Positions 1-32,662 of a stretch of DNA of 32,662 bases are shown one piece after another. The stretch lies in IMG/VR virus record IMGVR_UViG_3300006790_000062, positions 1 to 32,662 of that record; one strand, written 5' to 3'. Each line of letters starts with the position of its first letter. Within the stretch, counting starts at the first letter, position 1. This DNA is from a virus. A program made the position numbers and the translations under genes. Under the pieces are notes generated by a model that had not been told where the DNA came from, did no database searches, and was given only the letters and a program-made list of their open reading frames with translations.

Positions 1-2
1 AA

Positions 3-437
3 GGGGTTGCTACCCCTACATTCTTTGATGTGGCAAGAAGAAACAACGCTGGCTCCGTATTCAACATGATGAGGGTTAGGCAAAGCACTGATTCTCAAGG
101 CGCAGCAATTCTTGAGTTGTTTGGTGATATATTCTCCGGACCTGCTGGTGACCAAAAAGTACCTAACATCAGTGACTTTGCAAGCGTTATTGGACAGAAT
201 GGATATCAAGTCCTACCTAGTGGGTTAATCATTCAATGGGGGCGCGATGTTCAGGCGGCAAACACTGGTAATACTGTTTTCCCAATAGCATTTCCAACCA
301 ATGCTTTTGCTGTTGTAGGTACTACTGAAAGTGCGGGAACTGGAGACTTCGTCTTTATAATAACGGCTTTAAGTTCTACGCAGTTCTCATTCTTCAAGTC
401 GGCAGTCCCTAACTTTTGGATAGCAATAGGTTTTTAA
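3..437 (+). CDS. Tail fibre protein, C-terminal part (5' cut by window edge)
   Basis: The frame is open from the left edge, so only the last 144 residues are visible; an internal GTG at 30 is not the true start because VATPTFFDVARRNN reads continuously through it. The end carries the pattern GYQVLPSGLIIQWGRD followed by a beta-rich tail ending in WIAIGF. This matches the C-terminal receptor-binding domain of phage tail fibres (gp53-like C-terminal domain), where LPSGLIIQWG is a hallmark. It acts at the tip of the fibre in host recognition. The next gene, one base downstream, looks like its assembly chaperone, which fits the usual fibre/chaperone pair. Function is inferred from this motif and context; the virion-anchoring N-terminus lies outside the window. 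Confidence 0.85.
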   Translation, partial: GVATPTFFDVARRNNAGSVFNMMRVRQSTDSQGAAILELFGDIFSGPAGDQKVPNISDFASVIGQNGYQVLPSGLIIQWGRDVQAANTGNTVFPIAFPTNAFAVVGTTESAGTGDFVFIITALSSTQFSFFKSAVPNFWIAIGF

Positions 438-438
438 T

Positions 439-966
439 ATGAGTTATATAATTTATTCACCAAGCAAAAACGCTTGTTATGATTCAAGGCTAAATTATCC
501 AGATTCTAATCCAATTCCTAGCGATGGCGCTCCGGTTTCAACTGATAATTGGAAAGAGTATTGGTGCAATAACCCTCCAGAGGGTAAGTATTGCGAGTGG
601 GACTCTAAAGATGATTGCTTTTGCTGGGGTGATATCGCACCCCCTACACTTGAAGAGTGCAAAGAGGCCAAGCTTAAAGAGATTACCGACGAATACAATA
701 CTCTTGTGTACGCTGGTTTTAGCTCTGATGGTGTTAGCTACGAAAGCACACTTGAAAACCAAAGCAGAATTATGATGGCTAAAATGGCTGGCGGTGGAAT
801 GGTCGTAGATGGTGGAAAGATGGTTATGCTTACTGCTACTGAGGCCAACCAAGTATTTGATGATATGAATACTTACGTTAACTCATGCAATGAGCGATAT
901 GCCAAGGCACAGGATGAAATTGAAGCAGCAACAACAAATGACCAAGTGAATGCAGTAGTGTTATAG
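439..966 (+). CDS. Tail fibre assembly chaperone-like protein (DUF4376-like C-terminus)
   Basis: This 175-aa protein has a cysteine- and tryptophan-rich N-terminal half (residues 1-70) and a helical C-terminal half (about 75-175) containing LKEITDEYNTLVYAGF and TATEANQVFDDMNTYVN. The second half resembles the DUF4376 domain found in proteins encoded directly after phage tail fibres, some of which help fibres fold or trimerise. The ATG lies one base after the fibre stop codon, so the two are translationally coupled. The chaperone role is inferred from position and this resemblance. It could instead be a small structural protein of the fibre tip. Confidence 0.65.
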   Translation: MSYIIYSPSKNACYDSRLNYPDSNPIPSDGAPVSTDNWKEYWCNNPPEGKYCEWDSKDDCFCWGDIAPPTLEECKEAKLKEITDEYNTLVYAGFSSDGVSYESTLENQSRIMMAKMAGGGMVVDGGKMVMLTATEANQVFDDMNTYVNSCNERYAKAQDEIEAATTNDQVNAVVL

Positions 967-974
967 GTGTAATA

Positions 975-1469
975 GTGGACTGGCTAGACATAGGAAAAGA
1001 GATTTCAAAATACGCGCCTCTCATTGGGGGCGCTCTTGGTGGCCCTGCTGGTGCTGGTATAGGCACATTAATATCAAGTGCTTTGAATTGTGATGACAAT
1101 CCAGAATCAATAAAAAAGGCATTATCAGACCCCGACGCAATACATAAAATCGTAAGCTTGCAAAGTACACATGAAGTGGAACTACAAAAGGCTGTGATTG
1201 CCGCCTCAGTTGAACACGCAAAGATAGACCAAGCTGACAGGCAAGACGCGAGACACGTTTATAAGTCGAGCATGATGCCACCTATCATCACGGTTATTCT
1301 GTTCTTCCTGTTCGCTGCAATGACTTATGCAATGTTTAAAGTCCCAATTCCACCAAGCAACAAGCAAGCGGCTGATATGATTTTCGGTGCCGTGGTTACT
1401 TGGTGTGGTATAACTATTCATGGATATTTTGGTGGTGATCCACTTAGTACGAAACGGGGTAAAAAATGA
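975..1469 (+). CDS. Holin, three transmembrane segments (GTA_holin_3TM-like)
   Basis: This 164-aa protein has a glycine-rich hydrophobic segment (about residues 15-37, GGALGGPAGAGIGTLISSAL), a charged helical middle with DQADRQDAR (85-92), and two clear membrane spans (about 101-121 and 132-154). It ends in the basic tail TKRGKK. This layout fits the three-TM holin family whose charged loop carries a D/R-rich motif. It would form inner-membrane lesions that release the endolysin. The start is GTG with AGGTG upstream. It overlaps the endolysin start by four bases, the classic holin-endolysin pairing. Confidence 0.8.
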   Translation: MDWLDIGKEISKYAPLIGGALGGPAGAGIGTLISSALNCDDNPESIKKALSDPDAIHKIVSLQSTHEVELQKAVIAASVEHAKIDQADRQDARHVYKSSMMPPIITVILFFLFAAMTYAMFKVPIPPSNKQAADMIFGAVVTWCGITIHGYFGGDPLSTKRGKK

Positions 1470-1939
1470 TGAATGTCATAGACATGCTTAAAATTGACGA
1501 GGGATTCAGCTCTAAGCCTTACATTGATACAGAAGGATATCCAACTGTAGGGCATGGACAGCGATTAGGTCCAAAACATGCAAGCCTTGATATGTATCAA
1601 TTTGAAGTCAATAAAGAAGTGGCCGAGGCTTGGTTAAAAGCATCACTCGATAAGAAAATTGAGCAATGCGATCCGTTTAAACGCATTGAGTTAGCTTTGA
1701 GTGCTTGCCGTGAAAACGAGATTCGTCATTCTGTTATTCTTGCAATGGCTTATCAGCTCGGTGCTGCTGGCCTTAATGGATTCAAACAGTTTCTAGGTGC
1801 TGTCATTGACCACGATTGGAAGCGAGCACACGACGAAATGCTTGATAGTCTTTGGTCGCGTCAGGTTCCTAACCGAGCTAACCGGATGGCTGGCATGATG
1901 TTGCGTGGAGATTGGGATAGTTATTACTTAAAAATGTGA
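1466..1939 (+). CDS. Endolysin, T4-type lysozyme (GH24 muramidase)
   Basis: This 157-aa protein has the GH24 catalytic region at its N-terminus: LKIDEGFSSKPYIDTEGYPT followed by VGHG. Glu12, Asp21 and Thr27 line up with the T4 lysozyme triad Glu11/Asp20/Thr26. The C-terminal motif WSRQVPNRANRMAGMM is the usual W..Q.pnRA.r lysozyme segment. It hydrolyses the MurNAc-GlcNAc bond of peptidoglycan. No signal peptide or SAR segment is seen, so it is expected to stay in the cytoplasm until the holin opens the membrane. ATGATG at the start overlaps the holin stop, with ACGGGG six bases upstream. Confidence 0.95.
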   Translation: MMNVIDMLKIDEGFSSKPYIDTEGYPTVGHGQRLGPKHASLDMYQFEVNKEVAEAWLKASLDKKIEQCDPFKRIELALSACRENEIRHSVILAMAYQLGAAGLNGFKQFLGAVIDHDWKRAHDEMLDSLWSRQVPNRANRMAGMMLRGDWDSYYLKM

Positions 1940-1945
1940 GGTTCT

Positions 1946-2083
1946 ATGATCGTAAAAGTTAAAGGCGGCTATCAAGTCAAAAGCAAGACAGGGAAAAACC
2001 TTGGCAAGTACAAGACTAAAGCAGCCGCAGAGAAAAGACTTAAGCAAGTAGAAATGTTCAAACACATGAAGAAGGGTAAATAA
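1946..2083 (+). CDS. Small lysine-rich protein (45 aa), function unknown
   Basis: This short ORF starts seven bases after the endolysin stop. It encodes a 45-residue basic protein beginning MIVKVKGGYQVKSKTGKN and containing KTKAAAEKRLKQVEMFKHMK. Similar tiny proteins with a K-x-GGY-x-V...GK-x-LG-x-YKTK-x-AAEKRL pattern are, from memory, common near structural or lysis genes of phages and have no known function. The N-terminal half looks like small beta strands and the C-terminal half like a helix. A stop/start overlap (TAATG) couples it to the next ORF. Confidence 0.65.
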   Translation: MIVKVKGGYQVKSKTGKNLGKYKTKAAAEKRLKQVEMFKHMKKGK

Positions 2084-2145
2084 TGGCTGGAATGTACGGA
2101 AAGAGTGGCCGCAAGAAGAAAACAGGCGGCAAGCGCAAGAAGTAA
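2083..2145 (+). CDS. Tiny highly basic peptide (20 aa)
   Basis: ATG overlaps the stop of the 45-aa gene (TAATG), and the ORF ends two bases before a terminator stem. The product is MAGMYGKSGRKKKTGGKRKK, with ten Lys/Arg among 20 residues. Tight coupling and extreme composition suggest it is translated, but so short an ORF could arise by chance. A nucleic-acid-binding or virion-packaged peptide is possible; no function can be assigned. Confidence 0.45.
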   Translation: MAGMYGKSGRKKKTGGKRKK

Positions 2146-2147
2146 AA

Positions 2148-2166
2148 AAGGCCCAGTACGGGCCTT
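2148..2166. terminator. Bidirectional intrinsic terminator between lysis genes and convergent minus genes
   Basis: A 7-bp perfect stem AAGGCCC/GGGCCTT encloses a 5-base loop. An A-run lies on the left (a T-run for minus-strand transcripts), and the right side reads TTATCT. It separates the plus-strand lysis cassette from the convergent minus-strand gene whose stop codon overlaps the stem. Confidence 0.75.
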
Positions 2167-2491
2167 ATCTAATTCCGCACAATTCATGAACTGTTTGCTC
2201 GTCAAACCTTTTCTTTAATTCGTTTTGGTCTACTGTGCAAATGTACCTGAGAGCCACGAAACGAGCATCACCCTTACGATACCATTCATAAGCTACCTTT
2301 CGAGGCGTCTGGTTAAACTCTCGCACCCCAAAGCCGTCTAGTAGTATTGCGTAGGCGTAACCCACCTTAGCCTCTTTAACTTCACCAGTAAGCTGACTAT
2401 ACCCAAGTAAAAACACGAGGGTTAGAATCAGAAATGAAGGTTTCACTTTTTCAGCCCAGAGACTAAAGAGCTTATCAATTAATACTCCCAT
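2165..2491 (-). CDS. Single-pass membrane protein with periplasmic domain, unknown
   Basis: This 108-aa protein begins MGVLIDKLFSLWAEKVKP. One membrane span follows (about residues 20-37, SFLILTLVFLLGYSQL), then a charged soluble domain with two cysteines (RYICTVDQ and HELCGIR). The predicted topology is N-in/C-out, placing the cysteines in the periplasm. ATG at 2491 is chosen over an upstream in-frame ATG at 2515, which would extend the overlap with the preceding gene. Its place beside the lysis genes and its topology allow an inner-membrane spanin role, but the expected coiled coil is not apparent. Function is unknown. Confidence 0.5.
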   Translation of the reverse strand: MGVLIDKLFSLWAEKVKPSFLILTLVFLLGYSQLTGEVKEAKVGYAYAILLDGFGVREFNQTPRKVAYEWYRKGDARFVALRYICTVDQNELKKRFDEQTVHELCGIR

Positions 2492-2685
2492 GAAAAGCGC
2501 GCCTCGCGCTGGCAAATGTTGTTCTTACAATGAACACCGGAATTTGGATTTCCTGCCCAATGGCCTTTTACATTGCCGTGAGCTTTAACCCAATGTGCTT
2601 TATCGTAGGGGTTTTTAGATGCGTATATATTGAACCCTGCCAATATACAGCTAAGGAGCAGTATTGCTTTAAGTAGATGAATCAT
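2479..2685 (-). CDS. Small exported protein, unknown
   Basis: This 68-aa protein has an N-terminal signal sequence (MIHLLKAILLLSCILAGF, possible cleavage after NIYA). The mature part is short and polar, rich in His, Asn and Gly, with two cysteines (VHCKNNICQ). LLSC is only a poor lipobox, so a lipoprotein is possible but not favoured. ACGGGA lies eight bases upstream of the ATG. The stop overlaps the start of the next minus-strand membrane protein, so the two form a pair. An envelope or lysis (spanin-like) role is a guess. Confidence 0.6.
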   Translation of the reverse strand: MIHLLKAILLLSCILAGFNIYASKNPYDKAHWVKAHGNVKGHWAGNPNSGVHCKNNICQREARFSWEY

Positions 2686-2708
2686 AAGTTTTGTCCCGTT
2701 TTTTTTGG

Positions 2709-2737
2709 ATTTTAACTAGCTGTGCAACTGTGTTCAA
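2709..2737 (-). promoter_or_regulatory. Candidate sigma-70 promoter for the two exported/membrane proteins
   Basis: On the minus strand, TTGAAC (2732-2737) is followed by a 17-base spacer and TAAAAT (2709-2714), placing a start site near 2702, just upstream of the 68-aa gene. It matches 4/6 and 5/6 consensus positions. Found by eye only. Confidence 0.4.
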
Positions 2738-2741
2738 GAAA

Positions 2742-2761
2742 TGACCCCAATTAAGGGGCCA
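2742..2761 (-). terminator. Weak candidate terminator after the spike-like gene
   Basis: CCCC/GGGG pairs around AATTAA, with two further outer pairs and one mismatch; on the minus strand TTTCTT follows. It lies downstream of the minus-strand gene ending at 2807. A second hairpin with 6-bp arms GTCAGC/GCTGAC at 2770-2791 lies between. The stem is weak, so this is tentative. Confidence 0.35.
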
Positions 2762-2806
2762 TCTCTCTAGTCAGCAACGGGACTGGCTGACCGCGACAGT
2801 GTAACT

Positions 2807-4396
2807 TTATACATCTAGGTTTTCTACCATTAAGATTGAACCTAAATCGTTAGCTACTGCGTCGAGATTAACCTCGTTGGTACACATAGCCTCGTAAAAG
2901 TCGCCTTGTGTAGCGATGTAATCAAAGCAGCAATAGGTTGTTGTGTCCGTCCCTGATCGTAAACTTGGGCCTAATGATGTAGCCTTAATGGTCGTGCCAT
3001 TTAGCCTAATTGCATGTTTTACTGTATCGGCTGAGCCTATATCTTGAGTGCCACCTCGATAAGTTACACGAATGCGCCTACCTGTTGGGCCTAGATAAGT
3101 AATCTTGCCACCTTGAACGGCCTCGCATCGAGTCATTATATTTACTTTAGGGTCTAAAGCTTCAACGGCTGGATCGGCTGCATAGGTTTGGCCTCCCGCA
3201 TGACCTGACCAAGTTCCGTTAATTCTTTCGAATATCCCTGATGTGTTGATTACTGTCACAACGTTTGTATTGATCGCATTGATACCAAACACACGGGTTC
3301 GAGGTAATCCCTCTGCACCGTAAACTTTCACGTTTGAGCTTCGTTCCGTTAGGTTACTGGAGAACGTCACAAAGTTAGCGATAGTGTCAACAAAGGCTTT
3401 ATCTGTGGTAAAGGTTGTTCCTGTCCTTGCGGTAATCTTCTGAGCGCCAGTAGTCGCACAGTCACCCTCGATATAAACAAAGTCGTTAATCTGTCTTGAG
3501 TGACCGACAGACGTTGTATATTGAGCAAAACCGCCATTATTACCGATTGCTGTTATATCTCCTGTTTCTTCTTCTGCGAATATCGTAGGCGTTTGACCAG
3601 GGTTCGCATAAATACCCGTGTTAATAAGTAGGTTTGAAGTGATAGACGGGTCAAAGTCGAATACTGTCTCTCCCGTCATTGCGGCAATTTGCACAGAACC
3701 ACTTGTCAAAATGGTTGTGAAGTTTAGCGGGTCACTTTGCCTAATCTTGATGTAGGTTGAACCTGCAATCGCTGGCTGGTTAGCAAGAATAGGGTTACTA
3801 AATTCAATTGCACAATCTAGGCTATCAAAGTGATTCATTGAGTTTCTAGATTCTGAGTTAATCCAGCGAACAAACGCGCCAGCGCCTCGGCAAGTAGTCT
3901 CAAAGTTATCAAACACGCAATCTTCGACAATAAAACGCTTTGTTATGATGTCATTCGTTACAGGGTTGATACCAATAGCGCCAGCCGCGCCAGTACTGAC
4001 AATTGTTAAGCCTCTTAGAGTGATCTCATTGTGTAGGCTCGTTTCAATGAATGGCCCACTTGAGCCCGTGATAATTGAGTTAGTTTTAGAGTTACTGAAA
4101 ATAACTTGGTTAGTGGAAAGTAGCCATTTTACATCACCCTCGACAATAGGCGCACCAATCTCAAACACTGTACCGTCAGGAAATGCAGTACCAAAGTTAC
4201 GAACGCCACCAATTAAGGGCGGTAAATCCGCAAGAGTTTGCACAAGTACCGTGTTAAGCGCATTAACCGCATTGAATATGTCAGGTGTTTTACTCTTGGT
4301 TACTTGGCTTGATGTTACATTCAAAAAGTCAGAATCATCATTGAGAGGCGTTTGGGTTTTCCCCTCAATGTAGGTTTTCATATCTTTGGTTGTCAT
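2807..4396 (-). CDS. Spike-like, beta-rich virion protein (probable parallel beta-helix)
   Basis: This 529-aa protein has a short helical N-terminus (MTTKDMKTYIEGKTQTPLN) and then a long stretch rich in Val, Ile, Thr and Asn. It contains rung-like segments such as HNEITLRGLTIVSTGAAG and TKRFIVEDCVFDNFETTCRG, as in right-handed beta-helix tailspikes. No catalytic motif is recognised. The start is the ATG at 4394-4396, which overlaps the upstream stop (ATGA) and has GAGGTGG five bases before it; an alternative GTG at 4405 sits on this ribosome binding site. It is last in a three-gene minus-strand cassette with a LamG-domain adhesin. A host-binding or polysaccharide-related role is likely but inferred. 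Confidence 0.65.
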   Translation of the reverse strand: MTTKDMKTYIEGKTQTPLNDDSDFLNVTSSQVTKSKTPDIFNAVNALNTVLVQTLADLPPLIGGVRNFGTAFPDGTVFEIGAPIVEGDVKWLLSTNQVIFSNSKTNSIITGSSGPFIETSLHNEITLRGLTIVSTGAAGAIGINPVTNDIITKRFIVEDCVFDNFETTCRGAGAFVRWINSESRNSMNHFDSLDCAIEFSNPILANQPAIAGSTYIKIRQSDPLNFTTILTSGSVQIAAMTGETVFDFDPSITSNLLINTGIYANPGQTPTIFAEEETGDITAIGNNGGFAQYTTSVGHSRQINDFVYIEGDCATTGAQKITARTGTTFTTDKAFVDTIANFVTFSSNLTERSSNVKVYGAEGLPRTRVFGINAINTNVVTVINTSGIFERINGTWSGHAGGQTYAADPAVEALDPKVNIMTRCEAVQGGKITYLGPTGRRIRVTYRGGTQDIGSADTVKHAIRLNGTTIKATSLGPSLRSGTDTTTYCCFDYIATQGDFYEAMCTNEVNLDAVANDLGSILMVENLDV

Positions 4397-6879
4397 TGAA
4401 TCCACCTCTGTGATAGATAGCTGTTAACTGCGTCGATTTCTACAGTTGGTAAGTAGAAGTTATTCGAATAGAAAAACTCGTATAGTTGGCCGTCTTGTTG
4501 CTCTGTTCCTATGTTGTTGTTTAAAAATCTCATTTCTGAGCTTTCCAAAACTAGAGTTCCACTACCAACAACCAAAACAGGCATAGAAACAACCAAACCA
4601 TTAACATATAACGTGGGCGGTGTTACTGGTAGGCCACTATTCCACATCATAATCAAGTGGAAGTCTTCACCCGTATTAATTGGGGCGCTAGTGGTTTCAT
4701 ACTCCCAGTTTGTGCCAGTAGTATCGTGAATGAAATTAAAGTAAATCTGATTACCTGAAACTCTCGCCCTTAAAGTCCATGATGATTTATCGACTAGTGT
4801 CCCCCATGAACCCGCAATATTATCTATACGGCCAGCATAAACGAGTGAAGCACCACCGCCAGACCACAAGTTATTCACTCCCGCGCTAGTATTAACAGAC
4901 AAGCTCCCGCCGTTGTCCTCGATGACAGGGCGACCATTTAGAGAGTTGAGTACCACTTGAGGCACGCCAGCATTGACACCAAGTGCATTGTTTTTCGCTG
5001 ACTTATCGAGAAGTGACGAGAAATCGCCAACGGTTGACGGGCTTAACAACTCAGTATAACTAGGGTCAAACCATATGCGTACATCTTGTGCCGTGTATGG
5101 AATGGCCGGACTTTCACGACCTGAGCCTATGGCCCACTCATTGATCAAGAAATCGCTTAGCTCTGTGACTTCTGGACCGCTTAGCGCTCTGCGATACAAG
5201 ACACCCTCGAACCATTCACCATTGAAAGGCTTATCGCCTGTAGCATTACGGCCAACACGTAAGTCACTACCTGAATCGTCATCCGTTGCGCCCCCTCCTG
5301 CATCCTTGGTCACAGACAGAGAAACGCCGTTTAAGTATATGAGCGGGTCTGTGTTTGGTGTATCTTTGTCCCAAGTCCATATGACTACATTAGGTTGACC
5401 ATGTACAAAGGCTTGTGTGTCAGTTGTAAAGCTGTAGTTTGTCCCTGCTGATGAGTGCTGTAATCGAATTGACGACACACCAGAGGTAGGGTTATCAATG
5501 GTTAAAGCCCATTGCACTTTCTGATATAGAGCCTCTTCCGTTTTGTTATCGAAAAGGTCAATAACTGCAACGGCTGTCGCGCCACCTGCCCAGATATTAT
5601 TTAACTGTGATGGATTGCTTAGGTTGACACCGCTTGACACTTTCCCGTCAAATGCGATCACATTAGGGTCAAAGGCTGTAGCCCTCCAAAATGCGATTGT
5701 ATTCTCTAGGGTGCTGGCTGCGTCATATGATGAGTTATCAGTCGCAACAGTCATTATGCGCCCGTCTGTGTTGGTCACTGGCTGCAATTTGCTGTTAAAC
5801 CAATAAACCATACCGCCAAGGGCTAGAGGTGTAGGGACTTCCTCGGTAATAAACTGGTCGGTTATCTCATCATAAAGAAGATCGCCTGTTACCTCATCGG
5901 TAATATACGTCAAGTCATCCGCATCAATACCACCATTCTGCGCCCCGAGTTCTGGCAAGTTGGTAAACGTCCAAGTTAGGCCAGTCTTGTCGAGGTTGGT
6001 ATATATGCCTCCATCGCCATTCACAACAATGCGATCGGTTAGCTCGGATATTTGACCGAGTAGAGTTGTAGCCGCTTGTACCTGTGTCCATGCTGACGCT
6101 GCATTCGTTGGGTCTGTGTTTCTGTAAATTCCATCGTTAGCCACTACCGCGAGCAATTCACCACTGGCAATCTCTAGGAAATCGACAAAAGTCGAAGTAG
6201 TTGCCGGGAATGCACTATAAGCCGTGTAGGTAACGGCTGGTTGGTCTGAGTTCGTGCTGAATTGTGCAACCCCATTCCACACATAAGAACGGCCAGTCGT
6301 GTACTGTGAAACTCTAACGTTAGTTATGTTGCTTGCACTTCCTCCGACTAAAGTAGCATCTGTAAAGTTAGTACCCCAGTCATCAGAGAAACGAACGATA
6401 TTAGCCCCGCGAGCTGCCACAAACATACGCCCGTCAACATGCCTAATAAAATGGTAGTCATGCGGTACTGCTACGGTATCAATAACAGTCAGAGTATTTA
6501 TATCAATGCGTCTTAAGAAACCGACATCACCTATAATTATCTGAGTTCCGGTAAATATAAGCCCGTAAGCGTCCGTTAGCCCGAAGGAGTAAGGAGTAAA
6601 TACATTCCCATATGTTGTTGATATTTGTAGGCGCGTACCCTCAAGAGCCATAACAATAGGCCCATGTTTCAGAACTGCCCTTATTGGCTGGTTTGGCAAT
6701 CTCTCGATTTTCATCGAAAGGTCACTATTAGCCAAAACTAGACCATTGTTTCCAGTTAGCTGTTGTGGGCTTTCTGATGTAATCGCTACGGTTGGCGTAA
6801 AATTAAGAGGCTCGACGTCAGTCCCTAGTACAGAAACTACTAGTGAAGACAATTTACCCCGTTGCTCTTGCCTTCTCAT
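4393..6879 (-). CDS. Large adhesin: propeller-like region plus two LamG/ConA-like domains
   Basis: This is an 828-aa protein. Residues about 40-310 form repeated beta-strand units resembling a propeller (SDDWGTNFTDATLV and NGDGGIYTNLDKTGLTWTF look like Asp-box/BNR repeats). A short linker contains YITDEVTGDLLYDEITDQF (325-343). Two concanavalin A-like jellyroll domains follow at about 395-583 and 598-828. They look duplicated: NNIWAGGATAV versus NNLWSGGGASLV, PLIYLNGVSLSV versus PTLYVNGLVVSM, and each ends in an L...EW/RW helix. Such domains bind or cut glycans, so a receptor-binding virion protein is likely. GGGGAGG precedes the ATG. No signal peptide is present, consistent with a virion component rather than a secreted one. 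Confidence 0.7.
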   Translation of the reverse strand: MRRQEQRGKLSSLVVSVLGTDVEPLNFTPTVAITSESPQQLTGNNGLVLANSDLSMKIERLPNQPIRAVLKHGPIVMALEGTRLQISTTYGNVFTPYSFGLTDAYGLIFTGTQIIIGDVGFLRRIDINTLTVIDTVAVPHDYHFIRHVDGRMFVAARGANIVRFSDDWGTNFTDATLVGGSASNITNVRVSQYTTGRSYVWNGVAQFSTNSDQPAVTYTAYSAFPATTSTFVDFLEIASGELLAVVANDGIYRNTDPTNAASAWTQVQAATTLLGQISELTDRIVVNGDGGIYTNLDKTGLTWTFTNLPELGAQNGGIDADDLTYITDEVTGDLLYDEITDQFITEEVPTPLALGGMVYWFNSKLQPVTNTDGRIMTVATDNSSYDAASTLENTIAFWRATAFDPNVIAFDGKVSSGVNLSNPSQLNNIWAGGATAVAVIDLFDNKTEEALYQKVQWALTIDNPTSGVSSIRLQHSSAGTNYSFTTDTQAFVHGQPNVVIWTWDKDTPNTDPLIYLNGVSLSVTKDAGGGATDDDSGSDLRVGRNATGDKPFNGEWFEGVLYRRALSGPEVTELSDFLINEWAIGSGRESPAIPYTAQDVRIWFDPSYTELLSPSTVGDFSSLLDKSAKNNALGVNAGVPQVVLNSLNGRPVIEDNGGSLSVNTSAGVNNLWSGGGASLVYAGRIDNIAGSWGTLVDKSSWTLRARVSGNQIYFNFIHDTTGTNWEYETTSAPINTGEDFHLIMMWNSGLPVTPPTLYVNGLVVSMPVLVVGSGTLVLESSEMRFLNNNIGTEQQDGQLYEFFYSNNFYLPTVEIDAVNSYLSQRWIQ

Positions 6880-6882
6880 GGC

Positions 6883-7266
6883 TTAGCCTCCCCAGTAGGA
6901 GATCTTGATAGTTAATTCATTGGTCACTGCTGTTGGCGTGCCGCCTCCGTCTAAGGTTTCAAGCTGGAACGATGAACGAGCCATCATTTTTAAGACTAGA
7001 GTAGGAACGTCAATAACATTTAGATGATCAACAAAGTCTATTGTTTCTCCATCAGTGTATGGAATGTTTGAAAGAAAGGTTGCAATAGGAAGATTAGTAC
7101 CATCCGCCTTTGGTGTTGCACTAGTCCTTACTCTAATATTTGAAATATTTGTTGTGCCATCAAACTGAAGCGCAAAAGCTGCGTCAGTCTTATCTACAAG
7201 TGAAAAAATTTCAGATATGCTTTCACCTGCTCGGATTGTAACGATTTTTGTCTTTTGAACGCCCAT
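6883..7266 (-). CDS. Small beta-rich protein, first gene of the adhesin cassette
   Basis: This 127-aa protein begins MGVQKTKIVTIRAGESIS and is mostly beta strand (FALQFDGTTNISNIRVRTSA, ELTIKISYWGG). The stop is three bases before the next ATG, so it is in one operon with the 828-aa adhesin and the spike-like protein. It may connect the adhesin to the tail or cap a fibre; no family is recognised. ATG at 7266 is chosen over GTG at 7302 because AAAGGGGG lies six bases upstream and the longer form would run through a terminator hairpin. Confidence 0.6.
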   Translation of the reverse strand: MGVQKTKIVTIRAGESISEIFSLVDKTDAAFALQFDGTTNISNIRVRTSATPKADGTNLPIATFLSNIPYTDGETIDFVDHLNVIDVPTLVLKMMARSSFQLETLDGGGTPTAVTNELTIKISYWGG

Positions 7267-7313
7267 AAAAAACCCCCTTTGTGGTGTTTTAAAAGTATAC
7301 ACATAAGGGGGTT
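7267..7313 (-). terminator. Terminator whose 3' arm carries the next gene's ribosome binding site
   Basis: Arms at 7271-7283 and 7300-7313 pair for 13 bp with one bulged base around a 16-base loop. On the minus strand the second arm ends in GGGGG and runs into six Ts, followed at once by the ATG at 7266. It ends the early minus operon (last gene 7331-7534). The same GGGGG is the likely Shine-Dalgarno sequence of the adhesin cassette, so readthrough RNA would hide it. Confidence 0.75.
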
Positions 7314-7322
7314 AGCGTTAAA
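7294..7322 (-). promoter_or_regulatory. Candidate promoter inside the terminator loop, for the adhesin cassette
   Basis: On the minus strand TATACT (7294-7299, 5/6) lies 17 bases after TTTAAC (7317-7322, 3/6). Transcription from near 7287 would leave out the first arm of the terminator hairpin and free the GGGGG ribosome binding site. The -35 match is weak, so this would need an activator or be wrong. Confidence 0.3.
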
Positions 7323-7330
7323 TGTTAGTC

Positions 7331-7534
7331 TTAATTTGGCTTACGAATCCATGAGCCTAGAGCCTTTTTTATATTCTCGTATTCAGCTTTGTTGGTCATG
7401 TACTCGTATTTGTCAGTCACTACCGTACAGGTTGGACCACGCAATACAATGTCTACAATATCGTCAACTCTAACAATGGCGTAGGCTTCCTGACCTTCTG
7501 AGTCATTGATTTTAAACTCAATTCTTTCATGCAT
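7331..7534 (-). CDS. Hypothetical early protein (67 aa)
   Basis: This small soluble protein begins MHERIEFKINDSEGQEAY; its first half looks beta-stranded (AIVRVDDIVDIVLRG) and its second half helical (NKAEYENIKKALGSW). It is the last gene of the early minus operon, with its start overlapping the previous stop by one base and a terminator directly after it. No family is recognised. Confidence 0.6.
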   Translation of the reverse strand: MHERIEFKINDSEGQEAYAIVRVDDIVDIVLRGPTCTVVTDKYEYMTNKAEYENIKKALGSWIRKPN

Positions 7535-7839
7535 TAGTGCTTAACTCCTAGTTTTTGTTCTACCTTGTTAGCCACAAGTTCGACAGCTTTTGTTAGAAAT
7601 TCCTCACCAAGCTGTATGTATTCTTCACTTTCTAGAATCTCTTTTATAATTCTTCCATTCATTTCATGCCTAATTACTTCTAGAACTTCGTCGGTTTTTG
7701 GAATATTAGAAAAGAAAAATTCCGTGGTTTTTTCTGAAGTTCCAGTAATTCTTTTGCCAAATTCTTTTTGAATGTATGAGCTGATAGTGGCTAAGTGAAT
7801 AGCCTTTCTGTTTTCTAAACTCAGTTTATCTTTGTCCAT
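7534..7839 (-). CDS. Hypothetical early protein (101 aa)
   Basis: This predicted all-helical, charged protein begins MDKDKLSLENRKAIHLATIS and ends VANKVEQKLGVKH. ACGGGG lies six bases upstream of the ATG, the same element seen before several other genes here. It lies between the CysB-like HTH gene and the 67-aa gene in the early operon. No domain is recognised. Confidence 0.6.
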   Translation of the reverse strand: MDKDKLSLENRKAIHLATISSYIQKEFGKRITGTSEKTTEFFFSNIPKTDEVLEVIRHEMNGRIIKEILESEEYIQLGEEFLTKAVELVANKVEQKLGVKH

Positions 7840-7852
7840 TTTATGCCCCGTA

Positions 7853-8119
7853 TTAGTGTGTTTTTATGACTTCAAGTAGCTTTGAGTGTGAAACGATTTC
7901 TCTAATGATTTCTATAGCTTCCACGCCCTTTTCAGTTAGGTCAACGTATTTTCTGTGACCTCGTTGGAAGATTTGAAAGCCTAGTAAATACTCTATATTA
8001 ATCACATTTTTACATATGCATTGTGGTGATACATCACACTTATCTGCGGCCACTTTTAAATTGAATCCGCTATCGTACACGCTCAGTACGCGCTCTAGTT
8101 CTTTTGTCTTGAAGTTCAT
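7853..8119 (-). CDS. Stand-alone LysR-family (CysB-like) HTH DNA-binding protein
   Basis: The 88 residues span only the N-terminal winged HTH of LysR-type regulators and its linker helix: AADKCDVSPQCICKNVINIE (recognition region) and LLGFQIFQRGHRKYVDLTEK (wing), then GVEAIEIIREIVSHSKLLEV. It is closest by eye to CysB/Cbl, which have LGIQIFSR...VTPAGQEIIRIAREVL at this place. The roughly 200-residue inducer-binding domain is absent and the ORF ends cleanly, so this is a natural short form rather than a visible frameshift. It starts four bases inside the resolvase gene (ATGA). It may act on phage promoters or compete at host CysB sites; both are inference. Confidence 0.7.
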   Translation of the reverse strand: MNFKTKELERVLSVYDSGFNLKVAADKCDVSPQCICKNVINIEYLLGFQIFQRGHRKYVDLTEKGVEAIEIIREIVSHSKLLEVIKTH

Positions 8120-8598
8120 TTCCTAACCGCCTTCATTAAGTTTCGTTCACGCGCTCCATGCCACCCAAACCATGATGCTGACCGGGTATCTTCGTTGCTT
8201 CTTCCTTCCCATCCTGTAGCGCGTTTAAACATGTCAATTTCAACTTTACCTTTCTTCCATCTTTTTGATTGTTGGCAATGTTTCATATCAATGCTTAATT
8301 CTTCTAGCATTCTTTCAACTTCAATTTGGGCTTGCTTAACACGGCCTATCTTCTGCGCGATGTTGAGTTTAACTTTTAGGCTTTCACCTCGTTGTGCAGT
8401 GTAGGCAGCTCCAACCTTAACGTTATCCTCAATAAAAACTAAAAGTCCGTCGAAGTTATCACCAAAGAATCCCAGCAAAAAATCTCGAAACTCAAGAAGA
8501 GTGAAGCTGTAAAGAGCAGTCAATCTTTCACCTTCATAAAGTGCAACCCCATGCTTGTCGCTATCCGGGTCAACTCCTATTGTAAATTCAGTTACCAT
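8116..8598 (-). CDS. RuvC-like Holliday junction resolvase
   Basis: This 160-aa RNase H-fold nuclease begins with TIGVDPDSDKHGVALYEG (Asp10 as first metal ligand), has FIEDN (Glu57), a helical KIGRVKQAQIEVERML segment and an acidic C-terminal motif GRSNEDTRSASWFGW (Glu136/Asp137). This spacing follows RuvC-type resolvases (D, E, then a late acidic pair). It would resolve branched DNA during recombination and packaging. It sits downstream of the O/P replication genes, in the place where lambdoid phages carry nin-region resolvases. AAGGGG precedes the ATG. Confidence 0.8.
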   Translation of the reverse strand: MVTEFTIGVDPDSDKHGVALYEGERLTALYSFTLLEFRDFLLGFFGDNFDGLLVFIEDNVKVGAAYTAQRGESLKVKLNIAQKIGRVKQAQIEVERMLEELSIDMKHCQQSKRWKKGKVEIDMFKRATGWEGRSNEDTRSASWFGWHGARERNLMKAVRK

Positions 8599-8613
8599 GC
8601 TTTCCCCTTGTGA

Positions 8614-8934
8614 TTAAACGTTGCCTTTGCGCTGCGCTGAATGCACGCTGCGCCACATCTGAATTAATAAATCGGCTGTATGCCTCGTTGCTCTAACCTT
8701 CTCAAACGCGCTCTGAGCCTCTTCAACGACTTTAAGGTGGTCTTGGTACTCTTTTGACGCTAACGCCTCATATTGGCGCTCAGAATTCGTTCCTGATGCG
8801 GAATTGAATACCGTGGCTAGTATTACTTTCTTGTGAGCGTCCATTTTTTCATAGTAGGCCTTAAGTCGGCCCACTTCTGAATCTGTGCTTACAAGGTACT
8901 CAAGAGCCTTGTTTGCTCGCTCGAAATCAATCAT
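8614..8934 (-). CDS. Conserved phage protein of unknown function (106 aa, C-terminal WRS motif)
   Basis: This helical protein begins MIDFERANKALEYLVSTDSE and ends in IQMWRSVHSAQRKGNV. From memory, a family of phage proteins with ALEYL.(S/T)TD at the start and WRS.NA..R.GN at the end occurs near replication/recombination genes; this looks like a member. ATG at 8934 is preferred to GTG at 8943. It overlaps the preceding gene by eight bases and lies 15 bases before the resolvase gene. Partners are unknown. Confidence 0.65.
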   Translation of the reverse strand: MIDFERANKALEYLVSTDSEVGRLKAYYEKMDAHKKVILATVFNSASGTNSERQYEALASKEYQDHLKVVEEAQSAFEKVRATRHTADLLIQMWRSVHSAQRKGNV

Positions 8935-9124
8935 GTACAGCACTCACTACTAGCCTACGGTTGCCACCTTCAAGAACTGCAACCTCAAGCATCATTGTTT
9001 TTCGTTCCATGTTAAAACGTAATTCACACTCTCTAACTGCTTGGCCTAGAGATTTTTGGCTAAGCTTGATTGGCTTAAGTCCTGTGATTCGTCTACCGTC
9101 TATGTGAAACCATTCTGCAATCAT
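8927..9124 (-). CDS. Hypothetical small protein (65 aa)
   Basis: It begins MIAEWFHIDGRRITGLKPIK and is largely beta-stranded (CELRFNMERKTMMLEVAVLE, RRLVVSAVHD). AAAGGGGG lies upstream of the ATG, and a promoter-like sequence with an embedded palindrome lies at 9147-9175, so it may begin its own transcript. No family is recognised. Confidence 0.55.
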   Translation of the reverse strand: MIAEWFHIDGRRITGLKPIKLSQKSLGQAVRECELRFNMERKTMMLEVAVLEGGNRRLVVSAVHD

Positions 9125-9146
9125 GTGTTTTCCCCCTTTGAGAGTG

Positions 9147-9175
9147 AATATACATCCCTATGCACAGGGATGCAA
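9147..9175 (-). promoter_or_regulatory. Candidate promoter with an operator-like palindrome in the spacer
   Basis: On the minus strand TTGCAT (9170-9175) and TATATT (9147-9152) are 17 bases apart. The spacer overlaps a 20-bp inverted repeat, CATCCCT-N6-AGGGATG (9153-9172). No U-run follows, so it is not a terminator. A dimeric repressor bound here would block a promoter for the genes from 9124 leftward. The -35 match is poor. Confidence 0.4.
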
Positions 9176-9192
9176 TCATAAACTGTTAGTTG

Positions 9193-9852
9193 TTACAATT
9201 TTTTTTCTCTGAGTATTCGAGCTATGCGCGGGTTAAGTTTCTTACCATGTTTCTGTTCGTATTCCTCACGAGCCTTGTCATTAATATTTTTGACAGAATT
9301 AACGGGCAATTCCTTCAACCTTTCTGAGTTTAAAATCAGATCTCCAGACTTTTCTAGCTGCGTAGCTTCAGCAAAAAGCCTCTTGTACAGTGAAAGTTCC
9401 TTTTCTGATGTGCTACGCCTTAGCTGATAGCCTCCGTTTTCATAAACCCAAGCCTCCCTACGTCCTTGTGGCTTACGCGCCTTAAAACGCGATAGAGCAG
9501 CGTTAAAATCGATTTTGCCATTTACGAATGTTGAGAGTGATGGGGGCCAATCTTCGCCGCTCTCGATGCAATTAGAAAATGAAGTCCTGACTTCCTTCGC
9601 TGTCATCGTCGATATTCCCTGAATCCATGTTGAAGGTAATTCCTGATGGGGCCACCTGTGACCGTACGCCTCCAGCATTTTGATGTTCAGCCAATCCGGT
9701 ATCGACAGTTGGGTTAATAACCCGTTCTGTAGGTGTGGAAGTGTTTGTGTATCTTGACAGGATGTTATCGACTGCTTGAGTGACTCGTGATTTTCTCGTT
9801 GTATTTTGGCTAGGGTTGAATTGATGCGCGTTAAATCCTTGGGCTTGGTCAT
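9193..9852 (-). CDS. Lambda P-like replicative helicase loader
   Basis: This 219-aa protein has a central WLNIKMLEAYGHRWP...STWIQGISTMTAKEVRTSFSNC...DWPPSLSTFV region and a C-terminal YQLRRSTSEKELSLYKRLF segment. This matches the general layout of phage P-type proteins, which bring host DnaB helicase to the initiator at the origin. The start at 9852 has AGGA about nine bases upstream (AATAGGAACCGTTACATG). The conserved region begins before the upstream gene's stop, so the first 93 codons overlap the O-like gene in another frame. Assignment rests on this pattern, size and position after an O-like gene. Confidence 0.65.
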   Translation of the reverse strand: MTKPKDLTRINSTLAKIQRENHESLKQSITSCQDTQTLPHLQNGLLTQLSIPDWLNIKMLEAYGHRWPHQELPSTWIQGISTMTAKEVRTSFSNCIESGEDWPPSLSTFVNGKIDFNAALSRFKARKPQGRREAWVYENGGYQLRRSTSEKELSLYKRLFAEATQLEKSGDLILNSERLKELPVNSVKNINDKAREEYEQKHGKKLNPRIARILREKKL

Positions 9853-10594
9853 CGTAACGGTTCCTATTTTGTTGTGCGTGTTGTTGTGCTTGATGGTTGA
9901 ATGCGTGAATTTGTTTTTGCCAGTCAGTTAGAAAGTGCTTACCAGTTCCAAAAAAGCTTGATACCTGCATGACATATTGAGTGTTGAGTTTTCCCTCAAG
10001 TCTCATGAACTCGCCATAAGCCTCAAGAGAACTACCAAGCTGTACCCAGTTGAACCCCTCTTTGATTCGTGCGTTGCAAGCTTTGAATGCGCTGGCCTTT
10101 GAGTTTGACCCCAACCTAGGCGGCTTGCTCTTCCATAAATGCTCAAATTCATCTGGATAGGATTTCTTTGATTTACTCACAGGGTGCAACTCGTTTGCAC
10201 CATTATTATTTATAGGTTCATTGACTGGTTCAAAAGAGTGACTGGTTATGGGTGACAAATTGCCACTAGGGGGTAGTGACAAATCGCCACTAGGTAGTGA
10301 CAAATTGTCACTAGGTTTAGCTCTGCCTGTGGATAAGTATATGTGAAAAATATTAGAGCTATTACCCTTTGGGCCTGTCCTTTTTTCTATGGTTAGGAAA
10401 CCGTCTTTTTGCAATTGCTTGACGTGTCGAATTACGGTCCGTCTGTCCATCTCGCAATGATCGGCAATGTGCTTGTAACTTGGGAAGCACTCGCCAGCGT
10501 CATTGGCATTATCAGCCAATTTTAATAAAACAAGTTTTCTCGCAGGACTTCCAATTTTTTCCTTTAAGACTTGTACCATGAGATTCATTGACAT
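9572..10594 (-). CDS. Lambda O-like replication initiator (winged helix, internal origin)
   Basis: This 340-aa protein has a winged helix at about residues 12-65 (CFPSYKHIADHCEMDRRTVI, HVKQLQKDGFLTIEKR), as in phage O/DnaD-type initiators. A linker encoded by the iterons follows (SLPSGDLSLPPSGNLSP). A second helical domain (DEFEHLWKSKPPRLGSNSKA...AFKACNARIKEG) and a Gln/Asn-rich tail come next. It should bind iterons within its own gene and recruit the P-like loader. ATG at 10594 is chosen: GAGGTG lies six bases upstream, while the GTG at 10603 overlaps that site. The last 281 bases overlap the P-like gene. Confidence 0.8.
   Translation of the reverse strand: MSMNLMVQVLKEKIGSPARKLVLLKLADNANDAGECFPSYKHIADHCEMDRRTVIRHVKQLQKDGFLTIEKRTGPKGNSSNIFHIYLSTGRAKPSDNLSLPSGDLSLPPSGNLSPITSHSFEPVNEPINNNGANELHPVSKSKKSYPDEFEHLWKSKPPRLGSNSKASAFKACNARIKEGFNWVQLGSSLEAYGEFMRLEGKLNTQYVMQVSSFFGTGKHFLTDWQKQIHAFNHQAQQHAQQNRNRYDDQAQGFNAHQFNPSQNTTRKSRVTQAVDNILSRYTNTSTPTERVINPTVDTGLAEHQNAGGVRSQVAPSGITFNMDSGNIDDDSEGSQDFIF
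10252..10315. repeat. Three iterons, probable replication origin inside the O-like gene
   Basis: Three 19-base copies of GTGACAAAT(T/C)G(C/T)CACTAGG begin at 10252, 10276 and 10297. The copies differ at only two positions. The third is part of a perfect 17-bp palindrome, AGTGACAAATTGTCACT; the others are imperfect versions. Start-to-start spacing is 24 and 21 bases, so the repeat also encodes a repeated SG(D/N)LSLP peptide. AT-rich DNA flanks both sides (about 10200-10212 and 10328-10360). Lambda's origin has the same plan: iterons within O beside an AT-rich unwinding region. Confidence 0.8.
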
Positions 10595-10617
10595 AACATT
10601 CACCTCGAATGTGTAAA
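10588..10617 (+). promoter_or_regulatory. Candidate plus-strand promoter antisense to the O-like gene start
   Basis: A perfect TTGACA (10588-10593) is followed by an 18-base spacer and TGTAAA (10612-10617, 4/6). It points away from the O-like gene and overlaps its start codon. A transcript would begin near 10624 and meet the strong terminator at 10660-10691. Confidence 0.5.
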
Positions 10618-10623
10618 AACCAG

Positions 10624-10691
10624 TGGCTATATCTTCCTATTTGGATAAAGCCATTTAAGATGGCCCCATGTGCGTGAGGGCCATTTTTTTT
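10624..10691 (+). ncRNA. Candidate OOP-like antisense RNA (about 70 nt)
   Basis: A promoter-like sequence and a strong plus-strand terminator frame about 70 bases in the 160-bp gap upstream of the O-like gene, where every neighbouring gene is on the minus strand. Lambda's OOP RNA has the same position and direction: it starts beside O, runs opposite to it and is 77 nt long. The RNA would be complementary to the leader of the O/P message. It does not reach the 96-aa gene's 3' end, unlike OOP and cII. Alternative pairings (10622-10628 with 10649-10655, and 10650-10654 with 10660-10664) compete with the terminator stem. A 22-codon ORF (10609-10677) runs through it but has no ribosome binding site. 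Confidence 0.5.
10660..10691 (+). terminator. Plus-strand intrinsic terminator upstream of the O-like gene
   Basis: ATGGCCC (10660-10666) pairs perfectly with GGGCCAT (10678-10684), followed by eight Ts. On the minus strand no T-run follows the stem, so it works only for plus-strand RNA. No plus-strand protein gene precedes it. Confidence 0.75.
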
Positions 10692-10754
10692 ACTCTAAAA
10701 TCGACACTTTTAACACTAGTTGCACGTTGTTTTTGTGATATTGCAAACGTTTTC

Positions 10755-11045
10755 TTAGATTTCGTTTTTAATGAGTTTTGGCTTTATTCCTCTAAATTCC
10801 TCCGCAATAGATTCAATCTTCGAATTTAAGCCTTCTAAATCTTTCACTGTGTCGTCCTCAACCGAATGTTTGATACAACCCCTTACTAAACTGCTAAAGT
10901 CGCTGTAATAGCCGCACAGAGAGTATTTTACCTTTCCTACATTTTCAGCTTTTGCAAGTCTGTGTTCCTGTACGATAGATTTTTTGTACAAGGTCAGATT
11001 GAAAGAGTCGCAATCTATGAGGAAATTTTCAGTTTCTATCTTCAT
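10755..11045 (-). CDS. Small conserved-looking phage protein (96 aa), unknown
   Basis: The N-terminal half is beta-stranded (MKIETENFLIDCDSFNLTLY) and the C-terminal half helical (DDTVKDLEGLNSKIESIAEE). The layout, with CGYYSDFSSLVRGCIKHSV in the middle, resembles small phage proteins of the DUF5405 kind in which a YY.s...al..yl...i motif precedes a helix. That resemblance is from memory and loose. AGGAA lies eight bases before the ATG. It precedes the O-like gene, the place of cII in lambda, but shows no HTH. Confidence 0.6.
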   Translation of the reverse strand: MKIETENFLIDCDSFNLTLYKKSIVQEHRLAKAENVGKVKYSLCGYYSDFSSLVRGCIKHSVEDDTVKDLEGLNSKIESIAEEFRGIKPKLIKNEI

Positions 11046-11095
11046 TTTTGGTTCCTATTGTTGATTTAAATACGGGGATGCGGTTTAATCCCCGT

Positions 11096-11192
11096 GAGCT
11101 TTAACATTTAGCCTTTGGGTGGCCTAAACGTTTTCATGCTTACCTTGTGATAAGTGGCCCTTGTAGTATTCCTCTCTGCAAGGGCTTTCTTT
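11096..11192 (+). ncRNA. Second candidate plus-strand small RNA in the early minus operon
   Basis: The 145-bp gap between two minus-strand genes ends, on the plus strand, in a strong hairpin with a T-rich tail. A promoter-like TTGATT (11061-11066)-N17-TTTAAT (11084-11089) lies upstream, overlapping a 7-bp inverted repeat ACGGGGA/TCCCCGT (11072-11095). That repeat could instead be a weak minus-strand terminator. The predicted RNA is about 95 nt and antisense to the operon message. Supported only by terminator orientation and a moderate promoter match. Confidence 0.3.
11157..11192 (+). terminator. Plus-strand intrinsic terminator in the early minus operon
   Basis: GCCCTTGTAG (11157-11166) pairs with CTGCAAGGGC (11176-11185) for 10 bp, including one G-U, around a 9-base loop, then TTTCTTT follows. 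On the minus strand the stem is followed by CACTTATC, so the U-rich tail exists only in the plus direction. Confidence 0.6.
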
Positions 11193-11373
11193 ATACTCGA
11201 TGCCAACCCGTTTCCTCTGAGCTTACCTCTTGAATTTTAAGTACTGGACGAATGTACTTGTTAAACATCTGGCGACCTGCTTCCTTCTCAGTCATTGCGC
11301 TGGTGTTTACTGTGAACTCACCGACATCAAAGCGAACCATTGTTACCGCGAAAGTTTTTAGTTGAGTGTTCAT
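11191..11373 (-). CDS. Hypothetical early protein (60 aa)
   Basis: It begins MNTQLKTFAVTMVRFDVGEF and ends VSSEETGWHRV: beta strands, then a helix with TEKEAGRQMFNKYIRP. It looks like a small single-domain protein. ATG at 11373 is chosen because it follows the previous stop by one base (TAATATG) with GGAG upstream; the longer frame to 11484 would overlap the 76-aa gene. No family is recognised. Confidence 0.55.
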   Translation of the reverse strand: MNTQLKTFAVTMVRFDVGEFTVNTSAMTEKEAGRQMFNKYIRPVLKIQEVSSEETGWHRV

Positions 11374-11374
11374 A

Positions 11375-11605
11375 TTAATAAGCTCCGTTTGCTGTTTGTT
11401 GTGCTTGTTCATCAAGTTCATGTAAGTGGTATTGCCATTCGAAAGAGAGGAATTTTTCAAACTCTTCTGGGTCGTATTCCTCATGTTTTACTGCAACTCG
11501 GAAATCAGCAAGTAAAAAATCTTTGTACTTATCGAACCATGAGTTAAATAGTTCTTCTTGGGTTTTTGGCTCCCCTGTGAGAGCCGTGAAAGTTGCGTCA
11601 AACAT
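11375..11605 (-). CDS. Small acidic early protein (76 aa)
   Basis: This helical protein is rich in Asp, Glu and aromatic residues: NSWFDKYKDFLLADFRVAV and EEYDPEEFEKFLSFEWQYHL. Its net charge is clearly negative (about 17 acidic against 6 basic residues). It is the second gene of the early minus operon, and its start overlaps the previous stop. Small acidic proteins made first in infection are often anti-host factors, but no family is recognised and the role is open. Confidence 0.6.
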   Translation of the reverse strand: MFDATFTALTGEPKTQEELFNSWFDKYKDFLLADFRVAVKHEEYDPEEFEKFLSFEWQYHLHELDEQAQQTANGAY

Positions 11606-11952
11606 TAGTATTCTCCCATATCATCAAAGTCATACTCTGGGTCAACTGGCCCGTCATATACATCTAGTTTTTCTATTGCTTGCTCAATCTCAATAAAATC
11701 ACCTAAAACATCGTGAATTATTTCTTTATGCTCTTCGTTATCAACATTGTTGAACTCATTGGTATAAAACCGACAAAAAAGAACGAAGGGAACATTTTTT
11801 GGCTTAACTTTATTCAAGGCATCCTCAAAAGAAATGTACTCACCTAAAGCTTCATCAATGACGTCGTGATCTTCGTCGCTTACTGCTTTGACTGCCATTT
11901 CGCATTTAATGTAATCAGCCATTTCTAGAAGGTAGTAAATTTTATCGTTCAT
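11605..11952 (-). CDS. Highly acidic early protein with an internal duplication (115 aa)
   Basis: First gene after the leftward early promoter. About 31 Asp/Glu against 9 Lys/Arg give a net charge near -22. Two related halves are visible: SDEDHDVIDEALGEYISFED (residues 25-44) with ALNKV after it, and DNEEHKEIIHDVLGDFIEIE (71-90) with QAIEKL after it. Each resembles a helix-turn-helix-like acidic unit, and the tail is also acidic (DPEYDFDDMGEY). First position, charge and repetition fit a DNA-mimic or other anti-defence/host-takeover protein, as inference only; no sequence match to Ocr is seen. Alternatively it may be an EF-hand-like fold, but no canonical calcium loop is present. Confidence 0.65.
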   Translation of the reverse strand: MNDKIYYLLEMADYIKCEMAVKAVSDEDHDVIDEALGEYISFEDALNKVKPKNVPFVLFCRFYTNEFNNVDNEEHKEIIHDVLGDFIEIEQAIEKLDVYDGPVDPEYDFDDMGEY

Positions 11953-11985
11953 TTGTGTTTTCTCCGTTGCGTTTCGATGGGGTGA

Positions 11986-12014
11986 ATATTAATAGTTACG
12001 GGGACGGACGTCAA
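11986..12014 (-). promoter_or_regulatory. Leftward early promoter
   Basis: On the minus strand TTGACG (12009-12014, 5/6) is followed by a 17-base spacer and TAATAT (11986-11991, 4/6). It lies 34 bases upstream of the first gene of the minus early operon and back to back with the rightward promoter at 12050. Confidence 0.6.
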
Positions 12015-12049
12015 CTACTTTTTTACGTAATTTTTTTATAATAAAAATG

Positions 12050-12078
12050 TTGACATCATTTTATGGCGTCCCTATAAT
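12050..12078 (+). promoter_or_regulatory. Rightward early promoter, perfect sigma-70 consensus
   Basis: TTGACA (12050-12055), a 17-base spacer and TATAAT (12073-12078) match the consensus at all twelve positions. An AT-rich tract (12016-12047) just upstream resembles an UP element, and the start site should be near 12085. The palindrome TTACGTAA (12023-12030) lies between the two divergent promoters and could bind a regulator. Confidence 0.85.
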
Positions 12079-12105
12079 GGGCGACATACCAAACGGGGAA
12101 TGAAT

Positions 12106-12252
12106 ATGAGTATCAAGTTAGTATCTCAGTGGAAGCCAAATGAAGACCAAGCTAAGTTTCTAGCTGGTAAAAAAGAAGAATTTAGAACAGTAACGGCTTA
12201 CATTCGTTACTTGATCAACGAGCAAATGAAAAAAGAGGCCAGAAAGAAATGA
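12106..12252 (+). CDS. Small Arc/MetJ-like ribbon-helix-helix candidate (48 aa)
   Basis: First gene after the consensus promoter. The 48-residue protein has a short strand (MSIKLVSQW), one helix (PNEDQAKFLAGKK) and a second basic helix (TVTAYIRYLINEQMKKEARK), the size and order of an Arc-type ribbon-helix-helix repressor. ATG at 12106 has ACGGGG seven bases upstream; an in-frame ATG at 12100 is too close. It could autoregulate the divergent promoters. The fold call is by eye and unproven. Confidence 0.5.
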   Translation: MSIKLVSQWKPNEDQAKFLAGKKEEFRTVTAYIRYLINEQMKKEARKK

Positions 12253-12431
12253 AACTTTCGTCAGTAATTTTAATTTTGTCGTCAATATTTTTGATAGTGC
12301 CTTTGCCACTACTTAACTTTTTAGGTGTTGTTAGTGACGGGTTGGTGGGGGTGATAGCTTCAACATTAATCCTTTTTGCTTTTTTCGTTGTGGCTTGTGA
12401 AATGCTTTTTGGAATAAATAAGTGGAAATAA
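12249..12431 (+). CDS. Two-span membrane peptide (60 aa)
   Basis: Almost wholly hydrophobic, with spans at about residues 5-25 (SVILILSSIFLIVPLPLLNF) and 32-53 (GLVGVIASTLILFAFFVVAC) and a short polar tail GINKWK. The start overlaps the previous stop (ATGA). Early-expressed phage membrane peptides of this form include superinfection-exclusion and holin-like proteins; nothing decides between them. It lies in an early operon far from the lysis genes, which argues against a lysis role. Confidence 0.6.
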   Translation: MKLSSVILILSSIFLIVPLPLLNFLGVVSDGLVGVIASTLILFAFFVVACEMLFGINKWK

Positions 12432-12437
12432 GTTGTA

Positions 12438-12542
12438 ATGAAGTTAATTTGTAGGATTTTCAGGGAATTATTCCCAAAAAAACCGGAATCGTCAGCCGAT
12501 ATTGACGCAATCATTTATAAGGAAGCAGGATATGAGCAATAA
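12438..12542 (+). CDS. Tiny hypothetical protein (34 aa)
   Basis: It begins MKLICRIFRELFPKKPESSA and ends AIIYKEAGYEQ: an amphipathic basic N-terminus that may touch a membrane, then an acidic helix. It starts six bases after the membrane peptide's stop, and its end overlaps the start of the annealing-protein gene. No clear ribosome binding site is visible, so it may exist mainly to couple translation. Confidence 0.4.
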   Translation: MKLICRIFRELFPKKPESSADIDAIIYKEAGYEQ

Positions 12543-13281
12543 AAATTTAAGACTTTGGGATCAGGTTTGTGAGACTCCAAGCGCGCATTTGAAGTTTAAC
12601 CAATCTACTCGCCGTCACTCCATCGGTGCTATGCATCAAAAAGAGAAGGCCACAGAAATGTTCGGAATCTATGGTCAGGACTGGGGTGTTGTGAATGGTT
12701 CAGAGGTCTATGAGCGCACTCAACTAGAAAGCACTCACTTACTTCACTACGTGGCCACCATGTATTACATGTTCGACGGTCGTCAAGGTCAGATGCCAAT
12801 CGCGGCCAGTGTTAAGGAGGCTTACGTAACCAGCAAGGGCAAGTTTTTTGTCGATGATGAGGCCATTAAGAAGGTAAGAACCGATGCCCTCACTAAAGGC
12901 TTATCAGACCTTGGCTTTAATGCTGATGTCTACAAGGGCTATCACGAATTTGAGGAATATACCCAGTACGCTGACAACAATGCAGCCATTAAAAAGGCTG
13001 AGAAGGACGAAGAGAAGCAAATTACCGAGGCTGAAGCCTATGCAGAGTGGAAGCTTACCGCACCTGATGAGTTCGCCTTGGTTAAGACTCTTAAAGCCGT
13101 GGACACGCTAAAAACTCAATTTACTCGTAAGGCTCTAGCTATGGGTGATAAGGGTGGTGAGAAAGAGTTCGCACTATTGGCAGAAACTCGAATGAAAGAG
13201 ATACGCGAAGAGGCCAAAGCCAAGAAAGCCGCAAAAGAGGTCAAAGAAGAAAACCAAACTGATATTGAGGATGTGAAGTAA
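12532..13281 (+). CDS. Rad52-like single-strand annealing recombinase
   Basis: This 249-aa protein contains TRRHSIGAMHQ (26-36), ATEMFGIYGQDWGVV (40-54) and, most telling, KKVRTDALTKGLSDLGFNAD (113-132) followed by VYKG. The last is the TDA..K.lS.lGf..dVY pattern of phage annealing proteins related to Rad52/22. A charged Lys/Glu helix follows (about 145-249). It anneals complementary single strands during phage recombination and concatemer formation, working with the RuvC-like resolvase here. ATG at 12532 is used, with AGGA five bases upstream; an earlier in-frame TTG at 12502 is not needed. The exact subfamily (Sak, Erf or Rad52) is uncertain. Confidence 0.65.
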   Translation: MSNKNLRLWDQVCETPSAHLKFNQSTRRHSIGAMHQKEKATEMFGIYGQDWGVVNGSEVYERTQLESTHLLHYVATMYYMFDGRQGQMPIAASVKEAYVTSKGKFFVDDEAIKKVRTDALTKGLSDLGFNADVYKGYHEFEEYTQYADNNAAIKKAEKDEEKQITEAEAYAEWKLTAPDEFALVKTLKAVDTLKTQFTRKALAMGDKGGEKEFALLAETRMKEIREEAKAKKAAKEVKEENQTDIEDVK

Positions 13282-13532
13282 TGATAATCAAGGCCACCAA
13301 AAAGCCCGTTCAAATTGAGGCTATGCAATTAACTGAGGAATCATTTTTTGATGTAGCCCTATGGGTTGGAAACGACTGCCACCATTTCAAAGACTACCTA
13401 GAAATAGTCACTCTTGAGGGGGATATGAGGGCCGATATAGGCGACTACATAATCAAAGGTGTTAATGATGAGTTTTATCCTTGTAAGCCAGATATTTTTG
13501 AGAAAACTTACAGCATTGAGGGCGAAGAGTAA
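13281..13532 (+). CDS. Conserved small phage protein (83 aa; DYIIKGV...YPCKPDIF family)
   Basis: It has the widely shared phage pattern KATKKPVQIEAMQLT near the start, TLEGDMRADIGDYIIKGVND in the middle and EFYPCKPDIFEKTYS at the end. Proteins with this signature occur in many unrelated phages as a small beta-rich domain of unknown function. Its start overlaps the annealing-protein stop and its stop overlaps the Gp157-like start, so all three are co-translated. Function is not known. Confidence 0.75.
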   Translation: MIIKATKKPVQIEAMQLTEESFFDVALWVGNDCHHFKDYLEIVTLEGDMRADIGDYIIKGVNDEFYPCKPDIFEKTYSIEGEE

Positions 13533-14026
13533 TGGCTAACCTATTCGAACTAAGCACTGCACAACGCGAGATTCTAGAGCTCATCGAAAAAGGGGAGCTG
13601 TCCCCTGATGATGCCAAGGATACGCTTGAAGGTAACGAGGGAATGTTAAAGGACAAGCTCACAGACTACTGTCACGTATTCCAAAACATGAGCCAAAGCC
13701 TTAACACGATTAATTGTGAAATCGACAGGCTGGAAAAGCTCAAGAAGCAGAAAGAGAACGAAATCAAGAACCTAAAAAATTGGATGCTGGTAGGACTTGA
13801 TAATGCAGAGATAAAAAGCATTGACCTAGGCCTATTTAAAATTAGCACTCGTGCTGGCTCTAAGTCAGTCAGAGTCATCGACATGGACAAAATACCAGAC
13901 ATGTACGTAAACATTAAATCTAGCTTTTCGGCTGATAAGACAGCGATTAAAAAGGCTCTTGATGCAAAGGTTAAGGTTCCGGGCGTAGAGATAGTAACGG
14001 GTGAACGGTCACTAAGTATTAAATAG
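13532..14026 (+). CDS. Siphovirus Gp157-family protein
   Basis: This 164-aa protein has a long coiled coil (about residues 40-88, with SLNTINCEIDRLEKLKKQKE) and a C-terminal beta-rich part (DLGLFKISTRAGSKSVRVID, VKVPGVEIVTGERSLSIK). This is the layout of Gp157 of Streptococcus thermophilus phages: a coiled coil, then (F/T)ki..r...s v.v.d...ip..y. Gp157 proteins lie beside annealing proteins and have been linked to phage resistance and recombination; the mechanism is unknown. Its place here, two genes after the annealing protein, is typical. Confidence 0.75.
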   Translation: MANLFELSTAQREILELIEKGELSPDDAKDTLEGNEGMLKDKLTDYCHVFQNMSQSLNTINCEIDRLEKLKKQKENEIKNLKNWMLVGLDNAEIKSIDLGLFKISTRAGSKSVRVIDMDKIPDMYVNIKSSFSADKTAIKKALDAKVKVPGVEIVTGERSLSIK

Positions 14027-14034
14027 GGGGTTTT

Positions 14035-14358
14035 ATGGATGCTCTAACGTATCTTAGAAAGTGTCAGGCAGAAACTAGGGGAACATGGAACAATGCTTCA
14101 CATTGGGTAATAGGCGAGGCATTCATAAAGCGACAGGATATTACATCGACAGACCTTAGCAAAATGGGATTTAGGCACAGTACATATAAACATGCACTTG
14201 ATAAGCTTCGCACCCTTGGCTTTAGGTTTGAGCGAATGCGAAAGGGGAAAATCGTTACTCATAGGTTGTTGGGCGTGGAAATAGGAAGAGAATACTACGC
14301 GCCAGTTCTCACCAAAGAACAAAAACTATGGCGTCAGTTGTTATCAGGTAATTTTTAG
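14035..14358 (+). CDS. Hypothetical early protein, possible HTH (107 aa)
   Basis: AGGGGG lies five bases before the ATG. The protein is basic; residues about 30-70 (AFIKRQDITSTDLSKMGFRH) and YKHALDKLRTLGFRFERMRK resemble a winged helix with a positive recognition region. It could be a DNA-binding regulator of the early-to-late switch, but no family is recognised. It is one of two adjacent wHTH-like genes. Confidence 0.5.
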   Translation: MDALTYLRKCQAETRGTWNNASHWVIGEAFIKRQDITSTDLSKMGFRHSTYKHALDKLRTLGFRFERMRKGKIVTHRLLGVEIGREYYAPVLTKEQKLWRQLLSGNF

Positions 14359-14373
14359 TCACAAGGAACAAGC

Positions 14374-14703
14374 ATGAAAAATAATAAAACATTCAAACAC
14401 AATGATTCTGTTATCGACGAAGTAAAGCTTTTGATGATAGCTAGGGCTAACAAGCTTTCAGTACCTGCTCTATTGCTTCTATTCACAATCGAACGTCACG
14501 GTAATGACCTAAGCATTACCGAGGTGAGAGAGTTTTATAAGTCAGTCACCAAAGAAGAATATAACTATGGCGCAGTGTGCGCCTTATTAAGAGTGCTTTG
14601 GCATAGGAACTTAGTCGAGATTGAGCGCGATGGCCGTTATAACCACTACTCACTATCACTTAAAGGCAAAGAAACACTTAACAAATTAAACGGGGCTTAC
14701 TGA
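14374..14703 (+). CDS. Winged-helix-like protein (109 aa)
   Basis: Helices LSVPALLLLFTIERHG, LSITEVREFYKSV and YGAVCALLRVLWHRNLVEIE are followed by a wing-like RDGRYNHYSLSLKGKETLNK. This is the layout of MarR-like winged-helix proteins, in which a wing ends in LT.kG. It may bind DNA as a dimer. It ends two bases before the next gene. The target is unknown. Confidence 0.55.
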   Translation: MKNNKTFKHNDSVIDEVKLLMIARANKLSVPALLLLFTIERHGNDLSITEVREFYKSVTKEEYNYGAVCALLRVLWHRNLVEIERDGRYNHYSLSLKGKETLNKLNGAY

Positions 14704-14704
14704 T

Positions 14705-15169
14705 ATGAAACACAAACTTTATGACATGATCGTTGCTAAGGCTGAAAACACAAATTTAGTCGTTTTTTCAAGATTTAATGGAAGTCCGTGGATTAGAGTA
14801 GTTACGGATTACAACAAGACATTTAGCTTTTTAGAAGAGTATGAATATTTCCTTTGCCTACCACAGCATGAAGAGGTTTGTTTGGCTTGGTTGAATGGGG
14901 CTGAGGTGCAATATAGAGACCGAGAAGGTATATGGTTAGAAGTTGGCAGCAATGAGTACTTTTGGAAAGAATGGTGTTGTGGACACATGCTCATGGATGA
15001 ATGTGCTGAGGTTCGAATTAAGCCCAAAAAGGTTAAGCGTTGGATTGCTGTATTTCCTAATGACTCAACAACAAGTACATTCAAGTCAGAAATGGAACTT
15101 AAAAAGTATGTTGGGGATGAATCCAAGTGGGGTTGGGAAATAATCGAAATCGAGGTTACGGAAAAATGA
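14705..15169 (+). CDS. Phage protein with WLNG...RIKP motif, paralogue A
   Basis: This 154-aa protein contains AKAENTNLVVFSRF near the start, FLCLPQHEEVCLAWLNGAEV in the middle and AEVRIKPKKVKRWIAVF. Small phage proteins with W.ng..vqy....W......~RiKP are widespread and uncharacterised. The second copy at 15441-15989 shares this layout, so a duplication has occurred. ACGGGG lies nine bases upstream. Confidence 0.6.
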   Translation: MKHKLYDMIVAKAENTNLVVFSRFNGSPWIRVVTDYNKTFSFLEEYEYFLCLPQHEEVCLAWLNGAEVQYRDREGIWLEVGSNEYFWKEWCCGHMLMDECAEVRIKPKKVKRWIAVFPNDSTTSTFKSEMELKKYVGDESKWGWEIIEIEVTEK

Positions 15170-15441
15170 GTGACCAGGAAAAAATAGCAAAAGAACTCAT
15201 ATCCATGTTGTTAAGTGTCAAGCTGGCCGTAGAGTTCAACAAAGATAAACCCAACAAGGCAATTAGGCACACTCTCAAGAAAGTATACGAACGCGCAGAG
15301 AGCGAACAGGTTAAAGCTATGTGTGCGGATGGGTCTAGGGCTTTTTATCCCGTAGGTTGGGTAAGTCAGCTTGATAACCGTATTGTTAGTGATGGTAGAT
15401 ATTCGAAAGAAGAGTTTTTAAGGGTGGGGGCGAGTTTATAA
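15166..15441 (+). CDS. Hypothetical protein (91 aa) between the paralogues
   Basis: ATG at 15166 overlaps the previous stop (ATGA). It is helical at first (SDQEKIAKELISMLLSVKLA, KKVYERAESEQVKAMCADGS) and ends EFLRVGASL. Its stop overlaps the next start (TAATG). It lies between two related genes, yet is unrelated to them. No function can be given. Confidence 0.5.
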   Translation: MSDQEKIAKELISMLLSVKLAVEFNKDKPNKAIRHTLKKVYERAESEQVKAMCADGSRAFYPVGWVSQLDNRIVSDGRYSKEEFLRVGASL

Positions 15442-15989
15442 TGAAACATCCACACAGTGAGAAGATAACAGCAAAGGCTGAAAACCTAAATTTGATTGTG
15501 TTCTGTAAGGGTAAATATGTCAAGGAGTGGTCAATACTTGATTCTCCCGATGGTGGTACAAGCTTTCCTTTTGATTATCATATTTTCCTATGTCATCCAA
15601 AGCATCAAGATGTTTGCTTTGAATGGCTGAATGGTGTTGTGGCTGAATATTTGCTTTATGACGGTATGGGTCATGAAGATGATGTTTGGTGCGATATTGA
15701 CGGAATGGATAGATTTTCATGGTATCAAGAATGCCCGTTCATGGATGGAAGTATATACATCAGAATAAAGACGGAAAAACAAAAAAAATGGTTAGTGATT
15801 AAAAAGGATGATTTAGTAACAAGTTGCCCAAGAGTAGATAGGAAAGATGCACTTAAAGTGGCTATGGCTCATGAGAATTTCAAGTTAAGCGAAAAAGAAG
15901 TTCTTAATAAATGGGATTTGTTGGAAATAAAGGTGGTCAGACCATGCAAAGATTCAGATACAAGCTACACAGAAACAGTCCAGCCGTAG
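15441..15989 (+). CDS. Phage protein with WLNG...RIK motif, paralogue B
   Basis: This 182-aa protein shares with the gene at 14705 the start MKH...AKAEN.NL.VF, then FLCHPKHQDVCFEWLNGVVA, a tryptophan/cysteine-rich WYQECPFMDG segment and IRIKTEKQKKWLVI. A C-terminal extension (about 130-182) is its own. The duplicated genes may be alternative or interacting forms. Function is unknown. Confidence 0.6.
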   Translation: MKHPHSEKITAKAENLNLIVFCKGKYVKEWSILDSPDGGTSFPFDYHIFLCHPKHQDVCFEWLNGVVAEYLLYDGMGHEDDVWCDIDGMDRFSWYQECPFMDGSIYIRIKTEKQKKWLVIKKDDLVTSCPRVDRKDALKVAMAHENFKLSEKEVLNKWDLLEIKVVRPCKDSDTSYTETVQP

Positions 15990-16114
15990 AGAAGATTATC
16001 AAAGGCATGGAAAGAGACGGCCATTACTACTTTCACAACAAACCTTATAAGTTAGTCAATGCGGTACGTGATGGTGTTTACATCAATTTAGAGGTTGAAC
16101 GACTCCCTTTATAG
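15944..16114 (+). CDS. Hypothetical basic protein (56 aa), last of the early plus operon
   Basis: It begins MQRFRYKLHRNSPAVEKIIK, then GHYYFHNKPYKLVNAVRDG and a beta-stranded end. It overlaps the preceding gene by 46 bases. ATG at 15944 is chosen since AAAGGTGG precedes it by seven bases; a TTG at 15911 lies in the longer frame. The terminator region follows. No family is recognised. Confidence 0.5.
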   Translation: MQRFRYKLHRNSPAVEKIIKGMERDGHYYFHNKPYKLVNAVRDGVYINLEVERLPL

Positions 16115-16170
16115 AGGTACATTAGGAGTGTACATTTTTAGTGCTCCTACTTAGTAATCTATGCTTTTAT

Positions 16171-16199
16171 GAGGCTCCCAGTTTGGGAGCTTTTTTTTT
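16171..16199 (+). terminator. Strong intrinsic terminator between early and late plus operons
   Basis: GCTCCCA (16174-16180) pairs with TGGGAGC (16184-16190) over a three-base loop, followed by nine Ts. Two weaker hairpins lie just upstream (GTACA/TGTAC at 16117-16133; TAGGAG/CTCCTA at 16123-16149). It ends the early plus operon and isolates the late genes. Confidence 0.85.
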
Positions 16200-16204
16200 G
16201 CTTG

Positions 16205-16210
16205 TATAAT
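16205..16210 (+). promoter_or_regulatory. Candidate -10 box of the late promoter
   Basis: A perfect TATAAT lies six bases after the T-run of the terminator and 46 bases before the first late gene. The position expected for a -35 box falls within the terminator hairpin (TTTGGG) and does not match, so an activator or a different polymerase site would be required. A second possibility is readthrough by antitermination. Confidence 0.35.
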
Positions 16211-16255
16211 CATTTATTTATATGCACCCATAACGGCAAAGAAACGGCGGCAAAA

Positions 16256-16735
16256 ATGGCAAGAACAAAAACGAGTTTTACAAAAGAGACAGCATCAAAA
16301 GCAGGCAAGGCAAGTAGAAGAGGTAAAACCAAAGAAGCGATAGTTTTAGAAGCTTTTAAAGAGAAAGCTTACTTAGGTTTGGGTAAGAATGCCACACCTG
16401 ACGATTTAAAGCGAGCGATGGTTAGTCACTTGATGGAGCAATATCTCTATGCTGATCAAGATAAAGGCTTTTACCTTCGATTACTCGTTGATATGTACTT
16501 CCCTAAACACAAGCAAACACTAGAGCCTGTAAATTTCACATTCGACCCAAGTCACACACCTACTCAGCAAATGGAAGCCATACTTAAAGAAGTATCAGAG
16601 GGAAGTATTGCGCCTGATGTTGGTGAGGTTTTAGTCAAGATGGTTCATGATAGTGTTAAAATTGAAGAATACACCGAGCTTAAAGCTAAGATTCTTCAAG
16701 TTGCTGACAAGATGGGGATTGAGATAAATGGCTGA
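16256..16735 (+). CDS. Candidate small terminase subunit
   Basis: First gene of the late operon, 159 aa. It has a basic start (MARTKTSFTKETASKAGKAS, then RRGKTK), a helical middle (DDLKRAMVSHLMEQYLYADQ, LRLLVDMYFPK) and a C-terminal coiled region (ILKEVSEGSIAPDVGEVLVK, ELKAKILQVADKM). This size and the basic N-terminus fit small terminases, and AGKASRRG resembles the phage terminase-associated g.sgn..Gr motif, but no HTH is clear. ATG at 16256 is preferred because the longer frame to 16169 would start in the terminator. The call rests mainly on position. Confidence 0.45.
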   Translation: MARTKTSFTKETASKAGKASRRGKTKEAIVLEAFKEKAYLGLGKNATPDDLKRAMVSHLMEQYLYADQDKGFYLRLLVDMYFPKHKQTLEPVNFTFDPSHTPTQQMEAILKEVSEGSIAPDVGEVLVKMVHDSVKIEEYTELKAKILQVADKMGIEING

Positions 16736-17312
16736 TATACAAATTGTGTCGCGCACTATGAATTTATTAGGCCGACAACCTATTACCTCTATTCAAGATG
16801 ACGATTGGGGGCCGACAATCAACGCTCAGGCAGATGCGGCAAACAAGATACTGCTTGAAAAGTTTAAGTGGAACTTCTCGCGTAAGTTCACACTACTGGC
16901 ACCAAAGACCACCAATTCAAACCCTCGTTGGAATCTCGAATACCAGCTACCTAGTGACTTTGTTAACCGAGTTGACCTATTAACCTCGTTTGACGATGGC
17001 GGCACTATCAAAGCAGGTCAGTCTATCCCTTATGACGAATACGAGATAACAGATAACCTATACACGAACCGCGAAGAGATTATTTTGTTTTACACGGCTA
17101 CGAGTGAAGAGACAGCAACACGGTCGGCTACGTACATTGAATGTCTAGCCTATAAAGTTGCTTCTGAGCTGGCACCAGTACTGCTCAACAACCCAAGTAT
17201 GGCCGAGTATTACAACAGCAAACACTTGTATTACTTGGATGAGGCTCGAATAGTTGATTACGGTATCTCGGCACTACAAGATAATTGGTTTATTGAAACG
17301 AGGGCTATCTAA
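16728..17312 (+). CDS. Tail tubular protein A (T7 gp11-like)
   Basis: This 194-aa protein begins with the typical NLLGRQPITSIQDDDWGPTI segment, followed by an ALxxxxxF/W-like helix (KILLEKFKWNFSRKFTLLA). It continues with RWNLEYQLPSDFVNRVDLL and an ending similar to T7 gp11 (196 aa). In the virion it forms the adaptor ring between portal and nozzle. It overlaps the candidate small terminase by eight bases, and its stop overlaps the next start (TAATG). Confidence 0.85.
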   Translation: MADIQIVSRTMNLLGRQPITSIQDDDWGPTINAQADAANKILLEKFKWNFSRKFTLLAPKTTNSNPRWNLEYQLPSDFVNRVDLLTSFDDGGTIKAGQSIPYDEYEITDNLYTNREEIILFYTATSEETATRSATYIECLAYKVASELAPVLLNNPSMAEYYNSKHLYYLDEARIVDYGISALQDNWFIETRAI

Positions 17313-19420
17313 TGCCAGTCATTGAACAATCAAGTTTTACGCTTGGTCAGGTCGATGATATTTACTTTACTGCGACCAACCAGCAGCAATATTTAGAAGC
17401 CTTGAGCAAGTGCGAGAATGGTTACGTTACAGGTCAGCGCGTACCAACAAGGCGCAAGAGCTTTGCTTTTATCGATACCGACACCAAATACCCCACGGGA
17501 ACGGATGAAGAGTTTGTTAACTTTGAGTTCGAAAGTGCAGAGGGGAACTGGTACCAAGTAATCATGCAGTGGATTACAGACAGAACTAGGATAAATTTAG
17601 TTAAGTTTGCCATTAACATGACCTCGAATGTGTATGAACCTACTGAGACATTTCTACTTCCAGAGGTTGTGGGTTCTGAGTTTGTTGGTGTTAGGCCGAG
17701 TGAGATAGATTACACAGCTACCGACAACTATGTGGTATTGGCAAATCAGAATGTGCCACAACAAAAAATCACCATTGATGAAACAACTCTAGCTAGTTCA
17801 GTGCTTGAGAATATTGCTTTTAATGTGGTGCCATCGTTAGATTTTGGTGACTTGGACTACAGTAGCTATACATTCACGCCAAAGTGTACAGCAGGGGGCG
17901 ACCCAACAGGCTCACCACCAGTTTGTCCGGTTGGTCAGGTGTTCGGTGCTACGATAATAGTAAACATGATGAATGGCGACCCTCAGTTTAATAACGATTG
18001 GGTAGGTGGCCTTATCATTGGTCAGACGGGTGCGAGTGTTGAGCAGCCTATCGGTATAGGTCTAATAACTGCAATTGTTACCGACTCACCAACACAACAA
18101 ACCTTCACAGTTACAGTTCTACAGGCTTTCGGAACTGAAAACTTTAGCACTGCGGGCCAAACGTGGTCAGTTAGAAAACCTGCTTGGGGTGCTACTCAGG
18201 GCTATCCAGCTAAAACCACGTTCCACAAGGGCCGACTATGGTTTGCTAACACTAAAGCCTATCCAATGTTTATTGCTGGCTCTAAGTCGAATACACCGAA
18301 CGACTTCAACGTGGGAAATGGTGAGGCACCGGACGCAATAGCTTACATCCTTCAAAACTCAGAAGGTGGTGGCATTCAGAATATATTCGGGGGCCAAAAC
18401 CTACACATATTCACGCCTACGCAGCAGCTCGCTGTAGTCGGTGGTATTGATGTGGGTATCGAGCCGGGGAACTTCTCACCTAAGCTTATTAGCCAATACA
18501 CATCGAGCGCAGTTAAGCCAACTCTTTACCGTGAAAGAATCTACTTAACCACGGCTGACGGTAGAGCATTGATAGAGATTCAAGAGGTTGACCAAGCTGT
18601 AGCGGCTGGGATTATCTCGTTTAGTGCCACACAGCTAATCAAACAGCCCATCAAGATAGTTGCTCATAACATCGTTGACACTGAAGACCAAATTTTGACG
18701 ATACTCAACAGTGACAATACTCTGACAATATTCTCAAAAGCAGAGTTAACAGGTGTTCAGGCTTATAGTCCTGCGGAAATATCGTTATTCCAGAATGAAA
18801 CCGTGGCAGGTCTTGGGGTAATCAACAACGTACTTTACTCAATCACTGATGACTTGCGCCTAAACTACAGTTCTGAAAAGAAAAACATGGATGCTTGGAA
18901 GAATGTCGCTATGACAAGTGGCGTAATTACGTTAGGATTCTATCCCCAAGCACAGGTAGGTGATATGCTAGCCGTGACGTATGAGACAGACGTTAACGGC
19001 CAGATAAATAACAACTATCTAGGCGAATTTGCTGTATTTGATGATGGAGGCTTAAAGGTTGATGTGGGCCAAGACATTACCGCGAACGCGACAATAGGTC
19101 TTAACTACACAACACGAATCAGGTCAATGCCATTATTCAGTTCGGCAAATGGTAGCTTTAAGCTTAGGAAGGTGAGCAATGCGTGGTTGCAATTCTCTAA
19201 CAGCTTCAACTTTACCTTTAACGGTAGAAGATTGGGCGTGAACTTGCCAGCAACCCTATTACCAGCAGGCGCAAACCCTCAAAGCCTTACAGGTACATCA
19301 CAGATAGGCGTAGCAAGAGGCTATCAACAAGACTTCTTTTTAGAAGCAGTACAAGACACCCCATATGACTTAACAGTACAGACCTTTGCATGGTCTATCA
19401 CAGAGGCACTAATAGAATGA
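17312..19420 (+). CDS. Tail tubular protein B, nozzle (T7 gp12-like)
   Basis: This 702-aa protein starts SFTLGQVDDIYFTATNQQQY and has VTGQRVPTRRKSFAFIDTDT. It continues with a central WGATQGYPAKTTFHKGRLWF segment, a hallmark of podovirus nozzle proteins (GyP...tfh..RL.fa.t), followed by NVGNGEAPDAIAYILQNSEG. This forms the short tail nozzle below the gp11 ring. The order TTPA then TTPB matches T7. It overlaps the next gene by four bases. Confidence 0.9.
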   Translation: MPVIEQSSFTLGQVDDIYFTATNQQQYLEALSKCENGYVTGQRVPTRRKSFAFIDTDTKYPTGTDEEFVNFEFESAEGNWYQVIMQWITDRTRINLVKFAINMTSNVYEPTETFLLPEVVGSEFVGVRPSEIDYTATDNYVVLANQNVPQQKITIDETTLASSVLENIAFNVVPSLDFGDLDYSSYTFTPKCTAGGDPTGSPPVCPVGQVFGATIIVNMMNGDPQFNNDWVGGLIIGQTGASVEQPIGIGLITAIVTDSPTQQTFTVTVLQAFGTENFSTAGQTWSVRKPAWGATQGYPAKTTFHKGRLWFANTKAYPMFIAGSKSNTPNDFNVGNGEAPDAIAYILQNSEGGGIQNIFGGQNLHIFTPTQQLAVVGGIDVGIEPGNFSPKLISQYTSSAVKPTLYRERIYLTTADGRALIEIQEVDQAVAAGIISFSATQLIKQPIKIVAHNIVDTEDQILTILNSDNTLTIFSKAELTGVQAYSPAEISLFQNETVAGLGVINNVLYSITDDLRLNYSSEKKNMDAWKNVAMTSGVITLGFYPQAQVGDMLAVTYETDVNGQINNNYLGEFAVFDDGGLKVDVGQDITANATIGLNYTTRIRSMPLFSSANGSFKLRKVSNAWLQFSNSFNFTFNGRRLGVNLPATLLPAGANPQSLTGTSQIGVARGYQQDFFLEAVQDTPYDLTVQTFAWSITEALIE

Positions 19421-20058
19421 CCGATACTACTGACAACAACGAACAACAAGAACGTCTATACGTGGACAGATTCAAATCCGTAGAAGCTCTTGAGGATGGC
19501 TACAAGGAGCTTGAGAAGGCTTTCAGTCAGAAATCCCAATACGAGAGTAAATACAATGAGGTCAAAGACTTTAAAGAGAAGTTTGAAGAGCTATCAAGCA
19601 AGACGGCGATACCAGATGAATACACGGCGAAAGGTGTTTTACTTGAGGTTGAAGAGTCAGAGCTTAGAGCACTAGCAGAAGAGGCCAAGGGCTACGGACT
19701 TAACCAAGATAACTTTGAAAAGTGGGCTTCAAAGCGTATCGAGGATGCCAAGCAGAACAAAAAAGAGACGGTTGAAGTTAACGACGACCTCAAAAAGTAT
19801 CTATCTGAGAATGTTGGCCTATCCGACAATCTAATCAATTCATTTGATGCTAAGGACTTGGAACACTTCGAAGAGCGCAGACAGCAGTCACTAAACAGCG
19901 ATACTAGTGTGACAGGTGGCGCAACAGGTGGTGCAATCACAGCAGAACGTAAACGGGAACTGTATAACGAGTTCAAAGCAGTAGAGAAAATGGGCGGCAG
20001 AGCTGCGCAGGAAGCTTGGGACAAATATCAAAACGCTATTCAAACCCTACGAGGCTAA
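19417..20058 (+). CDS. Candidate scaffolding / capsid assembly protein
   Basis: This 213-aa protein is acidic and strongly helical, with long heptad-like segments (KSVEALEDGYKELEKAFSQK, VKDFKEKFEELSSKTA, DDLKKYLSENVGLSDNLINS). A glycine/threonine linker (SVTGGATGGAITAERKRELY) precedes a short C-terminal helix. T7 gp9 is likewise acidic and helical, with a C-terminal coat-binding helix. It sits just before the portal, as expected for head morphogenesis genes, but no coat gene adjoins it. ATG at 19417 overlaps the previous stop. Confidence 0.6.
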   Translation: MTDTTDNNEQQERLYVDRFKSVEALEDGYKELEKAFSQKSQYESKYNEVKDFKEKFEELSSKTAIPDEYTAKGVLLEVEESELRALAEEAKGYGLNQDNFEKWASKRIEDAKQNKKETVEVNDDLKKYLSENVGLSDNLINSFDAKDLEHFEERRQQSLNSDTSVTGGATGGAITAERKRELYNEFKAVEKMGGRAAQEAWDKYQNAIQTLRG

Positions 20059-20061
20059 CCG

Positions 20062-21684
20062 ATGGCTGAATTTAAGAAGCAGAAGCTAAACAAGCAAGAC
20101 TTAGAGCATTTACGCGATAAGTATCAAGTCGTTTACAACATGAACCAGCGTTACATTGATCGCCTTATTGAAGTTACACAGCTAACTGCGCCCCTGTCCG
20201 AGGGGCTTAACGTGTTGTATGGGTTCAATGATACTGGCGCACGAGTTGACCGTAATATCTATGACTCTACAGCTCAGTATGCCTCATCAGTGCGAGCTAA
20301 TAACCTGCACTCGTTAATCTGGCCCGTTGGTAAACATTGGGGTTCTGTCCACACGCTAGACCCTCAGAGCGGCCAAAGCACATACCGAGAAGCAGAGACA
20401 AACACAGCATTTAGCTTTATCGAAGAGAGTAACTTGCACGACATTGCAAAGGCTTACTTTCAAGATATTAATGTTGGATGCTCGGCTATATGGGTGGACT
20501 CACCGAGCAAAGAAAAGCCGTTACTCTTCAAGAATATTGTTGGCATCACAATTATGCCTGAGTTCTCAGACGACCCTGAGAATATGAATTGCTGGTGGCA
20601 TAAGAAGATTTCCAGCCATGAATTAAAGATGATTAACCCTACGTTCTACTCAAAGTATGCAGAGGGTAATCAAGAAGGCGCGCAAGATGAGTTCGATATC
20701 ATTTGCGGTTACTTCGACTGCAAAGAAAGTCACAATGGCTATGTTTTAGTTCAGTTCTTAAGTGGAGTTTGGCACACGCCACTATCCGAAGAGTGGAAAC
20801 CTTACCCTCAACTTGTTCTAACCAATGACAACAAGCGCGCTGGTGAGGCAAGGGGCCAAGGTGTATCAATGGTCAACCTTGAAAAGATTAAATGGATTAA
20901 TGACACAGCTCGAAACATCAAACAAACCATTGGATATTTCTCTAATCCAGCTCTAGCAATGGACGACAGGCTGCCAAACAGGTTGAACCAGTTGCGCGGT
21001 GCTCGCATTCCATCGGCTTTAGTTCGTGATGGTCGCGCCCCTGTTATGCCTTTGATTTGGGATTACCCACTAAACGAAATCGCGGCAGTACTTCAACAAG
21101 AGAAGCAAGAGCTACAGCAAATCTACAATATTAACCCTCTTGGGATGCCTAACGAGGGGCCAGTAGTTAGCGCTACTGAAATCGGCATTCGTAACGCAGA
21201 GGCCGAAAGGCAAAGCACAGCAGATATTAGCCGTATTTCTCGCTCAAGTGGTCGAGTGCTTAAAATCGTGGTGGAAATCCTTCGACATAGAAAGATTATC
21301 GACATACCCAAAGACCAAGCCGTTAACTTTAAGTTTGATTCGCCTAATGTGGACATGCAAAGCGCGGAAGAGGTTAACACTGTTCTACAGTATGGCTCTA
21401 TCATGCAGAATGTATCGCAACAGCCAGCCTTTATGCTTTACAACAACCAAGGCAAGTTCGATGCATGGCTGCGTGACAAGCTTAAGATATCCAGCTCCTA
21501 CAAGGCTACTCCACAAGAGACCAAGCAAACGGGTGATATGTTCGCTAAAGCTGCTCAAGGCGCTCAGGGCGGTCAAGGTGGGCAGCCTACTGCTCAAGGT
21601 GGTGGCGGATTCGGTGAAGCGGAAGCAGTATCACCAACTGGACTCGGTGCAGGTCAAGAATCCATAACAGGGTTCGGCATGTAA
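20062..21684 (+). CDS. Portal / head-tail connector protein (T7 gp8-like)
   Basis: This 540-aa protein has the head-tail connector pattern: LTAPLSEGLNVLYGFNDTGA early on, YDSTAQYASSVRANNLHSLI, TNTAFSFIEESNLHDIAKAY, then GVSMVNLEKIKWINDTARNI and PSALVRDGRAPVMPLIWDYP. T7 gp8 is 536 aa. The last 50 residues are Gly/Gln-rich (AAQGAQGGQGGQPTAQGGGG). Twelve copies form the ring at the portal vertex through which DNA passes. It starts three bases after the scaffold-like gene, and its stop overlaps the terminase start. Confidence 0.95.
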   Translation: MAEFKKQKLNKQDLEHLRDKYQVVYNMNQRYIDRLIEVTQLTAPLSEGLNVLYGFNDTGARVDRNIYDSTAQYASSVRANNLHSLIWPVGKHWGSVHTLDPQSGQSTYREAETNTAFSFIEESNLHDIAKAYFQDINVGCSAIWVDSPSKEKPLLFKNIVGITIMPEFSDDPENMNCWWHKKISSHELKMINPTFYSKYAEGNQEGAQDEFDIICGYFDCKESHNGYVLVQFLSGVWHTPLSEEWKPYPQLVLTNDNKRAGEARGQGVSMVNLEKIKWINDTARNIKQTIGYFSNPALAMDDRLPNRLNQLRGARIPSALVRDGRAPVMPLIWDYPLNEIAAVLQQEKQELQQIYNINPLGMPNEGPVVSATEIGIRNAEAERQSTADISRISRSSGRVLKIVVEILRHRKIIDIPKDQAVNFKFDSPNVDMQSAEEVNTVLQYGSIMQNVSQQPAFMLYNNQGKFDAWLRDKLKISSSYKATPQETKQTGDMFAKAAQGAQGGQGGQPTAQGGGGFGEAEAVSPTGLGAGQESITGFGM

Positions 21685-23120
21685 TGACCATCCGCAATCT
21701 ATGGAAAAAGATAGAAGCGCAAGCCAATAAAAAAGAGCCTCAGTTAAGCTTTGACGAGGATGGTATGGCCTTGCTTGATGGGGAGCCAGTGTTTCCCTTT
21801 AAGCTTAGGCCGTACCAGAAACGGGACTTTGTTAAATTTAGCTCGATGGCTCACCCTAAATTCTTCCTGCACTATCCTCGACGGGCTGGTAAAGACTCAT
21901 TTTGCTGGATGCTTGTTGTTACTCAAGCCCTTAAAGTGCCGGGGAACTATGCCTATATTCTTCCAGATAGAGAGCAGGCTGGCCGTGTAATCTGGCGTGG
22001 TGCCATGATTGATAAATTTACCAAGAAGGCTAATAAGTTTATCGACATGATTCCCGCACACATGATTGCTAAGAAGAATGACCAACTAAAAACAGTCGAG
22101 CTAACGAATGGTTCAGTTATATATCTGGTGGGTGCTAATCGTCCTAATTCTTTACGTGGGATTAACTTATCGGGGGTAATTCTATCGGAGTTCGCATTCT
22201 TCCCGACTGATGAAGCTTACCTAATCATCCTACCAGTTATCGCAGAGTCGAAAGGATGGGTATTAATCAACACCACACCAAACGGCTTTAACTTCTCTTG
22301 GTCTTTGTTTCAGCGTCTCAAACATGACGACGATTGGCACGCTGTATTAGAGACAGTTGAAACATTGGTTGATGAAGATGGTAAACGATACGTTAGTGAT
22401 GAAGACGTACAGAGCGCGGTGCGCGACGGTAACATGCCTCAAGGCTTGGTTAGGCAAGAGTTTTATTGCGAGCCAATACTCAACGAGGATGAGCTTTACT
22501 TCGCCTCTGAAATGACACAAATGCGCAAGGATGGGCGAATCAAGGTTGTTAAACCGGATCATAGATTGCCTATCCACTTTGCAATGGACTTGGGTGCAGA
22601 TGGTACGCCAATAATAGGCTTTCAAGTTCACTGGTCGGGCGACATTTCTGTGGTTTGGTACCAAAAGCCATTCAAAAAGGTTCGGACTTGGGGCGAATAC
22701 TGGCAAGACATCCGAGAGTACACGCTCAAGAACCGTCTTGTTATGGGTAAGCTGGTACTACCACACGATGCAGCTAAACGGGCAATAGGTGAAAGCACAA
22801 TAACCAGTGCTGAAACTGACTTTGAAAATATGGGGGCTGATGTCGTCAAGCTTCGCAGAGTGGGCAACAAAGATTCATTGATTAACTTGGCTAAGGTTTA
22901 CATCCCTAAAGTTGAAATTGATGAGTCATGCGAGCACTTAATTGATGCGCTATCAAGCTACAACCGAGAATTTGACAAGAAGCTGCAAGTATTCAAAGAC
23001 AAGCCGCGACATGATGAATGGTCTCACCCGTCTGATGCGTTTCAATACATGTGTCAGGCAATTGAAGACGGTGAGCTTGTTATGTCGGCTAAGCAAAACG
23101 GGATTTACTACAATGATTAA
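21684..23120 (+). CDS. Terminase large subunit
   Basis: This 478-aa protein has an ATPase domain with Walker A-like HYPRRAGKDS (residues 63-72), Walker B with LSGVILSEFAFF, and a motif III-like LINTTPNG. A C-terminal RNase H-fold nuclease has FAMDLGADGTPI, LPHDAAKRAIGE and HDEWSHPSDAFQYM. RRAGKD in place of RxxGKS/T is a variant seen in some phage terminases. It cuts concatemers and pumps DNA into the head. It is shorter than T7 gp19 (586 aa). It follows the portal directly, but the candidate small terminase is about 5 kb upstream, which is unusual. Confidence 0.93.
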   Translation: MTIRNLWKKIEAQANKKEPQLSFDEDGMALLDGEPVFPFKLRPYQKRDFVKFSSMAHPKFFLHYPRRAGKDSFCWMLVVTQALKVPGNYAYILPDREQAGRVIWRGAMIDKFTKKANKFIDMIPAHMIAKKNDQLKTVELTNGSVIYLVGANRPNSLRGINLSGVILSEFAFFPTDEAYLIILPVIAESKGWVLINTTPNGFNFSWSLFQRLKHDDDWHAVLETVETLVDEDGKRYVSDEDVQSAVRDGNMPQGLVRQEFYCEPILNEDELYFASEMTQMRKDGRIKVVKPDHRLPIHFAMDLGADGTPIIGFQVHWSGDISVVWYQKPFKKVRTWGEYWQDIREYTLKNRLVMGKLVLPHDAAKRAIGESTITSAETDFENMGADVVKLRRVGNKDSLINLAKVYIPKVEIDESCEHLIDALSSYNREFDKKLQVFKDKPRHDEWSHPSDAFQYMCQAIEDGELVMSAKQNGIYYND

Positions 23121-23532
23121 GACTTACTCTTTAGTTCATTACCATGACAAGAGATTTGCACACTTTTATAACTACAACCATGCTAACAAGGAGTTTAGGA
23201 CAGCAGACTTTCCGAGGGAGTTACCCGACGATGGTGTGATTATGCTCGATTGTATGGGCCGTGTTGTTGGAATGTCGATTTCAGTACTTAAAGAAGATTT
23301 GCAGACCTCACAGATACATGAGGCTTTCTGGGCATACAAAAAGCCCTATGCCAAATTTGGCGTTAAGCTTACTAACGATATGATAAGCAGTAAGAAAAAC
23401 GTTTGTTATTTCGGTAAAATATTCAAGGATGGGTTAAAGGAACACAAGGCAGCTTTAATTGCCTCGCGTTCTATTGGTTTTAAAGTAGTGGCTCAAGATG
23501 ATGGGTGCTACATCGTCAAACGAGAGGTATAG
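23113..23532 (+). CDS. Hypothetical protein after the terminase (139 aa)
   Basis: It begins MIKTYSLVHYHDKRFAHFYN and has PDDGVIMLDCMGRVVGMSIS near the middle and SIGFKVVAQDDGCYIVKREV at the end. ATG at 23113 overlaps the terminase stop by eight bases, with ACGGGA nine bases upstream. The alternating strand/helix pattern suggests a small alpha/beta fold; an acetyltransferase-like role was considered but no acyl-CoA motif is visible. Unknown. Confidence 0.55.
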   Translation: MIKTYSLVHYHDKRFAHFYNYNHANKEFRTADFPRELPDDGVIMLDCMGRVVGMSISVLKEDLQTSQIHEAFWAYKKPYAKFGVKLTNDMISSKKNVCYFGKIFKDGLKEHKAALIASRSIGFKVVAQDDGCYIVKREV

Positions 23533-23588
23533 CTTCCACCGTTTCCACCGTTTAGTTATAATAAGGCTTTAAATTGGAGGTAATTATA

Positions 23589-24062
23589 ATGACTAAATGG
23601 CGTAAAACTGGCGTAAGACTTCACCCTATGTATGACACTTGGTCAAGCATGAAAAAGAGATGTTACAACAAGCGTTGTCCAGACTATGAGAACTATGGTG
23701 CGAGGGGTATAACTGTTTGTGATGAATGGCGCGAGAATTTTATTTTATTTGTGTTTCATGTAACAGGCTTAAAGGGTTACGAGGATAGAATAAGACTTGG
23801 CTTAACGCTAGATAGAATAGACGTTGACGGGAATTATGAGCCTAACAATTTGCGTTGGGCCACATCATTAACCCAGAATCAAAACACAAGGAAAACCAAG
23901 AAAAACACGTCAGGATTTAAAAACGTAGCATTGCATAAAGGATCGGGCAAATACAGATGGAAAATACAGCTCAACGGCAAAATCCATAGTAAATGGGGAT
24001 TCAAAACTGCCGAAGAGTGCAACGACAACTTACAATTATTCCTTTCGGGGAATGGAGGATAG
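23589..24062 (+). CDS. Free-standing HNH-AP2 homing endonuclease
   Basis: This 157-aa protein has the pattern HPMYDTWSSMKKRCYN (12-27), YENYGARGITVCDEWREN (33-50), LTLDRIDVDGNYEPNNLRWA (72-91) and TQNQN (95-99), as in phage HNH enzymes. An AP2 DNA-binding domain follows (about 107-151, SGFKNVALHKGSGKYRWKIQ). GGAGG lies eight bases upstream, unlike the ACGGGR-type sites before many neighbours. A perfect TATAAT (23557-23562) and two CCACCGTTT copies (23537-23554) precede it. Its end overlaps the next gene. The whole fits an inserted selfish gene. Confidence 0.85.
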   Translation: MTKWRKTGVRLHPMYDTWSSMKKRCYNKRCPDYENYGARGITVCDEWRENFILFVFHVTGLKGYEDRIRLGLTLDRIDVDGNYEPNNLRWATSLTQNQNTRKTKKNTSGFKNVALHKGSGKYRWKIQLNGKIHSKWGFKTAEECNDNLQLFLSGNGG

Positions 24063-24264
24063 TCCTATCGGTGGCGGAGGCGGTGGCGATTCAGGCGCAG
24101 CAGATAGAAGTAACCAACTTCTGCAAGAGCAAATCGACATACAGAAACGACAAGAAAAGCAGCAGTTACAGGCTGTGAGTGAACAGCAATTTAAAATAAT
24201 CAAGTCTCAAGGTGGAATGAGTTGGGATGCTTCCGCACCCGTTGGCATTCCTCCGCAAACCTAA
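24052..24264 (+). CDS. Small Gly/Gln-rich virion-associated protein (70 aa)
   Basis: It begins MEDSPIGGGGGGDSGAADRS, has a Gln-rich helix (QLLQEQIDIQKRQEKQQLQA) and ends WDASAPVGIPPQT. The start lies within the last ten bases of the homing endonuclease and has only a poorly spaced GGGG, so its 5' end may have been altered by that insertion. It is next to internal virion proteins of the same alanine/glutamine-rich style. Its role is unknown. Confidence 0.5.
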   Translation: MEDSPIGGGGGGDSGAADRSNQLLQEQIDIQKRQEKQQLQAVSEQQFKIIKSQGGMSWDASAPVGIPPQT

Positions 24265-24276
24265 TAGGGGGAGTTT

Positions 24277-24879
24277 ATGGCTAGTTGGTTTGAAGAAGCG
24301 CTTCCCTATATTGGGGCGGCGGTAGGTGTTGCGGCTGGTGTTATGTCAGGTGGTACAGCAACGCCATTTATTTACGGTGCTATGGGCTTGGCCGCAGGTT
24401 CAGAGGTGAGTTCTGGTATGGAAGCCAGTGACGCAGCAAGAGCAGCAGCCGAGGCACAAGAGCAACAGGTTAAAACTCAGGACTTGCAACAGCAATACAA
24501 GTTAGCCAAGCAACAAAACCAAGAGGCTCAACTTGTTCATGAGCAACTAGCTCAAAATGAAATGATGGCTATTCAGCGTGGCGTGTCCACTCAATCACCG
24601 TCATTCAATGCGATACAGGTTGATACTTTGCGCAATGCTCAAGAGGCGATGACGGAAGGAACCACAGCCAGCCAGATTTCCAAGCTAAATGCGAGTGCAA
24701 ACCTTGAGTCAATTAATCGTGAAGAGAGTGCTAAGCAGTCACAAATATTCTTCGGCACTTTAGGCTCTGTGGCTGGAACAATAGGAGGCGCAGCGAGTTA
24801 TAGCATGGGTACGCCATCACAAGCTCGTGCGGCTGGTGTTATGCAAGGCCAACAAGCATTTGCAGGGGGTTATAGATGA
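24277..24879 (+). CDS. Internal virion protein, small (200 aa)
   Basis: It has a hydrophobic Gly/Ala N-terminus (LPYIGAAVGVAAGVMSGGTA) and a long Ala/Gln-rich helix (about residues 55-95). It then has QSPSFNAIQVDTLRNAQEAM and a second Gly-rich hydrophobic segment near the end (FFGTLGSVAGTIGGAASYS). This layout resembles internal or ejection proteins of podoviruses such as T7 gp14 (196 aa), which enter the host envelope on infection. AGGGGGAG precedes the ATG. It overlaps the next small gene by four bases. Confidence 0.7.
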   Translation: MASWFEEALPYIGAAVGVAAGVMSGGTATPFIYGAMGLAAGSEVSSGMEASDAARAAAEAQEQQVKTQDLQQQYKLAKQQNQEAQLVHEQLAQNEMMAIQRGVSTQSPSFNAIQVDTLRNAQEAMTEGTTASQISKLNASANLESINREESAKQSQIFFGTLGSVAGTIGGAASYSMGTPSQARAAGVMQGQQAFAGGYR

Positions 24880-25058
24880 TATACGCCAAAGATACAGAAA
24901 TGCCAGCAGCTCTCAAAGCTACGCCGACATATCAGGCAGGGCAAACACTTGGTTATTCACTAATTGCACAGCAGCAAAGGCAGCAGCAATTGACTATGAA
25001 TGTTGATGTTTCAAAAGCTAACGGAATCATGAGTAAGAACTATGGCGATATTCAGTAA
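24876..25058 (+). CDS. Hypothetical small virion-region protein (60 aa)
   Basis: It begins MIYAKDTEMPAALKATPTYQ, has a Gln-rich middle (IAQQQRQQQLTMNVDVSKAN) and ends NYGDIQ. The start overlaps the previous stop (ATGA) and the end overlaps the next gene by 17 bases. It is probably a small virion or assembly protein, by position only. Confidence 0.5.
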   Translation: MIYAKDTEMPAALKATPTYQAGQTLGYSLIAQQQRQQQLTMNVDVSKANGIMSKNYGDIQ

Positions 25059-27255
25059 CTTCCAGAAGGTCCAAAAGACCTTAAACCCACCTCGTAAGAT
25101 ACCTTTAGCCAAACCTATTCAAACGGGTGATATTGAGGCGGCAGCAGCACAGACGGCACAATCTGAGTCAATGAGAGCACAATCATTGTCAGCAGAAGGT
25201 CAGGCAGCACTAGAAAAAGGTCGTGATATTAGTTCAATTGCAAATATTGTTGCTAAGGCTGGCGAGCAGTATCAATCGAACATGTTCTACAATGCTATGG
25301 GGCAAGTCGAAGGTATTGCCAAGAATGCCCAAGGTGTTATTACTCATGCTAATGACGCTGACAGTATTTCACATGCCCAGATAGCTGCATCCACGGCAAT
25401 GAAAGGCTTGCATGATGCAATATCGCCCACGATGACCGACAACGAACGAAAAGAAGTTCAAGCGGCCATTACTAACTACAGTGGGATGCTTCACCAACAG
25501 GCCACAGATAAGAAATCAAAAATTGCCTTTGATAACTCTTACTACTCGACTGTTAACGGGATTGACCCATACCTAAAAAATGTCGCGGTTAACTGGACGC
25601 AAGCCGAAACACCAAAGCAACGCCAAGAGATACTTAACTCTGTAGGCGATAAAATCAAAAGCTTAGAGGTGTTACAGCATTCCGCACCCACGCCAGAGCG
25701 CGCCATCAAGATTCAGAACCTTGCGCAAAAAGTACATAGTTTAGGTGCAATTCTTACTCAGACCGAGCGAGAAGAGCCTCAAGTGGGTACTGATATTAGT
25801 ACAGAGGTCAGCAATCAAATATTGTCAGGCTCTAGCACTTCAAAGGCTTACTACAATCAGATTCTAAGTGGTGGAAGCCCCAGAAACTCTATAGACATCA
25901 GCAAAGAAAGCCCCGACAACATTGTTAACGACTTCAGCATAGGCCAGACAATTCAAAGAATGCGTAACGGCTTGGCTATGTCTTCACACGTCGATGACTT
26001 ATCCAACTTGTGGGCAAACTCTGATAATCCAGTAGCTAAAATGGTAGGCAAGCATTACCAAGACCTAATCAAACAAGGTCGCGGCCAAGATGCGCTTATT
26101 CAGATGAATCCTACAGGGCCACTCGCTAGAGCTAGAAAGCAATGGCGTGACAATATGACGCCTGAGAACTACCAGAACTACAAGCAAACACTAGAAAGTG
26201 AAGCAGCGCACCGAGGTGTTCCGGTCAACAAAATTGACTTAATGCCAGCAGAGCAGAAAGCAGTTATCAGCAACACTTTGCAATCCGGCTTTACTTACGA
26301 CAACAACAACAAGATTACTGGCGTTAAGCCTCAGTTTAACGAGAAAGAGTTTAACTATATCTTTAAAGAAGCTGGCGCACTGGAAGGTTCACATACCATT
26401 ATGGGCAACTCTCCAGAGGTTCAAGGATTTAACTATGCTCGATTTATGCCCATGACTGACTCAGTGCCGCAAAATGAACAGGCAGCATTTAGAGGCATGG
26501 CAAGCTTTCAGCCAGCAGTACAAAACAATTTAGCGACTGACCCCGACTTGTACGGCAAAGACAGCGTGAAAATGTCAGGGCTTGGAGTTAAGAACCATAG
26601 CCAGCTTTTAAGTGATGTCTTGCAAGAGCCAAGCAAATACAAACTTGATGAGCTATCACAGATTACTGGAATGGATAGGGTAACTCTTGGCAAGTCTATT
26701 TCTGCACAGATTGAATTAGGTGTTAAAAGTGGCCTGAGTGATACCGAGGCAAACAAGGAAGTCATGAAAAGCATTAGCGACATGACACAGAATCACCCGA
26801 CCATTAACGGAAACACAGGCTTTCTTGGTCATTTTGGTACCCAATACAGCTTGAATGGCGACACGCTGAGCAAAAATGTTGGCTCCATTGTTACACCTGA
26901 CGAAATAAACAAGGCGGTACCCATAATTCTTGAAAAAAGGCTAGACCTGTATCGAGACCATGAAAGCAAGAAGTTTACCGAGCAGTTTATTAACACCAAT
27001 GATCCAAACATCAAAGGCAAGATAACCAAGGACGATTTAAACGAATTCTTGAGCCAAACTGTAGGCGATGAGTCAGACTGGTCGCTTGTAACCAGTAATG
27101 GCGGTGTTTATATGAAGAATGCCCAAGGTAAAAAGGTTCAAATTGACCCAATGCTATTACAAAACGCATTCAATCAGGTTCGAACTGGCGAAGCAGAAGA
27201 GCAAGCCAGAAAAACTCGTGTAATGTCTCCGCTTGAATATGTGAACGCGCAATAA
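25042..27255 (+). CDS. Internal virion / DNA-ejection protein (737 aa)
   Basis: A large, mainly helical, Gln/Asn-rich protein with no signal peptide. It begins MAIFSNFQKVQKTLNPPRKI, followed by Ala/Ser-rich helices. It continues as helical repeats through ALEGSHTIMGNSPEVQGF and a C-terminal RVMSPLEYVNAQ. Its size and place (after a gp14-like gene, before two more large proteins) match T7 gp15 (747 aa). It would leave the virion with the DNA to help form the trans-envelope channel. Identity is inferred from size, order and composition. Confidence 0.65.
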   Translation: MAIFSNFQKVQKTLNPPRKIPLAKPIQTGDIEAAAAQTAQSESMRAQSLSAEGQAALEKGRDISSIANIVAKAGEQYQSNMFYNAMGQVEGIAKNAQGVITHANDADSISHAQIAASTAMKGLHDAISPTMTDNERKEVQAAITNYSGMLHQQATDKKSKIAFDNSYYSTVNGIDPYLKNVAVNWTQAETPKQRQEILNSVGDKIKSLEVLQHSAPTPERAIKIQNLAQKVHSLGAILTQTEREEPQVGTDISTEVSNQILSGSSTSKAYYNQILSGGSPRNSIDISKESPDNIVNDFSIGQTIQRMRNGLAMSSHVDDLSNLWANSDNPVAKMVGKHYQDLIKQGRGQDALIQMNPTGPLARARKQWRDNMTPENYQNYKQTLESEAAHRGVPVNKIDLMPAEQKAVISNTLQSGFTYDNNNKITGVKPQFNEKEFNYIFKEAGALEGSHTIMGNSPEVQGFNYARFMPMTDSVPQNEQAAFRGMASFQPAVQNNLATDPDLYGKDSVKMSGLGVKNHSQLLSDVLQEPSKYKLDELSQITGMDRVTLGKSISAQIELGVKSGLSDTEANKEVMKSISDMTQNHPTINGNTGFLGHFGTQYSLNGDTLSKNVGSIVTPDEINKAVPIILEKRLDLYRDHESKKFTEQFINTNDPNIKGKITKDDLNEFLSQTVGDESDWSLVTSNGGVYMKNAQGKKVQIDPMLLQNAFNQVRTGEAEEQARKTRVMSPLEYVNAQ

Positions 27256-27265
27256 GGGCTACCCA

Positions 27266-29026
27266 ATGACTGACGAATACCAATACCAAGGGCCAGTAAG
27301 ACTCAATGCCCCAACACCAAAAGAAAGCTTTGGTTTCTGGCACTCCGTGGAAGCTGGCGCTAAGGATATGGCACTAGAAACTGTGAAAGGTGCGGCTTAT
27401 CTCGATACCCTAAAGAATAAGGGTTTAAATTGGGCTATGCGTAAGTACCGAGGCGTATTAGGAGTTGAACAGCCGACATACCTAGAGCATTACCTCGACC
27501 TTGAAAACAATATCATGAATCACCTTGGTGAATGGTCAACAGCTAACACGATGGAAGATGAAGAGCACCCACAAAGCGGATGGGGTAACTTTATCGGTCA
27601 GGCTGTGCCTTTTGTTCTCGGTGGTGTTGCTTCTAAGGCTGTCCAAGGTACGGCAGCAGGTGCGAGAGCATTAGCCGCCGAAGGTGTGGCCCAAGATGTA
27701 GCAGCAGAAGCCGCAGACACAGCAGCTTATAACAAGTCAGCTCTTAAGAGTGGCATAGTTCACCGATTCGCAACTTACAACGCAAGTATGCTGCCTACTG
27801 ATGTCGGGCAGAGCGTGGACTTTAACACTAAGGGCCAAATGTCCTTGAATGCTAAACAGTTCGCGCAAAATACTGCGATGGCTCAAATACCTTTCGGGGT
27901 GTTCGAGGGTGCAGGCATGGCCTATCGTCAAATATTCCTGAAAGGCTCTACAGTTGACTTGGCTGGCTCAAAGAATGCTGAAACCGAGAAGCTAAAAGCT
28001 GAAGGTGTGACACAAAATCCAGAGCTAGAAGGCAAAGCAGAAGAGATTGAAAAACCTACGCCAGCAGAAGCGGCCAGCGAAAGCACACAGGAAACCATTG
28101 ATAAGCTTTTCACTGAAGAGCAACAGGAAGCACTAGAGCGTGAGGCAACGGGCGCACCGATTGAAGGAACAACAGGCCATCAGGTAGCCCATGACATTTC
28201 ACACGCCGAGGAATCATTACCATTCCTTAACCACGCAGTGGCTAGTGATGTGGGTGACGAATTTGGAGCCGTATTACTAAAACGTGCAACCATTTCACGA
28301 TTCGGTGTGATGATTAAAGGCATTAGGCGAGATATACGTGATGTGCAAACCGTTCTCGAAGTCAAAGAGGCTGAGAAGAAGATGCGCGATTACAGCAAAG
28401 AGCGAGGCGCACGGCGATTTTATTTCTCTAATAAGCTTCAAGATTACCTAAAAGAGAACAAAGACAAGATATCGCCAAGCCGACTTGCAGAGATTAACGA
28501 ACAGGACGCTGCATTGTTCAATGCTAAGCCTTGGACTATCGAAGGGGCCAAAGTTCAACACACTGAGGGCTTTGTTAAAAGTGAGGAAACGGGAATCCGC
28601 ACCTTCAATTATCCAAAGTGGTATAGAACTCTAAAGCCTACTCAAAACCAAGCCATGATAGAGCGAATACGCCAGCAAGCAGCAGAAGGTGACCAAGCCG
28701 CTCAATACATGGAAGCCATCATGAACGAATCCCACAAGTCAAAGCACATCAACAAAGCTTTGCAGGTTTTCGACGACATGAGCGATGCCATTAACAACCC
28801 AATGGATGAAATCGAGCAAAAGAATGTATTTCAAGCCCTTGATAATGGTTTCGAGCATTTAGGTGATGCAGAGCGAGAGTCACGGTTAAATGACGCAATG
28901 GTAGAATTTGAGAAACACGACAAAAGTGTTTACACCGATGAAAAAAGTAACTTTTACGCCAAGGTGTTAGCACATTTTGATAAACCAGAATTGGAGCAGT
29001 ACGCTGCTTGTATGTTAGGGGCTTAA
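27266..29026 (+). CDS. Internal virion / ejection protein (586 aa)
   Basis: It begins MTDEYQYQGPVRLNAPTPKE. A hydrophobic segment lies at about residues 107-125 (NFIGQAVPFVLGGVASKAV), an Ala-rich helix follows (GTAAGARALAAEGVAQDVAA), then an acidic Glu/Ala linker (about 235-300) and a charged helical C-terminal half. No lytic transglycosylase motif is seen. It lies between two other large proteins, and the next start is two bases after its stop. It is probably packaged and ejected, perhaps together with the 845-aa protein corresponding to a split T7 gp16. Inferred. Confidence 0.55.
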   Translation: MTDEYQYQGPVRLNAPTPKESFGFWHSVEAGAKDMALETVKGAAYLDTLKNKGLNWAMRKYRGVLGVEQPTYLEHYLDLENNIMNHLGEWSTANTMEDEEHPQSGWGNFIGQAVPFVLGGVASKAVQGTAAGARALAAEGVAQDVAAEAADTAAYNKSALKSGIVHRFATYNASMLPTDVGQSVDFNTKGQMSLNAKQFAQNTAMAQIPFGVFEGAGMAYRQIFLKGSTVDLAGSKNAETEKLKAEGVTQNPELEGKAEEIEKPTPAEAASESTQETIDKLFTEEQQEALEREATGAPIEGTTGHQVAHDISHAEESLPFLNHAVASDVGDEFGAVLLKRATISRFGVMIKGIRRDIRDVQTVLEVKEAEKKMRDYSKERGARRFYFSNKLQDYLKENKDKISPSRLAEINEQDAALFNAKPWTIEGAKVQHTEGFVKSEETGIRTFNYPKWYRTLKPTQNQAMIERIRQQAAEGDQAAQYMEAIMNESHKSKHINKALQVFDDMSDAINNPMDEIEQKNVFQALDNGFEHLGDAERESRLNDAMVEFEKHDKSVYTDEKSNFYAKVLAHFDKPELEQYAACMLGA

Positions 29027-29027
29027 T

Positions 29028-31565
29028 ATGGCTAGTTGCGATCTCTTTTTACCTACTGGAATAAGCGAAGAAGAAAAAGCACTCATCGATGAGCAGCTAA
29101 AAACCGCACGAGAAGAAAACACCACGCTACAACGCCTTAACGATGAGGTTGACGCCCATCGAGAAGAGATTTCAAAGCGTGTTGCCGAGAAAAAAGAATA
29201 TACGAATACTTTCAAGAAAGACCGAGAAGAGTTTAACAAGCTAACTCAACAAATACTTGATCGCGAAATCCCGTTCGAAAAGCTCGAGTCTGCATTTGCT
29301 CGAGTTAAAAAGCTTAAAGCTAGAATTGATGACATCAAAGAAGGCTCTAAGGCTTACAACGAGGATTTCAAAAAAGAGGTCGGACAACTACGCCAAGCGG
29401 CTAAGTCACTGGTTGACCAGCGCAAGCAACTAAAAGCCACCATCAAGGAAACTCGAGCACGCATCATCAAAAACTTTATTGACGACAACATGGACTTGGC
29501 TCGCAAGAACTCTTTGAAGTCTCGAGCTGTCAAAGGTCAAGCCAGTATGAAGGGTGTGCTTGACCAAGCTCACGGTGATGTCAATTCCATATGGGCAGCT
29601 AAGCAGCGTTATGAGTCAAAACTAGGTGTTGGCACCACTCACCTTATTGAAGACATTCAAACACAGAATGCAGCCAATGATATCAACCACGAGGCCACGA
29701 AAGAGCTAATCAGCACCATTAAGCGAAACATTAACGGAGTCGCTAAAGGTCTTGGCGTAATGGATAAGTACGGCTTTGATAATCCATTAGCTCACCCCGT
29801 AGCAATTAGTGCTACTAAAATGAATGGAATCTTGTTTCGTGGTAAGTGGAAGGTCGGACCAACAGTAATGACTGAGGGTGGACTCGGAGAGCTTCAAAGT
29901 GACCTACTAGCAGCCTATGGCAAGGAAGAGCTAGAGAAGATGATACAGGACCGATATAGCAAAAAGGAATTGGATATTCCTAGCCTAGAGAATGCGTTGC
30001 ACGATTATCGGGAAGCCAGAATGAAAGGCTCGCCCTCTATCATTGGATTTGATAACTTGCCATTCGTCAGCGAAGAAGCAGCCGTTAACTTTATCAATAA
30101 GTACTCTGATAACACTCTAGTTGGTAACTACGTTGACCACATTCGAAGAGTCAGCGGTAAATTTGCAGCTTCAAAAGTGGCTGGTGGTTTCATTGACGAC
30201 CACATGATAAAGCTAGATAGAAACCTATCATCTATTCAGAGAAAGCGATTACAGACCTATCGAGACTCATTCTTTGGTGATGACTATCAAAGCTCGGCTT
30301 ATCAACACAGAGTTAAACAGAAAATCAATTCGGCCAAAGCTTGGCTAATGGCAACAAAGCCCGTTACTTTGTTCCTTGCGCCTATGGCAGATAGAGCAGT
30401 GGGTGAGGCTTACATGGCTGCGCGTTATGGCTCTGAATGGAACATGCCAAACACAGCAAAGCACATTGTTAACCAGTTAGGCCAAGGTCTATTGGACCCA
30501 ATCCGATTTGGTAAAGATGTTGCTACTAAGCGCGAAGCCATGCGCCAATTATCTGAGACAGCAGACTTATTTGAGGCATTTAGTCAAACAGTGTCAGAGC
30601 GATACGACATTGCCACAACTCCCGTTAAAGGTGTATTGAGCAAGCTAAACATAGGTAATCACTTAATAAACCACTTTGAGAAAATAGACCACGGTTTGAG
30701 AGTGGTACAGGCTAAGAACTACGCAAACATGATCAAGGCTCACTCAGACTTATCGCTTGATGAGTTGCCAGAGTTTCTACAGCGAGACATGAAAGAGAAC
30801 TATGGCGTAACCCCTGACGAATGGAATCAGCTAGCCAAGTACTCAAAAGATAACGACATTATGGTGAGTGCTGACTTTGAGGGCGAGCTAGGCTTTAAGG
30901 TTGCCCACATGGAGCATAACAACGACCTTGCAGCGGTGCCGGGGAAAGCTATCGTTGCGAGTGAGTGGGCTTACAAGTTTTGCCGTGGCAACCCAATACT
31001 AGCAAGCATTGTCACTCACTTTTGGCAGTTTACAGGTAAGCTCATGTATTTTGGTGCTCGCTCTGCATATCAATATGGTGGGACCAAAGGGCTAGGCATG
31101 TACTTTACCACTATGGCCGCTCGTGGTTTTGTCCCTGCCTTGGTTACCGATGCGCTCTACAACATGGCAACGGGTGTTAATAATGAAGAGCACTTCAAAG
31201 ACCCTAAGACCTATGCAGACGCAGCAATGGGCGTTATTGGTCGACCAACAGAAGCGGCCTATCAAGCATTCATGGACCCGTCGAGCTTTGGCTATACCGT
31301 GGGAACACCATTACAAAAGCTTATCGGTGGAAGTTTAGGACTAGCAACCAGTGGAATACACGCCGCTATTGATACCGATGCTCAACAGAAGTTTGAAAAG
31401 CAGTTCTTCAATATGTTCTTTACTCTGACACCATTCGGGCAAACGCCAGTTAAGGCAATCGCTAAGCAAGCTATGTTCAGGGGTTCGACGCCTAGAGTAG
31501 GTGAGAAGTATGCAGACTGGGCCAAGGAAATGAGCCAAGCTGCAAGAGAGGAATACTACGGGTAA
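29028..31565 (+). CDS. Large internal virion / ejection protein with long coiled coil (845 aa)
   Basis: Residues about 12-165 are a continuous charged coiled coil (EEEKALIDEQLKTAREENTT, KKLKARIDDIKEGSKAYNED). The rest is helical with several hydrophobic stretches (AKAWLMATKPVTLFLAPMAD, KLMYFGARSAYQYGGTKGLG, YFTTMAARGFVPALV). Such large helical proteins at the end of the podovirus late operon are ejected and span the periplasm, as T7 gp16 does. No peptidoglycan-cutting motif is visible. It ends the late operon, followed at once by a terminator. Confidence 0.65.
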   Translation: MASCDLFLPTGISEEEKALIDEQLKTAREENTTLQRLNDEVDAHREEISKRVAEKKEYTNTFKKDREEFNKLTQQILDREIPFEKLESAFARVKKLKARIDDIKEGSKAYNEDFKKEVGQLRQAAKSLVDQRKQLKATIKETRARIIKNFIDDNMDLARKNSLKSRAVKGQASMKGVLDQAHGDVNSIWAAKQRYESKLGVGTTHLIEDIQTQNAANDINHEATKELISTIKRNINGVAKGLGVMDKYGFDNPLAHPVAISATKMNGILFRGKWKVGPTVMTEGGLGELQSDLLAAYGKEELEKMIQDRYSKKELDIPSLENALHDYREARMKGSPSIIGFDNLPFVSEEAAVNFINKYSDNTLVGNYVDHIRRVSGKFAASKVAGGFIDDHMIKLDRNLSSIQRKRLQTYRDSFFGDDYQSSAYQHRVKQKINSAKAWLMATKPVTLFLAPMADRAVGEAYMAARYGSEWNMPNTAKHIVNQLGQGLLDPIRFGKDVATKREAMRQLSETADLFEAFSQTVSERYDIATTPVKGVLSKLNIGNHLINHFEKIDHGLRVVQAKNYANMIKAHSDLSLDELPEFLQRDMKENYGVTPDEWNQLAKYSKDNDIMVSADFEGELGFKVAHMEHNNDLAAVPGKAIVASEWAYKFCRGNPILASIVTHFWQFTGKLMYFGARSAYQYGGTKGLGMYFTTMAARGFVPALVTDALYNMATGVNNEEHFKDPKTYADAAMGVIGRPTEAAYQAFMDPSSFGYTVGTPLQKLIGGSLGLATSGIHAAIDTDAQQKFEKQFFNMFFTLTPFGQTPVKAIAKQAMFRGSTPRVGEKYADWAKEMSQAAREEYYG

Positions 31566-31568
31566 TAA

Positions 31569-31593
31569 AAAAGGCTCCGTGATAGAGCCTTTT
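31569..31593 (+). terminator. Late-operon intrinsic terminator
   Basis: AAAAGGCTC (31569-31577) pairs with GAGCCTTTT (31585-31593) over nine base pairs with a seven-base loop. It begins four bases after the stop of the 845-aa protein. Confidence 0.85.
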
Positions 31594-31617
31594 GCATTTA
31601 ACAGCCTAGTTAAAAGA

Positions 31618-31645
31618 AAAGCCCCCAAGGATGCGAAGGGGCTTT
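31618..31645 (-). terminator. Terminator for the minus-strand HNH gene (bidirectional stem)
   Basis: AAAGCCCC (31618-31625) pairs with GGGGCTTT (31638-31645). On the minus strand TTTTCTTTT follows (partly within the stem). It faces the late-operon terminator 25 bases away, so the two operons converge here. Confidence 0.75.
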
Positions 31646-31705
31646 GTTACATTGAGTATATGAAAAATATGAAACTGCTTGATTTCGTGGTTAGTATACA
31701 CAATA

Positions 31706-32161
31706 TTAAATCTTGCTGTGAGATTTATTTCTCCTTCTGATAGAATTCTCTATCGCTGATTTCTTCAAGTGCTCTTCTTTCCATAGTGGTTGCAAGTTAT
31801 CCAGCGCGTTGATTGCTTTTGGACATGTAATGCCTCTGTCTATAAAGTCTTGAATTGGGGTTATATGGTCTATCTGCCAATCGCCCTTATTTCCCCAGTT
31901 CATTCCATTTTTAAATTTTGATTCTATATTTCTCACCAATTCTTCTTTTGTGTAACCTAGTTCTTTTTCACACCATTTTGATGACCTTCCCTTGCTAAAC
32001 ATATGATCAAGAGGTCTTCTTGCTTTGTAAGGCTTTGGGTTCTTTCTTCTCTGACTTTTACAGCTCTCAGTCCACTTTTTCCTATGTTGACTTACTGATT
32101 TTTCGGAAAGCTCGGTAACGAGTTCATTATTGCCAAGTATTGCTGAAAGTCTGGATTTCAT
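31706..32161 (-). CDS. HNH endonuclease
   Basis: This 151-aa protein has a basic N-terminal half and the HNH core DWQIDHITPIQDF (Asp98-His99) with NALDNLQPLW and EEHLKKS (Asn122, His131). This is typical of free-standing phage HNH enzymes, which nick or cut DNA and spread by homing. AGGGGAG lies upstream of the ATG. Its direction opposes the late operon, and it has its own terminator, so it looks like an independent unit. A role in packaging is possible for some HNH proteins next to terminases, but this one is 8.6 kb away. Confidence 0.85.
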   Translation of the reverse strand: MKSRLSAILGNNELVTELSEKSVSQHRKKWTESCKSQRRKNPKPYKARRPLDHMFSKGRSSKWCEKELGYTKEELVRNIESKFKNGMNWGNKGDWQIDHITPIQDFIDRGITCPKAINALDNLQPLWKEEHLKKSAIENSIRRRNKSHSKI

Positions 32162-32250
32162 CTTTACTCCCCTAGTTGGTTATAAAACAATCCATTTAAC
32201 ATATTGTACGAAATGCGCACCATGATTATTTTTATTTCAGGTAAAAAAAA

Positions 32251-32280
32251 GCCTTTCGATGGGAGTCCAATACGAAAGGC
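32251..32280 (-). terminator. Terminator downstream of the minus-strand membrane gene
   Basis: GCCTTTCG (32251-32258) pairs perfectly with CGAAAGGC (32273-32280). On the minus strand eight Ts follow. It ends the transcript of the gene at 32415-32621. The 130 bases between hold no ORF I can support; the stretch 32162-32250 also shows nothing beyond the HNH upstream region. Confidence 0.85.
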
Positions 32281-32414
32281 CGAAAAAACACAATATTCTG
32301 CGTGGCTATGTGTAAAAATGTCTCTATAACATTTCAGCTACAATTTAGTGTGTTTTCTGCCCTTTTGCAAGTCATCGTGATTTAGTGATGAAATGCTCAA
32401 AAGTTTATGTTTAC

Positions 32415-32621
32415 TTATACGTCCTTACCATTCAAAGAATTGTAAACCTCTGCGTTAATGTTTTTTAACATCAATGCGCATTCTTGGCTGAATTCTTTAG
32501 CTCTACCTCTGATTGCTGCGAAGGGCAGAAACGCAAAATAGACTATGAATAGGATTGATACGACTAGAATGTATATCGCATATGCCAAAGGAGATAATAC
32601 AAAGAGCGCTATCTTTTCCAT
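32415..32621 (-). CDS. Small membrane protein (68 aa)
   Basis: It begins MEKIALFVLSPLAYAIYILV and carries one or two hydrophobic spans (about residues 4-42), followed by a basic turn RGRAKEFSQE and a soluble helix ending NSLNGKDV. ATG at 32621 is chosen because ACGGGA lies eight bases upstream; a TTG at 32642 would add seven residues. Function is unknown; such proteins near phage ends are often superinfection-related, but nothing here shows it. Confidence 0.55.
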   Translation of the reverse strand: MEKIALFVLSPLAYAIYILVVSILFIVYFAFLPFAAIRGRAKEFSQECALMLKNINAEVYNSLNGKDV

Positions 32622-32662
32622 TTTTTCAGTCCCGTTAATCAAAATACTTAGTGATAAATTCA

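Follow-up and report, generated by a model that had tools for sequence, protein, structure and literature searches.

Gene 0.3 of phage T7 encodes Ocr, a protein of 117 residues that forms a dimer imitating ∼20 bp of DNA. Ocr binds many host proteins that bind nucleic acids, and it blocks type I restriction and BREX (PMC7261183). Two further small acidic phage proteins, T7 gp5.9 (an inhibitor of RecBCD) and T4 Arn (an inhibitor of McrBC), also target host DNA enzymes. ArdA, a DNA-mimic anti-restriction protein of plasmids and transposons, is likewise acidic; this longer protein forms a Pfam family of its own. Here we describe a 115-residue acidic protein encoded by a virus from IMG/VR (record IMGVR_UViG_3300006790_000062) and compare it with these systems. 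The window, i.e. the whole stretch of DNA that was analysed, comprises 32,662 bases. The virus is a podovirus-like phage of marine type; it encodes a terminase together with tail tubular and head-tail connector proteins of the T7 type, and its nearest named relatives are Vibrio and Pseudoalteromonas phages, all with <60% protein identity in the genes tested.

The 115-residue protein and its operon

The gene of the 115-aa protein, its two internal repeat units and the genes that follow it leftward are the following:

11605..11952, (-): gene of the 115-aa acidic protein (ORF, composition, duplication, codon bias, ribosome-binding site GGAG)
11806..11883, (-): repeat unit 1 of this protein, residues 24-49, VSDEDHDVIDEALGEYISFEDALNKV region (self-alignment)
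11665..11745, (-): repeat unit 2 of this protein, residues 70-96, VDNEEHKEIIHDVLGDFIEIEQAIEKL region (self-alignment and alignment of the units)
11375..11605, (-): gene of a 76-aa acidic orphan protein (TAATG stop/start overlap with the 115-aa gene; own SD GGGAG)
11191..11373, (-): gene of a small 60-aa orphan protein (a shorter, likelier start of a 97-aa ORF)
10755..11045, (-): gene of a phrog_154-like protein, next in the operon (PHROG E 6e-15; phrog_154 is annotated as replication initiation)
9572..10603, (-): gene of a lambda O-like replication initiation protein with a winged HTH (PHROG E 6e-45; Pfam HTH_36)

The 115-aa ORF starts with ATG, which is preceded by the GGAG ribosome site. When its six frames were scored against the codon usage of the large genes of the window, the frame given here was the sole positive one (0.25, the other five ranging from -0.24 to -1.72). 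This codon bias, together with the GGAG site and the TAATG coupling to the 76-aa gene, indicates that the ORF is coding. From the gene order (115-aa gene, 76-aa gene, 60-aa ORF, phrog_154 protein, lambda O-like initiator), which leads down to the phrog_154 and O-like genes, we conclude that the 115-aa gene heads a leftward replication operon.

The protein contains 31 D/E, 9 K/R and 3 H residues (net charge -22, pI ∼4.05), so that the count of ∼31 acidic and 9 basic residues given in the first-pass annotation was exact. With a net charge of -19.1 per 100 residues, its gene ranked first in acidity among the 41 genes of the window that were scored. In a set of 3428 ORFs from related loci, which were called naively and include spurious ORFs, a net charge of ≤ -19 per 100 was found in 0.38%. 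The product of the next gene, which had been described as acidic too, indeed has 17 D/E and 6 K/R residues (net -14.5 per 100). Homology between the 115-aa and 76-aa proteins was not accepted, as their alignment score of 35 (shuffled 26.5 ± 4.6) was equalled or exceeded in 23 of 300 shuffles. For the 76-aa protein neither a family nor a phage homologue was found (Pfam, PHROGs, phage search), and the 60-aa protein had no family match in PADLOC or NCBIfam. Further along the (-) strand, two large acidic proteins of 828 aa (4393-6879) and 532 aa (2807-4405) had no PHROG match at E ≤ 0.01.

The proposal that the 115-aa protein contains two related units was also upheld. Self-alignment of residues 24-49 with residues 70-96 gave a score of 55, compared to 26.6 ± 4.7 for shuffled sequences, and none of 500 shuffles reached it; because the shuffles preserve composition, the repeat is not a composition effect. 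The two units are 24% identical over an alignment of 48 residues, and the repeat motif is LG-[DE]-[YF]-I-x-[FI]-E. To our knowledge, no internal duplication has been described in Ocr. Elsewhere in the window, in the rightward operon, two genes matching phrog_27352 (14705-15169 and 15441-15989, unknown function) flank a DUF7740 gene (15127-15441), and by their shared family this pair appears to be a tandem duplication.

AlphaFold, run without an alignment, returned all-helical models with a mean pLDDT of 58.7 for the whole protein and 62.8 for residues 1-99. Both models place helices at about residues 4-22, 26-36, 42-48, 51-63 and 73-96, and the moments of helices B and C (1.5 to 2.2) mark them as amphipathic. 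The protein is predicted to consist of two related helical units followed by an acidic C-terminal tail. No charge surface can be read from models of such poor quality. Fold searches with them gave no confident match (best Z 3.4, for Fis1; Foldseek E > 1), and at a pLDDT of 59-63 we regard the matches that were returned as meaningless.

The first-pass annotation had recognised no known family, and the same was found in every search made, i.e. against five libraries of families or structure sequences and in the homologue searches. Pfam, PHROGs, PADLOC, NCBIfam and the sequences of solved structures gave no credible match. With the PADLOC-DB models there were 0 families at E ≤ 1, the weak PHROG matches (E 0.02 to 0.33) involved only families without known function and were disregarded, and a match to the NCBIfam NrdI model (E 0.0011; 18.7 bits, the cut-off being 190) was judged to be driven by composition. 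A tblastn search found nothing in phage and plasmid records; peptide scans of IMG/VR and GTDB were empty, both with the protein and with an alignment of its two repeat units as query. Such scans detect a relative only if it retains an 8-residue peptide, and more diverged homologues in phages not yet catalogued could therefore escape them. Furthermore, no homologue was detected among 32,086 stop-to-stop frames of 121 syntenic loci (phmmer --max), in ∼50 whole relative records (HMMER) or in 763 gammaproteobacterial genomes (394 + 369, from the order and the class around a Shewanella genome). One weak match, to 36 residues in a GC-rich contig that is unrelated (L124; E 0.002), was attributed to chance. 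Two observations had been named in advance as contrary to an anti-defence role, a homologue encoded away from an early region and a confident fold of known function, and neither was found. The negative homologue searches also remove context, such as anti-defence islands, as a source of evidence. A tRNA and Rfam search of the window gave no match. Taken together, these results describe a genuine coding gene whose product is duplicated, unusually acidic and an orphan.

The divergent control region and the first-gene slot

The acidic gene is separated by a 147-bp intergenic region from the first rightward gene. The features on this side are the following:

12106..12252, (+): gene of a 48-50 aa basic protein, the first rightward gene (ribbon-helix-helix-like by eye)
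12050..12078, (+): sigma70 promoter TTGACA-17-TATAAT, 12/12, pointing away from the acidic gene, towards the 50-aa gene and the exonuclease
11986..12014, (-): candidate leftward promoter TTGACG-17-TAATAT, 9/12 (sequence no better than chance)

The acidic gene had been described as lying in first position behind a good early promoter. The position was confirmed; the promoter was not, as the perfect one points rightward (its score of 12/12 was reached by 0 of 1000 shuffles of the intergenic region) and the leftward candidate is at the level of chance, with scores ≥9 in 309 of 1000 mononucleotide shuffles (∼31%) of the 147-bp region. A good early promoter is therefore plausible by position, not from the sequence. 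Early expression of the 115-aa gene would be consistent with its place ahead of the replication genes, with the 9/12 site as a putative leftward promoter. Inverted copies of a short sequence, TTACGGGGACG / CGTCCCTATAA, occur at 11996-12006, in the spacer of the leftward candidate, and at 12067-12077, over the rightward -10; they are possibly a pair of operators bound by the basic protein of 48-50 aa. This protein (net +12 per 100) had only weak family matches, with E 0.007 to phrog_4223 (unknown function). In relatives the same place is taken by regulator-looking proteins of 50-53 aa (HS2, L009) or by Cro-like HTH proteins (L007, L010), and judged by this matching place it is probably a regulator of the divergent region.

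We collected relatives by their exonuclease, O-like, portal and phrog_32663 proteins to inspect the syntenic place. None of the relatives fetched in this way encodes the 115-aa protein. In phages that have the exonuclease-divergent layout, the leftward operon opens with a Cro/C1-type regulator in VvAW1, with an acidic 122-aa protein (-11 per 100) in HS2 and L008, with an acidic 77-aa protein (-19 per 100) in Vibrio phage D77 and with neutral or basic small proteins in L007, L009 and L010; in L006 it contains an HTH-like / Cro-like protein. As relatives with the same layout start this operon differently, the slot that separates the replication genes from the divergent control region is a variable, swappable one and not one known as reserved for anti-restriction. 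An acidic product at this place is found in some members and is not the rule.

By their structural genes, the closest relatives are two IMG/VR contigs (L122 and L123) with 76% DNA identity in these genes. Neither has a DNA match to the 115-aa gene (L122 is a partial contig). In L123 the replication module runs in the opposite direction and lies beside the tail genes; the region of the 115-aa gene is missing and the early module is a different one. The similarity to both contigs covers 16656-23535 (∼76% DNA identity over the tail, portal and terminase block), and the module border near 16.66 kb, beyond which the early module is replaced in L123, is sharp. L123 also shares with L006 a small protein that is nearly identical (KYKEFDDYLNSNGI...), as well as the C-terminal half of an O-like protein, and this sharing despite different exonuclease contexts indicates mosaic exchange. 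The exonuclease of L006 looks truncated (85 aa).

Possible modes of action

As a yardstick for charge we used 186 annotated small proteins, taken from early/middle regions of T7 and lambda and from two such stretches of T4. In this set -19 per 100 is reached by no proteins other than T7 Ocr (-23.9) and T4 49.1 (-21.6), and the 115-aa protein lies in the top ∼1% of its small proteins. Seven of the 186 have ≤ -15 per 100, namely Ocr, gp5.9, lambda U, lambda ninF, T4 49.1, frd.3 and 49.3. By the annotations of the T7 record, Ocr and gp5.9 (anti-RecBCD) are anti-host proteins. Lambda U is a tail protein, and we know of no function for lambda ninF, T4 49.1, frd.3 and 49.3. Anti-host proteins thus make up two of the three with known function at ≤ -15 per 100, a base rate that speaks for the decoy reading given below but comes from as few as seven proteins.

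The single most likely mode of action, to which we assign a probability of roughly 0.35, is that the 115-aa protein works as an Ocr-like acidic decoy that would bind a nucleic-acid-binding protein of the host, possibly a restriction enzyme. The analogy is one of function, not of descent, and draws on charge, size, tail, position and the coupled acidic neighbour. Such a protein would be folded and mostly helical, with two copies of a ∼45-residue helical unit and an acidic tail. Its gene, at the head of the leftward replication operon, would be expressed early, and the product would act in stoichiometric amounts: its negative surface would occupy the face with which RNA polymerase, a nuclease, or a restriction or other defence enzyme of the host binds nucleic acid. 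We infer the early expression, the helical fold, the decoy mode and the host target alike; an anti-defence role is a reasonable proposal by analogy.

In favour of such a decoy we count that the net charge is in the class of that of Ocr, that the gene is the first after the divergent control region and that its translation is coupled to that of another acidic orphan. Moreover, the unrelated acidic first genes in D77 and in HS2/L008 point to a variable slot, as expected for host-interaction genes, and we also count here that L122 and L123, the closest relatives, have no DNA match to the gene. Against it stands that no homologue, family or fold match was found in the searches made, so that the assignment of function rests on charge and position, that most acidic small phage proteins of the yardstick set are without known function and that the same operon opens with Cro-like regulators or neutral proteins in relatives. 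With respect to the possible target, the window contains 28 GATC sites where 93.8 are expected (z -6.8) and one TGGCCA where 14 are expected, which suggests selection by a host system cutting GATC or TGGCCA. As these sites are still avoided, the products of the window have not removed this type II-like selection. GATC is avoided also in HS2, L010 and T7, but not in D77 and VvAW1; because T7 carries Ocr and avoids GATC nevertheless, the avoidance speaks neither for nor against a type I or other target.

It is quite possible that the protein instead serves early host takeover or is an accessory of replication, making an ordinary contact with one host protein; there would then be no DNA mimicry and the acidity would be incidental. 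The gene lies in one operon directly upstream of the phrog_154-like and O-like replication genes, the amphipathic B and C helices suit a folded helical domain and T7 gp2, an inhibitor of RNA polymerase, is itself mildly acidic (-7.8 per 100), but the charge of the 115-aa protein far exceeds that of most small phage proteins and the searches brought up no relative whose partner is known. We consider it unlikely that this small early gene is one that evolves fast and has a minor or conditional function, not specifically directed against the host. Such orphans are typical of early regions and none of the searches returned a homologue, whereas the kept duplication, the codon bias and the coupled translation indicate selection on the protein.

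An antirepressor belonging to the phage's own switch, in which the acidic protein would neutralise the divergent basic protein as its partner, is decidedly unlikely. Although the two genes diverge over one control region and their products have opposite charges, opposite charge is common by itself, and the ribbon-helix-helix call was made by eye, next to the weak family matches given above. Relatives with this layout hold small regulators in both places, but an acidic partner of this kind does not recur in them. That the protein is an acidic metal binder, such as a duplicated EF-hand-like protein for calcium, is highly improbable: the acidity and the tandem motif superficially resemble the exit helix of an EF-hand, but with the glycine of the repeat at loop position 6, positions 1, 3 and 5 of unit 1 are I, E and L, not D/N. 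As no Pfam EF-hand family matched at E ≤ 1 either, the EF-hand reading is largely refuted.

In a narrower form of the Ocr-like decoy, the protein would be the founder of a new DNA-mimic counter-defence family. Duplication of the ∼45-residue helical unit would then have given a single chain with two decoy surfaces of half size, in contrast to the dimer of Ocr; we regard this as unlikely. If the protein is indeed a decoy, a sequence-unrelated and internally duplicated design joins the few known DNA-mimic counter-defence proteins, and the swappable first-gene slot in the present group of Vibrio/Pseudoalteromonas-like phages becomes a place to seek more of them. If it is merely an orphan early protein, it is one among very many.

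Comparison with known acidic proteins

T7 Ocr resembles the 115-aa protein in length (117 versus 115 aa), in net charge (-28 versus -22), in its acidic C-terminal tail and in being encoded by the first gene of an operon that is early in T7 and probably early here; it is also helix-rich, as the 115-aa protein is by prediction. In contrast, the two have no sequence similarity (their alignment score of 38 was reached by 78 of 300 shuffles), the 115-aa protein has no Pfam or PHROG match to the Ocr family at E ≤ 1 and Ocr did not come up when the weak models were searched for similar folds. T7 gp5.9 and T4 Arn, which are likewise small and acidic, show no sequence similarity to the 115-aa protein, and Arn is far less acidic (-9.8 per 100). 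ArdA shares the acidity and is a candidate for a similar way of working, but the 115-aa protein has no Pfam or NCBIfam match to the ArdA family at E ≤ 1. The first genes of Vibrio phage D77 and Pseudoalteromonas phage HS2 are alike in position, in their divergence from the exonuclease operon and in the acidity of their products (77 aa, -19 per 100, and 122 aa, -11 per 100, respectively); when aligned with the 115-aa protein, however, 212 of 300 shuffles scored as high for D77 and 93 of 300 for HS2, and these genes, too, are unannotated or of unknown function. As the sequence evidence failed for both the Ocr and the ArdA family, we do not file the 115-aa protein in either of them; from its sequence, it would belong with the small acidic early proteins of phages.
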